From NCBI GenBank assembly GCA_947501845.1, contig CANMXP010000021.1, forward strand, positions 1 through 64,000: 64,000 bases of DNA, written 5' to 3'. The DNA comes from an uncultured Flavobacteriaceae bacterium. GTDB taxonomy: Bacteria > Bacteroidota > Bacteroidia > Flavobacteriales > Flavobacteriaceae. Both the position numbers and the translations under genes were made by a program. Within the stretch, counting starts at the first letter, position 1; each line of letters starts with the position of its first letter. Under the pieces are notes generated by a model, which ran no database searches, had not been told where the DNA came from, and worked only from the letters and a program-made list of their open reading frames with translations. Below, one piece after another: positions 1 through 64,000 of this stretch.

Positions 1-1052
1 ACATCCATAACTCGAGGTAATGGGCCTCCTGTTGGGAATCCTCCTGGATTTGGCCTGTCTTCATACTCCAACCATGCATTAACAAACATAGGCAGATTAT
101 AAGCTTCTTTTCCTTTTTTCGCTACATGGTTCATGTACGTTGCATACTGCCATGATGTGAATACAAGATCTGTCCAAACACCTGCTCCAAAAACCTCTGT
201 CCAACTTCCTGATTTTTTATAGCCTGTTGAAGCCCATAAAGTTTCTAAATCATTAATTAATGATTTTTTATTTTTAATAAGGTAGTCCATTAATTTTTGT
301 GGTACGGGGCTATTAAATGCTTTTTCAGCTACCTTGGAACGGTCTCGAGAGTCTCCAAGGATACCTACCTCGTTTTCTACCTGTATCATGACCACTGTTC
401 TATGCTCACTATCTACTTTTTTGATATGTTTCATAAGTGCCACAAAAGCTTTTGCATCTGCTTTTAAAGCTTCTTCACTAAACGTAGAAACGACTTCTAC
501 ACTGCCTTTATCTTTTATCTTTGTTCTTGGGAATCTTTTGTAGTCTTTCTTAAGCCAAAGCGGCACGTAACCAGACATTCCGTTTTTCCATGACCCGAAC
601 CACAGTGGAATTAACTTAAGATTTTTTTCTCTTGCTCCTTCGATCATCGCATCTACAATTGAAAAATCGAACTGACCTTCCACAGGTTCTATCATCTGCC
701 AAGAAACTGCTGCTAAAACAGTGTTTACGTTTAGGTCGACCATCTGCTGCCAAATGGAGCCTTTGTACGCCATATCATATGCTGTATCGTTTCCTAAACT
801 TCCATTTACCATGGCGTAGGTTTTTCTGGGGACGTATTTATCCCCTGGTGACATTAATGCGATACTTCCACTAGCGGAATTGGACAGTTCACCTCCCAGC
901 ATAAGAAATGGCTTGTTATCTACTATAAGCTGGGTTTTATTGCTGCTTTTTTTAAGATAAGGAATATGCTGCGCATTGGTTACAGCACAAAATGCGAATG
1001 AAAAAACAATAAAAGCTATCGTTTTTAAATTTTTGATAAAAGGAGATTTCAT
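1..1052 (-). CDS. GH35-like beta-galactosidase (DUF5597 type), 3' end outside window
   Basis: An open frame starts at the ATG at 1050-1052 and runs off the left edge with no stop (about 350 residues visible). Residues 1-28 are a signal peptide ending near TNAQ, so the protein is exported. The rest is an (alpha/beta)8-barrel sequence: an NVNTVLAAVSWQMIEPVEG stretch near residue 110, then QVENEVG with the likely acid/base Glu at residue 228, matching the GH35 Q-x-E-N-E signature. The overall look resembles Bacteroidota/Proteobacteria GH42-N/DUF5597 proteins, such as the xyloglucan-active Bgl35A type, rather than LacZ. It starts 28 bp after the stop of the FG-GAP lipoprotein and is probably the distal gene of the SusCD operon. 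Substrate is inferred only: a terminal beta-galactoside of a hemicellulose or pectin. The nucleophile region lies outside the window. Confidence 0.8.
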   Translation of the reverse strand, partial: MKSPFIKNLKTIAFIVFSFAFCAVTNAQHIPYLKKSSNKTQLIVDNKPFLMLGGELSNSASGSIALMSPGDKYVPRKTYAMVNGSLGNDTAYDMAYKGSIWQQMVDLNVNTVLAAVSWQMIEPVEGQFDFSIVDAMIEGAREKNLKLIPLWFGSWKNGMSGYVPLWLKKDYKRFPRTKIKDKGSVEVVSTFSEEALKADAKAFVALMKHIKKVDSEHRTVVMIQVENEVGILGDSRDRSKVAEKAFNSPVPQKLMDYLIKNKKSLINDLETLWASTGYKKSGSWTEVFGAGVWTDLVFTSWQYATYMNHVAKKGKEAYNLPMFVNAWLEYEDRPNPGGFPTGGPLPRVMD

Positions 1053-1080
1053 AATATATTAATGTTTATCTTTCTATTAT

Positions 1081-4000
1081 TTAGTGACTTTTTGATTTCA
1101 AAATACTCTGTTTATTGTCAAGTAAACTTGGATTAACGGCTATAATTTCAAGAGCATCATTATTTTTTGCTACAAGAATAGTTTTACGTTTATTGATAGT
1201 AATGGTTTTAATGTACTTGACTTCTCCATCAATCATTAATCCACTTTCTTTGGCTTTAATCAACTTAAATCCACCTTTGGTTTCCCCCTTTAAAAACAAG
1301 CCACAAGAGGCGTCATTTCTAGGGGTTTCTACTTCTGAACCATAAAGATTCCCAACCATTATGACATCAATATTTCCATCACCATCTATATCACCTATCA
1401 ACATATCGTTAACTGAGGAAAATTGTACTTCATTTTCCATTGGTTGCGCTAAAAATCGACCTCCTTTATTTTCAAACAAGGTTGTAGCAAATGTATTTGA
1501 TTTTAAATGTATTGATTTTTTTAATTGGGCAGCATTAAAAATATCATGTACTGCTGCTTTTCCAAAGGCATCGTAAGTGGGAAATTTTTCTTTTAAAAAT
1601 GGCATTTGTCTGGACGAACATTCTCTCCCCCTTACTGGCACTAATTTTTTATCATCATAATAGCTTAAAACGATATCATTACTTCCCGATTCATCAAAAT
1701 CGCTAGCATAAACTTCAAAAGGGGCATCATTGCTAGCTTTATATTTATAATTAAGACCTAAATTTCCTGCAATTATATCTTTATCACCATCATTATCTTT
1801 ATCAAAAAGACCAAGACTGTACCACCAACCATGCGTGTTTTCAAGTCCATATTCTTCTGTCTTTTCAATAAAATCTTTTCCATGAACGTTTTCAAATACG
1901 CGTATTGGCATCCACTCTCCGGTAACAACTAAATCTAAAAAATTATCATCATTAAGATCTACCCATTCGGCATCTGTAACCATTCCCAGTTTTTGCCATA
2001 TACTATTAATCTTTACTTCAGTTTCATGAAACACAATTTTTCCATTTTCACTTTTATTCTGTAGCAAATAACTTTTTGCTGGTGCTGGGTATTTTCCTGG
2101 TACTTGCCTTCCTCCTATAAATAAGTCCTTATCGCCATCATTATCATAATCTACTGCTTTTATACAGGAACCACTTATTGCTATTTTTGGAAGAGCATTC
2201 GAAGCTTTTTTAAAGTTTCCCATACCGTCGTTAATATAAAGTCTATCTTGTAAAAAAGAAGCTCCTTGATCATGTTCGTTACCACCACTTACTACATATA
2301 AATCTAAATCGTTATCATTATCTACATCTACAAATTCTGACGCTACATCTTCATAGCCAGCTTCTTCGTTCAATAGCCTAGTGTTTGTTTTTGAAAAAGA
2401 GCCATGACTATCCTGTACGTATATAGCACCTGACATTGTAGCTGCCCCACCCACATGAATATCATCCAGGCCATCGCCGTTTATATCTCCAACAGCTAAA
2501 GAAGGACCTTCATGAGACATTTTATGAGGGAGTAAGCTTTCTCGGGAAAAATCATCAAAATCATTCTCTTTATGCCAGTAATCTAAGCCTTCAACTACAA
2601 TTTTCGAAAGAATAGACTTAACTGGTTTTACATTTTCTTGTTTAGCTTTTTTGGCTGTTGCATCTTTATAATCCAGAATTAACAATTGATTGGCTTCAAC
2701 ATTTTTTATAACCTGATATTTATTATCTGGCCATATAACCTTAATAGATGCTTTAGATGATGTTCCTAAACCAAAATGCATTTCTCTAGACATGGCAGAC
2801 ATAAAACCTCTTGAAAAATATAATTCTTGAGTTTGTTCTTCTTCTAATGTTGTTATAACAACACGAGCACCTATACCATCTATATTATTAGATGCCCCTT
2901 TTAGTCTAACTGACAAATAATACCCGAGTCCTAGTTCTTTTGAATTATTTTTTAATATAAAAGCTTCATCATCTGTATTATTCACAACGACCTCTAAATC
3001 ACCATCATTATCTAAATCTGCATAAACCGCCCCATTAGAACTCGTTAAGGTTTGATCTCCCCAAATTTTGTTCATTTTGGAAAAATTGAGCCCATCTCTA
3101 TTTTTAAAGAAAAAATTCTCTTTTTTTCTTGTTGGCATCTTCTCTAAAACATTTGATATGTACTTTTTAGGATCAAATTTTTTCCTATGATGAATAGTAT
3201 CCTGCTTCTTATTTACATAATTTACAAAATCGTTATTTCTGAAATCTCTTTTTATGCCATTAGAAACAAAAAGGTCTTTAAGTCCGTCATTATCCATGTC
3301 AAAAAATAATGGCGCCCAACTCCAATCCGTTCTCGATACGCCTGCTAATTGAGCTATATTATAAAAAATTGGTGTATTGTTCTTATTTAAATACCCTGAG
3401 TTTATCTGTAATGCATTGTACATATATTGATGGTGTAAACCAAGATCTACAGCTTCATGAAAACCCTTAGGGTTCATACCGCTCATACTTGTTTTTATAT
3501 CGTAATTGCTTTCTCCCATCATATCTACCGTCATAATGTCTAACCAACCATCATTGTTGATATCAGACATATCGTTCCCCATGGCAAAAAAGGAAATGTT
3601 ATTTGTTGCTTCTAAAATTCTATCTGAAAATGTTCCATCCATATTGTTCATGTATAAATGGTCTTTACCCAAGTAATCATTAGAAACATATATATCTGGC
3701 CAAGTATCATTATTTACATCACCAATGGCAACACCTAAACCATATTCTAAACGATTATGCATTATTCCTACCTCCTCACTTACATCAGTAAAATAATTAT
3801 TATCATTTCTGAACAATCTATCATTAGAGACCGTTCCATCCATAGTTAATAATTCTGATATGGCTTTAGTTGCGGGATAGGCTTTTGGATAATGATTTAA
3901 TAAAAACATATCTAAATCGCCATCTTTATCGTAATCAAAAAAAGTGGCTTGGGTCGAGCAATCTGATATATCCAAGCCGTATTTATTAGATTGTTCTGAA

Positions 4001-4506
4001 AAAGTTGGTATTTTATAGTCCCCTTTAGCTCCCATATTAATGTAGAGCTTATTCTTTCTTTTTTCTTTTTCTTTATATTTCCCTGAATTAGAAATATAAA
4101 TATCCATCCATCCATCATTATTTATATCTACAATGGTAACTCCTCCTGAAAACCTTTGCTTATACATGATTCCTGAAAGTCTTGTTGCATCAACAAACTT
4201 TAAATTCCCTTGATTTAAAAATAATTTGTGCTGCTTTAAAGTAGACACAAAAAATAAATCTTTTAATCCATCATTATTAAAATCTGAAACGGCTAAACCA
4301 CTTCCATTATAATAGTACTCATATTGCAGTCCATTATATTTAATATCCTCTTTTAATTCATTAGAAAAATCAATTCCTGTTTCTTCTTTAGAGAGTTTGG
4401 TGAAAATGGTTTCATTTTCTGGATTTAATCCGGTAAGTTGATATTTTTTAGTACAACCAAATACTATCACAAACATAAATATACAGATGTACTTCTTTTT
4501 TTGCAT
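1081..4506 (-). CDS. FG-GAP/VCBS repeat lipoprotein with ASPIC/UnbV domain
   Basis: This 1141-residue protein has a lipoprotein signal peptide (lipobox FGC, Cys18) and is probably anchored in the outer membrane. It carries at least a dozen calcium-binding D-x-(D/N)-x-D-G loops of the FG-GAP/VCBS beta-propeller type, for example DFNNDGLKDLFF, DINNDGWMDIYI, DYDKDGDLDMFLL and DVDNDNDLDLYVV. They fall into two blocks: residues about 55-520 and about 660-1100. Between them, at about 555-630, is an ASPIC/UnbV module (IDGIGARVVI, then GFMSAMSREMHFGLG). Two seven-bladed propellers joined by ASPIC/UnbV is the usual layout of the CRTAC1-like family found next to SusCD in Bacteroidota. The biochemical role is not established; glycan binding or a surface scaffold is inferred. 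It sits 111 bp downstream of susD and 28 bp upstream of the GH35 gene. Confidence 0.88.
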   Translation of the reverse strand: MQKKKYICIFMFVIVFGCTKKYQLTGLNPENETIFTKLSKEETGIDFSNELKEDIKYNGLQYEYYYNGSGLAVSDFNNDGLKDLFFVSTLKQHKLFLNQGNLKFVDATRLSGIMYKQRFSGGVTIVDINNDGWMDIYISNSGKYKEKEKRKNKLYINMGAKGDYKIPTFSEQSNKYGLDISDCSTQATFFDYDKDGDLDMFLLNHYPKAYPATKAISELLTMDGTVSNDRLFRNDNNYFTDVSEEVGIMHNRLEYGLGVAIGDVNNDTWPDIYVSNDYLGKDHLYMNNMDGTFSDRILEATNNISFFAMGNDMSDINNDGWLDIMTVDMMGESNYDIKTSMSGMNPKGFHEAVDLGLHHQYMYNALQINSGYLNKNNTPIFYNIAQLAGVSRTDWSWAPLFFDMDNDGLKDLFVSNGIKRDFRNNDFVNYVNKKQDTIHHRKKFDPKKYISNVLEKMPTRKKENFFFKNRDGLNFSKMNKIWGDQTLTSSNGAVYADLDNDGDLEVVVNNTDDEAFILKNNSKELGLGYYLSVRLKGASNNIDGIGARVVITTLEEEQTQELYFSRGFMSAMSREMHFGLGTSSKASIKVIWPDNKYQVIKNVEANQLLILDYKDATAKKAKQENVKPVKSILSKIVVEGLDYWHKENDFDDFSRESLLPHKMSHEGPSLAVGDINGDGLDDIHVGGAATMSGAIYVQDSHGSFSKTNTRLLNEEAGYEDVASEFVDVDNDNDLDLYVVSGGNEHDQGASFLQDRLYINDGMGNFKKASNALPKIAISGSCIKAVDYDNDGDKDLFIGGRQVPGKYPAPAKSYLLQNKSENGKIVFHETEVKINSIWQKLGMVTDAEWVDLNDDNFLDLVVTGEWMPIRVFENVHGKDFIEKTEEYGLENTHGWWYSLGLFDKDNDGDKDIIAGNLGLNYKYKASNDAPFEVYASDFDESGSNDIVLSYYDDKKLVPVRGRECSSRQMPFLKEKFPTYDAFGKAAVHDIFNAAQLKKSIHLKSNTFATTLFENKGGRFLAQPMENEVQFSSVNDMLIGDIDGDGNIDVIMVGNLYGSEVETPRNDASCGLFLKGETKGGFKLIKAKESGLMIDGEVKYIKTITINKRKTILVAKNNDALEIIAVNPSLLDNKQSILKSKSH

Positions 4507-4617
4507 TTTAAACTCATTTTCAATTAGGTCCTCTTTCTTACAACTAACAAAGGAAACGACTCAAAGTCATTAAAAAAAATGATATTGAGTCGTTTAATAA
4601 AAACTAAACTAACTTAT

Positions 4618-6468
4618 CTATTCATATCCAGGGTTTTGAGCCAAACTTGTATTGGCTTGTAATTCGTCATTAGTGATTGGTAAAAAATAACTTTTATCTA
4701 GCCACAATCTATTCTCAAAACCAGGATCTAAAACTCCTGGAGTATATGTATAATCATAATTATCCGTATTGTATGCATATACAGTAACATTTGCACCTGG
4801 CTTTAACGTACCAGAAATATTAATGATACCCGCTGGGGCTCCCAAAGTCCCCTCTGCAATCATCCATCTTCTGGCGTCATGGTATCTGTGTTCTTCATAA
4901 GACAATTCTACCTGACGCTCACGCCTATAAGCTTCTACTAAATCTGACCCCACAGCAGCAATAGCAGGTAAACCAGCTCTATATCTTATTTGGTTTAACC
5001 AGGCTCTTGCACCATCCTCGTCTCCAGTTTCTAAACATGCCTCAACGTAATTAAATACGGCTTCGGTATATCTAAAAAATGGCCACGGTATAGATTGAAA
5101 ATCTGTTTGATCTACGTGTGTTGGATCTGGTTCTGTAAATTTTCTAACATAGTAACCCGTTCTTGTTCCGTTCCAATCTTCTATGGGGCTCTGTCTGGTA
5201 TCTAACCCAAAATGAGTAGCAACCGATCCGCTACCATTGACTTCATAGGCTCCCGTCTGTACTTGATTTGCAGGGTCTCTGTCTGCTACATCTGCTGTTC
5301 TTGGTTTCCAATCTGCACCATCATAAAGTACCGTAGCGTAAAACCTAGGTTCTCTATTTTCATATGGTTGACTATTATGATCTGAGTTGTCCCAATCGAA
5401 ATCTGTACCATCATCCATAGCATAGGCGTCTATAAGATTTTGAGTTGGTGTATTTCCTGCCCAGTTATGATACCCATTAGGTCCATGAAACAGGCCAAAT
5501 CTACGACCTCCCCAGTTACTCCCTGCGGCTTCAATAAATTGCCTTTCCCATAATATATCTGCTTCTCCTCCATTTCTGGCTGTAGATACATTAATGTAAT
5601 TATCTTTTGCTTCATCAAAAGGAACTGGACTTCCTAAACCAAATTTATATCCATTTGTATAATCCAAAACTGCTTTTGCTGCATTTTTTGCTCTATCCCA
5701 TCTTGCTAGTTGGTCTCCTGATGTATACCCTAATAAATCCTGATTAGCAAAACCAGAAATTAAAGACGAATTAGCAGAAGCTGTTGTAATATCATGAAGG
5801 TCGCTTGCGGCATATAATAATATGCGCGCTTTTAGAGACAATGCTGCTGCTCCATTTGCTCTTCCCGACTCTAAATCTTTGCCATCTAATAAATCAAAAG
5901 CTTCATCACACTCTGCTACAATAAACTCTACGCATTCATCAAAGGTATTTCTTGGAATATTAAAATCGTCATCTAAAGAAAAAGTTCTATCGGCTATAGG
6001 TACCCCTCCATAAAACCTTACTAATTGGTGGTGATAGAATGCTCGCAAAAATTTTGCTTCTCCCAATAACCTATCTTTAAGATTATCATTATTTATATCT
6101 CCACCTTCTAATCCTTCTATTGCTAAATTTGTATCTCTAATAGCAGCATATAAATTAGGCCAGTTATTTTCTCCCTTTATCCATCCTACATTAGCAGAAT
6201 TTGCTCGGGATTCATTTACTACATTTATTCCAGACCCTGCATGTGTATATACAGATTCATCTGTTGTAGAAGACAACATTGCTGTTCCATATCCTCCCTG
6301 GCCTAAACCAGTGTAAGCATTAGTTACTGCTGCTTCTGCCAAACCAGCGTCTGTCCATATACTAGATTCTGGAACCTCAGTCAAAGGTGTAATATCAACA
6401 AAATCATCGTTGCAACTGGTTGTAAAAAATATCAAAACCAGAACGCATATAAAATTATAATTTTTCAT
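4618..6468 (-). CDS. SusD/RagB family nutrient-binding outer membrane lipoprotein
   Basis: This 616-residue protein has a lipobox TTSC (Cys19), so it is a surface lipoprotein. The SusD fold is recognisable from the N-terminal DFVDITPLTEVPESSIWTDAGLAEAAVTN-type helix region, the EAKFLRAFYHHQLVRFYGGVPI motif at about 138-158 and the C-terminal RREQVELSYEEHRYHDARRW-like block. The C-terminus ends LAQNPGYE, typical of SusD proteins. It starts 22 bp after the susC stop and forms the glycan-capturing lid of that transporter. The ligand cannot be read from the sequence; the partner GH35 suggests a galactose-decorated polysaccharide. Confidence 0.93.
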   Translation of the reverse strand: MKNYNFICVLVLIFFTTSCNDDFVDITPLTEVPESSIWTDAGLAEAAVTNAYTGLGQGGYGTAMLSSTTDESVYTHAGSGINVVNESRANSANVGWIKGENNWPNLYAAIRDTNLAIEGLEGGDINNDNLKDRLLGEAKFLRAFYHHQLVRFYGGVPIADRTFSLDDDFNIPRNTFDECVEFIVAECDEAFDLLDGKDLESGRANGAAALSLKARILLYAASDLHDITTASANSSLISGFANQDLLGYTSGDQLARWDRAKNAAKAVLDYTNGYKFGLGSPVPFDEAKDNYINVSTARNGGEADILWERQFIEAAGSNWGGRRFGLFHGPNGYHNWAGNTPTQNLIDAYAMDDGTDFDWDNSDHNSQPYENREPRFYATVLYDGADWKPRTADVADRDPANQVQTGAYEVNGSGSVATHFGLDTRQSPIEDWNGTRTGYYVRKFTEPDPTHVDQTDFQSIPWPFFRYTEAVFNYVEACLETGDEDGARAWLNQIRYRAGLPAIAAVGSDLVEAYRRERQVELSYEEHRYHDARRWMIAEGTLGAPAGIINISGTLKPGANVTVYAYNTDNYDYTYTPGVLDPGFENRLWLDKSYFLPITNDELQANTSLAQNPGYE

Positions 6469-6490
6469 ATGTATATTTTTAATTATTTGT

Positions 6491-9400
6491 TTAAAATGTG
6501 ATCGTAAACCCTGTATTAATTATTTTTGAATTAGGGTAGTTTCTACCTGAATTATTTGTTCCATTTGGTCCATTCGTTCCTTCAGGGTCAAACGTAGTAT
6601 TTGATATAGTAAACAAATTAGAACCACTTATATAAAATCTTAAATTTGTAAGACCTATTTTTTCAATAATACTTTCTGGGAAAGCATAACCAAACTCTAG
6701 GTTTTTTAACCTTAGATAATTTGTATTCTCTAGCCAATACGTATTATTTTGACTAAAATATTGATCTGCTCTATTTGTTATTCTTGGATGCACAGCACTT
6801 GGATTATTTACCGTCCATCTATTATTATATGTGCTCGTAGTATAATTTCCAATTTCTCCTGCTTCCGTAAACGTTAAAAGTATATTACCCCCTGTAGCTC
6901 CTTGAAAAAACAAGCTTAGATCAAAATTCTTGTATGATGCATTTAAATTTAATCCTCCTGTAAAAGTTGGGTTAATATTTTTATCGGTTCTAAATCTATC
7001 ATTAGGGGTTATTGCACCGTCATTATCATAATCTACAAACTTCATATCTCCAGGCCTAAGATTATTTGTAAGTGCAGAATAATCCAATGTTTCTGCATCA
7101 ATATCAGCTTGTGTAGCAAATACGCCATCATAACCATACACTAAAAAAGATCCTATAGTATTTCCTGTCTGTCTTTGCCATAAAGGAGCGCCTTCTGCTT
7201 CGTCATTAAATAATATCTTATTTTTAGCATACCCTCCATTAACACTTACACTGTAGTTAAAATCCCCGATATTGTCACTATATCCTAAATAAAAATCAAA
7301 ACCTTTATTTTCTACTTCCCCTATGTTTTGTCTAGGCGGCGTAATTCCGCTTAAGCTAGGTAGCGATGCGGTTGGCTGCGTTAAGATTTTAGATCTTTTA
7401 TTTGAGAACACATCAAACTCTAAGCTTAATTTGTTATTTAAAAACTTTGCTTCGATACCTAAGTTAACATTTCGAGCAACCTCCCAGGTTATAGCACTAT
7501 TTGGCACTTTAGTTTCAGAAAGCGTAGTGACCTCATTATTATTAACGAAGTAAGAATTAAAACCATAGGTGGCTAAATATTGATTTGCAGGAAAATTTGA
7601 ATTATCAAATTTATCATTTCCTAGCTGTCCCCAAGATCCTCTTAATTTTAAGAAACTTATAAATGCATTATCTGCTAAGAAATTCTCTTTAGATAATACC
7701 CAACCAACAGAAACCCCTGGAAAAAATCCATATCTACTATTTTCAGGAAATAAATATGAACTATCATACCTCCATAAAAATTCTAACAAGTATTTTTCCT
7801 GAAAATCATAATTAACACGTCCAAAATAATTTAATCGTGCTGCTCTATCTGACGATCCTCCATTATCTTTTTCGGCATCACCTCCTGCAAATAAATCGTC
7901 AATTGCTGGTGATATAAAAAACCTTCTAAAAGCATTGAATTGCTCAAACTCAATAGTTTCCTTGTTTGTTCCTACTAGGAAATTAAAATTATGATCTCCA
8001 AAACTACGTTTATACTTAATATTAGCTCCTAGGAAGATATTTAACGTGTTTGCTGTGCTTTGCGTTAAATTAGGCTCTGGTGGTCCTTTTTGGCCAGGTA
8101 CTAATACTGGCAGGCCATCAGCCCCTAAAGAAGTACCATCCCATCCATATAAGGTCCATGGGGTTGTCCATACCTTTCTATTACTAAAACTTTTATCAAT
8201 GGCTACAGAGCCTTGTAAAGATAAACCTTCAATCCACGGGACATCTATATCTAAAACGCCATTAGTTTGCAAGTAATCTCTTTTTTCCCTATCGTACCCC
8301 GTGGCACTTGTAGTTATTACAACAGGTTGTTGCCCATTTTCAATATCTGGTCCAGGAAGTCCATTTGGCCAATAAGCAACTTCTGTTGGCCTACCCCTTG
8401 TTAACATTCTAAAGATATCATTAGTGTTCTCTGTGGGTAAATTTCTTATTTCTTCTCTTCCCATTATTCCTAAACTCACTTTAACATGTTCACTAACTTT
8501 TGCATTTAAATTTAATCGTATATCGTATTGTTCGTAGCCAGTTGCTGCATTTTTATAAATAGCATCTTGATTTAGATACCCTAAGGAACTGTAATGTTGT
8601 ATATTTTCATTACCACCAGACATTTGTATAGTATGCTTTTGCTGTGGAGCTGCCGTTTTAAAGGTTTCATCAAACCAATCGGTATCAGGATGTCCCCAAG
8701 GGTCTTGGCCATTTCCAAACAACTCTATATCTTCAGGAGTCCAAGGCGCATTAACTAAGGTTCCTCCAGATTGTGTATAAGATCCAGTTGAGGCAAATCC
8801 ATTAGTAGCTGCTTGCCATTCGGATGAAGGCAATCCAAAAACCCGTAATTCATTAATTAATTCTGCATATTGTGCAGCATTAGCCATATCTGGTATTTGT
8901 GTCGGACTTGCCCAACCTTGATTAAACGAATAGGTAACTTTCGTTTTGCTTATTTTACCTCTTTTTGTTGTTACAAGAATAACCCCGTTTGCTGCACGTG
9001 CACCGTATATAGCTGCAGAGGCATCTTTAAGAACAGATACATTTTCTATATCTGCTGGATTAATTCTACTTAAACCTCCATCTCTTTCTGGAATTCCATC
9101 TATTACAACTAAGGCTCCAGAATTATTATATGTATTGGTTCCTCTAATTGTAATTTGAGCATCATCAAACCCAGGCTCTGACCCTGCTTGCGTCACAAAT
9201 AATCCTGAAACTCTACCTGCTAGTGTGTTTGTAAGGTTTACCGATGGTGATTTAACTAACTCTCCTCCTTTAACAGATGCTACCGAACCTGTAACGGTTT
9301 CTCTTTTCTGTGTTCCGTACCCAACAATAACGACTTCATCTAAAGCAGCAGAATCTTGCTGCATTTTAATATTTAATTGGGTCTTATCACCTACTACAAT

Positions 9401-9988
9401 TTCTTGTGTAGAATAACCAACGTAAGACACTACCAATGTAGGAGCTCCTCCCTTAAGGTTTATAGTAAAATTTCCATCAAAATCTGTGGTAACACCATTT
9501 GTCGTTCCTTTTTCAACAATGCTGGCTCCTGGTAGTGGCATCCCTTGGTCATCAATAACAGTACCACTAACCCTTATCTGTGGCATAGCTATAGTAATTT
9601 CATTATCTGGTATAGCTTCTTTCTTAGATTTATAGAGTAATATCTTTCGATTATCTATTTCAAAAGAAGTCTTCGTATCCTTAAATATTCGATCAAGAAC
9701 ACTATCAATGTCTTCTTTAGTGGCATTAATTGATATTTTTCTATCTAAGTTTACTACATTTGTCTTAAAAATAAATTTAAATTTTGAATTTGCCTCAATT
9801 TCATCAATGATGGAGGAAACAGTGGCGTTATTTAAAACTAGGGTGATCTTATTTTTTTGTGAATGCACATCAGTGGTTGCTTGTAATGATAGTGCAGTTG
9901 TTAAAAGAAAAAGAAGTGACAACTTCATTTTTAAATTAAATTTGTTTACCCAAGGTATAATACCATTGGGATTGAGTGGTTTTTTCAT
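6491..9988 (-). CDS. SusC/RagA TonB-dependent transporter with N-terminal STN domain
   Basis: This 1165-residue outer-membrane porin imports oligosaccharides with its SusD partner. Domains in order: signal peptide (to about 42), STN secretin/TonB short N-terminal domain (about 47-120, KITLVLNNATVSSIIDEIE), carboxypeptidase-regulatory-like barrel-sandwich (about 138-215, VSGTVIDDQGMPLPGASI), a TonB-box-like DEVVIVGYGTQ (about 218-228), plug (about 235-345, including the DASAAIYGARAANGVI motif) and a 22-strand barrel ending in ITF. The STN domain marks it as a signalling SusC controlled through a FecR anti-sigma factor, and a FecR gene lies directly upstream. The alpha-glucan SusC at 52595 has no STN, so the two are regulated differently. 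Confidence 0.95.
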   Translation of the reverse strand: MKKPLNPNGIIPWVNKFNLKMKLSLLFLLTTALSLQATTDVHSQKNKITLVLNNATVSSIIDEIEANSKFKFIFKTNVVNLDRKISINATKEDIDSVLDRIFKDTKTSFEIDNRKILLYKSKKEAIPDNEITIAMPQIRVSGTVIDDQGMPLPGASIVEKGTTNGVTTDFDGNFTINLKGGAPTLVVSYVGYSTQEIVVGDKTQLNIKMQQDSAALDEVVIVGYGTQKRETVTGSVASVKGGELVKSPSVNLTNTLAGRVSGLFVTQAGSEPGFDDAQITIRGTNTYNNSGALVVIDGIPERDGGLSRINPADIENVSVLKDASAAIYGARAANGVILVTTKRGKISKTKVTYSFNQGWASPTQIPDMANAAQYAELINELRVFGLPSSEWQAATNGFASTGSYTQSGGTLVNAPWTPEDIELFGNGQDPWGHPDTDWFDETFKTAAPQQKHTIQMSGGNENIQHYSSLGYLNQDAIYKNAATGYEQYDIRLNLNAKVSEHVKVSLGIMGREEIRNLPTENTNDIFRMLTRGRPTEVAYWPNGLPGPDIENGQQPVVITTSATGYDREKRDYLQTNGVLDIDVPWIEGLSLQGSVAIDKSFSNRKVWTTPWTLYGWDGTSLGADGLPVLVPGQKGPPEPNLTQSTANTLNIFLGANIKYKRSFGDHNFNFLVGTNKETIEFEQFNAFRRFFISPAIDDLFAGGDAEKDNGGSSDRAARLNYFGRVNYDFQEKYLLEFLWRYDSSYLFPENSRYGFFPGVSVGWVLSKENFLADNAFISFLKLRGSWGQLGNDKFDNSNFPANQYLATYGFNSYFVNNNEVTTLSETKVPNSAITWEVARNVNLGIEAKFLNNKLSLEFDVFSNKRSKILTQPTASLPSLSGITPPRQNIGEVENKGFDFYLGYSDNIGDFNYSVSVNGGYAKNKILFNDEAEGAPLWQRQTGNTIGSFLVYGYDGVFATQADIDAETLDYSALTNNLRPGDMKFVDYDNDGAITPNDRFRTDKNINPTFTGGLNLNASYKNFDLSLFFQGATGGNILLTFTEAGEIGNYTTSTYNNRWTVNNPSAVHPRITNRADQYFSQNNTYWLENTNYLRLKNLEFGYAFPESIIEKIGLTNLRFYISGSNLFTISNTTFDPEGTNGPNGTNNSGRNYPNSKIINTGFTITF

Positions 9989-10039
9989 ATTTCAAAATAT
10001 TAGTTTGGTAATTTGTTTTGTAAATAAATTGCCTTATTT

Positions 10040-10078
10040 AGATTGAGGGATGTTGCTGCATTCCTCAATCTTTTTTTA
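10040..10078. terminator. Hairpin between fecR and susC
   Basis: The arms AGATTGAGG (10040-10048) and CCTCAATCT (10063-10071) pair perfectly over 9 bp around a 14-nt loop. Seven T follow on the plus strand. No plus-strand gene ends here, so the useful reading is on the minus strand, between the fecR stop and the susC start. There the U-run precedes the stem, so it could be an RNA-stability or attenuation element rather than a simple terminator. Confidence 0.5.
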
Positions 10079-10132
10079 TAAGAGCAATTAAGTAATAAGA
10101 AAAAGTTAGTTTACTCCATATAATTTAGTTAT

Positions 10133-11299
10133 TTAGTTAATTAAAATTTGATTATTAATAATTTCATATTCTATTTGATATACTTTATTAAAGTAATTTA
10201 GAACCTGTTCTATAGATTCGTTATCTACTTCAATACTCGCATTAAAGCTCTCATTATCTATAAAATCTTTATTATTTATAGTAATTGTAACATTATATAA
10301 TCGTTCTAATTTTTTTACAATTTCTTTAAACGGCGTATTTCTAAAAACAACCGTTCCGTTCATCCAAGATGTATAAATAGATGTATTAACTCTTTTAGTT
10401 ATAATATTTCTTCGCTTTTTGTTAAAAGACCCTTTGAAACCAGGCTCTAAAACAACTTCATTTTGTTTATATTCAAGTGTTTTTTGAGAATCCATGCCTA
10501 CTTTTCCTTCTACTAAAACTACATCTACATTAGAATCTTCTTGATAAGTTTGCACATTAAATTTTGTACCTAAAACTTGTACATTCAACTCTTTTGTATC
10601 TACGATAAAAGGATGTGATTGGTCTTTTGCTACATCAAAAAAAGCTTCTCCATTTAGAAAAACTTGCCGATTAAATCCTTTAATAAATTTCACTGGGTAT
10701 TTTATAGAACTTCCTGAATTTAAAAAGACGCTTGTACCATCAGATAAAATTAAATCAAACCTTTTACCATAGGGTACTGTTAATTTATTGTAAGTTAACT
10801 TTTTAGTATCGTCATCATTTGCATAAACCAACTTTCCTCCTTGCTGAGACCCAACCACATTTCCGTTTGCATCTACGACCGTTGAAGTACCATCCTCAGA
10901 AATTACTTGAATATTTCCATTTTCAAGCTCTAGAGTTATGAGCTCTTCCTTGGGCACTACTATGTTATTAGCTCCTTTTGCTAAAAAAACATTTCTTAAA
11001 AAGCATCCAATAGCAATAAAAAGAATTAATGTGGCAGCATACTTGAATAGTGGTCTCACTCTTTTTTTGTAGACTGGCTTTTTTTCTTTTCTTATTTCTT
11101 CAAGCAAGCGCTTTCTTATTTCACTGGGATCTGGGTTGTTCATACTAATAGTAATGGCGTAATGTGTCTTTATAAACTTTTTAAAAATATGATCATTATC
11201 GGGATCCGAAACCCAAGTATTAAGTCTATCTAAATCTTTGCCATTAGCATATTTGTTAACAAACTTAATCAATAAAGTCTTAATTTCAGGAGTAATCAT
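10133..11299 (-). CDS. FecR family anti-sigma factor (DUF4974 C-terminus)
   Basis: This inner-membrane anti-sigma factor transmits the SusC signal to the ECF sigma factor. With the preferred start ATG at 11299 (MITPEIKTLL) it has 388 residues; an ATG 33 nt upstream would add 11 residues that do not look conserved. An N-terminal cytoplasmic helical domain (1-80) is followed by one membrane segment (about 88-110, ATLILFIAIGCFL), a periplasmic FecR domain (about 175-275, GKRFDLILSDGTSVFLNSGS and GEAFFDVAKD) and a C-terminal DUF4974/STN-like domain (about 320-388). It is divergent from the sigma gene and upstream of the STN-bearing susC, which is the usual layout of Bacteroidota trans-envelope PUL control. 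Confidence 0.93.
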   Translation of the reverse strand: MITPEIKTLLIKFVNKYANGKDLDRLNTWVSDPDNDHIFKKFIKTHYAITISMNNPDPSEIRKRLLEEIRKEKKPVYKKRVRPLFKYAATLILFIAIGCFLRNVFLAKGANNIVVPKEELITLELENGNIQVISEDGTSTVVDANGNVVGSQQGGKLVYANDDDTKKLTYNKLTVPYGKRFDLILSDGTSVFLNSGSSIKYPVKFIKGFNRQVFLNGEAFFDVAKDQSHPFIVDTKELNVQVLGTKFNVQTYQEDSNVDVVLVEGKVGMDSQKTLEYKQNEVVLEPGFKGSFNKKRRNIITKRVNTSIYTSWMNGTVVFRNTPFKEIVKKLERLYNVTITINNKDFIDNESFNASIEVDNESIEQVLNYFNKVYQIEYEIINNQILIN

Positions 11300-11422
11300 C
11301 AATCTTAATTTTCTTAATATAATACAAGACAAAATACCAATACCCTAACATTTTATAAAAAAAATTTTTAAATTCGCATTATTTTGCTATTTATATTATC
11401 ATTTTTCATATAACTTCTAGTC

Positions 11423-12034
11423 ATGGATTTAACAGAAAACAAAACACTTATTAATTCTTTAAGAAAAGGAGAAGAAAAAGCATATATGTTTTTACTGGAT
11501 AAGTACCATAGGCGATTGTATGCTTACGCATTAACCTTAGTAGATGATCATAGTTTAGCACAAGACATTGTTCAAAATGTATTTTTAAAAACTTGGCAGT
11601 ATCGCGAAAAACTAAATCATAAATTCACTATTCAGAGTTTTTTGTATAAATCTGTTTATAATGAATTTGTAAATACCTATAAAAAAGATAAAGCCACCAT
11701 GCTTTTACAAATGAAATATTATGAATCTTTGCATCAGGAAGTTGAAAAAACAGACGAAAAAACTCTAGAAGAAAAAATACGATTGGTTACCAAGGAAGTG
11801 GAAAAATTACCTCCTAAATGCAAACAAATTTTTTCACTTAGCAAAAAAGAAGGTCTTACCAATATTGAAATATCAGAATACCTAAATATCTCTATTAAAA
11901 CTGTTGAGGCTCATATTACCAAGGCGTTTACTATACTTAAAAAGAAGTTAGGTGATAAAACTGAAATTTCCCTTTTTCTATTATTTGGCTTTACGCTTTC
12001 GGAAAATCTAAATAAAAACAAACAGACAGCCTAA
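11423..12034 (+). CDS. ECF-type RNA polymerase sigma-70 factor
   Basis: This 203-residue extracytoplasmic-function sigma factor is of the Bacteroidota FecI/RpoE-like group. Sigma region 2 is at about 20-90 (LLDKYHRRLYAYALTLVDD, then AQDIVQNVFLKTWQ). Region 4 is at about 128-180 (LPPKCKQIFSLSKKEGLTN, then EISEYLNISIKTVEAHITKA), an HTH for the -35 element. It is divergently transcribed from the FecR gene with a gap of about 120 bp and is presumed to drive the adjacent susCD operon when FecR releases it. The tail SLFLLFGFTLSENLNKNKQTA is slightly hydrophobic, as often seen in this subgroup. Confidence 0.93.
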   Translation: MDLTENKTLINSLRKGEEKAYMFLLDKYHRRLYAYALTLVDDHSLAQDIVQNVFLKTWQYREKLNHKFTIQSFLYKSVYNEFVNTYKKDKATMLLQMKYYESLHQEVEKTDEKTLEEKIRLVTKEVEKLPPKCKQIFSLSKKEGLTNIEISEYLNISIKTVEAHITKAFTILKKKLGDKTEISLFLLFGFTLSENLNKNKQTA

Positions 12035-12096
12035 AGTAAGAGTACCGAATACCGTAGACTATCTGTTCTCAAAAATAAATGCTAATAACTATTAAC

Positions 12097-12927
12097 CTAA
12101 ATTTTAAATGTTATTACTGGTAGCGTTGAATGATTTGCTACATCTTCCCCTACACTTCCTTGGAAAAAATGAGACAATCCTTTTCTACCATGGGTTGGAA
12201 CAGCAATCAAATCTGCTCCTATTTTAATTGAGGAATTTAAAATACCATCCTCAACGGTATAATCTGATGTATAATAAACATCATCCATTCTATCTAAATT
12301 CCCATCAGCTTTAGTAAAGAAATTAACAGCTAATCTTTCTATTTCTAATGAATTTCTAAACTTATCATTTGGTAAATTCACATAAACCAAATACAACCTA
12401 GAACCCATTTTCTCAAACATTTTAATTGCTTTTTGGTAAGTTTCAATAGACTCTTCCGAAAAATCGCTGGCATAAGCAACAACTTCAAAATTAATTTGAG
12501 GGAGATCATTTTTAACCACCAATACTGGAATATCTGCATGCCTTACGACACGTTCTGTATTAGAGCCAATAAAAAACTCTTTAACTCCACTGGCACCATG
12601 AGATCCCATGACTATAAGATCTGCATCGTACTTCTGTGCTATTTCGTTAACTTCACTAAACACTTTAAAATGTTTAACAATCGGTATAACTTTTATATCT
12701 TTTAAATAATCTTTTTTAAGAAAATCTTCAAATCTTTGTTCTGCTAATTTTAAAAAATAGATTATTTTTTGAGGTTCCTCTCCACTAGCCGTAAGCATGA
12801 CTTCAGACATTTCCAACATATGCAATGCCAATAATTCGGCATTGTTTTTTTTAGCCAATCTAGCAGCTGTTTTTAAAGCATATTCTGAATGTTCTGAAAA
12901 ATCAATTGGTACAATAATCTTCTTCAT
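12097..12927 (-). CDS. Universal stress protein with tandem Usp domains
   Basis: This 276-residue cytoplasmic protein has two UspA folds. The first (1-145) starts MKKIIVPIDFSEHSEYALKTA and carries the ATP-binding signature GSHGASGVKEFFIGSNTERVV (G-2x-G-9x-G-S/T). The second (about 150-276) is more degenerate but keeps PTHGRKGLSHFFQGSVGEDV near its end. Tandem Usp proteins of this size are common in Flavobacteriaceae and often respond to low oxygen or stationary phase. It lies 83 bp downstream of hemN on the same strand with no clear -7 box of its own, so it could be co-transcribed with hemN. Confidence 0.92.
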   Translation of the reverse strand: MKKIIVPIDFSEHSEYALKTAARLAKKNNAELLALHMLEMSEVMLTASGEEPQKIIYFLKLAEQRFEDFLKKDYLKDIKVIPIVKHFKVFSEVNEIAQKYDADLIVMGSHGASGVKEFFIGSNTERVVRHADIPVLVVKNDLPQINFEVVAYASDFSEESIETYQKAIKMFEKMGSRLYLVYVNLPNDKFRNSLEIERLAVNFFTKADGNLDRMDDVYYTSDYTVEDGILNSSIKIGADLIAVPTHGRKGLSHFFQGSVGEDVANHSTLPVITFKI

Positions 12928-12944
12928 AGTTTTGTAGGTTTAAA

Positions 12945-12962
12945 TTTCCTTTTTAAAGGAAA
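12945..12962. promoter_or_regulatory. 8-bp palindrome upstream of the usp gene
   Basis: TTTCCTTT (12945-12952) and AAAGGAAA (12955-12962) form a perfect inverted repeat with a 2-nt centre, 18 bp before the usp start codon. The loop is too small for a good RNA hairpin, so a protein-binding operator is the more natural reading. The binding protein is unknown. Confidence 0.35.
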
Positions 12963-13010
12963 GGTTAATTTAAAAACACCATTTTGCTGAGCATTAAGGT
13001 ATTTCTTTAG

Positions 13011-14384
13011 TTAAACTGTCATTGAAAACAATTGGGTATCTGGTTGTTTTCTTTGTAGTAATAAATCGAAAGCCATACAAATATTTCTAACAAATGGCTG
13101 ACCTTTTTTAGTCACCTCAATGGTATTTGAACCTATATTGAGTAATCCGTCAATTTTCATCTCCTGTAATCGAGTAACAACCTCTGATATTTCGTCAAAA
13201 TAAAGATTGTTTTCACTCCATGCTGTTTTAAAACGACACATTAAATTAAGGATGTGTTTTCTTATTATTAAGTCTTCTCCATTAAGGATATGCCCTCTGT
13301 AAACAGGTAAAATATTATTTTTTAATAAATCATAATACGACTCAATACTTTTAACATTTTGGGCAAATCCATACCAGCTATCGCTAATTGACGATACGCC
13401 TAAGCCAATCATAGCCTGAGTTTTTGAGGCCGTATACCCCATAAAATTTCTATGTAAATTCCCATTAGCCATAGACTCATATAATGAATCTGTAGTTAAA
13501 GCAAAATGATCCATCCCAATTTCACTGTAACCAACTTCAAAAAGTAATTGTTTTCCCAATTCGTATTGCTGTCTTTTTAATTCGGCAGATGGTAAATCGG
13601 AATCATTAAAACCTCTTTGTCCATTACCCTTAATCCATGGCACATGCGCATAGCTATAAAATGCTAATCGATCTGGCAATAATGCTTTTGTTTTTAAAAT
13701 GGTTTCTTTTACATGCTCTAATGTTTGAAAGGGTAGCCCAAAAATTATATCGTGACCAACCGATGTATAACCTATAGCTCTAGCCATATCGGTTGCACGT
13801 TTTACATGTTCAAAAGGCTGGATTCGGTGTATCGCTTTTTGTACCGTTTCATTATAATCTTGAACGCCATAGCTTACCCTTCTAAAACCAACATCATAAA
13901 GAACCTGTAAGTGCTCTCTAGTTGTATTATTGGGATGGCCTTCAAAGCTAAATTCGTACGCACTAGCCAGAGTTGAACGTTTTAAAATACCATGAATTAA
14001 CTGCTGTAAGTTTTCAGGACTAAAAAAAGTTGGTGTACCTCCTCCTAAATGTAATTCTTTTATTATTGGTTTTTCATCAAATAATTCTAAATACAAATCC
14101 CATTCTTTTAAAACAGCAGCTATATAAGGAGACTCCACACTGTGTTGTTTTGTAATGCGTTTATTACACCCACAAAACGTACACAAACTCTCGCAATATG
14201 GTAAGTGAATATAAAGGCTTATACCTTCTTTTAAATTACTTTCCTTAAAAGATTCTATTAAAGACGACTTCCATTTCTTTAAAGAAAACGTTTCATTATT
14301 CCAGTAAGGAACCGTTGGGTAGCTCGTATAACGAGGTCCAGCAATATTATACTTATTTACTAATGAATTTAACATACCTAACAT
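13011..14384 (-). CDS. hemN: Oxygen-independent coproporphyrinogen III oxidase (radical SAM)
   Basis: This cytoplasmic enzyme converts coproporphyrinogen III to protoporphyrinogen IX without oxygen, using S-adenosylmethionine and a 4Fe-4S cluster. The 457-residue length is normal for HemN. The N-terminus has the hallmark NKYNIAGPRYTSYPTVPYW. The radical-SAM cluster is CESLCTFCGC at about 64-73 (C-x3-C-x2-C), followed by LHLGGGTPTFF and the HemN-specific GYTASKTQAMIGLGVSSIS near 325-345. The annotated ATG gives MLGMLNSLVNKY; the ATG three codons later fits the family start equally well. An FNR/CRP-like box and a -7 motif lie directly upstream, which fits micro-oxic or anaerobic induction. Confidence 0.95.
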   Translation of the reverse strand: MLGMLNSLVNKYNIAGPRYTSYPTVPYWNNETFSLKKWKSSLIESFKESNLKEGISLYIHLPYCESLCTFCGCNKRITKQHSVESPYIAAVLKEWDLYLELFDEKPIIKELHLGGGTPTFFSPENLQQLIHGILKRSTLASAYEFSFEGHPNNTTREHLQVLYDVGFRRVSYGVQDYNETVQKAIHRIQPFEHVKRATDMARAIGYTSVGHDIIFGLPFQTLEHVKETILKTKALLPDRLAFYSYAHVPWIKGNGQRGFNDSDLPSAELKRQQYELGKQLLFEVGYSEIGMDHFALTTDSLYESMANGNLHRNFMGYTASKTQAMIGLGVSSISDSWYGFAQNVKSIESYYDLLKNNILPVYRGHILNGEDLIIRKHILNLMCRFKTAWSENNLYFDEISEVVTRLQEMKIDGLLNIGSNTIEVTKKGQPFVRNICMAFDLLLQRKQPDTQLFSMTV

Positions 14385-14392
14385 TTGTATTT

Positions 14393-14436
14393 CAAAAGTA
14401 CAGTATGTGGAGTTTTAAAAATATGATATATGTCAT
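14393..14436 (-). promoter_or_regulatory. Putative FNR/CRP-family box and -7 element of hemN
   Basis: ATGATATATGTCAT (14423-14436) is an inverted repeat with the TGA-N6-TCA core of FNR/CRP sites. On the hemN strand, TACTTTTG (14400-14393) matches the Bacteroidota -7 consensus TAnnTTTG, and no TTG is seen at -33. If transcription starts about 6 nt after the -7 box, the centre of the palindrome is close to -42, the classic class II activator position. The start site is predicted, not known. Confidence 0.5.
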
Positions 14437-14497
14437 AGCTAATATTTGCAATTCGATTATTATTCCTTAATTTCACATCACCAAAAAATCAAAAAAA

Positions 14498-15121
14498 ATG
14501 AAAAAAATAATTGCCTTATTAGTACTTATTTCTTTAGGAGCAACCGCTTGTAAACAAGAGAAAAAAGAAACTAAAACAGAGACTCCTACCCAGGTAGAAG
14601 CCGCAGAAAAATTTGTAGTAAAACCTGAAGCTACTTCTGTTAAATGGACGGCTTACAAGACTAGCGAAAAAAAAGCTGTTGGCGGTGAGTTTACCACTCT
14701 AAATTTTGAAAATAAAGAAGGTACAACAGCTCAAGAGGCTTTAAATAATTTAAGCTTCTCGATCCCTGTAAGTAGTCTTATTACCAAAGATGAAAGTCGT
14801 GATGCTAAATTAAAAGAGTTTTTCTTTGGTGCCATGTTAGATACTGAGTTTTTAAAAGGCACGATTAAGTATGCTAATGGTACATATATTGCTTCTATTA
14901 CCATGAATGGTGTAACTAACGATTTACCTTTAGAAGTTAGCATAACAGACGAAAGACGTGTAAGTATGACTGGTACTATGAATCTTAAAGATTGGGATGC
15001 TTTAGGTGCTTTAGAATCTATAAACAAAGCATGTTTTGATTTGCACAAAGGTCCTGATGGTGTGAGTAAAACATGGGAGGATGTTGCTATTGAAGTAAGT
15101 ACCTATCTTCGTAAAAACTAA
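14498..15121 (+). CDS. YceI-like domain lipoprotein
   Basis: This 207-residue protein has a lipobox ATAC (Cys18) and a Lys/Glu/Thr-rich linker to about residue 40. After the linker comes a YceI lipocalin-like domain: FVVKPEATSVKWTAYKTSEKKAVGG, then the FSIPVSSLITKDESRDAKLKEFFF pattern (a block ending with the D-x-K-L-x-(E/D)-F-F-x-A signature) and MTGTMNLKDWD. YceI proteins bind polyisoprenoids or long lipids in the periplasm. Here it would be membrane anchored. It is divergent from hemN and is followed by a strong terminator, so it is monocistronic. Confidence 0.88.
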   Translation: MKKIIALLVLISLGATACKQEKKETKTETPTQVEAAEKFVVKPEATSVKWTAYKTSEKKAVGGEFTTLNFENKEGTTAQEALNNLSFSIPVSSLITKDESRDAKLKEFFFGAMLDTEFLKGTIKYANGTYIASITMNGVTNDLPLEVSITDERRVSMTGTMNLKDWDALGALESINKACFDLHKGPDGVSKTWEDVAIEVSTYLRKN

Positions 15122-15146
15122 TCAACACACTCTTTTTTAATATTCT

Positions 15147-15172
15147 AGCTACTTTAACAAGTAGCTTTTTTT
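15147..15172 (+). terminator. Intrinsic terminator of the YceI-like gene
   Basis: AGCTACTT (15147-15154), a 4-nt loop TAAC and AAGTAGCT (15159-15166) form a perfect 8-bp stem. It runs directly into a T-rich tract, 25 bp after the stop codon. Confidence 0.85.
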
Positions 15173-15280
15173 ATTTAATATTTTAACGATAGCGGTGCGA
15201 TTCTTCATTTCTCACTTTAACAACGATTTACAATGAACATAATAAACAATAAATTATAAACGATTTGTTGCGTATAAAAA

Positions 15281-16417
15281 CTACCGTTCACTTGGATTTT
15301 CGATTGAATTATCACTCACTGGATTTTTTCTAAATGGAAAAACAAATTGACGAATAAATCCTTTCGGAAATTTCACATCTCCCAGCCCTGTGCTTTCAGG
15401 CCAAGTTTTCCCCATCGGATAATAAGTTCCAAATATCATATCTATAAAAGGGAAATGTATGGCAAAATTCTTATCGTAAGCCTTGGGATCATCTGAATGA
15501 TGCCAATGATGATATTGTGGCGTTACAAACACATAACGTAAAAAGCCAAAATTTATACGTGTATTGGCATGAGCTAATACAGCCTGTATTGAAACAATTA
15601 CAATGTAGGTAGTAAAAACAGAAGCACTAAACCCAAATACATAAAGAGGTAGAAATGAAACAGAGCGAACTACTATTAAATCAACAAAATGAGTTCTAGA
15701 GCCAGCTAGCCAATCAATATCTTTTGTAGAATGATGAACTGAATGAAAACGCCATAAATATGGAATTTTGTGAAAAAAGTAATGTCCTATCCATTGAAAC
15801 AAATCTGAGACAAATAATGCTAGAAATAATTGTGGAATGAACCAAATTCCTTGAACCCATGTTTGAAAGCCTACTAATCCTATGTTCGAAAATGCAACTA
15901 CAGCTGGTAATTGGATAAGAACTCCAGTAACTTGAATTAATAAATGACTAATAATGAAATAAACCAAATCAGTCCTCCATTCTGCATGAAACTTTGTTTG
16001 TTCAAGCCTTTTTGGTAAAAACAATTCCATAGGAATAAAAATAAAAGCAGAAATTAGTATATCTAACAAGAGCCAATCCATTCCAATTGTAAATGATTTT
16101 GAATTTATATCTTGATGTTCAGGTAGACCTGAAGCTAAAAAAATTGCAGCTCCAATTATTAAAATTGCAAAAAATCCAAGTTTCGTTTTTTTACTTAAAA
16201 TGAAACTCGTTAAGGCAAATCCAAAAGATAAAGCAAGAACTATTAAGAATGCCCATTTAATATATAGAGGTTTATATAACTCACGAAAATTGGCAGTGGT
16301 TAAATAATCAGGAAAATATGCGCAAATTGTAGCACCAAAGCATACTATTGCTAAGAAGATTGATATATAGCCGCTAATTTTTCCTTCTCCTATTTTAAGT
16401 CGTTTGTTTTGAGTCAT
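15281..16417 (-). CDS. Sterol desaturase / fatty acid hydroxylase family membrane protein
   Basis: This 378-residue polytopic membrane protein has several hydrophobic segments in the first 200 residues. It then has the di-iron histidine clusters of the superfamily: GHYFFH and RFHSVHHS (about 210-232), a single His in AHANTRINFG (about 280) and YHHWHHSDD (about 299-307). It should be an oxygen-dependent hydroxylase or desaturase of a lipid such as a sterol-like, hopanoid, carotenoid or fatty acyl chain; the substrate cannot be told. The N-terminal 120 residues with four short membrane spans exceed the core family domain. No partner gene is adjacent. Confidence 0.88.
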   Translation of the reverse strand: MTQNKRLKIGEGKISGYISIFLAIVCFGATICAYFPDYLTTANFRELYKPLYIKWAFLIVLALSFGFALTSFILSKKTKLGFFAILIIGAAIFLASGLPEHQDINSKSFTIGMDWLLLDILISAFIFIPMELFLPKRLEQTKFHAEWRTDLVYFIISHLLIQVTGVLIQLPAVVAFSNIGLVGFQTWVQGIWFIPQLFLALFVSDLFQWIGHYFFHKIPYLWRFHSVHHSTKDIDWLAGSRTHFVDLIVVRSVSFLPLYVFGFSASVFTTYIVIVSIQAVLAHANTRINFGFLRYVFVTPQYHHWHHSDDPKAYDKNFAIHFPFIDMIFGTYYPMGKTWPESTGLGDVKFPKGFIRQFVFPFRKNPVSDNSIENPSER

Positions 16418-16490
16418 TATTTTAATGTATCAATCTTTCAATTATTAATTTTCTATTTGCTTAAAACCGTTTCAATAATACCTTACAAAG

Positions 16491-16524
16491 GCAAAAAATA
16501 AACGCCATTGTTACGGCGTTTATT
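16491..16524 (-). terminator. Intrinsic terminator of the TPR gene
   Basis: AATAAACGCC (16497-16506) pairs perfectly with GGCGTTTATT (16515-16524) over 10 bp around an 8-nt loop. On the minus strand the stem continues into a T-run (plus-strand AAAAAA at 16493-16498). It lies 44 bp after the stop of the gene at 16568. Confidence 0.82.
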
Positions 16525-16567
16525 TAATATTATAAGTTTTTCCCAATTTTTAATAGTGTTATTAAAA

Positions 16568-17506
16568 TCAATGGTCTAATAACTTTTCTTCTATTTTTTG
16601 CAATATAGGATCATTAGGATCGATTTGCATTCCTTTTTTATAAAATTTTTCTGCATTTTTCATATCTTTTATATCTAAATAAAAATCACTCAAAATAGCA
16701 TAGTTTAACGCTGTTTTTTCAATCTTAACACATTTAGCCATAACTTTTATTGCCTTTTCGTATCCTCCTCTACTAGCAACAAAACTACCATATCCTCTCA
16801 TTCCATTGGTAAATTCAGAATCTACCAGATATGACAATTGAAAAAAAGCTTCGCCTCTTTCCATATTTTTTTGAGTAGCCTGAGAGACCATTCCTATATT
16901 ATTATAGGGGTTAGGGTTTGTGTAATCGGCTTGTAGTGCCTCATAAAATTTATTAGAGGCAGTTTCAAAATCACCTTCACCAAAAAGCGCATTGCCTTCT
17001 TGTTTTATTTGTTCAGATAATTGGCGGTCTGTCTTGCTTTTAATGATGTTTAAAGCTTTAAAGTTATTGGCTACAGACACTAGCTTAACGTTATTTTTTT
17101 CTACATTAAGCATTACAATTGGCATGTCTTCAAATGTCTTATGATTTGTTGTATTTAAAAACAAAACACCTTCATGTTCGTTAAAAATCCCTTTTTCTGC
17201 TCCCTTTCCTATATAAGCAAAAGGAATTAGACCATTATCATCCCAAAACCAAAAAACAGACAAATCTTTTTTCAAGAACTTATCTTGTCCATCTACCCAA
17301 AAAATATCCAATGAGAGCGGGTTATACCCACAAAGTTCACAAGTGTAGTTTGATAATCGATTACGCAAATACTTATCCATCGACAAATAGTCAAAAATAA
17401 AAATAGGCATGCCATCCTTTAATTCTAACTCATTACTTGCTCCTGCCAGATTAATTTGGTGTATTCCAATATGCTTACGTATTACTTCTATTTCTTTTTT
17501 TTTCAT
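16568..17506 (-). CDS. TPR-repeat protein with uncharacterised N-terminal domain
   Basis: This 312-residue protein has no signal peptide and is presumably cytoplasmic. Residues 1-155 are an alpha/beta region with the lone pair CELCG at about 56-60 and the block FWFWDDNGLIPFAYIGKG, faintly reminiscent of SUKH/SMI1-KNR4 folds; I would not assign it. Residues about 165-310 are three or so tetratricopeptide repeats, for example EGNALFGEGDFETASNKFYEAL and AEKFYKKGMQIDPNDPIL. It sits in an accessory stretch, with a 24-bp repeat 54 bp upstream of its start. SMI1-like plus TPR architectures occur among immunity proteins, but that role is only a guess here. Confidence 0.75.
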   Translation of the reverse strand: MKKKEIEVIRKHIGIHQINLAGASNELELKDGMPIFIFDYLSMDKYLRNRLSNYTCELCGYNPLSLDIFWVDGQDKFLKKDLSVFWFWDDNGLIPFAYIGKGAEKGIFNEHEGVLFLNTTNHKTFEDMPIVMLNVEKNNVKLVSVANNFKALNIIKSKTDRQLSEQIKQEGNALFGEGDFETASNKFYEALQADYTNPNPYNNIGMVSQATQKNMERGEAFFQLSYLVDSEFTNGMRGYGSFVASRGGYEKAIKVMAKCVKIEKTALNYAILSDFYLDIKDMKNAEKFYKKGMQIDPNDPILQKIEEKLLDH

Positions 17507-17560
17507 TTTCTTTATTTTGTTGGTTTATTGCGGCTAATTTACAAGATACCATATATGCTA

Positions 17561-17585
17561 AACTACCCTGAATTCAGTGAATTTA
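17561..17585. repeat. 24-bp dispersed repeat, copy 1
   Basis: This is one of three copies of a 24-bp sequence with the core GAATTCAGTGAATTTA, preceded by ACTACCCT. The core contains the inverted repeat AATTCA-G-TGAATT. It is identical to copy 2 over 24 bp and lies 54 bp upstream of the TPR gene start. Confidence 0.85.
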
Positions 17586-17774
17586 CTTTACAATAATTTC
17601 TTGTATACTGTATATGAATCTCAATTGCTACACTCTACATTATTATAATGACCTGGAGATTATCATATTATAATCTTAATGGCTTTAAAAATATCTTTCT
17701 TGTTTTTTTATTTTAAGAAAAAGGGTATGGCTTCGTGTTTGAATATTATACACTATGACCCCAGAGTGTTGTTT

Positions 17775-18476
17775 TTATTTTATCATATTTTCTAAAAGTA
17801 ATTTCTCTTCCCCTTTATACCTCCTTATGCCTATTTCTAACTCTTCTGTTATCCAATTTTCGAATTCGTAGAAACTAATATGTCTTTGCTTTTGAGGAAT
17901 AGTTTCAAAAAAGCCATCTATTAATTTAAGTAGTTTATTTTGATCTTTTTTCTCTGTTATGTAATAGAATTTAATTGAAAAGGGGTAGCTAACCCCTCCA
18001 CTTCTCATGAAAAATGCATCGACAGATTTGTTATAATTATTTTGGGATTTTGGAAACTCAAAGTGACTTGTAAGCACTTCTCTTAACTGCTCAATTATTT
18101 TGGTGTCTTTATACATTAAAGTATTCTCAAATGGCTCAAACGAGGGATCTTCACCATTTTTTATAGTATTAATAAGTTCGATTTGCCGTATGCATTCTAT
18201 ACATTTGCACCTCCTGTCTAAGTTCTTATACTTAGGGGAATACTTTTCCTTAAACTTGATAAACTCTTCATCTGGCAAATCTAGCAATTCATCAAAAGTT
18301 ATTTTTTGCAATTCTCCAACATTATTTTCTTGATAACATTTATTACAAATTTTAACATTGTAACCTGGGAGTGTTCTCATAATCGGAAAGTTCTTTTTAG
18401 CTAATTCGTTCCAAATATGTACACATACTTCCCTGAAACCTTGGCTTCCATGAGTTTCGCATAAAATGATCCCCAT
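17775..18476 (-). CDS. Hypothetical Cys-rich protein
   Basis: I do not recognise this 233-residue protein. It has no signal peptide or membrane span. The N-terminal half is rich in Cys/His that look metal binding: Cys6, His9, Cys18, His20, the pair CNKC at 44-47 and RRCKCIEC at 88-95. The C-terminal half is an alpha/beta region (FSIKFYYITEKKDQNKLLKLI) without a known motif. It lies in the repeat-bearing accessory island between a gene fragment and a TPR gene. Comparable small orphan genes are often immunity or defence accessories, but nothing in the sequence proves it. Confidence 0.65.
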   Translation of the reverse strand: MGIILCETHGSQGFREVCVHIWNELAKKNFPIMRTLPGYNVKICNKCYQENNVGELQKITFDELLDLPDEEFIKFKEKYSPKYKNLDRRCKCIECIRQIELINTIKNGEDPSFEPFENTLMYKDTKIIEQLREVLTSHFEFPKSQNNYNKSVDAFFMRSGGVSYPFSIKFYYITEKKDQNKLLKLIDGFFETIPQKQRHISFYEFENWITEELEIGIRRYKGEEKLLLENMIK

Positions 18477-18536
18477 TGTTTTTCTCTATCTTTACTTGTT
18501 ATTTATTCTTAGTTAGAATGTATCTTTTTAAGTACC

Positions 18537-18638
18537 CTATTTTCTCCAATCATATAAAAATTCATGTTGAAACATAAACTCAACAACGTTGTTCATTTCT
18601 TGCTTACGAAGTTCTTCAATTAAGGCTTTATGCAGTGG
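18537..18638 (-). pseudogene. C-terminal gene fragment
   Basis: On the minus strand a 33-codon open stretch reads roughly LHKALIEELRKQEMNNVVEF, then MFQHEFLYDWRK and a TAG stop at 18537-18539. It has a natural amphipathic-helix composition and proper C-terminal look. A stop codon (plus-strand 18639-18641) closes the frame immediately upstream and there is no start. I read it as the remnant of a deleted gene; the family is unknown. Confidence 0.45.
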
Positions 18639-18644
18639 TTAATT

Positions 18645-18674
18645 GCTCCATTTACATATATGTATAAATGGAGC
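18645..18674. repeat. Perfect inverted repeat / hairpin
   Basis: GCTCCATTTA (18645-18654) and TAAATGGAGC (18665-18674) are exact reverse complements flanking the AT-rich centre CATATATGTA. It abuts the truncated gene fragment. There is no T-run, so it is not a standard terminator; it could be a transposon or recombination remnant. Confidence 0.7.
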
Positions 18675-18800
18675 AGGCGGCAAGCAATCTATTACAGGTA
18701 ACCAACCAAAACCTAAATTAAAAACCAAACCTGACCCCATTTTATATATTATTTTTTATTGATTCAATGCTGTAAAATTATAAAATAGTGTATTCACCAG

Positions 18801-18824
18801 ACTACCCTGAATTCAGTGAATTTA
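18801..18824. repeat. 24-bp dispersed repeat, copy 2
   Basis: Identical over 24 bp to copy 1 at 17562-17585. It lies about 145 bp after the end of the small membrane ORF and upstream of the gene fragment. Confidence 0.85.
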
Positions 18825-18968
18825 ATATATTAATCTTGGTACTAATACTTAAAAACTTTGCAAAACTATATCCCCTTAGGAAACTGGACACCTAGTTTCA
18901 AAAATTTCACCAGCTCGTAGGTAATATAAGTTTTCTTTATTATTGTTAAATAAACAGCCTTTTTAATG

Positions 18969-19244
18969 CTATTCGTTTTTTGTTATCAATATTTGTTTAG
19001 TCTTTATGAGTCGAATGAAAGTAATTATTGAGACTATCATACCCAATAAAATGGTTAATGGAAAGACAATAAAACCAATTATATTGCCTTCAAGTGGAGA
19101 GGTCCATACTAATAGAGGCAGCAAACCTATAATGTAAAATATATGTCTTTCGGAAAAGATGTATAAAAAACTATTATTTCCTTTTACGCCAAATGGATAT
19201 TCTTTAGAAGTAAAGATGACTGCGTAAATAAGTAATCGAGCCAA
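18969..19244 (-). pseudogene. Small membrane ORF, probably a truncated gene
   Basis: This is a 91-codon frame with two hydrophobic spans (about 34-46 IFYIIGLLPLLVW and 52-80 IIGFIVFPLTILLGMIVSIITFI) and a charged tail. There is no ATG at its 5' end: the longest form needs a TTG at 19242-19244, preceded four codons earlier by a TAA. The first in-frame ATG falls inside the last membrane span. It could be a genuine TTG-started small membrane protein, but remnant status is more likely given the debris around it. Confidence 0.4.
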
Positions 19245-19273
19245 GAAGATAGATACTTAGATTAGGATATTAC

Positions 19274-19372
19274 TTGATAAGTATTGGTTCCCCTATATTC
19301 TCCAAAACCTTGTTCAATACAAATAAAATAAACTATCATCTGATAGAAAGGGTTTCCCACTATACTTATCAA
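19274..19372. repeat. Widely spaced 11-bp inverted repeat
   Basis: TTGATAAGTAT (19274-19284) and ATACTTATCAA (19362-19372) are perfect inverted repeats 77 bp apart. Inside is a second small hairpin, CTATCA-TC-TGATAG (19333-19346). No ORF with homology lies between them. It has the outline of a miniature mobile element or structured intergenic RNA, but no target duplication is evident. Confidence 0.45.
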
Positions 19373-19405
19373 AAGAAAATATATATATATTTTAATTGGT
19401 TCATA

Positions 19406-19969
19406 CTAATTATACATTTGATTTATCCAATTTGTAAACTCTATGACTCGTTCCTTTCCATTCGCCTCTATGTTCTGGTCTCTAATCTTGTCGTAATATT
19501 CTAGTTCGTGAATTAGGATTGGTTTTGTTGTTATTTCAGTTTTATGAATTTTTTGAACCGTTTCAATTAATATCTTGATGAAGTTTTCTGTTATTTCTGC
19601 ACCTTTTTCCATACAAGCATCAAAATCTTCGTCTTCTTCTTGATCGGTATAATTCAATCCAATATTTGAAATCCATTCACCTATCTTTTTCCTTCCTTCT
19701 TTGTCTTCTTCATTACCTACAACAATAATTTCATTTTGAAGCCAAAAAGCATAATTCCATTTAGCTTCAGCTTCATCCCAAGCACTACCGATTTCATTCT
19801 TAAAGCTAGTATTCGTATTAAATCCAATGGTCAATGTTGGATATCTTGGGTCATCTTCATCATCATACACAAAAAATGAAAATACATAAATATCTTCAAG
19901 AGTCTTATCATCTATAGATTTAATAGCTTTTATCCAAGCCTTTAATATGTGTTCTGATATCTGTTTCAT
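19406..19969 (-). CDS. DUF4303-like protein
   Basis: This 187-residue cytoplasmic, acidic protein resembles DUF4303 proteins: an N-terminal helix (ILKAWIKAIKSI), a strand block DIYVFSFFVYDDEDDPRYPTL, then a WDEAEAKWNYAFW segment and a C-terminal long helix. Relatives occur beside SUKH-type immunity genes in polymorphic-toxin loci. That supports, but does not prove, an immunity or accessory role. No toxin gene is next to it. Copy 3 of the 24-bp repeat lies 169 bp upstream. The family assignment is from pattern recognition only. Confidence 0.6.
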   Translation of the reverse strand: MKQISEHILKAWIKAIKSIDDKTLEDIYVFSFFVYDDEDDPRYPTLTIGFNTNTSFKNEIGSAWDEAEAKWNYAFWLQNEIIVVGNEEDKEGRKKIGEWISNIGLNYTDQEEDEDFDACMEKGAEITENFIKILIETVQKIHKTEITTKPILIHELEYYDKIRDQNIEANGKERVIEFTNWINQMYN

Positions 19970-20138
19970 TTTTTAACAGAGTTAGCAACTGAATATAAAG
20001 TTCTACATACTTCGCGTAATTTATCATATATATGCTGAAGAGGTTTGATTAATTTTAAACGCGTCCAATATCATATCGAGCTGATGATAACTATATTTAG
20101 ATTTATGACAGCAAATTTATGACTGGAACATGAGTTAA

Positions 20139-20162
20139 ACTAACCCGAATTCAGTGAATTTA
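20139..20162. repeat. 24-bp dispersed repeat, copy 3
   Basis: It differs from copies 1 and 2 at two of 24 positions (ACTAACCC instead of ACTACCCT) and keeps the whole GAATTCAGTGAATTTA core. Similarity to copy 1 appears to trail on both sides (TTAAACTA before, ATTTCT after). Confidence 0.8.
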
Positions 20163-20171
20163 TTATATTAT

Positions 20172-20206
20172 TTCTCATAACGCCTAGGTTATGGTTAGCA
20201 TGAGAA
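20172..20206. repeat. Nested inverted repeats
   Basis: The outer arms TTCTCAT (20172-20178) and ATGAGAA (20200-20206) enclose a second perfect hairpin CATAAC-GCCTAG-GTTATG (20176-20193). The two stems share CAT and are therefore mutually exclusive. The arrangement is reminiscent of folded single-strand recombination sites, but the integron core motifs are not met. Confidence 0.5.
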
Positions 20207-20351
20207 TTAAGAATATTAAATAATCTCCATTAATAACCTCATCCTTTTATCTATAAAATCAAAAAGACTTGGCAGAATTTATAAACATATTTTGAACCTT
20301 GGTTTTGGTATCAAAATCTATATAAATTATAACTTTTTAAGCAGTTATTTT

Positions 20352-20687
20352 TTAATAAAAATTTTCAACACTAAGCTCTTCAATTACTAAACTTTGAAGT
20401 GTTTTTAGTTCTTTATTGTAATTTATATTTTCCCCTTCCTTTTCCTTAAGCTCAGATAGAACTTCAAAAACAAAATTTTCCTCTCCATATTCGTTCCAGT
20501 CATTTTGAAGATCCTTATTTCTATGATTCCTAAATTTAAGTTCCATTTTATGCCTGTTCCACTTCGACTCCATATCTAAACTGTAATCAATTAAACTTTT
20601 ATTATTACAAATACTCATTACTTGAAAAACTCCCATTGGAAATTTCATTTGTTTGTATTCGCTTTTAAGTTCTTTTTTTGTTTTCAT
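20352..20687 (-). CDS. GIY-YIG nuclease family small protein
   Basis: This 111-residue protein belongs to a compact GIY-YIG group seen in Bacteroidota and Firmicutes. It has KKELKSEYKQMKFPMGVFQV (the MGVFQ strand stands for GIY), a YSLDMESKWNRHKMEL segment (usually IGSS-x-N-x-x-RHK), then HRNKDLQNDWNEYGEENFVFEVL. The canonical catalytic Tyr-Ile-Gly reads DYSLD here, so nuclease activity is doubtful; the N-x-x-RHK and E-FVFEVL parts are kept. The C-terminal 25 residues (LKTLQSLVIEELSVENFY) are typical of the family. Function in the cell is unknown. Confidence 0.75.
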   Translation of the reverse strand: MKTKKELKSEYKQMKFPMGVFQVMSICNNKSLIDYSLDMESKWNRHKMELKFRNHRNKDLQNDWNEYGEENFVFEVLSELKEKEGENINYNKELKTLQSLVIEELSVENFY

Positions 20688-20737
20688 TTTTTAAATAAAT
20701 TCTAATTGTTTTAGCCGAAAATAATGATAGGGTAAAA

Positions 20738-20770
20738 TAAAACGAGCTCGATGATACATCGAGCTCGTTT
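20738..20770 (-). terminator. Strong 14-bp hairpin terminator
   Basis: AAACGAGCTCGATG (20740-20753) and CATCGAGCTCGTTT (20757-20770) pair perfectly around ATA. On the minus strand it is followed by TTATTTTA and lies 38 bp downstream of the 65-residue gene's stop. T-rich sequence on the plus side means it could act in both directions. Confidence 0.82.
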
Positions 20771-20808
20771 AAGTTTTTCTTTTGGGGTTTTGTTCTATTT
20801 AATCTTTT

Positions 20809-21006
20809 TTATGCTTTTAAATAAATTAAACATTGATTTAACTCTGGGTTTTGCTGTACGAGAGAAAGAATATATATTTTAAGCTCTTCTAGCTCATAAG
20901 GTAGTAAACGCTGTACTGCCTTTTGTACTTCTTTGCAAAACAACGTTGTATCAAAACTAACTTTACCAAGAATAGTTTTGGTATACTCTAGCATTGCTCT
21001 TGCCAT
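20809..21006 (-). CDS. Conserved small hypothetical protein
   Basis: This is a 65-residue, all-helical cytoplasmic protein beginning MARAMLEYTKTILGKVSFD and ending NQCLIYLKA. The pattern is familiar as a widely conserved, uncharacterised Flavobacteriaceae protein of fixed length, with an aromatic/leucine-rich middle (CKEVQKAVQRLLPYELEEL). No motif gives a function. It is followed by a strong hairpin terminator, which supports it being a real, separately expressed gene. Confidence 0.75.
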   Translation of the reverse strand: MARAMLEYTKTILGKVSFDTTLFCKEVQKAVQRLLPYELEELKIYILSLVQQNPELNQCLIYLKA

Positions 21007-21133
21007 AATTTGTTTATAAGGTTTATAGGTTTGTAAAAGTAGATTTTTGTAATAGGCTATGTCTTTTCATTAGTGAACTCTAAATTTAATGAAAAATTAC
21101 ATAAGTTTTTTGGTTTAATGTAAATTTAACATT

Positions 21134-21934
21134 TTAGAAACTATTATCGCCATCTAACAAATCCCCTATACCTCCTAAAATACTTCCTTCACCCTTATTC
21201 TTTCCACCACTACGTGGAGCTGATGCTAAAACACGTCCTGCTAACCTACTAAATGGTAATGATTGAATAAAAACGGTACCTGGTCCCTGCAGTTTTGCAA
21301 AGAAAAGACCTTCTCCCCCAAAAATGGTATTTTTAATCCCCCCAACAAATTCTATATCGTAATCTACGCCTTGTGTGAAACCAACAATACATCCTGTATC
21401 TACTTTTAAAGTTTCACCAGCTAACAACTCTTTTTTAGCCATGGTACCTCCTGCATGAACAAATGCCATACCATCACCTTCCAGTTTTTGCATGATGAAA
21501 CCTTCTCCACCAAATAAGCCTCTTCCTAATTTTTTCGAAAACTCAATACCTACACTCACTCCTTTGGCTGCACATAAAAAAGCATCTTTTTGACAAATAA
21601 ACTTCCCGCCAAACGCTGTTAAATCAATTGGCAAAATTTTTCCAGGATATGGAGAAGCAAAAGAAACGTTTCGTTTACCTACCAAATTATTATAAAAAGC
21701 AGTCATAAATAAACTCTCACCCGTAAGAATACGTTTTCCAGCTCCTAATATTTTACCTAAAAACCCTGAGTCTTTTTGAGAACCATCACCAAAAATGGTT
21801 TCCATTTTTATACCATCGTCCATCATCATAAAACTACCCGCTTCTGCTATAACGCCTTCTTGTGGGTCAAGTTCAATTTCCACATATTGCATTTCTTCTC
21901 CGTAAATTCTATAATCAATTTCGTGTGCTGTCAT
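21134..21934 (-). CDS. TIGR00266/AIM24 family protein
   Basis: This 266-residue protein is an AIM24-like beta-rich barrel: [35 protein letters not shown] at the start, glycine-rich [21 protein letters not shown] at about 54-75, then [27 protein letters not shown] (about 138-165) and [15 protein letters not shown] near 210-225. The family is widespread; its bacterial function is unsettled, and the mitochondrial homologue is linked to membrane organisation. The C-terminal tail is Gly-rich. It appears monocistronic. Confidence 0.9.
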
Positions 21935-22073
21935 TTTTTATTATTTTTTGTTGATTCGTTAATATGTTGATTTTTTTGAAGTTTTGTTACACTATTTATG
22001 ACATTCCAATATTTTAAATTTCAAGTTCCAAATACCAAACACGAAACACTGAACACTGGGACTGAACGCTAAA

Positions 22074-22529
22074 CTATTGCTTCACTTTAATACTCCATTC
22101 AAAATTAAAAGTTGAGACTTCTACCTCTTCTTCATTGACACCTATAGATTTGACCCAAATAGTTTGTCCTTCTCCCGTTTCTATTGCTTCTTTTATAGCA
22201 GCATCTATAAGATGACCATCATTACAAGTAAACGTTATTCTACCAGTTGCCTTTTTAGTAAATATGGCCTTATTTGAGGTTACTAACATGGAAATATGTT
22301 TACCTGATGCTTTAATTTTAGAAATCATCAAAGCACCCGTAGAAAATTCGGCCGCCATACCCTGTACAGCCCAAAACATAGATTTAAATGGGTTTTGATT
22401 TATCCATCTATACTTAATCGATACGATGCATTTAGAGTCATCAATATGTTTTGTTCTAACCCCGCAAAAATAGGCTGCAGGTAATTTAAATATTATGAAA
22501 GTATTTAGCTTTCTGGGTGTTATATTCAT
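22074..22529 (-). CDS. DUF4442 domain hot-dog-fold protein
   Basis: This 151-residue protein matches DUF4442: ITPRKLNTFIIFKLPAAYFCGVR, IKYRWINQNPFKSMFWAVQGMAAEFSTGALM, and a C-terminal strand block. The family has the hot-dog fold of thioesterases and PaaI-like proteins, so an acyl-CoA thioesterase role is plausible but unproven. The NPFKSMFWAVQGMAAEFSTG segment is the region corresponding to the thioesterase helix. It is divergent from the DUF4870 gene. Confidence 0.85.
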   Translation of the reverse strand: MNITPRKLNTFIIFKLPAAYFCGVRTKHIDDSKCIVSIKYRWINQNPFKSMFWAVQGMAAEFSTGALMISKIKASGKHISMLVTSNKAIFTKKATGRITFTCNDGHLIDAAIKEAIETGEGQTIWVKSIGVNEEEVEVSTFNFEWSIKVKQ

Positions 22530-22676
22530 TATGTACCAGTTTATTTTTTTACTAAGTTATAAAATTATTAGTCAGTATTAAATGTTAATATTATGTTAAA
22601 ATTAAGTACTATGCGTAACATAATACCTTCTTTTAGACATATATTTGTATAAGAAACTATTATATGATTTAAAATC

Positions 22677-23123
22677 ATGCTAGACAATCATCAAAAAAAC
22701 ATCGCCACATTTATTCATTTATCAACCTTTAGCAGGTTTATAATTCCATTTGGAAACTTTATTGGTCCTATTATTCTTTGGGTAGCCAATAAAGATAAAT
22801 CTGAGTTTATAGACACACATGGTAAACAAGCTATTAATTTTCAAATTAGTATTTTACTATATGCACTAATTTTAGGGACTTTAACTATTCCATTTTTTAT
22901 TTTTAAAATCTTTAATGGTATTGATTTTATAGATTTTCATGGGTTTAATGATTTCCATATTAATATTGGCAAGCCTTCTCCCCTACTTTATATTGGCGGC
23001 GGTTTAGGTGCTTTAGCTATTATAGGCTTCATTCTAGAACTTGTTTTTATTATCAACGCTAGTTTAAAAGCCAGAGATGGCGAACTTTATAAATATCCAT
23101 TAACCATCAACTTTTTAAAATAA
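22677..23123 (+). CDS. DUF4870 membrane protein
   Basis: This 148-residue protein has three membrane spans (about 20-38, 60-85, 105-130) and the DUF4870 signature: IATFIHLSTFSRFIIPFGN, then FIDTHGKQAINFQIS. It is an inner-membrane protein of unknown function, often beside PspC/PadR genes in Bacteroidota. TATATTTG at 22640-22647 matches the -7 consensus 30 bp before the start. The gap to padR is 82 bp, so read-through into the PadR-PspC cluster is possible. Confidence 0.88.
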   Translation: MLDNHQKNIATFIHLSTFSRFIIPFGNFIGPIILWVANKDKSEFIDTHGKQAINFQISILLYALILGTLTIPFFIFKIFNGIDFIDFHGFNDFHINIGKPSPLLYIGGGLGALAIIGFILELVFIINASLKARDGELYKYPLTINFLK

Positions 23124-23205
23124 TACATACTGAATTAGTTTCAGTTATTTCATCAAAAATCAATCAAAAAATGAACAGTTTCTTAATGTTAAAACGCTTT
23201 AGAAT

Positions 23206-23547
23206 ATGAAGATAGAAAACACAAAAGCACAAATGCGTAAAGGTGTATTAGAATTTTGCATACTTTCTGTCTTAAAGGACGATGATGCCTATGTAGCCGA
23301 AATTTTAAGCACGCTTAAAGACGCCAAGTTGCTTGTGGTAGAAGGTACTATTTACCCGCTACTTACCCGACTTAAAAATGCAGGACTCTTAAACTACAGA
23401 TGGGAAGAGTCGACCTCTGGACCGCCAAGGAAATATTATGGGTTAACAGAAACTGGAAAATTGTTTCTTAAAGAATTGAATACAACCTGGAGCGAATTGC
23501 AAAACGCAGTAAATATAGTAACAAGCCAAAAAACAACAAAAAAATGA
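23206..23547 (+). CDS. PadR family transcriptional regulator
   Basis: This 113-residue winged-helix regulator shows the PadR hallmark: MRKGVLEFCILSVLKDDDAYVAEIL (helix 1-2), then VVEGTIYPLLTRLKNAGLL (recognition helix and wing start) and SGPPRKYYGLTETG. It is the short form without a long C-terminal dimerisation arm. Its last codons overlap the PspC gene by 4 bp (ATGA), so the two are translationally coupled. Such regulators usually repress their own operon in response to envelope-acting compounds. Confidence 0.93.
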   Translation: MKIENTKAQMRKGVLEFCILSVLKDDDAYVAEILSTLKDAKLLVVEGTIYPLLTRLKNAGLLNYRWEESTSGPPRKYYGLTETGKLFLKELNTTWSELQNAVNIVTSQKTTKK

Positions 23548-25370
23548 ATAAAACTGTCAACATAAATTTAGCTGGTATATTTTTTCATATTGATGAAGAT
23601 GCATACTTAAAATTACAACGCTATCTTGAGGCTATAAAACGTTCATTTACAGATTCTCAAGGACGTTCTGAAATTATATCAGATATTGAGGCACGCATTG
23701 CAGAACTTTTTAATGAGCGTATCCAAAACAATAAAGAGGTTATACGTATTAAAGAGGTAGACGAAGTTATTTCAATCATGGGACAACCAGAAGATTATTT
23801 GGTTGATGATGAAATTTTTGAGGATGAGCCTCAAACATCTTACACGCGTAAAACATCACCTTCAAAAAAACTATTCAGAGATACGAACAACTCTTATATT
23901 GGTGGGGTATCTTCTGGGTTAGGGCATTATTTTGGTATTGACGCTATTTGGATTCGTTTAGCTTGGATCATATTGTTTAGCGCAGCTGGAACAGGTATTT
24001 TACTTTACATTTTACTATGGGTTTTAGTACCAGAAGCAAAAACAACAGCAGAGAAAATAATGATGACAGGAGAACCTGTTAACATTAGCAACATTGAAAA
24101 AAAAATTAAGGACGGTTTTGAAAACGTAACAGATGTTGCTAAAAATGTTACCGATTCGGTGGGAGCTGCAGCTAAAAATGTTTCGGACTCTGTTTCAAAC
24201 GCAGCCAAAAATGTAGATTTTCAGAAACAAGGCAACAAGATTAAATCCAGTTCTAAAACATTTTTTGATACACTTGGAGAGGTTATCATGTTCTTCCTTA
24301 AGGTATTTGCAAAATTTATTGGTGTTATACTTATGTTTGCTGGAGCCATAGCCATTATATGCTTAATAATTGCATTGTTCTCCTTGAGCGTTTTTAATGT
24401 TATTCACATTCCTGGTCTTGATCTGGTAGATGTTCTTAATGCAGGAAACACACCTGTTTGGTTAGTATCTCTATTCATCTTTTTTACAGTTGGGATTCCT
24501 TTCTTTTTTCTGTTCTATCTAGGATTAAAAATACTGATAAACAACTTAAAGTCGATTGGTAACATTGCTAAATTCACATTGTTAGGCTTGTGGATAATAG
24601 GTTCTATTGGTCTGGTTGTTATGGGACTAAGACAAGCGAGTGAACATACTTTTAATGAACGTGTTATTGTAAAACAGGAATTAAATATAGCTGCTAATGA
24701 TACTTTAAGAGTCAAAATGACAGAAAACGATCTTTATATGAATAATCACTATAGAAGCGACTCCTTTAAGGTATTAAATAATGAAAATGGAGAAAAAACG
24801 CTTTATAGGTCAGACATAAGAATTATAGTTAAACACACTAACGATACCTTAGCGAAAATAGGTATCGAGAAAAGTGCCGACGGAAGTAATTATGAAAAAG
24901 CTATTAAACGTGCTAAAAATATAAACTATAACTATACTTTTAATGGGAGCGAATTATTATTAGATTCTTATTTATCAACACTTTCTGAAAATAAATTTAG
25001 TGACCAAGAGATTGCTATTATTCTCTATTTACCAGAAGGAAGTATTGTTAATTTTAGTAATAGCACCAAATCATTTTTAAATTATAGAACCTATAACGGA
25101 AATATTGTATCGTCAGGTGATGCCAATCACTATTTACAAATCATAGACGGTGGTATTAAATGTTTGGATTGTCCAGTTGAAGAACCTTATAAAGTAGAAA
25201 TTGATGTTCATGACGATAAATCCAGTGTCAAAATAGACAGTACTGGCTTAGAAATAAAAGATGATGATGTCAATATAAAAGTAAACGGAAAGGGTGTTAC
25301 AGGAGAAGATGATGCTGTTGAAGTTAAAATAGATTCAGAAGGTATCAATATAAAATCAAAAGACAATTAA
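23544..25370 (+). CDS. PspC domain envelope-stress membrane protein
   Basis: This 608-residue protein begins with a cytoplasmic region (1-110, IDEDAYLKLQRYLEAIKRSF and DVISIMGQPEDYL-type). The PspC domain follows at about 110-170 (YIGGVSSGLGHYFGIDAIWIRLAWIILF plus one membrane span), then an Ala/Asn-rich amphipathic repeat (VTDVAKNVTDSVGAAAKNV), three further membrane spans (about 245-370) and a large extracytoplasmic C-terminal domain rich in beta strands (about 375-608) ending in Asp/Lys repeats. PspC-PspB-type proteins sense membrane damage. The extra C-terminal domain is usual in Bacteroidota versions. It is coupled to padR and 105 bp upstream of a GIN-domain lipoprotein. Confidence 0.9.
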   Translation: MNKTVNINLAGIFFHIDEDAYLKLQRYLEAIKRSFTDSQGRSEIISDIEARIAELFNERIQNNKEVIRIKEVDEVISIMGQPEDYLVDDEIFEDEPQTSYTRKTSPSKKLFRDTNNSYIGGVSSGLGHYFGIDAIWIRLAWIILFSAAGTGILLYILLWVLVPEAKTTAEKIMMTGEPVNISNIEKKIKDGFENVTDVAKNVTDSVGAAAKNVSDSVSNAAKNVDFQKQGNKIKSSSKTFFDTLGEVIMFFLKVFAKFIGVILMFAGAIAIICLIIALFSLSVFNVIHIPGLDLVDVLNAGNTPVWLVSLFIFFTVGIPFFFLFYLGLKILINNLKSIGNIAKFTLLGLWIIGSIGLVVMGLRQASEHTFNERVIVKQELNIAANDTLRVKMTENDLYMNNHYRSDSFKVLNNENGEKTLYRSDIRIIVKHTNDTLAKIGIEKSADGSNYEKAIKRAKNINYNYTFNGSELLLDSYLSTLSENKFSDQEIAIILYLPEGSIVNFSNSTKSFLNYRTYNGNIVSSGDANHYLQIIDGGIKCLDCPVEEPYKVEIDVHDDKSSVKIDSTGLEIKDDDVNIKVNGKGVTGEDDAVEVKIDSEGINIKSKDN

Positions 25371-25475
25371 CAATTCATCTATAAAAACATACAATTCAGA
25401 CAGTTAAATTACTAATCAACTATATTTAATTAGATCTTTGAATAATAAAAATCATCAATCAAAAAGCGAACAATT

Positions 25476-26204
25476 ATGACAACACTCGTAAAATTTATTT
25501 TAGCAACTATTTTAAGCTTAACACTCTTATCATGCAACTTCGATATGAATTTCAGTACTGGAGTTAGCGGAAACGGAAATGTTATAACTGAAGAAAGAAC
25601 CATTAACGAGCCTTTTTCAACTATTAAAGCTACTGAAGGTTTAGATGTACATTTAACACAAAGCGATAGCGAAGCTATTACGGTTGAAGCTGATGAAAAT
25701 TTACACGACCTTATTATGGTAGAAGTTGAAAATGGTGTTTTAAAAATACATACCAAAAAAAGCATAGGTCGCGCTAAGTCTAAAAAAGTCTTGGTAAGTT
25801 TTAAAGATATTTCAAGTATTATATCTACTAGCGGAAGCGATGTATACTCCACAAATGTTATAACTACCGAAAATTTAGATCTTATGTCGACCAGTGGCAG
25901 CGATATGAAACTTGAAGTCGATACTTCTGTATTGAATTGCAAATCTACAAGTGGTAGTGACTTACGGTTATCTGGAAAAACAATAAAACTTATCGCAGAA
26001 GCCACTAGTGGTAGTGATATTAAGGCAGCCGATTTAATGGCAGAATCCAGCCAAGTAAAAGCAACAAGTGGTGCCGATATTACGGTAAACACATCTAAAG
26101 AACTCACTGCAAAAGCTACAAGTGGTGGCGATATAAAATATTATGGAAATCCAGAAAAAGTAGATACAAGCAATAACTCTTCTGGTAGTGTAAAAAAACA
26201 ATAG
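25476..26204 (+). CDS. GIN-domain (DUF2807) lipoprotein
   Basis: This 242-residue protein has a lipobox LSC (Cys20) and a DUF2807 head-GIN domain (about 30-235). The C-terminal half is a right-handed beta-helix of repeating STSGSD units (STSGSDVYS, STSGSDMKLE, KSTSGSDLRL, EATSGSDIKAA, KATSGADIT, KATSGGDIK), about 20 residues per turn. It is likely periplasmic or at the inner leaflet of the outer membrane. It follows the PspC protein and probably belongs to the same envelope-stress unit. It is followed by a strong terminator. Confidence 0.9.
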   Translation: MTTLVKFILATILSLTLLSCNFDMNFSTGVSGNGNVITEERTINEPFSTIKATEGLDVHLTQSDSEAITVEADENLHDLIMVEVENGVLKIHTKKSIGRAKSKKVLVSFKDISSIISTSGSDVYSTNVITTENLDLMSTSGSDMKLEVDTSVLNCKSTSGSDLRLSGKTIKLIAEATSGSDIKAADLMAESSQVKATSGADITVNTSKELTAKATSGGDIKYYGNPEKVDTSNNSSGSVKKQ

Positions 26205-26231
26205 ATTTAATCAACCAAACCACTATACTTT

Positions 26232-26272
26232 AAAACCATTTCAAATCTTAAAAAGTTTGAAATGGTTTTTTC
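26232..26272. terminator. Intrinsic terminator after the GIN-domain gene
   Basis: AAAACCATTTCAAA (26232-26245) and TTTGAAATGGTTTT (26256-26269) form a perfect 14-bp stem with a 10-nt loop, followed by T's. The A/T-flanked stem also serves the convergent SDR gene ending at 26299, so it is probably bidirectional. Confidence 0.85.
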
Positions 26273-26298
26273 ATTTGTATATCATTTAACTAATCAAA

Positions 26299-27063
26299 TT
26301 AAAACCCAATAGCAGCACCTCCATCAACGGGCAACAGTACCCCGTTGACATAAGATGAGGCATCAGATCCTAAATAAATAGCAGCGTTGCCAATAGCTTC
26401 TGGTTCCCCAAATTCAATAAACGGAATTCTATTCAAAATTTTAGTTTTTCTGTCTATGTCATTGTCTAACGCTTTATGCAGCATTTTAGACTCTATCCAT
26501 CCTGGAGCTATCGCGTTAACCCGAATACCATCAAGAGCATAATCGGCTAAAAGACCTCTCATTAAACCCAACATTCCTGTTTTAGCTGTTGTGTAAGCCA
26601 CTACTTGCGTCATTGCCATGATACCCGTCATAGAGCTAATCATAATTATTGCTCCCTTAATTCCATTTCTCTTCATAGATGCCATGACTTCTCTACTCAA
26701 AGTAAAAGAACTCAATAGATGGGTTTGAATGACGTTAAGAAAGGCCTCATCTGAGGTTTCAGATACATGTGCCTTGAGGTGAATTCCAGCATTATTTATT
26801 AGAATATGAATGGGACCGTGTTCTTTTTCAATCCTAGTGATTAATTCTTTAATTCCAGCTTGATTTGTTATATCGAAAACATAGTATAATGAATTAATTC
26901 CTAAAGTTTCACAAGCATTTTGTAATGTCGTTTCTGTTCGTCCTAAAATAACAACTTTAGCACCTGCTTCAATATAGGCTTTCGCGATTCCTAAACCAAT
27001 TCCCGAACCGCCGCCTGTAATGATAGCCGTTTTATTTGAAAGGCTAAACTGTGATATGTTCAT
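26299..27063 (-). CDS. SDR family NAD(P)-dependent oxidoreductase
   Basis: This 254-residue classical short-chain dehydrogenase has TGGGSGIG (about 16-23, nucleotide binding), NNAG (about 92-95), and the catalytic Ser in MISSMTG (about 145) with Y-T-T-A-K (Tyr/Lys about 158-162). It ends PVDGGAAIGF. It most resembles gluconate 5-dehydrogenase or 2-deoxy-D-gluconate 3-dehydrogenase types. It is the last gene of the MFS-RraA-UxaA operon (9-bp gap), so it probably oxidises or reduces a sugar acid or its keto derivative. The exact substrate is unknown. Confidence 0.92.
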   Translation of the reverse strand: MNISQFSLSNKTAIITGGGSGIGLGIAKAYIEAGAKVVILGRTETTLQNACETLGINSLYYVFDITNQAGIKELITRIEKEHGPIHILINNAGIHLKAHVSETSDEAFLNVIQTHLLSSFTLSREVMASMKRNGIKGAIIMISSMTGIMAMTQVVAYTTAKTGMLGLMRGLLADYALDGIRVNAIAPGWIESKMLHKALDNDIDRKTKILNRIPFIEFGEPEAIGNAAIYLGSDASSYVNGVLLPVDGGAAIGF

Positions 27064-27072
27064 TTTATTAAA

Positions 27073-28263
27073 TTAACTGGGTAAACAACCTGGTTCCAGA
27101 TTATTAAACCTTTTATAAGCCAACTGAAATTCTTGATGTAGCAATGCTTCCGACTTAGTCGGGCTACCATTAGCTACCGAAATAATACATGCTTCTAAGC
27201 TTTTAGATACTTCATTTATAGTCTCCTTCCCTTCTAAAATTGTTCCTGCATTAATATCCATATCTTCTTCAAGATTTTTATATGTTTGCGGGTTTGCACA
27301 TATTTTTATTACTGGAGAAACAGCAGAACCAACAACAGAACCTCGTCCTGTTGAAAATAAAACAACATGTGCTCCACACGCTATTAATTCGGTTATTTCT
27401 ACATTATCATTTGCGTTTGGCCATCCAAACATTGGTATGCCGTCTGGCACGACATCTAGTAAATATAATCCGTTAGTAGGTGGCTGTATAGCAGGCTTAA
27501 TAATACCATTAATTTGAGCGTTTCCACTTTTACTATAGGCGCCCATAGATTTTTCTTCAATGGTTGTTAATCCTCCTCTAGCATTGCCATTTGAAAAGCT
27601 TCCAAATCCCATGTTTTGATAATATGTTTTTGCCTTTTCTACTGTTTTTATAAGTTGTTCCGCAAGTTCAGGACTCGCAGCCCTTTCTGCCATAATATGT
27701 TCACAACCTATAAGCTCTCCTGTTTCTTCAAAAATAGCTGTTACCCCTCGCTTTAGTAAACTATCAAATGTGCTTCCTATTACTGGATTTGCTGTAATTC
27801 CACTAGTACCATCAGATCCACCGCAAATAGTACCCACCACCAACTCGTTCTCCAACATTGGCACAGTAGGCATTTTATTAAGGGTAATTAACTTCTCTTT
27901 AATCCATTTTTTTCCTATTTCAATAGACGTTTTACTTCCCTTTGATTCCTGAATGATAATGGTTTTAACTGCACGACCTGAATCTTGAACGGCACCGTAC
28001 AAACCTTCTATATCTAAATTTTCGCACCCTAATGAAACAATAAGCACAGCTCCAACATTAGTATGTGTACAAAGAGCTTTCATCATAGAATTAGCATAAG
28101 TATTTGGAGCGCAACCATGAAAACCTATAACGTGTACACCTTTATCTCTATACTTATATTGAATTTCACGAGCTACATGATGCGCACACTCTACTGTATA
28201 AGCTACTAATATGTAATTTCGAATACCTTTTTTACCGTTTTTTCTTAAATATCCCTTTAGCAT
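27073..28263 (-). CDS. UxaA family lyase, large subunit (altronate dehydratase/SuyB-like)
   Basis: This 396-residue protein corresponds to the C-terminal catalytic part of UxaA/GarD dehydratases. Signatures: FHGCAPNTYAN (about 49), SLGCENLD (about 78), TICGGSDGTSGITANPVIG (about 147-165), EETGELIGCEH (about 177-187) and FSTGRGSVVGSAVSPVIK (about 305). These enzymes use a divalent metal or iron to remove water (altronate, galactarate) or sulfite (3-sulfolactate, SuyB) from a hydroxy acid. The N-terminal SAF domain is a separate upstream gene overlapping by 1 bp (TAATG), as in SuyAB and some split dehydratases. With the RraA and SDR neighbours I favour sugar-acid dehydration, but SuyB-like activity is not excluded. 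Confidence 0.88.
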   Translation of the reverse strand: MLKGYLRKNGKKGIRNYILVAYTVECAHHVAREIQYKYRDKGVHVIGFHGCAPNTYANSMMKALCTHTNVGAVLIVSLGCENLDIEGLYGAVQDSGRAVKTIIIQESKGSKTSIEIGKKWIKEKLITLNKMPTVPMLENELVVGTICGGSDGTSGITANPVIGSTFDSLLKRGVTAIFEETGELIGCEHIMAERAASPELAEQLIKTVEKAKTYYQNMGFGSFSNGNARGGLTTIEEKSMGAYSKSGNAQINGIIKPAIQPPTNGLYLLDVVPDGIPMFGWPNANDNVEITELIACGAHVVLFSTGRGSVVGSAVSPVIKICANPQTYKNLEEDMDINAGTILEGKETINEVSKSLEACIISVANGSPTKSEALLHQEFQLAYKRFNNLEPGCLPS

Positions 28264-28544
28264 TATTTTGTAAATTGTTTCATATAGAGGCTTTCCATAT
28301 TTTGGGTATGTACATGGCTCCCTTTTGATATATTTTTGGTAGCACTTCCTATAGGTACACCATACTTAATGATAGGTTCTCCTTTTTCAATAGTTTTCAA
28401 AGCTATTTTATGGCCAAAATAAATAGTATCTATTAATTGAATATCATGACCATTAAAATGAATAATTTCTCTCATTTTAAGATCCGATAAAGCAACACAT
28501 ACATTATCTAATTTATGCAAACAAACAACTTTATTACTACTCAT
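28263..28544 (-). CDS. UxaA family SAF-domain small subunit (SuyA-like)
   Basis: This 93-residue SAF domain is equivalent to the N-terminal domain of altronate dehydratase or to SuyA. The C-terminal part KYGVPIGSATKNISKGSHVHTQNM is the characteristic block that helps bind the acid group of the substrate. It overlaps the large-subunit gene by 1 bp and lies 2 bp after the RraA gene, so the two lyase subunits should be made in equal amounts. Activity depends on its partner. Confidence 0.9.
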   Translation of the reverse strand: MSSNKVVCLHKLDNVCVALSDLKMREIIHFNGHDIQLIDTIYFGHKIALKTIEKGEPIIKYGVPIGSATKNISKGSHVHTQNMESLYMKQFTK

Positions 28545-28546
28545 AA

Positions 28547-29239
28547 CTACATAATACCAAATGTTTCAAATGCTTCTAGAGTACTCATACCGTTTTCTAA
28601 TGCTTTTTGAACTGTCTTTTCTCCCCTTGCTTTTTCTAAAGCTAACGCGAAAGCTTCCTCTACGGCATCAGCTGGAACTATAATTACACCATCTCGATCC
28701 CCATAAACAACATCTCCAGGAGACACAGAAATACCTCCAAATTCAATAGGCAATCCATAATCTATAACTTTACCACGAGGCCCTTGGTCTTGCGCAAAAG
28801 TACCTGCTGAAAAAGTCGGAAAATTAAGTCTTAGTATTTCATTAGTGTCTCTTGAAAACCCATTAACCACGGCTCCTGAAGACTCTAACTTCGTAGCCCT
28901 TGTACTCATTAATCCTCCCCACAATGCATAATTGTATGAAGAACCAGAACAAATATAAACCTCATTTTTTTTAAGACTGTCTAAAGCTTCAAACATAATA
29001 CCAAATGGTTTTGCCATAATTGGGTTCGCTGTCCCTTCCAATTTTTCGGCAAATACATCTGCTTCCAGTACAGTCATTGCTCTACCTATTACTACCATAT
29101 CTGGGTTTAAAGGTTTTATTTGTTGAGGCAAAAATTGGTGTAAAAGCCCCATTTTATCCATAACATCACCAACTAAAGCGACAAAAAGTTCATGCTTTGC
29201 TAGTTGAAATAATTCATCATCGTCTTTCCAAAGATTCAT
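28547..29239 (-). CDS. RraA-like aldolase family protein
   Basis: This 230-residue protein of the RraA/HMG aldolase fold has the metal- and substrate-binding blocks WGGLMSTRATKLESSGAVVNG (about 107-128) followed by FSRDT (the Arg-Asp pair), and PGDVVYGDRDGVIIVP (about 185-200). Family members cleave 4-hydroxy-2-oxo acids into pyruvate plus an aldehyde or keto acid. Database names such as demethylmenaquinone methyltransferase or RNase E inhibitor are not supported here. Placed before a split dehydratase, it would fit cleavage of the 2-keto-3-deoxy acid made by the lyase. Substrate is inferred. Confidence 0.85.
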   Translation of the reverse strand: MNLWKDDDELFQLAKHELFVALVGDVMDKMGLLHQFLPQQIKPLNPDMVVIGRAMTVLEADVFAEKLEGTANPIMAKPFGIMFEALDSLKKNEVYICSGSSYNYALWGGLMSTRATKLESSGAVVNGFSRDTNEILRLNFPTFSAGTFAQDQGPRGKVIDYGLPIEFGGISVSPGDVVYGDRDGVIIVPADAVEEAFALALEKARGEKTVQKALENGMSTLEAFETFGIM

Positions 29240-29262
29240 ATATAAATATAGTTTATTAAAAT

Positions 29263-30690
29263 CTAACTTTCTTTTAAATCATGTCTTAACCATGAACGCT
29301 CTATTTCTTCAATAGTACGCCCTTTAGTTTCTGGCATTAAAAATTTAGCTACTAGGAACAATAAAATTAATTCTGCTGCGAAAAAGAAATATATGGTTCC
29401 TTTTGGAGTTGCCGCTTCTATTACTGGAAAAACCTGAGCTATCAAAGCACTGGTAACCCAAATACAAACGGTTGCTAAAGCTATCGCCTTGCCTCTAACT
29501 TGATTAGGGAAAATTTCTGAGATTACCACAAATTTAATAGGTCCAATGGCACAGGCAAAAAAGGCTACAAAGGCATTTATAGCAATAACAATTGGCCAAC
29601 CTGTAATATCATTCATGAACATAAAACCAATAACTATATGAGAGAAAAATGCACCTATTGCACCTACTGTTAGTAGCTTTTTTCTTCCTGAAGAATCTAC
29701 AAAACCCAATGCAAAAATTGTTGCCACGAAATTAACTATAGCTATTGAAGCAAACCCACCTAAAGAGCTCCCTAAATTGAAGCCTGCACTTTCAAATATC
29801 TGCGGGCCATAATAAAATACCACAGATACACCACAAGCTTCTGAAAGTACACAAAGAAGTACTGCTAAAATTAATGGTCTTTTTAAGCACTTACCGAACA
29901 AATCGGAAAATCTCACCTGACCTTCATCTTTCATAGTTTCTTCAATTTCCTGTCTAACTTCTTTTGCTTTCTTACTGCCGTTTATTCTTGTTAAAATAAC
30001 CTCTGCTACTTCACCTTTATTTTTTTTAACTAACCACCTTGGGCTTTCTGGAATAAAACACACACACACTAAAAACAATACACCAGGAATAGCTTCTGCC
30101 ATAAACATAGCACGCCAATTTTCATCCACAGCAAATGATTTCAAAAAAGGAGAAATAGATGTTGCTTTGGCATTAGATTCGGCAAAACTAAAAATGCCCC
30201 AATTAGCAAATACGCACATTATTATACCTATTGTAATGGTTAACTGAAAAAGAGTAACCATTCTTCCTCTTATCTTTTCTGGTGAAACTTCAGAAATGTA
30301 TAGCGGACATACCATAGTGGCAGCTCCAATACCTAAACCACCAATGAGTCTTGCTATTATTAAGTCAACAGCACTTATAGCTAACCCACACCAAGTTGCT
30401 GATATAAAAATTAAAACGGCAGTAATCATTAACGTTTTTTTACGCCCGTATGAATCGGATAGAAGCCCTGCAATTCCAGACCCTATAGCACACCCCCAAA
30501 GCACACAACTTACGTAAAACCCTAATTGTGAATTAGAAAAGTTGAACTGTTCTACTACCTGAGAATTTGTCCCCGATACAACCACAGCATCATACCCAAA
30601 CAATAACCCTCCACTGGCAGCTACAATACAAATGAACCATAAATATAAAGTCGATTTTTTGTTCTGGACTGACAATGTGTTTTGACTCAT
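29263..30690 (-). CDS. MFS sugar porter family transporter
   Basis: This is a twelve-span inner-membrane proton symporter of the sugar porter family. With the preferred start at 30690 ([19 protein letters not shown]) it has 475 residues; the frame extends 16 codons upstream without conservation. Signatures: [15 protein letters not shown] in span 1, [13 protein letters not shown] (loop 2-3), [29 protein letters not shown], a long central loop with [22 protein letters not shown], and the C-terminal [12 protein letters not shown]. It leads the operon that encodes the RraA aldolase, the split lyase and the SDR. It should import the sugar or sugar acid that they degrade. Confidence 0.93.
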
Positions 30691-30796
30691 ATTCAGTTTA
30701 CAATTACACGGTTGGTTATTTTTCAATAGTTTTATCAAAAACTGTTAATAGTATTTACTATCCAAAGTTTAGCTATATTTTGACAATCATATAATA

Positions 30797-30828
30797 CAAA
30801 AGTAAAAAACTCATACTTCAATAATCAA
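30797..30828 (-). promoter_or_regulatory. Predicted promoter of the MFS-SDR operon
   Basis: On the minus strand TTG (30828-30826), 21 nt, then TACTTTTG (30804-30797) matches the Bacteroidota -33/-7 pattern TTG-N(19-21)-TAnnTTTG, 106 bp before the preferred MFS start. It lies in the divergent gap shared with the AraC gene, the natural place for its regulation. Confidence 0.4.
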
Positions 30829-30909
30829 CCTTTTATATCAATTAATTACACTAAACTATCTTAAAATCAATTATTATATATTTATTTTTGAATAAAAAAT
30901 ACAATTATA

Positions 30910-31779
30910 TTGAAATCACAATTCATTCAAGCACCTAAACAAGGAAATACGTCATTATATATAGCTAATGAAATCGTCCCTTTTTTTTATAACCCTTTTC
31001 ACTATCATCATAAATTAGAACTAACTTATATTATAAAAAGTACAGGAACCAGATTTATAGGTAATAATATGTCTGGATTTAAACCTGGAGAACTTGTATT
31101 GGTAGGACCAATGCTTGCTCATTGTTGGAAAAATGATACTAAATATTTTTCTAATAATTCCGTTTTAAAAGCTCAGGCTTTTGTGGCTCATTTTGACCTA
31201 AACTTTGCGGGGAAGTTGTTTTGGGAAATGCCTGAAATGCATAGCATAAAAAAGCTGCTTTTAGAATCTAATAGGGGTATTTTATTTAGTAATGAAACAA
31301 CAAAACTTATAGTCAATAAATTGATGCATCTTGAACATCTTAAAGACTCTAAAAAAATAATTGAGTTTATAGATATATTAAGAATTTTGAGTTTAGATAA
31401 TCGTAAACAAATATTAAGTTCAGCATTTGTAAATCAAACTATTAATGATAAAAACCTTACTAGACTCAATAACGTAATTAACTATATTTCCAACAATTTT
31501 ACCGAAGAAATATCTATCGACCAGCTTTCTAATATAGCACATTTAACTCCAAATGCCTTTTGTAGATATTTTAAAAAACACACTCGTAAAACATTTAAAA
31601 CTTTTTTAAATGAATTGCGTATTGACTATGCATGTAGATTAATGCAGGAAAAACAAATGAGTATTGCTGAAATTGGATTTACTTCTGGTTTTAATAATAC
31701 TTCCCATTTTATTAGAACATTTAAGAAAATTAAGGGGATTTTGCCCTTAAAATATAAAGTAGCTATTAAAAACATCTAA
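30910..31779 (+). CDS. AraC family transcriptional regulator (cupin sensor), TTG start
   Basis: This 289-residue regulator has an N-terminal cupin sensor ([44 protein letters not shown], about 24-80) and a C-terminal double helix-turn-helix (about 188-288: [27 protein letters not shown] and [27 protein letters not shown]). The frame opens with TTG; alignment with the paralogue at 36275, which starts ATG AAA TCA, supports TTG AAA TCA as the true start. It is divergent from the MFS operon and upstream of the mutarotase-like lipoprotein, so it probably controls both in response to a sugar. Confidence 0.92.
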
Positions 31780-31872
31780 CAGAACTGTTGATACATATTT
31801 TCTCAATTAATAGCCTACTTATTTAATTTTTGAATTTAAAATGTATCTTTAGTCTACTTTAATAAAAGCCAA

Positions 31873-33075
31873 ATGACTCAAAAAAATAATATAATTACCA
31901 ACTCTGTACTTCTTATACTTGTAATAACATCACTTTTAAATTGTAAAAACCCTAAAACTAAAGTTCTCAATAGTACAAGCTTTGCTGATGATATAAAAAA
32001 ACTTGCCGTTATAAATGACTTACAAGTTTTAGAACACGGTAATGCTGCTATTGCTTTTTCAGGTAGCTACCAAGCTAAAGTATTTACAAGCTCTTCTAAT
32101 GGTTTGAATGGCAAATCTTATGGTTACATTAATTGGAAATTGTTTGATGAAGGCCTCCATGAACATACCATGTCTAAATTAGGTGGAGAGAGCAGATTGT
32201 GGTTTGGTCCCGAGTTTGGTAAATATTCTGTTTTTTTTGATGAAGGGATAAAACGAGAGATTGAAAACATGAAAATTTCTCCCGATTTAGACTCTAAAAA
32301 GTTTTCTTTGATTGAAAAGGACAAATTATCTGCAACATATGGAGCCGATTTACAAATAAGAAATAATTACGGTTATATTTTTAATATTAATGCCAAGCGA
32401 AAAATTTCACTTTTAACGAAATCTCAAATTGAAAACGATTTAAATATTGTTTTAAACAACCATACTTCTTTTGTTGGGTTTAGTGCTGAAACAAATGTGG
32501 AAAATTTAGGAGAACAATGGCGTAAAGAAAATGGTCTTCTATGCATTTGGGAATTAGGATGTATGCTTACGAGTCCTGATAATCGAGTGATTATACCTAT
32601 TCAAAAAGAAACCGATTCGGTTACTGGGTACTTTACTCCTGTAACTTCAGACAGGTTAGTTACAAAAGATCGTGTCGTTTTTTATAAAGCTGATGCAGAT
32701 GGGGTAAATAAGATTGGTGTAAAATCAGATTTATCTAAAAATATCATGGGTAGTTATTCTGAAAAAAACAATCTTTTGAATATTGTAAAATTCACTTTTA
32801 AAAACGATTCTTTGTATGTAAACTCATTACCTAAAAATGATACGCCTTACGATGGCGATGTAACTAATATTTTTAATGGTGAAGTTAATGAACCCCTAGA
32901 TAGAAACTGGCCATTTTATGAGTTTGAAACATCATCTAGCGCAAAAGAACTTAATACAAATGAAACGATGTACCATAAACATACAACTTATCATTTTGAA
33001 GGTTCTTTTGAAGATCTGAATGCGATTAGTCTAGAAGTGCTCGGTGTTAATTTGAGTCATATTCCTAAGTTTTAA
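31873..33075 (+). CDS. Lipoprotein with galactose-mutarotase-like fold (DUF6786/DUF4380 type)
   Basis: This 400-residue lipoprotein (Cys24 in LLNCKN) has a beta-sandwich composition similar to aldose-1-epimerase-like carbohydrate proteins: GGESRLWFGPEFGKYSVFFDEG at about 98-120, NNHTSFVGFSAETNVENLG (about 195-213), and WELGCMLTSPDNRVIIPI (about 225-245). I think it belongs to the uncharacterised DUF6786 group often placed near sugar-oxidation genes, but this is from memory of the pattern. A role as a periplasmic mutarotase or sugar-binding protein is inferred. It follows the AraC gene by 93 bp and converges with the quinoprotein gene. Confidence 0.65.
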   Translation: MTQKNNIITNSVLLILVITSLLNCKNPKTKVLNSTSFADDIKKLAVINDLQVLEHGNAAIAFSGSYQAKVFTSSSNGLNGKSYGYINWKLFDEGLHEHTMSKLGGESRLWFGPEFGKYSVFFDEGIKREIENMKISPDLDSKKFSLIEKDKLSATYGADLQIRNNYGYIFNINAKRKISLLTKSQIENDLNIVLNNHTSFVGFSAETNVENLGEQWRKENGLLCIWELGCMLTSPDNRVIIPIQKETDSVTGYFTPVTSDRLVTKDRVVFYKADADGVNKIGVKSDLSKNIMGSYSEKNNLLNIVKFTFKNDSLYVNSLPKNDTPYDGDVTNIFNGEVNEPLDRNWPFYEFETSSSAKELNTNETMYHKHTTYHFEGSFEDLNAISLEVLGVNLSHIPKF

Positions 33076-33166
33076 ACCCATGGCTATTAATTGTTAAACA
33101 TTTAAATTTATACTTGATAAACAAACCCGAGCAAACTCATATAGCAGCGTATGTATCAGATTGAAA

Positions 33167-36034
33167 CTATAAAATAGGTTTTATTCTTATATTTTTCCAT
33201 CCCATAGTAAATTGCTTTTTACCTTTCATTCCATGTATTTGTAAGGCTATAAAACCTTTGGGGTGTGTTTTATATACTTCCTCATTAATAACATCATCTA
33301 TTTGATGTCCATTCAAAAAAGTTTGTATCCTTGGCCCTTTTGCGACTATACGGATTTTGTTCCACCCTTCAGAAATATAAAAGTCATGACTGTTTTTTAC
33401 TTTTTCTTCCGAAGAAAGGAAGCCTATTCCCATAGCTTCACCATAAATTAAACCTGTTGTCACCTTGCCTTCTCCCATTTTACGTCTAATCTCAAGCTGC
33501 GGTCCCCATACGCGCCCAGCTCTAAAAAGACTATGATCTTTCTCTGTAACAGGCCGTGCCGAAGATCTAAATTGTATGCCTTGATTCGTAATATCATCTA
33601 CCATAACATCACACTCAAATTCGAAATCATCAAATTCCTGCAATGAACATAGGAAAGAATTTTGGCTTTCTGGAGTTGTTCTTCCTATAATAGCTCCGTT
33701 TTCAACTCTATACTTATGTGATCCATTCATATGCACCCAACCATCTAGCGTTTTACCATCGAAAAGTGATATCCAGCCTTGATTACCTTGATTATCCTTT
33801 TTTCCTTGTAAATCTGCCTTAGTGGCATTCAAATAGTTATCAGGGAGTGCAAACGCCATAACATGATCACTAGATGGCGTACCGTTTTTACCACCTCCAC
33901 CAGCAACAATAACAACATATTGTTTACCATCTTTCATATAAATAGTCGGCGTTGCATACCCCCCAGCAGGGAGCTTATACTCCCATAATAATTTTCCTCG
34001 GCTTTTTTCAAAAGCTCTAATCTTTTCATCGGCCGTAGCTGCAATAAAAATAACACCACCAGAAGTAGCTACTGCTCCTCCATAATTCATTGTACCCGTA
34101 TTACGTATGCCTTGTTTTACAAGTTCAGGATATTCACCTAAAGGTTTTCTCCAAACAAAATTACCCGTTGTTAAATCTATCCCATTTAAAGTTCCCCAAG
34201 GTGGAGCAACTCCAGGATATCCTTGGTGGTCTAAAAAATTTGCATAACCCGCATGGTGGTATCTTACCTCTCCTTCATTAGTTGTAATATCATCTTTTAC
34301 AACCTTATCACTAGACAAATAATCAACCAATAAAACAAATTCTTCTTTCTTAAACTGAGGAAACGCAGGCATGATATTTCGTCCATTTTTAATAACCTCG
34401 GTAAGTTCCTCCTTTGATTTTTCTAGATTTAACAAACTAGGATATACAGGTGGTGTACCTTGCCTTTCAATACCATGACAAGATGCACAATTTTGCACAT
34501 ACAACTGACGACCTTGTTGAAGTTTTGATAGCTTCTTTTTATTCTTTGAACCTTTTATTTTTTTCATCTTTAGAATAGAAGCACCATTATTAGAATTCAC
34601 ATACAAAATATTAGAGTAAGGATCAAAAGACCCGCCTTGCCATTCAACACCTCCTAGTGTACCAGGAGCAGAAATAGTGCCTATTTCTGAAGGCGGTTCG
34701 TATAAAACTCCAGGTATTAACTTTGAAAACTTTTTAAGTGCAGCCGCTCTTGCTTCAGGAGACACATTTGTTAAATTAGTCTCAGTCATTCCCAAATGGG
34801 TTAATGGTAGTGGTTTAATAGGTATTGGCTGTGTAGGAGAAGCCTCCTCTCCTTCAAGAGTTGAAACAGGTACTTCCATTTCTTCTACAGGAAAAATTGG
34901 TTCTCCTGTTTCACGATCTAAAACAAAGGTAAGTCCCATTTTTGTTAATTGTACAACGGCATCCTTTTGCTTCCCTTCATCCCTTATGGATACTAATATG
35001 GGGGCAGATGGATTATCATAATCCCATAAATCATGGTGTACGGTTTGATAATGCCAAACACGCTCCCCCGTTTCAGCATTTAAAGCTAACACACAATTAC
35101 CAAATAAGTTTTGTCCTTTTCTATGACCTCCATAGAAATCGTATGCTGGTGAGCCTGTTGCACAAAACACCCAGCCTCTTTTTTCATCCAAAGTAAACCC
35201 TCCCCAGGCATTGGCCCCTCCATAAGTTTCTCCTTCTACAAACTCCCAAGTGTCATAACCAAACTCGCCTTCTTTTGGTATGGTGTGAAATATCCATTTG
35301 AATTGCCCAGTAACAGCATCAAAGGCTCTAATATGGCCTGGTGTAGATTTATAGCCTTCTGGAACTCTAGATGCCACTATTAATGTATTTTTATATACAA
35401 TTCCAGGCGATGTAACTTCAATGGAAGCTTTACCTAATTCCATATCCAAATGTTCTCGCAAATCAATAAAACCTTTGCCATTTGAGCCAAAAGATTCTAT
35501 AAGTTCTCCCGTTTTTGCATTAATTGCATAGACTCTATTTTTAACATAATGGAATATGCGACGGTCTGTACCATCTTCTGATTGCCAATAAGTAACCCCT
35601 CGACTTCTACCTCTAAAAACCTTTCTGTCTTTATTATATTTTGAAGATTCGAAAACCCAAGCTCCTTTACCTGTAGTGGCATCCAAAGCAATAGCTTTTA
35701 AAGTTGATGTAGAAAAATATAATAAACCATCAATCATAATGGGGTTACACTGCATGGATGAGCGCTCACTTGCATCTCCTGTACGATATTGCCAGGCAAG
35801 TTCTAATTTATGAACATTGGCTGCATGAATTTGAGATAACTCTGCAAACTGATTTCCTTTTTTATCACCTCGGTATACATTCCAGTCTACATAATTTGTT
35901 TTATGTATCGAATCTGTTTTGTGTGCAACATTACTATTATGCTTTGGCTTTTCTTTTTTTTCAAAACAACCTACCATAAAAAGAATTGGTAATATAACTA
36001 GGCACCTTGCAATTATATAATACAACTTTGACAT
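33167..36034 (-). CDS. PQQ-type quinoprotein dehydrogenase with inserted cytochrome c and C-terminal DUF1080
   Basis: With the preferred start at 36034 (MSKLYYIIARCLV) it has 955 residues and a lipobox MVGC (Cys23). Residues about 45-500 form a PQQ-dependent beta-propeller (WNVYRGDKKGNQFAELSQIH, YWQSEDGTDRRIFHYV, GSPAYDFYGGHRKGQNLFGN). A class I cytochrome c domain with heme motif CASCH is inserted at about 500-585. The last propeller blades follow (LNGIDLTTGNFVWRKPLGE to VVIVAGGGGKNG). The C-terminal 200 residues are a DUF1080/3-keto-disaccharide hydrolase-like lectin domain (SLFDGKTLDGWVH). It would oxidise a sugar in the periplasm and pass electrons through its own heme. It is flanked by a second AraC gene. 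Confidence 0.88.
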   Translation of the reverse strand: MSKLYYIIARCLVILPILFMVGCFEKKEKPKHNSNVAHKTDSIHKTNYVDWNVYRGDKKGNQFAELSQIHAANVHKLELAWQYRTGDASERSSMQCNPIMIDGLLYFSTSTLKAIALDATTGKGAWVFESSKYNKDRKVFRGRSRGVTYWQSEDGTDRRIFHYVKNRVYAINAKTGELIESFGSNGKGFIDLREHLDMELGKASIEVTSPGIVYKNTLIVASRVPEGYKSTPGHIRAFDAVTGQFKWIFHTIPKEGEFGYDTWEFVEGETYGGANAWGGFTLDEKRGWVFCATGSPAYDFYGGHRKGQNLFGNCVLALNAETGERVWHYQTVHHDLWDYDNPSAPILVSIRDEGKQKDAVVQLTKMGLTFVLDRETGEPIFPVEEMEVPVSTLEGEEASPTQPIPIKPLPLTHLGMTETNLTNVSPEARAAALKKFSKLIPGVLYEPPSEIGTISAPGTLGGVEWQGGSFDPYSNILYVNSNNGASILKMKKIKGSKNKKKLSKLQQGRQLYVQNCASCHGIERQGTPPVYPSLLNLEKSKEELTEVIKNGRNIMPAFPQFKKEEFVLLVDYLSSDKVVKDDITTNEGEVRYHHAGYANFLDHQGYPGVAPPWGTLNGIDLTTGNFVWRKPLGEYPELVKQGIRNTGTMNYGGAVATSGGVIFIAATADEKIRAFEKSRGKLLWEYKLPAGGYATPTIYMKDGKQYVVIVAGGGGKNGTPSSDHVMAFALPDNYLNATKADLQGKKDNQGNQGWISLFDGKTLDGWVHMNGSHKYRVENGAIIGRTTPESQNSFLCSLQEFDDFEFECDVMVDDITNQGIQFRSSARPVTEKDHSLFRAGRVWGPQLEIRRKMGEGKVTTGLIYGEAMGIGFLSSEEKVKNSHDFYISEGWNKIRIVAKGPRIQTFLNGHQIDDVINEEVYKTHPKGFIALQIHGMKGKKQFTMGWKNIRIKPIL

Positions 36035-36274
36035 ATAAACAATATGATTTTGACACATAAAACTGTGAATTTTAATTCAACCCTACAGGAAATAGTTTCG
36101 CTATTTAAATACAAAAATAATTCAAATACCTAGAAGAAAAAGGACTGTCTTTTAGCCAAAATAGACTTTATTATATCATAAAATCTTCTATTTATTAAAT
36201 TCAATGATAAATTAGTATCTTTCAAGACACAATTAGCTAAAACTTCGCTGCCTCTTAAAAATTCGCTATACTAA

Positions 36275-37129
36275 ATGAAATCAGCCTTACAAAAATCGCC
36301 CATACCAAAAAGTCAGGTCTATGTAGTTGAAGTACTAAAACAGCCTTTTTTTGATCCTAATTGGCATTTTCATTCAGAATATCAGCTTTTTATTGTTTTA
36401 AAAGGAAATGGGACACGATTCATTGGTGACAACATAGAACAGTATAAAGAAGGAAGTGTCACCTTTACTGGTCCTAATTTACCTCACCTTTGGCGTAGTG
36501 ATTTCGAAACCCCACAAGATTGGTCTGAAGGCATTGTTGTATATTTTCATGAAGATTTTATAAGCAACAATTTTTTAAATAAAGTAGAATTCATAAAATT
36601 AAAACAATTTTTAAAGCTAAGTTTACGCGGAATATCAGTTAAAGGCAAAACATTAGAAGCTGTAAAAAAAATGCTTTTAAATCTTCCATATTTAGAAGGC
36701 TTTGATGGTGTTTTAGAATTACTAAATATATTAAACTATCTTTCTAAAAGTACTGAAATAGAAACTCTGGCCAGCGTCGGTTATACCAATTCGTTAAAAG
36801 AAGGAGATTCAGAACGAATGAATAACGTTTATACCTATATTATAAAACACTTTAAACGAAGAATTGTTCTTTCTGAGTTGGCAGAATTAACAAATATGAC
36901 TCCAACTTCGTTTAGTCGTTATTTTAAAATGCATTCTAATAAAACATTCTCTAGTTTTGTTAGTGAAATAAGAATTGGTCATGCTTGTAAACTGCTTATC
37001 GAAAAAAAAATGAATGCTTCCCAAGCATGTTATGCTAGTGGGTTTAGAACCTTGTCTAATTTCAATAGGCAGTTTAAATATATAACTAAAAGGTCTCCAA
37101 TAGAATATAAAAAAGAATATGGTGCTTAG
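36275..37129 (+). CDS. AraC family transcriptional regulator (cupin sensor)
   Basis: This 284-residue paralogue of the regulator at 30910 has the same layout. The cupin sensor contains DPNWHFHSEYQLFIVLKGNGTRFIGDNIEQYKEGSVTFTGPNLPHLW (about 28-75). The HTH pair is at about 183-283 (RRIVLSELAELTNMTPTSFSRYFKMHS, then MNASQACYASGFRTLSNFNRQFKYIT). It is divergent from the quinoprotein fusion gene and upstream of the ThuA-domain gene, and so probably regulates one or both. The two AraC genes flanking one metabolic block suggest duplication and division of targets. Confidence 0.93.
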   Translation: MKSALQKSPIPKSQVYVVEVLKQPFFDPNWHFHSEYQLFIVLKGNGTRFIGDNIEQYKEGSVTFTGPNLPHLWRSDFETPQDWSEGIVVYFHEDFISNNFLNKVEFIKLKQFLKLSLRGISVKGKTLEAVKKMLLNLPYLEGFDGVLELLNILNYLSKSTEIETLASVGYTNSLKEGDSERMNNVYTYIIKHFKRRIVLSELAELTNMTPTSFSRYFKMHSNKTFSSFVSEIRIGHACKLLIEKKMNASQACYASGFRTLSNFNRQFKYITKRSPIEYKKEYGA

Positions 37130-37370
37130 GTCTTTAAATTTGATTGTTTTTTATACTTATTTACTTTTCTTTTTTCCCCTTATTTAGATGCAACTGCTTA
37201 TCATTTCAACTCATATTTAATATTATATAAAATGAGTACGAATGACAAGAAATAGTCACTTATAGGTAATTTAGAGATAGCTATTCTATATTACTATTGT
37301 TTTATTTGTAAATTATTAGTCTCCTTAAAAAAACTTAGGAGTACTTCAACAGACATATTAAATTTAGACC

Positions 37371-39278
37371 ATGAAGAATATTTGTTATAAAAAGCTTATC
37401 TCGTTAAACATTGCTTTGTTTTACTGCATGATATTTATGCATGCCCAAATAAAGAATGCTTCATTTGAAAATAAAATAATTAAGTCTGAAAGGCAAATTG
37501 TAAAAAAACTAAATGGTTGGAAAGTAAGCAAAGGAAATGTAGAATTAATTACTGGCTCAGTATTTTCTGCAGCTAACGGTAATCAGGTACTGGATTTAAA
37601 CGGCAATCAACCTGGAGCCATTCAACAAACAATTAAAGGCTTAAAAAAGAATAGCGATTACACTTTAAAATTCGAATATGCAGATCAAAAAACCAGAAAT
37701 CGTGATGAGTCAGGAACTTTGGCTACTGCAGACGTTTTTGTAAATGGTGAAAAAATAACGACACTTCGTAACCTTTCTCATGCTCCAAACTATATTGGAG
37801 GTATTGGTTTTGCATTTAGATCATCAACTAAAGGGGTTGCCTCACTAGAGTTTGTATCTACTACAATTGGAAAAATGGGTTTAATAATTGATAATCTTCG
37901 AATAGAAGAAGGCTTACCATTAGCGCCGTCTGTTAACAATCATTTGGTTAATGGAAGTTTTGAGATGAAAGTAGATAACAATGCTAGTAATCCCCATCTT
38001 TTTGGTCAACAACTTCCTGGATGGTTGATTATGAGAGAAAACATCGACCTTATTGCTATTGACCATTACGGTACTCCGCACGGAAAATGGGTTATTGATC
38101 TTGGTGGGCATGGCCCAGGAGGCATTGCCCAAACTGTTAGTGATTTAATTCCAAAAACAAATTATAGGTTATCGTTTTTATACGCTCGCCATAAATATTG
38201 GAATCAAGAAGATTCACTTACTGGCGAGATTTTTCTTAATGATAAATTAGTATTGAGTCTAAGTCGCAATAAACTAGTAAAAGCACCACGTTGGGAGGAA
38301 GTTACTTATGACTTTATAGCACCGCCAAATGGAAAAGTAAAACTTTCTATGTTTTCTACAGCACTCACCGTTGGAGGGGGTATTTTATATGACAACATTC
38401 GAATTGAAAAAATAAGTGATCTTGTCCCTCCAAAAAAAATACCAGTTCTAATAGTAGATGGTTTTAGCAATCATCATTGGCAATTGAATACAACGTATTT
38501 GAAGAAAATATTGGAAGCTAGTGGGAAATTTAACGTAACTGTTAGCACCTGTCCTAACCAAATGAAGAATCAATCTGAATGGGAAAAATGGCGTCCTAAT
38601 TTCTCAAATTACCCTGTTATCATTCAAACATGTAATAATATTAATAAAGAAGCCAGTCTTCAATGGCCAGATGCAGTAAAAATATCATTTGAAAAATATG
38701 TTAAAGAAGGTGGTGGTGTGTATATGTACCATGGTGCCACTAATGCTTTTAAAGGCTGGCAGGCCTACAATGACATAATAGGTTTAGGTTGGCGTAATAA
38801 AGATTTTGGTATTGCTATAACCATTGATGAATCTGAAAAGTTAAAGATTATACCTAAAGGAACAGGCGAAAATACAGGGCATGGTAAACGTAGAGATGTA
38901 TTGATTACTAGGTTGGGCAATCACCCAATTCATCTTGGAATGCCAAAAAAGTGGCTAGGAGCAGACATAGAGGTTTATCGTTATGGCAGAGGCACTGAAC
39001 AAAATCTGGAAGTAATCTCGTATGCAAAAGATGAAAAAACTGGTTTAAACTTCCCAATGGAATGGGTTGTTAAGTATGGCAAAGGGAAAGTTTACTGTTC
39101 AACATATGGCCATTTATGGCATAATCAAGAATGGCCTCCTAGCATGCGTTGTGCTGCTTTTCAACAAAGTATGACACGGTCGTTGCAATGGTTAAGCGGA
39201 AATGAGGTAGACAACTACGTTGCATCAGATTTTCCTACTAGCAAAAGCTCTGTATTAAGACCTTCTATTAAAGACTAA
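37371..39278 (+). CDS. Secreted protein with two lectin-like domains and a ThuA domain
   Basis: This 635-residue protein has an N-terminal signal peptide (to about residue 26, FMHAQ). Two tandem DUF642-like or galactose-binding-like jelly rolls follow: about 27-180 (NASFENKIIKSERQIVKKLNGW to GLIIDNLRIEEG) and about 192-345 (NGSFEMK to GGGILYDNIRIEK). The C-terminal 270 residues are a ThuA/GATase1-like domain (VLIVDGFSNHHWQLNTTYLKKIL, YVKEGGGVYMYHGATNAF, HPIHLGMP, YGKGKVYCSTYGHLWHNQ). ThuA proteins act in keto-sugar metabolism, and DUF1080 partners are frequent. This gene follows the AraC gene and the DUF1080 fusion, suggesting a common pathway on 3-keto or related glycosides. Confidence 0.83.
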   Translation: MKNICYKKLISLNIALFYCMIFMHAQIKNASFENKIIKSERQIVKKLNGWKVSKGNVELITGSVFSAANGNQVLDLNGNQPGAIQQTIKGLKKNSDYTLKFEYADQKTRNRDESGTLATADVFVNGEKITTLRNLSHAPNYIGGIGFAFRSSTKGVASLEFVSTTIGKMGLIIDNLRIEEGLPLAPSVNNHLVNGSFEMKVDNNASNPHLFGQQLPGWLIMRENIDLIAIDHYGTPHGKWVIDLGGHGPGGIAQTVSDLIPKTNYRLSFLYARHKYWNQEDSLTGEIFLNDKLVLSLSRNKLVKAPRWEEVTYDFIAPPNGKVKLSMFSTALTVGGGILYDNIRIEKISDLVPPKKIPVLIVDGFSNHHWQLNTTYLKKILEASGKFNVTVSTCPNQMKNQSEWEKWRPNFSNYPVIIQTCNNINKEASLQWPDAVKISFEKYVKEGGGVYMYHGATNAFKGWQAYNDIIGLGWRNKDFGIAITIDESEKLKIIPKGTGENTGHGKRRDVLITRLGNHPIHLGMPKKWLGADIEVYRYGRGTEQNLEVISYAKDEKTGLNFPMEWVVKYGKGKVYCSTYGHLWHNQEWPPSMRCAAFQQSMTRSLQWLSGNEVDNYVASDFPTSKSSVLRPSIKD

Positions 39279-39337
39279 CAAAAACACATATTGAGGATTT
39301 TGTAGTATTGTGAAACCCTGTATAATTACTCCATGTC

Positions 39338-40996
39338 CTATTTCTTTTCTAACAAAACGATACTAAACTCGGAATCGATCAATACTTTTCCATTTTTAAC
39401 CTTTACTTTCTGATTTGAATATGCATCGCGAAGCACTTCATTGTTTTTAAACAATGCTGGTACCTCTAGTATTTTTTCTCCCTTTGGTAAACCTAACCCA
39501 ACTACCACTAAATCGTTATAATCGTCTTTTAAAAAACGTCTATAAAACACATAGGGTTCTCGGTTTATCATTTGATGAATTCCTACGCCTATGGCTGGAT
39601 GATCTGCCCTAAACTTTCCTAGTTTTTGCCAATGCAATAATATTTTTTTTGTTTTTACATCATTTTTAATAGCATCCCAATTCATAAAAGATCGTAAAGT
39701 GGCATCTCCTTCTGTACCTTCAATAATTAAAGGCCGTGCAGACTCGTCTCCATAGTATACTTGAGAAGTTCCTGGTGCGAGCAATAGCTTTGTTGCGGTA
39801 TCAAAAGGTTTTTCACGTGACGCATCATAAGGTTTCCCGTCATCGTGTGATGTTAAATAATTTAGGGTACCAAACCCTTTTAAATCGGTTGTTAAGAAAT
39901 TTGAATAACTACTAAATAGTTTTTCATAATCTTGTTGAGCAGCATTCCATTTAAACTGAAAATTAATTAGACTTTGAAATGCATTATTAAAATAATTAAC
40001 TTTTTTATCTCCAAAATCATAGTATTGCCCTGTGTTTATTCCATAATTATAAATTTCTCCAACTAAATAAAAGTTATTATCATCCAATACTTTATCGGGA
40101 TTATTTTTTTTCCATTCAGCAAAGGCATAATCACACTCGGCCTTAAATTCTTGCCACACATATTCTTCGGTATGTTTTACAGTATCGCAACGGTAGCCAT
40201 CAATTCCAAATTCGGTAATATAATCGGTTAACCATTTTATAATATAAAACCTAGGTGCCCTAGGATATCCTGTTCTATTAAAAAAATCATTTAATTCGGC
40301 TACTTCTTGCTCATAACGTCCCTCTTTTTTCCATTTTTCTATAAGTTGAGCTGGTAAGTCAACAGATTCATTGACTTCTGTTTTTATATCTGGCAGGTTA
40401 TCAACAAGTGTACAAGTTATGGTAGCATCATATGCTTTATAGTTACATTTAGGATGTGTTCTAACCCAATTTTTAGGCCAAACAGGATCTTTATCTGTAA
40501 TAGGCCCTGTATGATTGATTACGGCATCCAATACAATTCTAATACCTTTTTTATGTGCTGCGTCAACTAATTCGTGCAGATCTTCTTTGATACCAAAATT
40601 GGGGTCTAAAGCAGTCCAATCATTAGCCCAATACCCATGAAAACCATAGGTTAATCCAGTTCCTTCATCTGTGCCCCCATGGATTTGTTCAACAATTGGT
40701 GTCAACCAAATAGCATTGATACCTAAATTAGTAAAATACCCTGCTTTAATTTTTTGAGTTATTCCCTTTATATCACCTCCTTTAAAACCACGAAGCTTAC
40801 CTGTTTTTGCTGTTCTATTAAAATTAATATCATTAGAAAAATCTGCATTATTAAAACGATCTGTAAGTAAAAAATATAGATTCGCGGCTTCCCATATAAA
40901 TGGTGTTTCTTCGTTTGTTTTAGCCGTTTTATTTTTTTGTATGCCACACGAATTAAGACATACTAAACAGTATAGTATTAATAAAAAGCATCTCAT
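39338..40996 (-). CDS. GH13 alpha-amylase lipoprotein (MalS-like)
   Basis: This 552-residue alpha-glucan hydrolase has a lipobox NSC (Cys17), so it is periplasmic or outer-membrane anchored. GH13 regions: NLYFLLTDRFNNAD, AIWLTPI, DAVINH (region I, about 155), GIDGYRCDT (region II, nucleophile Asp about 273), LVGEIYN (region III, acid Glu about 318) and LTSHDD (region IV, about 390). The pattern YGFHGYWANDW and the overall order look like MalS-type amylases. It is the last gene of the maltodextrin operon, immediately adjacent to the preceding GH13 stop, and likely trims imported maltooligosaccharides. Confidence 0.93.
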   Translation of the reverse strand: MRCFLLILYCLVCLNSCGIQKNKTAKTNEETPFIWEAANLYFLLTDRFNNADFSNDINFNRTAKTGKLRGFKGGDIKGITQKIKAGYFTNLGINAIWLTPIVEQIHGGTDEGTGLTYGFHGYWANDWTALDPNFGIKEDLHELVDAAHKKGIRIVLDAVINHTGPITDKDPVWPKNWVRTHPKCNYKAYDATITCTLVDNLPDIKTEVNESVDLPAQLIEKWKKEGRYEQEVAELNDFFNRTGYPRAPRFYIIKWLTDYITEFGIDGYRCDTVKHTEEYVWQEFKAECDYAFAEWKKNNPDKVLDDNNFYLVGEIYNYGINTGQYYDFGDKKVNYFNNAFQSLINFQFKWNAAQQDYEKLFSSYSNFLTTDLKGFGTLNYLTSHDDGKPYDASREKPFDTATKLLLAPGTSQVYYGDESARPLIIEGTEGDATLRSFMNWDAIKNDVKTKKILLHWQKLGKFRADHPAIGVGIHQMINREPYVFYRRFLKDDYNDLVVVGLGLPKGEKILEVPALFKNNEVLRDAYSNQKVKVKNGKVLIDSEFSIVLLEKK

Positions 40997-42457
40997 TTAT
41001 AAATCAATTAAAATTTTATAGGCCCATGAGGCTAATGTTACACCTTCGTTATTAAAAAGAATATCTTTATTAGCCATATAATCTAAAAAAATGCCTTCAT
41101 CAGTCATTTTAAAAGTTTGTGGCTCACTAGAAAAATTAGCTATAAAGATTATTTTTTTACCATCTTTACTTCTAATATATTTTAAAACATTTTCATTATC
41201 TGTTTCAAAAATAAGGTAAGAGGCACTTTGTTTGCCTCCATTTAAAGCTACATTTTTATTTTTAAGCGCTCCCAGTTTTTCTAACACATTCCACATATTG
41301 CCTTTCTCTTTTGGAATGGAATCTTTTTCGAAAAATTTTAAACGGTGATTTAAATTATATTCCTGTCCAGAATAAATTAATGGCATACCAGGAATTATAT
41401 AACTAAACACCGTCATAAGCTCCGAGGCATCTCCCATACGCTCTTGTATGGTACCATTCCATGAATTCTCATCGTGGTTTGTCACAAAATTCATAAGAAT
41501 ATCATCTTTTTCATAATCTGATACTACTTTTGTTGCATAGGTATCCCAATCTTTTAAAGACTTTTCTTCTTTAGCCATATCATTTAATAAATGATGCCCA
41601 TCCCAGGCATAAGCCATATCAAATAAATTAGCTTTTAAGAGCTCTGGCTCCCAAGCTTCTGCCAACATAAAAATATCTTTTTTCGAACGTAATTGAGGAA
41701 TAGCCTCTTGCCAAAAATCTATTGGCACAGAACCTGCTACATCACATCTAAATCCATCGATGCCTTCTTCTGTAATCCAATAACTCATATCGGCAATCAT
41801 AGTTTTACGCATCTCTTTGTTATCATAATTTAAATCGGCAACATCTGTCCAATCTGTTTCTTCAGGGTGTATAATATCCCCTTGGTCATTATGAGTATAA
41901 TAATCCTGATGACTTTTTAACCACTCATGATCCCAACCTGTATGGTTAGCTACCCAATCCAGAATGACATACATACCATTTTTATGAGCTTCATTTACTA
42001 AGGCTCTAAAATCTGAAATAGTACCGAACTCTGGGTTTATTTTTGTAAAATCTGAAATCGCATAGTAACTACCTAGCATTTTTTTCCTTTTTGCTTCATC
42101 TTTAATTAAGCTTGCAAATTCACCTCCTGTAGCTTTTCGCTTGGTTTGCGATATTGGAAATACGGGCATGAGCCAAATAATTTTTACTCCTAATTGCTTT
42201 AATTCTGGAATATCTTTGGTAAATGCATTAAAAGTCCCTTCTGATGAATATTGACGAATATTAGCTTCGTAAATAATTCCTTGTTCTAAAATAGCATCAT
42301 TAATTGGTTCTATTTCAACTAAAGTTGCTACTTCCTCCTCTTCATTGGTTGATTCTACTTTAGCATCTTCAGTCTTTGATTCTGGGGACAATGTTTTTTC
42401 ATTTTTACAAGAAAAAATAAACATTAACAATGCTACTACGATTATTAGCTTTTTCAT
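40997..42457 (-). CDS. GH13 alpha-amylase family lipoprotein
   Basis: This 486-residue protein has a lipobox FSC (Cys17) and an acidic linker (to about 50). The GH13 barrel carries IWLMPVFPIS, DWVANH (region I, about 165), GIDGFRCDVAG (region II, nucleophile Asp about 237), MLAEAWE (region III, Glu about 268) and FVTNHDENSW (region IV, about 325-334), then a small C-terminal beta domain. The short length and EAW motif recall maltogenic or oligosaccharide-specific amylases of Bacteroidota. It is 3 bp after the SusA-like gene and abuts the next GH13, so all three are co-translated. Confidence 0.92.
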   Translation of the reverse strand: MKKLIIVVALLMFIFSCKNEKTLSPESKTEDAKVESTNEEEEVATLVEIEPINDAILEQGIIYEANIRQYSSEGTFNAFTKDIPELKQLGVKIIWLMPVFPISQTKRKATGGEFASLIKDEAKRKKMLGSYYAISDFTKINPEFGTISDFRALVNEAHKNGMYVILDWVANHTGWDHEWLKSHQDYYTHNDQGDIIHPEETDWTDVADLNYDNKEMRKTMIADMSYWITEEGIDGFRCDVAGSVPIDFWQEAIPQLRSKKDIFMLAEAWEPELLKANLFDMAYAWDGHHLLNDMAKEEKSLKDWDTYATKVVSDYEKDDILMNFVTNHDENSWNGTIQERMGDASELMTVFSYIIPGMPLIYSGQEYNLNHRLKFFEKDSIPKEKGNMWNVLEKLGALKNKNVALNGGKQSASYLIFETDNENVLKYIRSKDGKKIIFIANFSSEPQTFKMTDEGIFLDYMANKDILFNNEGVTLASWAYKILIDL

Positions 42458-42460
42458 TTT

Positions 42461-44440
42461 TTACAATTTGGTAGTTAAAATAATGCTTCCTTTGTTTTCC
42501 AGCTTCAAATTATCATGCCATGTTACAGTTTCCCCTGAAATAATATTTTTAAGTGATTTTCCTTGTAAATTAATCTCTTCGAATCTGGTCAAGTCTAAAT
42601 CAACTGCCTCTTCATTCTTATTCAGAATATGAACAACAGTTTCATTTTCTGTCATCCTAAATAATACATAAACACTATTTTTAGGCGAAAAATGAACTGT
42701 TTTCCCTTCATGAATTGCCTTACTGGATTTTCTAAAATTCAAAAGTGTTTTTAGATATGATTGTATCTCGTTTTGGGTTTTTGTTAAACCAACACCTGTA
42801 AATGCATTAACTGTATCAGCTTCCCAACCACCAGGAAAATCTGTTCGTATTAAACCGTGATCTCCAGGTTTTTCAAAATCGTCCATCACTATTTCTGTAC
42901 CATAATATATTTGTACAATCCTAGGCAGCGTAAGCAAATAACTTAGTGCTATTTTTGTATTAACAATATCGCCTTTTAATTGTGTAAAAATGCGACTCAT
43001 ATCATGATTGTCTGGAAAAATCATAATATCTTTTGGTTTCACATAATGAAAATCGTTAGCTAATCCTTCATACATTTTCACTAAGCCTTTATCCCAAGAT
43101 TCGGTTTCATTTAAAGCTTGTACAATGATATGTTGCATGGCAAAATCCATAGGCGATTTTAAATTAGAATCGTAACCATCTTTATTATTTGCACCATCTT
43201 GCCAATAACCAATAAGCAATGGGTTATAGCTCCATTCTTCGCCAACGATACTAAAATTTGGATATTCGTTCATTATAGCTCCTGCCCAGTTACTCATAAA
43301 ATCTTTATCGGGATACGGATATGTATCTTGTCGAATACCTCCCAACTCAACAGTTTCTATCCACCAAATACTATTTTGAATAATGTACTGAGCCATAAAT
43401 GGATTGCGTTGATTTAAATCTGGCATTCCAGATACAAACCAACCATTTACCATACCTTCTTTATCTTTTTCTGATGCATATAGATCTTGATTAGAGGTAC
43501 GTCTATGATTAGAGCTTATGGTCTTTTCATTTGTCCAAGAGTCACTATGTGCTTCATAAACTTCTTGATAATTTACCCAATCTTTAAATGGCAAATCCTT
43601 CATCCACCAATGCTCTAAGCCACAATGATTTGCTACTTGATCCATGACTAGCTTCATACCTTTTTCTGCCATTTTAGCGGCTAAAGTTTTGTATTCATCT
43701 AGCGTTCCAAAACGTGGATCTATTTCGTATAGATCTGTAATAGCATAACCGTGGTAGGAACCACGAGGCATATTGTTGGTTAAAAGCGGACACGACCAAA
43801 CTGCTGTAAAGCCTAAATCTTCAATATAATCTAAATGGTTTGTTATACCTGTTATATCTCCGCCATGTCTGGCATATCCATCTTTTCTGTTGATCGTTTT
43901 TTCATTTAAATTTTTGAACGTATCATTACCTGGATTTCCATTTGCAAAACGGTCTGGAGTAATTAAGTATATGGCATCAGAACTGTTAAAACCCATGTAG
44001 TCTTCTGCTGGTTTCTCTCTTGCTTTTAACTCATATGTATGTACTAAATCCTTTTCTCCTTCTTTTTTAAAAACAATATTAAATTTACCTGCTTTTGTAA
44101 TTTCAGAAATATTTAAATCTATAAAGAGGTAATTAGGACTATCGGCTTGGTGTACTTTTTTTATGGAAACGCCTTGATAGCTGATTTCGGGAGTTCTTTT
44201 TGAAATATTGGGATGATGTACCAAAAGCTGCAAGGTTTTTGATTTAAAACCTACCCACCAATTCATGGGTTCAACACGACGAATATCTTTTTTATTAATT
44301 GTTAAAGGGGCTTTATTTACTATTTCTTGCTCAATCTTATTTTGGTTTTCACAAGATAAATTTAAAGCAAATACACACAGTAACCCCATCAAAAGTGATG
44401 GCTTTACATTTTTTCGTTTTTTTAGGTTACATCCCTTCAT
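42461..44440 (-). CDS. susA: GH13 neopullulanase/cyclomaltodextrinase (SusA-like)
   Basis: With the preferred start at 44440 (MKGCNLKKRKNVKPSLLMG) it has 659 residues; a start 42 bp earlier would overlap the GH97 gene. A lipoprotein signal ends LSC (about Cys31). An N-terminal Ig-like cyclomaltodextrinase domain (about 45-140) precedes the GH13 barrel: IYLITPDRFANGNPGND, RHGGDITGI, AVWSCPL, MDQVANH (region I), GGIRQDTYPYPDKDF (region II), IVGEEW (region III) and FPDNHDMSR (region IV). This is the layout of B. thetaiotaomicron SusA, which hydrolyses imported starch oligosaccharides in the periplasm. The next gene upstream, GH97, is 7 bp away. Confidence 0.93.
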   Translation of the reverse strand: MKGCNLKKRKNVKPSLLMGLLCVFALNLSCENQNKIEQEIVNKAPLTINKKDIRRVEPMNWWVGFKSKTLQLLVHHPNISKRTPEISYQGVSIKKVHQADSPNYLFIDLNISEITKAGKFNIVFKKEGEKDLVHTYELKAREKPAEDYMGFNSSDAIYLITPDRFANGNPGNDTFKNLNEKTINRKDGYARHGGDITGITNHLDYIEDLGFTAVWSCPLLTNNMPRGSYHGYAITDLYEIDPRFGTLDEYKTLAAKMAEKGMKLVMDQVANHCGLEHWWMKDLPFKDWVNYQEVYEAHSDSWTNEKTISSNHRRTSNQDLYASEKDKEGMVNGWFVSGMPDLNQRNPFMAQYIIQNSIWWIETVELGGIRQDTYPYPDKDFMSNWAGAIMNEYPNFSIVGEEWSYNPLLIGYWQDGANNKDGYDSNLKSPMDFAMQHIIVQALNETESWDKGLVKMYEGLANDFHYVKPKDIMIFPDNHDMSRIFTQLKGDIVNTKIALSYLLTLPRIVQIYYGTEIVMDDFEKPGDHGLIRTDFPGGWEADTVNAFTGVGLTKTQNEIQSYLKTLLNFRKSSKAIHEGKTVHFSPKNSVYVLFRMTENETVVHILNKNEEAVDLDLTRFEEINLQGKSLKNIISGETVTWHDNLKLENKGSIILTTKL

Positions 44441-44447
44441 AATATTT

Positions 44448-46583
<2,136 letters not shown>

Positions 46584-46609
46584 TTATAAATACACCTTAT
46601 GTTGTTCAA

Positions 46610-48919
46610 TTAACTTATTGCTTTTAGTACATTGTTTTCTAATAGCAAAGGTTTGTTATTGAACAAAATTTCAAGGGCATTACCACTCAACATTTCAAAA
46701 CAAGTCTGCTTTTGGGTAACGTTAACTTTTATGATATGATTTCTAAAATTTATTTTAAACGAGTATTCGTTCCACTGTTCAGGAATTTTTGGAGCAAATA
46801 ATAATTTTCCATCCTTAATGCGCATGCCTCCAAAGCCTTCAACAATACTCATCCAAGTACCTGCCATTGAAGTAATATGCAACCCTTCATGTACCTCATG
46901 ATTATAATCATCTAAATCTAAACGTGAAGTCTGTAAATAAAACGTATATGCTTGTTCCATTCTATCCAATTTGGCTGCTTGGATACTATGCACACAAGGT
47001 GATAGCGAACTTTCATGAACTGTAAATGGCTCATAAAAATCGAAATGACGTTCCAGATCTTCTTTTGAAAATTTATCTTCGAAAAAGTAGAACCCTTGTA
47101 GAACATCTGCCTGTTTTATATATGGGGAGCGCAAGATTTTATCCCAGGACCATTTTTGATTTATAGGCCTTTGCGACTTATCTAAATCTTCAACAGTAAT
47201 TAATTCTTTATCTAAAAATCCGTCTTGCTGTAGGTAAATTTGGTGCGTTTCTGAATAAGGGAAATACATATGATCTGCAACAGATTTCCACGCTTTCAAT
47301 TCTGTTTTAGATAATTTAACCTTATTTATTATTCTTGTAAAATCTTCAGGGAATTCTGTTTCAATTTTATCAATATTTTCTATAGTATAATTAATACACC
47401 ATTGTGCTAAATAGTTAGTATACCAGTTGTTATTTATATTATTCTCATATTCATTTGGTCCAGTAACACCTAAGATAACGTATTTGTTTTTATCTTCAGA
47501 GAATGTAGCACGTTGCTGCCAAAAACGAGCTATTGCAATTAAAACTTCTAATCCTTTTTCTTTTATATAACTGTAATCTCCTGTATAGCGATAGTAATTA
47601 TAAATAGCAAATGAGATGGCCCCATTACGATGAATTTCTTCAAATGTAATTTCCCACTCATTATGACATTCTTCTCCATTCATGGTTACCATTGGGAATA
47701 GTGCTGCACCGTTATTAAATCCTAATTTCTCAGCATTCTCAATAGCTTTTTCTAAATGGTTATGTCTATATTTTAAAAGACTTCTGGCTACTTTTTCGTC
47801 TTTTGTTGCCATATAAAAAGGAATACAATAGGCTTCTGTATCCCAATAGGTACTCCCCCCATATTTTTCGCCTGTAAAACCTTTCGGTCCAATGTTTAAT
47901 CTGGAATCTTTACCTAAATAAGTCTGATTTAATTGAAAAATATTGAAACGAATACCTTGTTGCGCCTTAACATCTCCCCGTATAGTAATATCTGCTCGCT
48001 CCCATATGGCCGACCAGGCTTGTTTCTGTTTTTTCAAAAGCTCATTAAATCCTATTTCTACAGCTTTTTTCAGTACTTCTTTTGCTCTTAAAACTAATTG
48101 AGATTTATCATAATTTCTATCAACGACATAGCCTCCATATTTATATATTGTATAAGCTTCCCCTTGCTTGACTTGATGTTGGTAACTAAAAGATGCATAG
48201 TTTGCTGCGGCTTTTATGCTAGGCTCTATTAATACAGGTTCATTATTTATAAAGACTTTAGACTCCATGAACGTACAGGTATAAAAATCTGTTTTCATGG
48301 TTTTAGCTTTAATAAATGCTTGGTTATTTTCATAACTAACTTTTACAGTATCCCAAAACTTATCATCCCAGTTAGTATCTTTATTGGTAATACCACTATC
48401 TAAATATGGATGAAAAACAATTTCTGCATCATTGTTTATAGGTGTAACACTATAATGAATAGCTCCTAATTCATCTGAGTCTAAGCTTAAAAAACGTTTT
48501 GCTTCAACTTGAATTTCAATATTATTACTTAGTGTTGCTTTAAAACTTCTAGACAGCCACCCTTCTTGCATATTGAGTTCTCTCCTAAAATCGGTCACTT
48601 TTTTACAAGCAAATAAATCAAGCTGTTCCCCATCTATAGAAACATTAATCCCTATCCAATTTGGAGCATTTAGTACTTTGGCAAAGTATTCTGGGTAGCC
48701 ATTTTTCCACCAACCAACTCTTGTTTTGTCTGGATAATATACGCCAGCAATATAACTTCCTTGAAATGTAGAGCCAGAATAATGCTCTTCAAAATTGGCG
48801 CGTTGTCCCATGGCTCCATTTCCAATACTAAATAAACTTTCTGAAGATTCCACTCGGTTTGCATCAAACCCTTCTTCTATGATAGACCAATTATCTGGTT
48901 TTATATAATCTTGATTCAT
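46610..48919 (-). CDS. GH65 maltose phosphorylase-type enzyme
   Basis: This 769-residue cytoplasmic protein (no signal peptide) has the GH65 architecture: N-terminal beta-sandwich (VESSESLFSIGNGAMGQRANFEE, about 20-45), an (alpha/alpha)6 barrel with the catalytic acid in NGEECHNEWEITFEEIHRNGA (about 410-430), and a C-terminal beta domain (SMAGTWMSIVEGFGGMRIKDGKLLFAP). It phosphorolyses maltose to glucose and beta-glucose-1-phosphate; trehalose or kojibiose as substrates are excluded only by context. It overlaps pgmB by one base, and PgmB would convert the phosphate product to glucose-6-phosphate. Confidence 0.92.
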   Translation of the reverse strand: MNQDYIKPDNWSIIEEGFDANRVESSESLFSIGNGAMGQRANFEEHYSGSTFQGSYIAGVYYPDKTRVGWWKNGYPEYFAKVLNAPNWIGINVSIDGEQLDLFACKKVTDFRRELNMQEGWLSRSFKATLSNNIEIQVEAKRFLSLDSDELGAIHYSVTPINNDAEIVFHPYLDSGITNKDTNWDDKFWDTVKVSYENNQAFIKAKTMKTDFYTCTFMESKVFINNEPVLIEPSIKAAANYASFSYQHQVKQGEAYTIYKYGGYVVDRNYDKSQLVLRAKEVLKKAVEIGFNELLKKQKQAWSAIWERADITIRGDVKAQQGIRFNIFQLNQTYLGKDSRLNIGPKGFTGEKYGGSTYWDTEAYCIPFYMATKDEKVARSLLKYRHNHLEKAIENAEKLGFNNGAALFPMVTMNGEECHNEWEITFEEIHRNGAISFAIYNYYRYTGDYSYIKEKGLEVLIAIARFWQQRATFSEDKNKYVILGVTGPNEYENNINNNWYTNYLAQWCINYTIENIDKIETEFPEDFTRIINKVKLSKTELKAWKSVADHMYFPYSETHQIYLQQDGFLDKELITVEDLDKSQRPINQKWSWDKILRSPYIKQADVLQGFYFFEDKFSKEDLERHFDFYEPFTVHESSLSPCVHSIQAAKLDRMEQAYTFYLQTSRLDLDDYNHEVHEGLHITSMAGTWMSIVEGFGGMRIKDGKLLFAPKIPEQWNEYSFKINFRNHIIKVNVTQKQTCFEMLSGNALEILFNNKPLLLENNVLKAIS

Positions 48920-49587
48920 TATTTTTTAATCTTTTGCTGAGTTAACCTTGAAAAAAAATCATAAGGCATCTCAGTTAAATTGTTAAAATTGAAATCGGCT
49001 TCACTGAGTGTATTTTTATCTCCAATGCCCACCGAAATCATGTTTGCTTTATTCGCTGCCTCTATACCTGCTATAGCATCTTCAAAAACAATACAGTTTT
49101 CTGGTTTTAGATTAAGTTTTTTGGCTCCAATTAAAAAGACCTCTGGATCTGGCTTTGCTTTTGATACACTATTGCCATCAACAATGCCTGCAAACCTTTC
49201 CAACAATCCCACTTGTTTTAAAATTAGTGGTGCATTTTTACTAGCAGATCCCAATGCATACCTAATACTCTGACTATCTAGTTCATTAAGAAGATCATGG
49301 ACTCCTGGTAGGATTTCGTCAACATTCATTTTTCTTATGTACTCCAGATAATCCTCATTTTTACTTATTAAAGCACTTTGCTTGCTTTCATCGGTCAATG
49401 TTACATTGCCAATATTTAATAGTATTTCTAAAGAACGTACACGACTAACACCTTTAAGCAATTCGTTATGCGCTTCTGTAAATTCAATATGTAAATCGTT
49501 AGCAAGGTTTTTCCATGCTAGAAAATGATACTTTGCAGTATCTACAATAACCCCGTCAAGGTCGAATATAACTCCTATTGTACTCAT
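48919..49587 (-). CDS. pgmB: Beta-phosphoglucomutase
   Basis: This 222-residue HAD-superfamily enzyme has motif I GVIFDLDGVIVDTAKYHFLAWK (Asp pair at 9 and 11; the second Asp is acid/base), motif II LGSASKNAP (about 117), motif III Lys in SKAKPDPEVF (about 146) and motif IV FEDAIAGIEAA (about 168). The cap domain contains the substrate loop LLKGVSRVRSLEILL. It interconverts beta-glucose-1-phosphate and glucose-6-phosphate, the step after GH65 phosphorolysis. The 1-bp overlap with GH65 and the 7-bp gap to the MFS gene show tight operon coupling. Confidence 0.95.
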   Translation of the reverse strand: MSTIGVIFDLDGVIVDTAKYHFLAWKNLANDLHIEFTEAHNELLKGVSRVRSLEILLNIGNVTLTDESKQSALISKNEDYLEYIRKMNVDEILPGVHDLLNELDSQSIRYALGSASKNAPLILKQVGLLERFAGIVDGNSVSKAKPDPEVFLIGAKKLNLKPENCIVFEDAIAGIEAANKANMISVGIGDKNTLSEADFNFNNLTEMPYDFFSRLTQQKIKK

Positions 49588-49594
49588 TCTATTT

Positions 49595-50968
49595 TTAGTA
49601 TTCTATTTGGTAAGTAATTGCCTTTTTATTGGTAATCAAAAAATTACACAATCCTGCTATTATTAAGCTTGAGCCTGCGACTACCATAGCGTTAATGGTT
49701 GCATCTCCAAAAAGCCCAGCAATAAAATTGATACCTCCTACAGCTGCTATAATTTGAGGTATTACAATAAACATGTTAAAAATCCCCATAATGACTCCCA
49801 TCTTTTTTGGATCTACAGAACTTGATAACATCGCGTAGGGCATGGATAAAATACTTCCCCAAGAGAAACCAATAAGTGTAAATGATAAAATGAGATATTC
49901 TGGCGAAGGAATAAAATACATTGAAATAAAGCCTATACCTCCTAAGATTAAAGAAATCATGTGCACATACTTTCTATTTATTCTTCTTTTGGATGTATAT
50001 AGTACTAGTAAAAGCGCAAATATCATGGAAGACAACCCATAAATACCCATATATTTCCCAACTTGATTTGAAGATTTTTGAAATGAGGTATTCGCTAAAT
50101 CATATGCTTGAGCTTGTGCCATATTCGTCATATCAAAAGCACTTTCTATTGGTGCTGGTGTATTAAAAACATGTTCTGTAAGTGCTGGATTAGCTAAGCT
50201 CCACATTGTAAAAAATGCAAACCAACTAAAAAACTGTACCAATCCAAGTTTTTTCATAGTTAGTGGCATATCTCCAATATTCTTTATGATATCTGGAATG
50301 AATTGATTCTTTTTTTGTCTTTCTTTCTCAAAAGCCTCCATATCTTCAGGAGGGTATTCTGATGTCGTAAAAACAGTATATAAAATACTCACTAAAAACA
50401 CCACCGCCCCAATTACAAATGCTACTTTAACAGACATAGGAATGACGCCTACATCGGCAGAATCACTAACTCCTAATTTAGAAACTATCCAGGGCAAACT
50501 ACTAGCTACCCAAGTTCCTATACCAATAATTAGTGTTTGAACGACAAACCCATACGATCTTTGAGAATCTGGAAGCTTGTCTGCCACCAAAGCTCTGAAA
50601 GGCTCCATCGAAATATTTATAGACGCATCAAGAATCCATAAAAATCCAGCAGCTACCCAAAGTGTTGGAGAATGTGGGACAAAACATAATGCAATAGAAC
50701 TTAAAATGGCTCCAATTAGAAAGTAAGGACGGCGTCTTCCAAATTTTGAACTCCATGTTCTATCACTCATGTAACCAATAATTGGCTGTACAAGTAGCCC
50801 TGTTAAAGGTGCTGCAACCCATAAGATAGGAATATCATCGATATTAGCTCCTAGAGTTTGAAAAATTCTTGACATGAATCCGCCTGTTAAGGCCATTCCG
50901 AATTGTATTCCTAAAAAACCGAAACTCATGTTCCAAATTTCCCAGAAATTTAATTTACGCTTTTGCAT
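49595..50968 (-). CDS. MFS maltose/maltodextrin transporter (SLC45-like)
   Basis: This 457-residue inner-membrane carrier has about 12 spans. It belongs to the GPH/SLC45-like MFS branch: NMSFGFLGIQFGMALTGGFMSRIFQTLGA (span 1), GLLVQPIIGYMSDRTWSSKFGRRRPYFLIG (loop 2-3), ASINISMEPFRALVADKLP (span 4-5) and LIGFSWGSILSMPYAMLSS (span 10). Homologues in Bacteroidota alpha-glucan loci import maltose or short maltodextrins. It heads the operon and has a promoter-like sequence about 240 bp upstream. It should deliver substrate to cytoplasmic GH65. Confidence 0.92.
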   Translation of the reverse strand: MQKRKLNFWEIWNMSFGFLGIQFGMALTGGFMSRIFQTLGANIDDIPILWVAAPLTGLLVQPIIGYMSDRTWSSKFGRRRPYFLIGAILSSIALCFVPHSPTLWVAAGFLWILDASINISMEPFRALVADKLPDSQRSYGFVVQTLIIGIGTWVASSLPWIVSKLGVSDSADVGVIPMSVKVAFVIGAVVFLVSILYTVFTTSEYPPEDMEAFEKERQKKNQFIPDIIKNIGDMPLTMKKLGLVQFFSWFAFFTMWSLANPALTEHVFNTPAPIESAFDMTNMAQAQAYDLANTSFQKSSNQVGKYMGIYGLSSMIFALLLVLYTSKRRINRKYVHMISLILGGIGFISMYFIPSPEYLILSFTLIGFSWGSILSMPYAMLSSSVDPKKMGVIMGIFNMFIVIPQIIAAVGGINFIAGLFGDATINAMVVAGSSLIIAGLCNFLITNKKAITYQIEY

Positions 50969-51207
50969 AAATAGTATATTTAGATTAATACTATTTGATA
51001 AGCGGTTTATACCAATTTAACTATAAATAACGTATTTATTTTAGCACCATTTCCTTGTTTACAATTCTTCTTATAGCAAGGCTATTAAAATGAATCATTA
51101 GGTTCTGTAACTAAAACAACTTTGTTTTTGTTTACCATTTGATAATTACATCGGTATGCTTACCAAAACTTATGTGAGAAGTGAAAATATAAGTTCTGAT
51201 TTCGTGT

Positions 51208-51240
51208 CAAAGATATACAAAAGATTTTTATTCTTCCAAA
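51208..51240 (-). promoter_or_regulatory. Predicted promoter of the maltodextrin operon
   Basis: On the minus strand TTTG (51240-51237), 21 nt, then TATCTTTG (51215-51208) fits the Bacteroidota -33/-7 consensus. It lies just downstream of the lacI stop and about 240 bp before the MFS start, implying a long 5' leader with no obvious structure. No copy of the CGAAAACGTTTTCG operator is seen beside it. Confidence 0.4.
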
Positions 51241-51248
51241 TATATTTT

Positions 51249-52322
51249 TTATTTAGTCGATTCTCTTTCAATAATTTCGGTCTCAATAACCACTTTTATA
51301 AAATCAGTTTTTCTCTCGTCGTTCGTGAAATACTGGTCACTTTCGGCATCTGAAGCTTCTAATCTATCTATCAATAAATTCGCTGCTTGTTCTCCTATTT
51401 TTTGACCATGTTGGCTCACTGTTGTTAAACTAGGCGTGGCATGTTTTGAAAGTACACCATCTGTAAAACCAATAACTTGTATATCATCGGGAATGCTTAA
51501 ACCTAGCTTCCTTGCCACCTTCATAGCCGTTACAGCATATAATTCATTGACAGCAAAAACACCGTCTATCTCTTTATTTGTTTTAAAAAATTGAGCAATT
51601 TCATTTTCTAAAATCTCCAAATGATTTTCTACATCTAAACTATCATCAATCTTTAATATAAGATCAGAATTTGCATCTATCCCACTCGTTTCTAAAGCTT
51701 CTACGTACCCCTGAGTTCTTAGTCTGCCAACACTTACATAATCCATTGTGGTAATGAGCCCTATATGATTACAATCATTATCAATCAATTTTTTAACCGC
51801 TTTAACAGCCCCATTAAAATCATCTACAATCACCTTATCACAATCCACTTCATTCACAACACGATCAAACATGACAATAGGCATGCCTTGGTTTATTGTT
51901 GCATTAAAATGATGGTAATCTTGCTTAAGTAAGGTCTCTTTAGAAATGGAAAGAATAAAACCATCTATGCTACCATTAGCAAGCATTTCCATGTTTATAA
52001 TTTCTTTAGTAAATGATTCGTTTGACAACCCAACAATAACATTATACCCGCGTCTATTTGCTATTAGTTCAATGCCCCGAATAACGGTTGAAAAAAAGTG
52101 ATGCACAATTTCTGGAATTAAAATACCAATAGTTTTTGTCTTTCTATTCTTTAAACTTAGTGCAATATTATTGGGCTTATAATTATACAACTTAGCAAAT
52201 GCCTGAATTTTTTTGGTGGTGTCTTCACTAATTTCTTTACTATTACTTAGTGCCTTAGAAACTGTTGAAATTGAGACATCTAATTCCCGAGCTATTTGTT
52301 TCAATGTTATCTTTCTTTTCAT
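51249..52322 (-). CDS. LacI family transcriptional regulator
   Basis: With the preferred start at 52322 (MKRKITLKQIARELDVSISTV) it has 357 residues; a 15-codon upstream extension looks non-coding. The LacI HTH and hinge helix occupy 1-60 (ARELDVSISTVSKALSNSKEIS, FAKLYNYKPNNIALSLKNRKT), and the periplasmic-binding-protein-like sensor about 62-340 (TIGILIPEIVHHFFSTVIRGIE, VIGFTDGVLSKHATPSLTTVSQ). It lies between the maltodextrin operon and the divergent susCDEF genes and is the obvious regulator of both. A perfect LacI-type palindrome is in the divergent gap. Ligand is unknown; maltose or a derivative is likely. Confidence 0.94.
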   Translation of the reverse strand: MKRKITLKQIARELDVSISTVSKALSNSKEISEDTTKKIQAFAKLYNYKPNNIALSLKNRKTKTIGILIPEIVHHFFSTVIRGIELIANRRGYNVIVGLSNESFTKEIINMEMLANGSIDGFILSISKETLLKQDYHHFNATINQGMPIVMFDRVVNEVDCDKVIVDDFNGAVKAVKKLIDNDCNHIGLITTMDYVSVGRLRTQGYVEALETSGIDANSDLILKIDDSLDVENHLEILENEIAQFFKTNKEIDGVFAVNELYAVTAMKVARKLGLSIPDDIQVIGFTDGVLSKHATPSLTTVSQHGQKIGEQAANLLIDRLEASDAESDQYFTNDERKTDFIKVVIETEIIERESTK

Positions 52323-52446
52323 TGGTGATAGTTTAATGGAAATCTCGAAGTTTTTAATGAACTTCATAAAGGTATCACATTATTTCCAATGCAAAAAACT
52401 ATATGTTTTTATCAAAAAACACACCAAATGCTGAAAAGTTGTTAAC

Positions 52447-52476
52447 ACGAAAACGTTTTCGTTACGAATTTCGTAA
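52447..52476. promoter_or_regulatory. LacI-type operator plus adjoining palindrome
   Basis: ACGAAAACGTTTTCGT (52447-52462) is a perfect 16-bp palindrome with the central CG of LacI-family operators. TTACGAA-T-TTCGTAA (52462-52476) is a second perfect inverted repeat sharing one base. Both lie between lacI and susC, upstream of the predicted susC -33. Confidence 0.75.
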
Positions 52477-52483
52477 TTCATAA

Positions 52484-52515
52484 TTGTTTCTTTACAATTT
52501 CTTTACATAGCTTTG
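52484..52515 (+). promoter_or_regulatory. Predicted susC promoter
   Basis: TTG (52484-52486), 21 nt, then TAGCTTTG (52508-52515) matches the Bacteroidota TTG-N(19-21)-TAnnTTTG pattern, 80 bp before the susC ATG. The tandem palindromes end 8 bp upstream of the TTG. Confidence 0.55.
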
Positions 52516-52594
52516 ATTTTGAGGAGTGAAAATATATTTAAACAAGCTAAACACATTAAACTAAACAAACTAACATTTAATTAGACAAAATTAC

Positions 52595-55540
52595 ATGAAA
52601 TCACTTACTAAAAAATTATTGTTTTTTATGCTTATTTTACCAGTATATATATTTGGGCAAAATACGCTTACAGGAACGGTAACAGAACAAGCTACTTCCA
52701 TCCCGCTTCCAGGAGTTAATGTTGTCGTAAAAGGTACGATAACTGGGGCTACTACAAATTTTGATGGAAATTATCAGATTAAAATTAATAATGGCGATGT
52801 TATTGTATTCTCATACATAGGCTATCAATCACAAGAAGTAATATATACAGGTCAGGCAACTTTAGATATAGAATTAAGTGAAGATGCTGCTCAGTTAGAT
52901 GAAATTGTTGTCATTGGTTACGGTTCTACAACAAAGAAAGATGCTACAGGATCTGTGGAAGCAATAACCTCAAAAGATTTTACTAGAGGTAATATTGTTA
53001 CACCAGAAAACTTATTAAATGGCCGTGTAGCTGGTGTTACCGTCACGACAAGTGGTGCTCCTGGTTCTGGTTCAGAAATTAGAATTCGAGGGGGTTCTTC
53101 AATCAACGCATCTAACAATCCACTTATTATTATTGATGGCTTGCCTATTATTAATGATGGTGTTAGCGGATCTAGAGGTGTTTTGGCTAGTATCAATCCT
53201 AATGACATCGATTCCTTTACCGTTTTAAAAGATGCATCTGCTACCGCTATTTATGGTTCTAGAGCATCAAATGGTGTTATTATTATCGTTACTAAAAAAG
53301 GAAAATCGACCTTTAGTGCCACTTACGATACGCAATTTAGTTTTTCAGAAGTATCTGAAACTATTAATGTGTTCTCTGGCGATGCTTTTAGACAATTAAT
53401 CAATTCTCAACCCATTAATGGGACTAATATTGATACAAGTTTATTAGGTAACGTTAGTACTAATTGGCAAGACGAGATTTTTAGAAATACCGTATCCTCT
53501 CAACATAATATTTCTATGCAAGGTGCATTATTTGATGTTTTACCTGCAAGGTTTTCATTTGGAACTACAAATCAACAAGGTACTTTGCAAACCTCTAAGT
53601 TTGAAAGAAGAAATTTAAGCTTAGCCTTAAATCCAACCTTTTTTGATAGTCATTTAAAAGTAAACTTAAATGCCAATCTAGCTTTTGAAGATAATAGGTT
53701 TGCTGATGCTTCACAAATAAACGCTGCATTGGTATACGATCCATCACAACCTGTATACGATCCATCGTCTCCTTTTGGGGGGTTTTATCAGCATAGAGAT
53801 GGCACTTTGGTTGCAAATGGGACAACAAATCCATTAGCGTCTCTATTACAAAGAACAAATACGGGTGATGCTAACAGGGCTTACGGAAATTTAAATATCG
53901 ATTATAAATTTCATTTCCTTCCAGAGTTACGTGCTGTATTAAATATTGGTATGGACGAAACCGAATCTAAAGGTTTAGATATTTCGGATGCAAGGGTTGC
54001 CACTACCGATCAAGATCAACTTTTCAAAGGATCTTTAAGGCGCAATAATCAAAAAAGAACTAATAAACTGCTTGATGGTTACTTAACTTATAATAAAGAA
54101 TTTGATAGTTTTAGAACCGAATTAACAGCTGGATACTCCTATCAGAAATTCACAAATGGAGGTAAGAATGGTAGAAATATTAAAGATGATTTAAGTGTTG
54201 ATGATTTTTACACCGATCCAGATGTTGTTTTAATAGGATTCTTTGGTAGAGTAAACCTTACTTTTTTAGACAAATATTTACTAACATTTACATACAGACG
54301 TGATGGTTCTTCTCGTTTTAGTAAAGAAAATCAATGGGGTAATTTTCCTGCTGGTGCAATTGCATGGAATATTAGTGATGAAGATTTCTTAAAAGATTCT
54401 AAAGTCATTTCAAACCTAAAATTGAGAGCTGGTTATGGTATTACAGGTCAACAAGAAGTCTCTGAAAAAGACATATTCTTAAACAGATACAGAGGAGGCA
54501 GAACAGACTCACAATATCAATTTGGAAATGCAGTCGTACAATCTTTAATTGCTTCTGAAATCAACCCAGATTTAAAATGGGAAGAAACAACTACTATTGA
54601 ATTCGGAATTGATTACGGATTATTTGATAATAGACTTTCTGGATCTTTAAACTTCTTCCAGAAAAATTCGACCGATTTATTATTTACTGCTTCTGTTGCA
54701 GATGGCACCAATTTTTCAAACAGTGTCATTCAAAATATTGGTGAATTACAAATTCAAGGTTTAGAGTTTTCATTAAATGCCGATGTGATTAAACAAGAAG
54801 ATTTTAATATCGACCTCAACTTTAACGCCACATTTTTAGATAGGGAAATTAAAGAACTAGCACTGGGGCAAGATGTAAGAACTGGAGGTATTGCTGGTGG
54901 TACTGGAAATAACATTCAAATCCACAGAGAAGGACAAGCACCTAATTCTTTTAATGTCTATAAACAATTATATGATACGTCTGGCAATCCTATTGAAGGT
55001 GCTTATGCAGACTTGAATGGCGATAATATTATTAACGATGATGACCGCTATTTAAAGGAAAACCCAGGAGCAGATGTTATTTTAGGATTCCAATCCAACA
55101 TCAACTATAAAAACCTTGATTTGTCATTTAATTTAAGAGCCAACATTGGTAATTATGTTTATGACAATGTAAACTCATCTAGAACACAATATGAAAAATT
55201 GCTTGATAATGCCGTTCTTGGTAACCTTCCAACATCTGTATTAGAAACCAATTTCCAAAGAACATCAGATGTTATTATTTCTGATATATATATTAAAGAT
55301 GCTTCGTTTTTAAGAATGGACAATATTACTCTGGGATATACTTTTAACGATTTATCTAAATCTCTAAAGAGTATTCGTATATGGGGTGGCATTCAAAACG
55401 TGTTTACCATAACAAATTATAGCGGATTAGATCCAGAAGTAACAGACAATGATTCTGAACCAACATTATCTATAGGGATTGATAACGTAGTGTATCCAAG
55501 ACCTAGAACTATTTTAGTTGGAGCTAATTTTAAATTTTAA
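52595..55540 (+). CDS. susC: SusC-like TonB-dependent transporter for alpha-glucans
   Basis: This 981-residue outer-membrane transporter has a signal peptide to about 21 (IFGQ), a carboxypeptidase-regulatory-like domain at about 24-100 (LTGTVTEQATSIPLPGVNVVVKG), a TonB-box-like DEIVVIGYG (about 103-111), a plug (about 118-235, ending DASATAIYGSRASNGVI) and a barrel ending ANFKF. It has no STN domain, so it is not controlled by a FecR/sigma pair; the adjacent LacI regulator fits. It forms a pair with the SusD encoded 10 bp downstream. Substrate assignment to starch-type oligosaccharides rests on the GH13/GH65/GH97 neighbours. Confidence 0.94.
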   Translation: MKSLTKKLLFFMLILPVYIFGQNTLTGTVTEQATSIPLPGVNVVVKGTITGATTNFDGNYQIKINNGDVIVFSYIGYQSQEVIYTGQATLDIELSEDAAQLDEIVVIGYGSTTKKDATGSVEAITSKDFTRGNIVTPENLLNGRVAGVTVTTSGAPGSGSEIRIRGGSSINASNNPLIIIDGLPIINDGVSGSRGVLASINPNDIDSFTVLKDASATAIYGSRASNGVIIIVTKKGKSTFSATYDTQFSFSEVSETINVFSGDAFRQLINSQPINGTNIDTSLLGNVSTNWQDEIFRNTVSSQHNISMQGALFDVLPARFSFGTTNQQGTLQTSKFERRNLSLALNPTFFDSHLKVNLNANLAFEDNRFADASQINAALVYDPSQPVYDPSSPFGGFYQHRDGTLVANGTTNPLASLLQRTNTGDANRAYGNLNIDYKFHFLPELRAVLNIGMDETESKGLDISDARVATTDQDQLFKGSLRRNNQKRTNKLLDGYLTYNKEFDSFRTELTAGYSYQKFTNGGKNGRNIKDDLSVDDFYTDPDVVLIGFFGRVNLTFLDKYLLTFTYRRDGSSRFSKENQWGNFPAGAIAWNISDEDFLKDSKVISNLKLRAGYGITGQQEVSEKDIFLNRYRGGRTDSQYQFGNAVVQSLIASEINPDLKWEETTTIEFGIDYGLFDNRLSGSLNFFQKNSTDLLFTASVADGTNFSNSVIQNIGELQIQGLEFSLNADVIKQEDFNIDLNFNATFLDREIKELALGQDVRTGGIAGGTGNNIQIHREGQAPNSFNVYKQLYDTSGNPIEGAYADLNGDNIINDDDRYLKENPGADVILGFQSNINYKNLDLSFNLRANIGNYVYDNVNSSRTQYEKLLDNAVLGNLPTSVLETNFQRTSDVIISDIYIKDASFLRMDNITLGYTFNDLSKSLKSIRIWGGIQNVFTITNYSGLDPEVTDNDSEPTLSIGIDNVVYPRPRTILVGANFKF

Positions 55541-55550
55541 AAAAAGAACT

Positions 55551-57152
55551 ATGAAAACAAGATTTAAAATACACAAAACAATTGGGTTGGTAATGCTTTT
55601 TATTCTGGCATTAACATCATGTACTGATGATTTGAATATTACACCCAATGATGATCAAACCGTTTTAAGCGAAGATCTTTTTGAAAATGAAGCTGCTTAT
55701 AAACAAGTTTTGGCAGGTATCTATGCGAATTTAGCACTAACAGGTACAGACGGTGCTGGTAGTTCAAACCTTAAAAATATTGATGCAGGTACCAGTCAAT
55801 TTGGACGTGTGCTATTGTATGTACAAACGCTTTCGGCAGATCAAATGATTTGGTCTTATGAAAATGATCCAGGTACTAGAGAAATTCAAAGAAACATATG
55901 GACTGCACAGAATCCCTTATTATTAGGAATGTTCAGTAGAGCACATTTATCCATAGCGTTAGCAAATAATTTTTTAAGAGAAACTACCGATGCTAAATTA
56001 GATGAAAGAGGTGTATCAACTTCTATAAGAAGCGAAATACCAGCCTATAGAGCTGAAGCGAGATTAATGAGAGCGATGGCATACTACTATATGATGGATC
56101 TTTTTGGAAAAGCAAATTTTGCGACCGAAGATGATGCTATCAATTCTCAACCTGCTGTTGCTAATAGAGCAGAATTGTTCTCTTTTATTGAAACCGAATT
56201 AAAAGACATTGATACCGACTTAGTAAATGCTAAGCAAAATGAGTATGGAAGAGCAGATAAGGCTGTTGCATACATGATTTTAGCTAAAATTTACCTGAAT
56301 GCCGAAGTTTATATAGGCGAAAACAAATATGCTGATTGCCTAAGTTATTGTGAAAAGATAATTAACGGAGGCTACTCTTTGGCAACAGATTACCTTCATA
56401 ATTTTATGGCAGATAATAATACAAATTCTGCTATCAATGAAATTATTTTCCCAATAGTTTCAGATGGTGTAACGACTCAAAATTATGGTCCTACAACGGT
56501 TATGATTAATGGTTCTGTGGGAAGCCTTGAAGTAAACGGTGCCGAAGTTGGTGTTGGTGCTGCAGGATGGGGTGGTGCCTTAAGAGTAAGAAAACAATTT
56601 GTAGATCTTTTTGATGCCTCATTTGCCAATGACGCCAGAAACACGATCATATCTGGGTCAAGACCTAAAGATATCATAGATATTTCAGACAAGGATACAG
56701 GTTACATCATACAAAAATATTCTAATGCAACCTCTTCTGGTCGTTTTGGTGTCGATGAAACCTTTGTTGATACAGATTTCCCTTTATTTAGATTAGCTGA
56801 TGTGTATTTAATGTATGCAGAAGCCCACTTAAGAGGTGGAGGTGGCGATTTAGCAACGGCTGCTGATTATGTAAATGCCTTAAGAACAAGAGCAAACAAT
56901 TCAAATACGATTGCTTCTGGCGATTTAACGTTAGATTTCATATTAGATGAAAGAGCCCGCGAATTACATTGGGAAGCACACAGAAGACAAGATTTAGTTC
57001 GATATGGCAGATTTACTGGCGGTAACTACAATTGGGCTTGGAAAGGGAATGGTAGTAATGGTATTTCATTACCTGCACATTTCGATGTTTATCCAATACC
57101 AACAGGAAGTATAGCTGCAAATCCTAATCTAACCCAAAACCCTGGGTATTAA
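55551..57152 (+). CDS. susD: SusD-like starch-binding outer membrane lipoprotein
   Basis: With the preferred start at 55551 (MKTRFKIHKTIGLVM), 10 bp after the susC stop, it has 533 residues; the frame extends 11 codons into susC. The lipobox is LTSC (about Cys24). SusD/RagB features: NDDQTVLSEDLFENEAAYKQVLAGIYANL, AYRAEARLMRAMAYYYMMDLFGKANF (about 165-190), LDERARELHWEAHRRQDLVRYG, and the C-terminal SIAANPNLTQNPGY. It captures glucan chains at the cell surface for SusC. Confidence 0.94.
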   Translation: MKTRFKIHKTIGLVMLFILALTSCTDDLNITPNDDQTVLSEDLFENEAAYKQVLAGIYANLALTGTDGAGSSNLKNIDAGTSQFGRVLLYVQTLSADQMIWSYENDPGTREIQRNIWTAQNPLLLGMFSRAHLSIALANNFLRETTDAKLDERGVSTSIRSEIPAYRAEARLMRAMAYYYMMDLFGKANFATEDDAINSQPAVANRAELFSFIETELKDIDTDLVNAKQNEYGRADKAVAYMILAKIYLNAEVYIGENKYADCLSYCEKIINGGYSLATDYLHNFMADNNTNSAINEIIFPIVSDGVTTQNYGPTTVMINGSVGSLEVNGAEVGVGAAGWGGALRVRKQFVDLFDASFANDARNTIISGSRPKDIIDISDKDTGYIIQKYSNATSSGRFGVDETFVDTDFPLFRLADVYLMYAEAHLRGGGGDLATAADYVNALRTRANNSNTIASGDLTLDFILDERARELHWEAHRRQDLVRYGRFTGGNYNWAWKGNGSNGISLPAHFDVYPIPTGSIAANPNLTQNPGY

Positions 57153-57167
57153 TAAAAACTAATCAAA

Positions 57168-58298
57168 ATGAAAAATTTGAAAAACATATCAATTTTAATG
57201 CTGGCTGCATTTGTATTTTCACTGTTTAATTCATGCGAAGATACTACAGACACATTTGAAGTTTCAAGTACATCCCCCGTTACATTGTCCGATTTGGTAA
57301 TTAACAGTATAGAATTAGATCCTGTAAACATAAATAATCCAGCCGTTAGTCTTAACTGGACAGAAGCAGATTATGGTCAACCAACAGCCATTAACTATGG
57401 TATTGAGTTTTCTACAGATGAAGCGTTTACAAATCCAGTAATTGGTGCTACCGTTACAGGAAATAACACAGTAACACTTTCGGTAAGTGAATTAAATGCT
57501 GCGGCAGGAAATGTTGGTTTACCTCCATTTGCATGGAATACTCTGTATGCAAGGGTAACGTCTTCTCTTGGTACTCAAAAAGGATTATCTGTAGTATCAA
57601 ACAGTATTAGTTTTAGTATATTTCCTTTCTTCAATTATAAATTTAACGATTTTTATTTAGTAGGAAATGGCGTAGCTCCAGGTTGGAATAACAATGATAA
57701 TAATCCACCTTTATTTCGAGACGCTTCGAATCCTAACCTGTATTATTATACTGGTTTTTTCACCAATTCATCTGGTGCTGATGGCGAAGGGCGATTTAAA
57801 ATACTTGAATCCAGAGGCTTATGGCAACCACAATGGGGTGTAACAGATGATGAAGGTAGTGACGTACTGAAACCTGCTGGCGAAATTGCTGGAAATCCTG
57901 GAACACAAAGTAGCGATCCTGGACGTTTTGGTGTTGCTGCAGATGGCTTTTATGCTTTCACCATAGACTTTTCTAAAAAAACATATACAAATGATGCTTA
58001 CGATGCCTCTGGAGCTATAGATTACACAGGTGTAAGTATAGAAGGTTCTGCAATCACTTCCACAGCTATGACACAGTCTAGTTTTGATGGCCATATCTGG
58101 TATTTAACAAGTGTACGTCTAGTACCAGGAGATTTACAGTTTATAACCAACTTAGGTTCGGTTTGGGGTAGCACAACAGAATTCTCTGGTACAGCTACCG
58201 AAAACGGTGGAAACATTCCCGTAGTTGTTGAAGACGATTACGAAGTCTGGTTTAATGACCTAACAGGACATTATATACTCATACCGTTGAATTTATAA
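57168..58298 (+). CDS. susE: SusE-like outer membrane starch-binding lipoprotein
   Basis: This 376-residue protein has a lipobox NSC (Cys23). An N-terminal Ig-like SusE domain (about 35-155, VINSIELDPVNINNPAVSLNWTEAD) is followed by two carbohydrate-binding modules of the SusE/SusF type (about 160-280, DFYLVGNGVAPGWNNNDNNPPLF and GRFKILESRGLWQPQWG; and about 285-376, ending EVWFNDLTGHYILIPL). Aromatic residues in GLWQPQWG fit a starch-binding platform. It is a surface lipoprotein that retains glucan near SusCD. It is 15 bp after susD, and its architecture is shared with the next gene. Confidence 0.9.
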   Translation: MKNLKNISILMLAAFVFSLFNSCEDTTDTFEVSSTSPVTLSDLVINSIELDPVNINNPAVSLNWTEADYGQPTAINYGIEFSTDEAFTNPVIGATVTGNNTVTLSVSELNAAAGNVGLPPFAWNTLYARVTSSLGTQKGLSVVSNSISFSIFPFFNYKFNDFYLVGNGVAPGWNNNDNNPPLFRDASNPNLYYYTGFFTNSSGADGEGRFKILESRGLWQPQWGVTDDEGSDVLKPAGEIAGNPGTQSSDPGRFGVAADGFYAFTIDFSKKTYTNDAYDASGAIDYTGVSIEGSAITSTAMTQSSFDGHIWYLTSVRLVPGDLQFITNLGSVWGSTTEFSGTATENGGNIPVVVEDDYEVWFNDLTGHYILIPLNL

Positions 58299-58315
58299 TC
58301 ATTAAAAAAATAGAT

Positions 58316-59767
58316 ATGAATTTATATATTAAAAAATTAGGCTTCCTTTTACTTTCATTGGCGTTTGTTTTTACTGCTTGTGAAACTGAAGAAAGTATTG
58401 AGATAACGTCTCCAGAACCAGCCTTTGTTTTACAACAACCTGGTATAAGTAATGTGTTCTTAAATTTTGGAACACCTTCAAACGCAGCTATTACCATGTC
58501 ATGGAATGATGGAGTGACTGGTAGTTCTTCTTATGATGTTGAAATGTCATTGGATGCTGACTTTCCTTCAGCAGTAAACTTAGGGAACGTAAGCGCAAAC
58601 TCGTTTACTATCAGCGTCGAGGAGTTAAATAATGCTATAAGAAATGCAGGAGCTTCAACTTTTAGAGATGTTGCAATATATGTAAGAGTTAATGCTGATG
58701 GAATCACTAGTAATGCGGTACAATATTTAGTAACTACTTACCCAAATGAAACACCTCAAATATCAAATCCTTTAAATAATGATGCCTTTGTTTTATCATT
58801 AACAACCCTAAACGAAATAGTTATGACTGTGGAGTGGACAGATCCTGTTTTATCTTCTTCATTAGGAATTGATATTATATATACAATTGAAGCTGCAACT
58901 GTTGGAACTGATTTTGCCGCTCCTGTAACAGTGGGGACATCAACGAACGGAACTTCTATTACCTCAACACACGGTGATTTAAATGCAGTTGCTATTGGTA
59001 TTGGATTAACTCCAGATATAGCAGGTGATATGGATTTGAGAATTGTTTCTAGAAATACCAATTCAAATGGAAATACATTAGAACGTCCTTCTGAAGCTAT
59101 TACTGTTTCTGTTACACCTTATAATGTATCTTTCCCATTCCTTTATATGGTTGGAGATGCTACAACACCTGGTTGGGATAACAATAATAATAACACACCA
59201 ATATTCAGAGACCAAGACGTGCCAAATAATTACTTCTTTACTGGATATTTTGGTGCAGGTGCATTCAAGTTATTGGAAATTAAAGGGCAATGGCAACCAC
59301 AATGGGGTACCAATGATGGTTCTACACTAGCTGTAAATCCTGGAGGAGGTTCAGACCCAGGCACCTTTAACGTTGCTACAGCAGGTTACTATACTTATAA
59401 TTTAACAACAGTTGGTGAATCTGGTAGTTTTACAGTAACACCTTATGATGCATCAGGAGCAACAACCTATGCTACTATTGGTGTTATAGGTGATTCTACA
59501 CCTGGTGGCTGGGGAACTGATACAGATATGGCTCAAGACCCTAATAACCCACACCTATGGTTTATTAATGGTATTAGTTTAACTGCCAATCAATTGAAAT
59601 TTAGAGCTGATGATGATTGGGCAGATAACTGGGGAGATAGTGGAAGTAGTCAAACTTATGGTATTTCACAATATGGGTCACTAGATAACTTCAGTATTCC
59701 TGAAGCTGGAGTCTATGATATATGGTTCAATGATTTGGACAGAAGTTACTTAATTATTAAACAATAA
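58316..59767 (+). CDS. susF: SusF/SusE-like outer membrane starch-binding lipoprotein
   Basis: This 483-residue lipoprotein (Cys22 in FTAC) has two Ig-like SusE domains (about 35-135, NAAITMSWNDGVTGSSSYDVEMS; about 140-260, MTVEWTDPVLSSSLGIDI) and two C-terminal binding modules (about 270-380, LYMVGDATTPGWDNNNNNTPIFRD and KGQWQPQWG; about 385-483, IGVIGDSTPGGWGTDTDMAQDP and LKFRADDDWADNWGD). It is a paralogue of the preceding SusE-like gene with one extra Ig domain. A strong terminator follows, ending the susCDEF unit. Confidence 0.88.
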   Translation: MNLYIKKLGFLLLSLAFVFTACETEESIEITSPEPAFVLQQPGISNVFLNFGTPSNAAITMSWNDGVTGSSSYDVEMSLDADFPSAVNLGNVSANSFTISVEELNNAIRNAGASTFRDVAIYVRVNADGITSNAVQYLVTTYPNETPQISNPLNNDAFVLSLTTLNEIVMTVEWTDPVLSSSLGIDIIYTIEAATVGTDFAAPVTVGTSTNGTSITSTHGDLNAVAIGIGLTPDIAGDMDLRIVSRNTNSNGNTLERPSEAITVSVTPYNVSFPFLYMVGDATTPGWDNNNNNTPIFRDQDVPNNYFFTGYFGAGAFKLLEIKGQWQPQWGTNDGSTLAVNPGGGSDPGTFNVATAGYYTYNLTTVGESGSFTVTPYDASGATTYATIGVIGDSTPGGWGTDTDMAQDPNNPHLWFINGISLTANQLKFRADDDWADNWGDSGSSQTYGISQYGSLDNFSIPEAGVYDIWFNDLDRSYLIIKQ

Positions 59768-59786
59768 TAATTTTAAGTTGTTGATT

Positions 59787-59816
59787 AAAAAGGCTGATAT
59801 ACATCAGCCTTTTTTG
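59787..59816 (+). terminator. Intrinsic terminator of the susCDEF operon
   Basis: AAAAAGGCTGAT (59787-59798), loop ATAC and ATCAGCCTTTTT (59803-59814) form a perfect 12-bp stem ending in T's, 19 bp after the susF stop. The next amylase gene begins only about 20 bp further on and so may rely on read-through or a hidden promoter. Confidence 0.85.
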
Positions 59817-59836
59817 TAAAATTAATTTAGTAAGCC

Positions 59837-62758
59837 ATGAAAAAAATCACATTTTTAATATTATTATTTACCATCGTTAGCTATAGTCAAGTCACTATAA
59901 GCCCTAACTTAAATGATCTTAATCAGCAAATCACTATTACTGTAGATGCTAATAGTATCGCTACAAACTGCAACGGTTTCAGTACCCCATCCAAAGTATA
60001 TATACACTCTGGAGTTGGAGATAATTCAAATGCTTTTGGAATACAAACCATTGGTAATTGGGGACAAGATGATGGCGTTGGCCAAATGACATCAAATGGA
60101 GATGGTACTTGGAGCATTACTTTTGTTCCATCCACTTATTATAGCCTTTCTGCTATGGAACAAGCAAATGTGACTCAAATGGGAATGGTTTTCAGAAATG
60201 AGACTGGAAATCAAGAGCTAAAAGATAATAACTGTGCAGATTTTATTTTTCCTGTGGGCGCTTTTCAATTATCGTTAACAGCGCCTTCAAACAATCAAAC
60301 TATTTTATCTTCAGGCTCAAATCTAAGTATAACTGCTACTAATACTGGCGGAAATGCAAACTATATTTTGAAGGCCAATGGTGCAACCATAAATTCCCAG
60401 TCTAGTATATCGTCATATTCGTATACCGATATGAATATCACAACAAACAAAAACTATGTGCTAGAAGCAACTGCAAATGGCATAACCAAAACCGAAACAT
60501 TCTCTGTTTTAATTGATCCTGGAAGTGACTCTAGCGTGATGCCACAAACTTACATGGACGGTATTAATTACGATGAAAACGACCCCACAAAAGCCACATT
60601 GGTTCTATATGCCGAAGGAAAAGATTTCGTTTACGTAGCTGGAAGTTTTAACAATTGGCAACCAGATGCTTCGTATGCTATGAAGCGAGACCCATCAAGA
60701 GATAACAAGTTTTGGATCACATTAACGGGCTTGACTTCTGGGCAAATAGAAACATTTCAATACTGGGTAGTGGATAAAACACCTATTGTCAACTCCCCTG
60801 CTTTAGTTAAAACAGCCGATCCATATTCAACTTTAGTCTTATCCCCATTTGATGATCCCTCAATTCCATCTTCAACATATCCTAATCTACCCTCCTATCC
60901 ATCTGGTCAAGAACGTGAAGTTAGCATTTTACAAACGGGTAAAACACCATACAACTGGCAGGTTACCAATTTCTCAAAACCAAAAAAGGAAGATTTGGTA
61001 ATTTATGAAGTATTAATTCGAGATTTTGATGCCGATAGAAATTTTCAAGACATTATTGACAAAATAAGTTATTTTAAAAATCTAAATATCAATGCTATAG
61101 AACTAATGCCTATTATGGAATTTGAAGGCAATGAAAGTTGGGGATACAATACGGCATTTCATATGGCTTTAGATAAATTTTATGGCACCGAAGACAAGTT
61201 TAAAGAACTTGTTGATGTGTGTCATCAAAATGGCATTGCTATTATATTAGATGTGGCATTAAATCATGCTTTTGGCAGAAATCCCATGGTCCGTATGTGG
61301 ATGAATGACCCTGATAATGATGGCTGGGGAGAACCTAGCTCAGAAAACCCATATTTTAACCAAACAGCAAAGCATTCCTATAATGTTGGATCAGATTTTA
61401 ACCATTCAAATGCATTCACAAAAGTGTATACAAAACGTGTTGTTAAACATTGGATTGAAGAATTTAAAATTGATGGATTCCGTTGGGATTTAACCAAAGG
61501 CTTTACACAAAACTGTTCTTCTGGAGACGAAAACTGCACGAATAGCTACCAAGCCGATCGTGTGGCTATTTTAAAAGACTATGCAGACTATTCGTGGAGT
61601 TTAGACGAAACCCATTATGTTATTTTTGAACATCTAGGCAGTGATAATGAAGAAAAAGAATGGGCTAATTACAGACTAGGCGATCCTACTCCCAAAGGCA
61701 TTATGATGTGGGGAAAAATGACAGATCCGTATAACCAACTTACTATGGGATATTCTAGTAATTCCAATATAAGTAGAATGGGGCATAAAGCACGTACAGG
61801 GTTTACTGACAAACGCTTGTTAGGCTATGCCGAAAGCCATGATGAATTAAGAATTATGGAAAAGAATTGGCGCTTTGGAAACAGCAGTGGTGGTTATGAT
61901 ACAAAAGACATAAACACAGGTCTATCAAGAATTCCTGCACTTGGAGCTGTGTCCTTAACCATTCCTGGTCCGAAAATGATATGGCATTTTGGTGAGCTCG
62001 GTATGGAAAACTCCATTTTTACTTGCAGTAATGGAAGTTTAAATTTACCAGACGATGCCCCACCTAATGGAGACAATGGTTCGCCTTCTGGAGACTGTAA
62101 ACTAGATACAAAACCACAACCGCAATGGACAAATAATTGGCTCAATGATGCTAATAGAAGTCCAATTTATGAAGCTTGGTCTAGAATTAATGATTTAAAA
62201 ATTAATGAACCTGTTTTTGAAGGCGATTACAATATTACTTCAGGAAATTTAACCCCTAGAATTAGTATTTTCACTGGAAATGAAAATACTTCAAGCTCCG
62301 AATTAAAAAATGTGATTATTATAGCCAATTTTGAATTGACTAATACAAACGTAAATCCAAATTTCCCTTACGGAGGTACTTGGTACGATTTGATGGATAC
62401 GTCTAATAATCCTGCAACTATTTCTGGTACTACAACCTCAATAAACTTAGCCCCTGGAGAATATAAAATTTATGGAAATCAAGCGGCATCGCTATCCACT
62501 AAGTATCTAGAGAATCCCAATTTTATTAAAATATATCCAAACCCAACAAAGAACTCTTTTTCTATAAATACTGATCTTAATTCAGTTTCAATTTTCGACT
62601 TAAGAGGCCACTTGGTAAAAACATTTAAAGGACATTTTCAAAGCGGGCACAGTTTTGATATAACAAACTTATCGAGCAGTATTTACATCATAAAAGCCAC
62701 AAATAATTTAGGCAAAACAAATTCTGAAAAGCTTGTGAAAATTGGACAATCATTTTAG
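59837..62758 (+). CDS. Secreted multidomain GH13 amylase with T9SS sorting tail
   Basis: This 973-residue extracellular enzyme has a signal peptide to about 18 (VSYSQ). Two N-terminal beta domains follow: about 20-150 with ITITVDANS and IQTIGNWGQDDGVGQM, and about 150-230, Ig-like. A CBM48-like module is at about 245-335 (DFVYVAGSFNNWQPDASYAMKRD), and the GH13 barrel at about 390-800: ELMPIMEFEGNESWGYN, DVALNHAFGRNP (region I), KIDGFRWDLTKGF (region II, nucleophile Asp about 550), YVIFEHLG (region III, Glu about 595) and YAESHDELR (region IV). The last 75 residues are a type A T9SS sorting domain (IYPNPTKNSFSINTD). It would open long glucan chains outside the cell. Confidence 0.92.
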   Translation: MKKITFLILLFTIVSYSQVTISPNLNDLNQQITITVDANSIATNCNGFSTPSKVYIHSGVGDNSNAFGIQTIGNWGQDDGVGQMTSNGDGTWSITFVPSTYYSLSAMEQANVTQMGMVFRNETGNQELKDNNCADFIFPVGAFQLSLTAPSNNQTILSSGSNLSITATNTGGNANYILKANGATINSQSSISSYSYTDMNITTNKNYVLEATANGITKTETFSVLIDPGSDSSVMPQTYMDGINYDENDPTKATLVLYAEGKDFVYVAGSFNNWQPDASYAMKRDPSRDNKFWITLTGLTSGQIETFQYWVVDKTPIVNSPALVKTADPYSTLVLSPFDDPSIPSSTYPNLPSYPSGQEREVSILQTGKTPYNWQVTNFSKPKKEDLVIYEVLIRDFDADRNFQDIIDKISYFKNLNINAIELMPIMEFEGNESWGYNTAFHMALDKFYGTEDKFKELVDVCHQNGIAIILDVALNHAFGRNPMVRMWMNDPDNDGWGEPSSENPYFNQTAKHSYNVGSDFNHSNAFTKVYTKRVVKHWIEEFKIDGFRWDLTKGFTQNCSSGDENCTNSYQADRVAILKDYADYSWSLDETHYVIFEHLGSDNEEKEWANYRLGDPTPKGIMMWGKMTDPYNQLTMGYSSNSNISRMGHKARTGFTDKRLLGYAESHDELRIMEKNWRFGNSSGGYDTKDINTGLSRIPALGAVSLTIPGPKMIWHFGELGMENSIFTCSNGSLNLPDDAPPNGDNGSPSGDCKLDTKPQPQWTNNWLNDANRSPIYEAWSRINDLKINEPVFEGDYNITSGNLTPRISIFTGNENTSSSELKNVIIIANFELTNTNVNPNFPYGGTWYDLMDTSNNPATISGTTTSINLAPGEYKIYGNQAASLSTKYLENPNFIKIYPNPTKNSFSINTDLNSVSIFDLRGHLVKTFKGHFQSGHSFDITNLSSSIYIIKATNNLGKTNSEKLVKIGQSF

Positions 62759-62811
62759 GGGATTCAATTAGTTTTTGTGTTTTGTATTTATTTTCAACAT
62801 ATTAATACACA

Positions 62812-62881
62812 TGTCTGGAGCGCAGTCGGAGTCCTTAGGGGAAAGGGGCATATAAATTATCTTTCGGCTGCACTACAGACA
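62812..62881. repeat. REP-like palindromic element
   Basis: TGTCTGGAGCGCAGTCGGAG (62812-62831) and CTTTCGGCTGCACTACAGACA-type sequence (62861-62881) form a long imperfect inverted repeat closed by the outer TGTCTG/CAGACA. GAGCGCAGTCGAAG-like palindromes recur between genes in Flavobacteriaceae. It separates two convergent genes and may act as a bidirectional terminator. Confidence 0.6.
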
Positions 62882-62922
62882 CATTACATGTAGGTGTTAA
62901 GTACAGTGAACAAAAATTAATT

Positions 62923-63765
62923 TTAAATAAATTGAATAAAAACTATAATTGGTAGATGATCTGAAGGATATTTGCAATCTTTAGAATCACTTAAAACTCC
63001 ATATTTTTTTATACTGATGTTTTGCTTACTTACAAAAATATAATCAATTCTTCGAGTTACAGGTTTTTCGAAATGAAAACCGTTGTATGTACCTGATGGA
63101 CCAAACGGTTTAGTTTCTGAAACATCTTTAGCATCAAAAAGATTATTTTTCAGGATTTGAATATGCTCTGTTTCAGACTCTAAATTAAAATCACCCATCA
63201 AAACCACTGGTAGATTTTCTCTATTTAAGATATCCATTTTTTTCAAAATTAATTTAGGACTTTCCATTCTAGCCACCTTTCCTACATGATCAAAATGTGT
63301 GTTGAATACCCAAAATCGTTGCTTTGTTTTTCTGTTCTCCAATAAAGCATAAGTGCAAATACGATTGCAAACCGCATCCCAGCCCATAGATACCTCATCT
63401 GGTGTTTCAGATAACCAAAACGTGTTACTTTCTAAAACTTTGAATAGATCTACTTTATAGAATATAGCAGAATATTCCCCTTCATCTTTCCCATCATCTC
63501 GCCCTACTCCAATAAAATTATAATTTTCAAGAATACCATCTAAATACTGCATTTGATTAGGCAAAGCTTCCTGTACACCAAAAATGTCTGGTTCGTAGAA
63601 ATTAATTTGACTTACAATTAAACCCCTACGGTTATCCCAGCTATTAGGGCCAACTTTTGGGTGATCTAGTTTGATGTTATAGGTCATCACTTTTGTTTCT
63701 TCCTGCCCAGTTACAACTCCTAAACACAAGAGACATAATAACATAAAACAAATTATTTTTTTCAT
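62923..63765 (-). CDS. Endonuclease/exonuclease/phosphatase family secreted protein
   Basis: This 280-residue protein has a signal peptide to about 20 (VVTGQ), so it acts in the periplasm or outside. The EEP fold signatures are complete: MTYNIKLD (about 27), FGVQEALPNQ (metal Glu about 65), FNTHFDHVG (about 153-160), VVLMGDFNLE (about 188-197), RRIDYIFVS (about 238) and SDHLPIIV (catalytic His about 270). Family members hydrolyse phosphodiesters or phosphomonoesters (DNA, sphingomyelin, inositol phosphates). It starts 5 bp after the stop of a GH97 gene and is probably co-transcribed with it. Its role in glycan use is unclear. Confidence 0.9.
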   Translation of the reverse strand: MKKIICFMLLCLLCLGVVTGQEETKVMTYNIKLDHPKVGPNSWDNRRGLIVSQINFYEPDIFGVQEALPNQMQYLDGILENYNFIGVGRDDGKDEGEYSAIFYKVDLFKVLESNTFWLSETPDEVSMGWDAVCNRICTYALLENRKTKQRFWVFNTHFDHVGKVARMESPKLILKKMDILNRENLPVVLMGDFNLESETEHIQILKNNLFDAKDVSETKPFGPSGTYNGFHFEKPVTRRIDYIFVSKQNISIKKYGVLSDSKDCKYPSDHLPIIVFIQFI

Positions 63766-63770
63766 ATACT

Positions 63771-64000
63771 TTATTCTTTAGGTATTATAGAAATAGCACA
63801 TCCCCCGCCCGCAGCTAAATCTAACTCAAGTACGGTTTTACTATCCACTTCTTTTTCTTCAATTTGATAAGCTTCGGAGTTACTTAAATAATGTGCATCT
63901 GGGGCGTCTTTATATAATTTTGCGATATACGTTCTATCTGGATCTAAAAAATCAAGGTTTACTTTTAAAGTTCTGCTATTTTCATCCGTAATTGTTCCCA
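63771..64000 (-). CDS. GH97 family glycosidase, C-terminal part, 5' end outside window
   Basis: The last 76 codons of a minus-strand gene are visible, with stop TAA at 63771-63773. The residues align well with the C-terminal beta domain of the GH97 enzyme at 44448: TLKVNLDFLDPDRTYIAKLYKDAPDAHYL against [28 protein letters not shown], and the ending AAGGGCAISIIPKE against [14 protein letters not shown]. It is therefore a second GH97 paralogue. Catalytic residues lie outside the window, so inverting or retaining type cannot be told. It is 5 bp upstream of the EEP-family gene. Confidence 0.85.
   Translation of the reverse strand, partial: GTITDENSRTLKVNLDFLDPDRTYIAKLYKDAPDAHYLSNSEAYQIEEKEVDSKTVLELDLAAGGGCAISIIPKE

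Follow-up and report, generated by a model that had tools for sequence, protein, structure and literature searches.

The type II quinohemoprotein alcohol dehydrogenases 1kb0 and 1yiq carry a PQQ propeller and a c-type heme in one chain. The LacABC dehydrogenase is of the FAD type and, to our knowledge, the known C3-oxidizing glycoside dehydrogenases use FAD or NAD. In Caulobacter and other bacteria, LacABC and DUF1080 proteins have been proposed to cooperate on the basis of fitness and gene-neighbor data (PMC9007349). The fungal CcPDH (AA8-AA12-CBM1) is described as holding a heme, a PQQ dehydrogenase and a CBM in one chain (PMC6881789), and the GSDH-cytochrome-CBM proteins of Teredinibacter as joining heme, a PQQ sugar dehydrogenase and a sugar-binding module (PMC12055684). 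DUF1080 and CBM66 assignments overlap, according to a paper on Thermogutta (PMC5673643).

Here we describe a gene found in a 64,000-nucleotide stretch of DNA from an uncultured Flavobacteriaceae bacterium (the window). Its product is a PQQ dehydrogenase with a cytochrome c inserted and DUF1080 at the C-terminus, a less usual form of an enzyme type already known. Among the papers listed by our queries of the open-access literature, the widest of which listed the 10 top-ranked of 498, no title or abstract dealt with a protein combining PQQ, cytochrome and DUF1080.

Domain layout of the fused protein

The gene is a single intact open frame (Table 1), in which the start at 36034 gives a cleaner signal sequence than the one at 36058. 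The N-terminal hydrophobic stretch ends in LFMVGC at C31, as judged by eye from the translation, making the product a putative lipoprotein. Pfam confirmed the domain order that had been proposed from sequence alone, with matches to PF01011 (E 1.8e-189, 631.7 bits against a cutoff of 26.7), the cytochrome family PF13442 (E 5.4e-14, over cutoff), PQQ_2 (PF13360, over cutoff) and PF06439 (DUF1080/3keto-disac_hyd; E 3.4e-34, 119 bits against a cutoff of 26.8). The claim that the heme domain interrupts the propeller was likewise borne out, the CASCH motif lying between two parts of one propeller, which resumes after the cytochrome and runs to about residue 740.

Table 1. Positions of the fused gene, its domains and its neighbors in the window
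Feature	Position	Strand	Basis or remark
Sugar-acid block SDR/UxaA-like/RraA/MFS	26299-30738		
DUF6786 protein, conserved neighbor	31873..33075	(+)	Kept in the two further fused genomes
Complete gene (PQQ dehydrogenase with cytochrome c and DUF1080), 963 aa	33167..36058	(-)	Start at 36034 also possible
DUF1080 (PF06439) domain, aa 761-960	33179..33778	(-)	Pfam, structure, domain tree
H942 in DUF1080 domain	33233-33235	(-)	Aligns with the QDHG His
Final part of the PQQ propeller, aa about 590-740	33839..34291	(-)	PF13360 at 622-716; structure matches
Inserted cytochrome c, aa 513-581	34316..34522	(-)	Pfam PF13442
Likely axial Met 563	34370-34372	(-)	Alignment of relatives
CASCH heme motif, aa 524-528	34475-34489	(-)	CxxCH in the same chain as the PQQ propeller
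PQQ propeller, part 1, aa 59-510 (E234, N283, W285, D343, K373)	34529..35884	(-)	Pfam PF01011, alignments
Putative lipoprotein signal MSKLYY...LFMVGC, aa 9-31	35966..36034	(-)	Read from the translation
AraC-type regulator with cupin, conserved neighbor	36275..37129	(+)	Kept in the two further fused genomes
CBM-like and ThuA protein, 635 aa, conserved neighbor	37371..39278	(+)	Kept in the two further fused genomes

The AlphaFold2 model of the full protein, built from 29 aligned sequences, was of moderate quality (pLDDT 79.3, pTM 0.71), with pLDDT below 50 at residues 1-5, 30-56, 752-759, 846-850 and 873-883. Solved PQQ dehydrogenases aligned to about residues 54-746 of the model with Z scores of 34-37 among the first matches listed, including PedH (6zcv; Z 36.9, rmsd 2.2 over 481 residues) and 1yiq (Z 36.6, rmsd 2.7 over 491). 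The DUF1080 domain modeled alone, from nine sequences, reached a pLDDT of 82.5.

Two further genomes of the genus encode full-length fused relatives, 92% and 84% identical, thus indicating that the fusion is not an assembly artifact. More distant fused relatives, with 55-70% identity over the best segment, were found in six metagenome-assembled genomes (MAGs; L042-L046 and L050), the fused gene of L046 being cut by its contig end.

Family and active site of the dehydrogenase part

TIGR03074, the membrane glucose dehydrogenase (mGDH) family, was by far the best NCBIfam match: it scored 493 bits, and the two families that followed scored 233 and 222. The score lies below the curated TIGR03074 cutoff of 832.65. 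PF07995, the six-blade PQQ fold of AA12/GSDH, was not among the 10 Pfam families matched at E values up to 1. A C-terminal position of the cytochrome relative to the propeller, which defines the type II quinohemoprotein alcohol dehydrogenases, is not seen here, and the alignment shows that the window protein lacks the adjacent Cys pair of 1yiq and 1kb0.

A scan of genome contigs gave at least 79 loci of this family; together with others, and leaving out the short copies L006, L011 and L014-L018, these provided 88 family open frames for comparison. D343 and K373, which align with the Asp and Lys of 1yiq and 1kb0, are each conserved in 88/88 relatives, as are N283, W345 and D346, while E234, the counterpart in the alignment of the GGAE Glu of 1yiq, is found in 82/88. 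We take D343 to be the catalytic Asp, K373 the PQQ Lys and E234 the calcium Glu. Of the PQQ- and calcium-binding residues, whose loss the sequence-only reading had named as one point on which it could fail, D343, K373 and E234 are kept, and from these alignments the active site looks like a working one of the PQQ/Ca type. Judged on sequence, the family call for the dehydrogenase part is secure.

The CxxCH motif is found at the same place in 86/88 frames, the exceptions being L115, where the frame is truncated, and L050, which has lost the heme domain and kept the rest of the fused protein. Met 563, the likely axial ligand, is also kept in 86/88 relatives. The heme insertion, put forward earlier as a noteworthy trait of this protein, is therefore present, yet it is a family-wide feature.

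Rarity and history of the DUF1080 tail

What sets this protein apart is the DUF1080 tail, which is seldom found on an enzyme that is itself common. Within the genus, 3 of 12 genomes carry the fusion, our own included. The own-phylum sample, in which at most two candidates were scored per genome, had the enzyme in 57 of 395 genomes (69 places listed), and only our protein was fused; two of these places, G219 and G381, reach residues 764-766 of the query. Among 288 genomes of Verrucomicrobiota, 13 had the enzyme (18 places listed), the L045 host being the only one with a fusion. The longer frames L202 and L205 of that sample hold no DUF1080 domain. Nor is L120 a fusion, although the contig scan listed it as a full-length match: its DUF1080 gene, 194 aa long, is separate and comes immediately ahead of the PQQ gene, in the same orientation.

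In a propeller tree computed without the inserted cytochrome, by a quick method and with a midpoint root, the nine fused proteins listed formed one clade (SH-aLRT 100), within which three Verrucomicrobiota rows branch first and the Bacteroidota rows lie inside (96, 84 and 93). The simplest reading of this tree would be one fusion event followed by lateral spread.

The tail belongs to a different type of DUF1080 domain

The motifs QDHG and HPDA are present in BT2157 (3osd), in the eliminase/hydratase entry 8rr2 and in domain two of 4jqt. All eight complete fused domains have LQ[IV]H instead, with neither QDHG nor HPDA; in the window protein, LQIHG stands in place of QDHG, so that its tail lacks the BT2157-type motifs. 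The fused tails formed a group of 8 rows (support 100) in a domain tree of 95 rows, and together with N-terminal domains of tandem DUF1080 proteins a 29-row clade (97; QDHG rows, 0/28). The sister group of the fused tails had a support of 87, and long branches make distant placements unsafe. The DUF1080 family comprises at least two motif types.

The best solved match of the tail was the N-terminal domain of BT3469 (4jqt), with 36% identity, Z 26.4 and an rmsd of 1.7 over 190 residues; 4jqt lies outside the domain tree, and the link to BT3469 is through its first domain as best solved match. In the fold comparison, BT2157 (3osd; Z 20.7, rmsd 3.1 over 195) was closer than the CBM66 structure 4azz (Z 17.9, rmsd 2.3 over 156), and GH16 enzymes came next (Z 15-16), so that the fold alone does not settle the choice between binding and catalysis.

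One residue of the known enzymes is kept. In an alignment with 4hxc, H942 coincides with the QDHG His, and it is present in 8/8 complete fused domains. The QDHG His has chain index 250 in 3osd and becomes His275 on adding 25, the entry numbering ending at 290 for 265 residues. An H275N variant of a 3-keto-O-glycoside lyase from B. thetaiotaomicron is reported to be deficient in hydration (PMC13273386). We take this lyase to be BT2157. By numbering, H942 should be the equivalent of His275 of BT2157. Since the motifs are missing, the subtype is another one and a single His is kept, the tail may never have possessed the DUF1080 chemistry described so far, or may have lost or altered it. The cleavage of 3-keto-glycosides suggested earlier for this domain thus keeps H942 on its side, against the missing QDHG and HPDA and the other subtype.

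DUF1080 genes near and within other quinoproteins

We took 40 of the 68 unfused own-phylum places, from the best-scoring down, with up to 19 kb each. A DUF1080 gene was found nearby at 14 of them, seven being from one genus (g156). The background density came from 400 PF06439 matches in 149.3 Mb of 33 genomes; observed neighbors were called with our own profile and the background with Pfam, at least 7 of the 8 close cases also being Pfam matches. Within 1.1 kb, 8/40 places had a DUF1080 gene against 0.37 expected (4/19 genera, simulated p 0.00026), the expectation being drawn from the PF06439 density of the genomes alone, and glycan genes cluster anyway; five of these eight cases came from one genus. 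Within 9 kb, 14 places were found against 1.82 expected, with a weaker per-genus excess (5/19 genera, p 0.013).

About 1 kb from the best-scoring unfused own-phylum relative (G240, 53% identity) lies a DUF1080 gene with several domains. DUF1080 was also present in the flanks, many of them short, of 6 of the 73 unfused loci listed (L062, L066, L105, L107, L114 and L120), and in four of these six it adjoins the PQQ gene on the same strand. None of the 14 unfused Verrucomicrobiota places examined, out of 17, had DUF1080 within about 1.5 kb, among them G685, an equally close relative (53%).

DUF1080 is also joined to the GSDH (PF07995) fold, which is unrelated to the present propeller, in a cytochrome-GSDH-DUF1080-ankyrin protein at L050 and a DUF1080-ThuA-GSDH-PKD protein at L156. 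Large DUF1080 proteins were considered as further heme fusions and discarded, as no CxxCH was found in frames of at least 300 aa in seven stretches, one of which held only a short DUF1080 gene.

Neighboring genes

Alpha-glucan genes are conserved near the fusion in the genus, GH13 in both other fused genomes and GH97 in the one whose stretch extends that far. A full-length CBM-ThuA gene was found in 3/3 fused and 0/9 unfused genomes of the genus, the latter having at most the ThuA half; since this gene and the fusion are adjacent, their co-occurrence may reflect one inheritance event. SusC/SusD genes are present as well and, together with the position of the relatives in the propeller tree, speak for a member of Bacteroidota.

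The sequence-only reading had placed the protein among AraC, ThuA and sugar-acid genes. The AraC and ThuA genes are indeed kept in the other two genomes of the genus that carry the fusion, but at the corresponding place the sugar-acid block is missing from both. The search for close orthologs of its dehydratase turned up one in G008 alone (77%), where there is no fusion, and none in those two genomes; G006 has a more distant homolog (48%). We therefore leave the sugar-acid cluster out of the system.

The selected genes around the distant fusions (L042-L046 and L050) showed no obvious common theme, and at L044 a tandem DUF1080 gene lies directly upstream of the fusion. SMP-30 lactone-hydrolase genes occur near the enzyme in 2 of 4 annotated unfused neighborhoods (L120 and L156, not L150 and L164); beside the window gene and the other fusions, the annotated genes include none. 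A weak RbsD/FucU match beside the L043 fusion, found nowhere else among the loci searched, was set aside as evidence for C1 oxidation. Elsewhere in the genome, contig 3 carries a separate locus with gluconate-2-dh3 (PF13618) and DUF1080.

PQQ supply

PQQ synthesis was judged by PqqC as the single marker. The gene was found in 0/6 genomes (our own and five of its family) and in 0/7 host genomes of L042-L046, L050 and L120, all seven being MAGs. The search of the six genomes gave no signal in any control genome, the positives coming from acidobacterial hosts, where the same search found PqqC in 2 of 5. Bacteroidota bearing PqqU are reported to lack PQQ synthesis genes, and PQQ scavenging is described as common (PMC12124388).

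Possible functions of the fused protein

Our leading interpretation, to which we give about an even chance, is an exported quinohemoprotein sugar dehydrogenase, probably acting on C1 of aldoses, with a DUF1080 module that holds glycan. PQQ would be taken up from outside, an aldose, or an oligosaccharide at its reducing end, would be oxidized, most likely at C1, and electrons would pass from PQQ through the inserted c-type heme to the respiratory chain. The DUF1080 domain would most likely hold the glycan near the active site without cutting it, as the CBM of CcPDH is presumed to do. Oxidation at C1 is favored by the mGDH lineage and by the lactonase genes near two of the four annotated unfused relatives, and the role as a binding module by the missing QDHG and HPDA motifs and the CcPDH analogy. 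The conservation of H942 in all eight complete fused domains counts against a plain binding module, which would not need this residue. A propeller that is no longer an enzyme, being apo or serving as a sensor or binding protein, appears very improbable: PqqC was not found in the genome and an "empty" quinoprotein family exists, TIGR04528, but the match to it (233 bits) is far under its cutoff of 650, D343 and K373 are invariant over 88 relatives, and PQQ scavenging is described as common (PMC12124388).

The DUF1080 partnership favors oxidation at C3 instead. In this scheme the propeller would act on C3 of a glycoside, and the 3-keto-glycoside so formed would undergo elimination or hydration by the DUF1080 domain, a PQQ analog of the FAD-type LacABC with DUF1080. 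The DUF1080 neighbors, together with the fusions to two kinds of quinoprotein, suggest that both partners take part in one reaction path and that the role of DUF1080 goes beyond binding; the excess within 1.1 kb, the multi-domain gene beside G240, the fusions to the unrelated GSDH fold, the retention of H942 and the cooperation proposed for LacABC (PMC9007349) all point this way. On the other hand, the tail falls outside the DUF1080 subtype of known activity, the lineage is nearest to glucose dehydrogenases, the 14 Verrucomicrobiota places examined, G685 included, lack a close DUF1080 gene, and the genome has its separate gluconate-2-dh3/DUF1080 locus; the excess itself is weaker per genus at 9 kb, draws five of its eight close cases from one genus and concerns glycan genes, which cluster anyway. 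We thus regard this scheme as unlikely. Its fullest form would be a single-chain machine that oxidizes and then cleaves: a PQQ glycoside 3-dehydrogenase with its own heme, joined to a cleaving domain whose DUF1080 catalytic subtype would be new. The protein would then be an example of several quinoprotein-DUF1080 systems that arose independently in Bacteroidota and Verrucomicrobiota. This fullest form seems to us quite improbable. In a further scheme, the propeller would make aldonolactones and the tethered DUF1080 domain would act on 3-keto-glycosides from a presumed FAD-type dehydrogenase encoded elsewhere in the genome. This division into two jobs, with the locus on contig 3 and the closeness of the tail fold to BT2157 in its favor, is unlikely, given that the tail lacks the motifs of the enzymes characterized so far and that the scheme offers no reason for the tether.

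If the partnership of PQQ and DUF1080 is real, it would bring a third cofactor to the C3 pathway, testable in one self-contained protein. Under the plainer reading, a C1 dehydrogenase that holds glycan, bacteria would have an equivalent of CcPDH built on another fold. Such a protein could find use in sugar electrodes, and it would mean that some DUF1080 domains are not enzymes.

Comparison with known systems

The mGDH family (E. coli Gcd type) gives this protein its best NCBIfam score, below the cutoff, and presumably shares with it the HHDLWD stretch and the Lys. In contrast to mGDH, the window protein has no N-terminal membrane domain beyond one signal-like helix, a heme is inserted and DUF1080 is added. 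The type II quinohemoprotein alcohol dehydrogenases 1kb0 and 1yiq match its propeller with Z about 36, but their heme domain follows the propeller (about 590-650) instead of lying inside it, and their Cys pair is absent here. The same propeller with the same inserted cytochrome is found, without DUF1080, in the unfused PQQ-cytochrome family of Bacteroidota, Verrucomicrobiota, Acidobacteriota and others.

On the side of the tail, the closest solved relative is the N-terminal domain of the tandem DUF1080 protein BT3469, which differs in having no redox domain and in being followed by a second, QDHG-type domain. BT2157 and the eliminase/hydratase entries 8rr2, 9fbe and 8tda share the Pfam family, the fold and the QDHG His, whereas the QDHG and HPDA motifs as such are theirs and missing from the tail. 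CcPDH and the Teredinibacter proteins resemble the fused protein in combining heme, PQQ dehydrogenase and a sugar module, but differ by a six-blade PQQ fold, by a b-heme in CcPDH and by other module families. Finally, Caulobacter LacABC with DUF1080 is described as pairing periplasmic sugar oxidation with DUF1080, as is proposed here, although there it is a three-component C3 dehydrogenase encoded by separate genes.

Surroundings of the fusion and its relatives

DUF1080 was also found in separate proteins encoded near PQQ-cytochrome genes, the relatives of the fusion that have no DUF1080 tail. At three such loci (L105, L107, and L114), the PQQ-cytochrome gene is directly adjoined by a gene for a DUF1080-bearing protein of 633 to 655 aa with FG-GAP repeats, which were checked against Pfam for L105 and L114. 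Near other PQQ-cytochrome genes, proteins of 1,087 to 1,169 aa carry DUF1080 at the N terminus: the one in L156 additionally contains ThuA, GSDH, and PKD domains and its gene is adjoined by a cytochrome c gene and two SMP-30 genes, and similar genes lie in L160, L162, L166, L168, and L174.

Among the fused proteins, the Opitutales relative has wholly lost the inserted cytochrome, and a cytochrome-GSDH-DUF1080-ankyrin protein is encoded 5 kb downstream. The beta-helix gene adjoining the fusion in G002, another genome of the genus, is absent beside the fusion in the window and in G010.

In the window, an alpha-glucan utilization locus adjoins the fusion gene. When 11 other genomes of the genus were compared for the dehydratase of the sugar-acid block, a close ortholog (77%) was found only in G008, which has no fusion, and a more distant homolog (48%) in G006.

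Locations and content of the features discussed
Feature	Location	Content or setting
Sugar-acid block	window 26299-30738	SDR, UxaA/GarD-like dehydratase, RraA-like, MFS sugar porter
Alpha-glucan locus	window 39338-58298	three GH13, GH97, GH65, HAD, MFS, LacI, SusC, SusD, SusE/F
Fused relative	L050:8902-11454	Opitutales MAG
N-terminal DUF1080 protein	L156:14171-17668	
Beta-helix protein	L121:11509-13188	type IX secretion tail; adjoins fusion in G002
Second DUF1080 locus (L126)	own contig 3, 345000-364000	tandem DUF1080, another DUF1080, two gluconate-2-dh3 subunits

The same genome harbors a second DUF1080 locus on contig 3, separate from that of the fusion, whose gene set is similar to known systems combining a 3-dehydrogenase with DUF1080.
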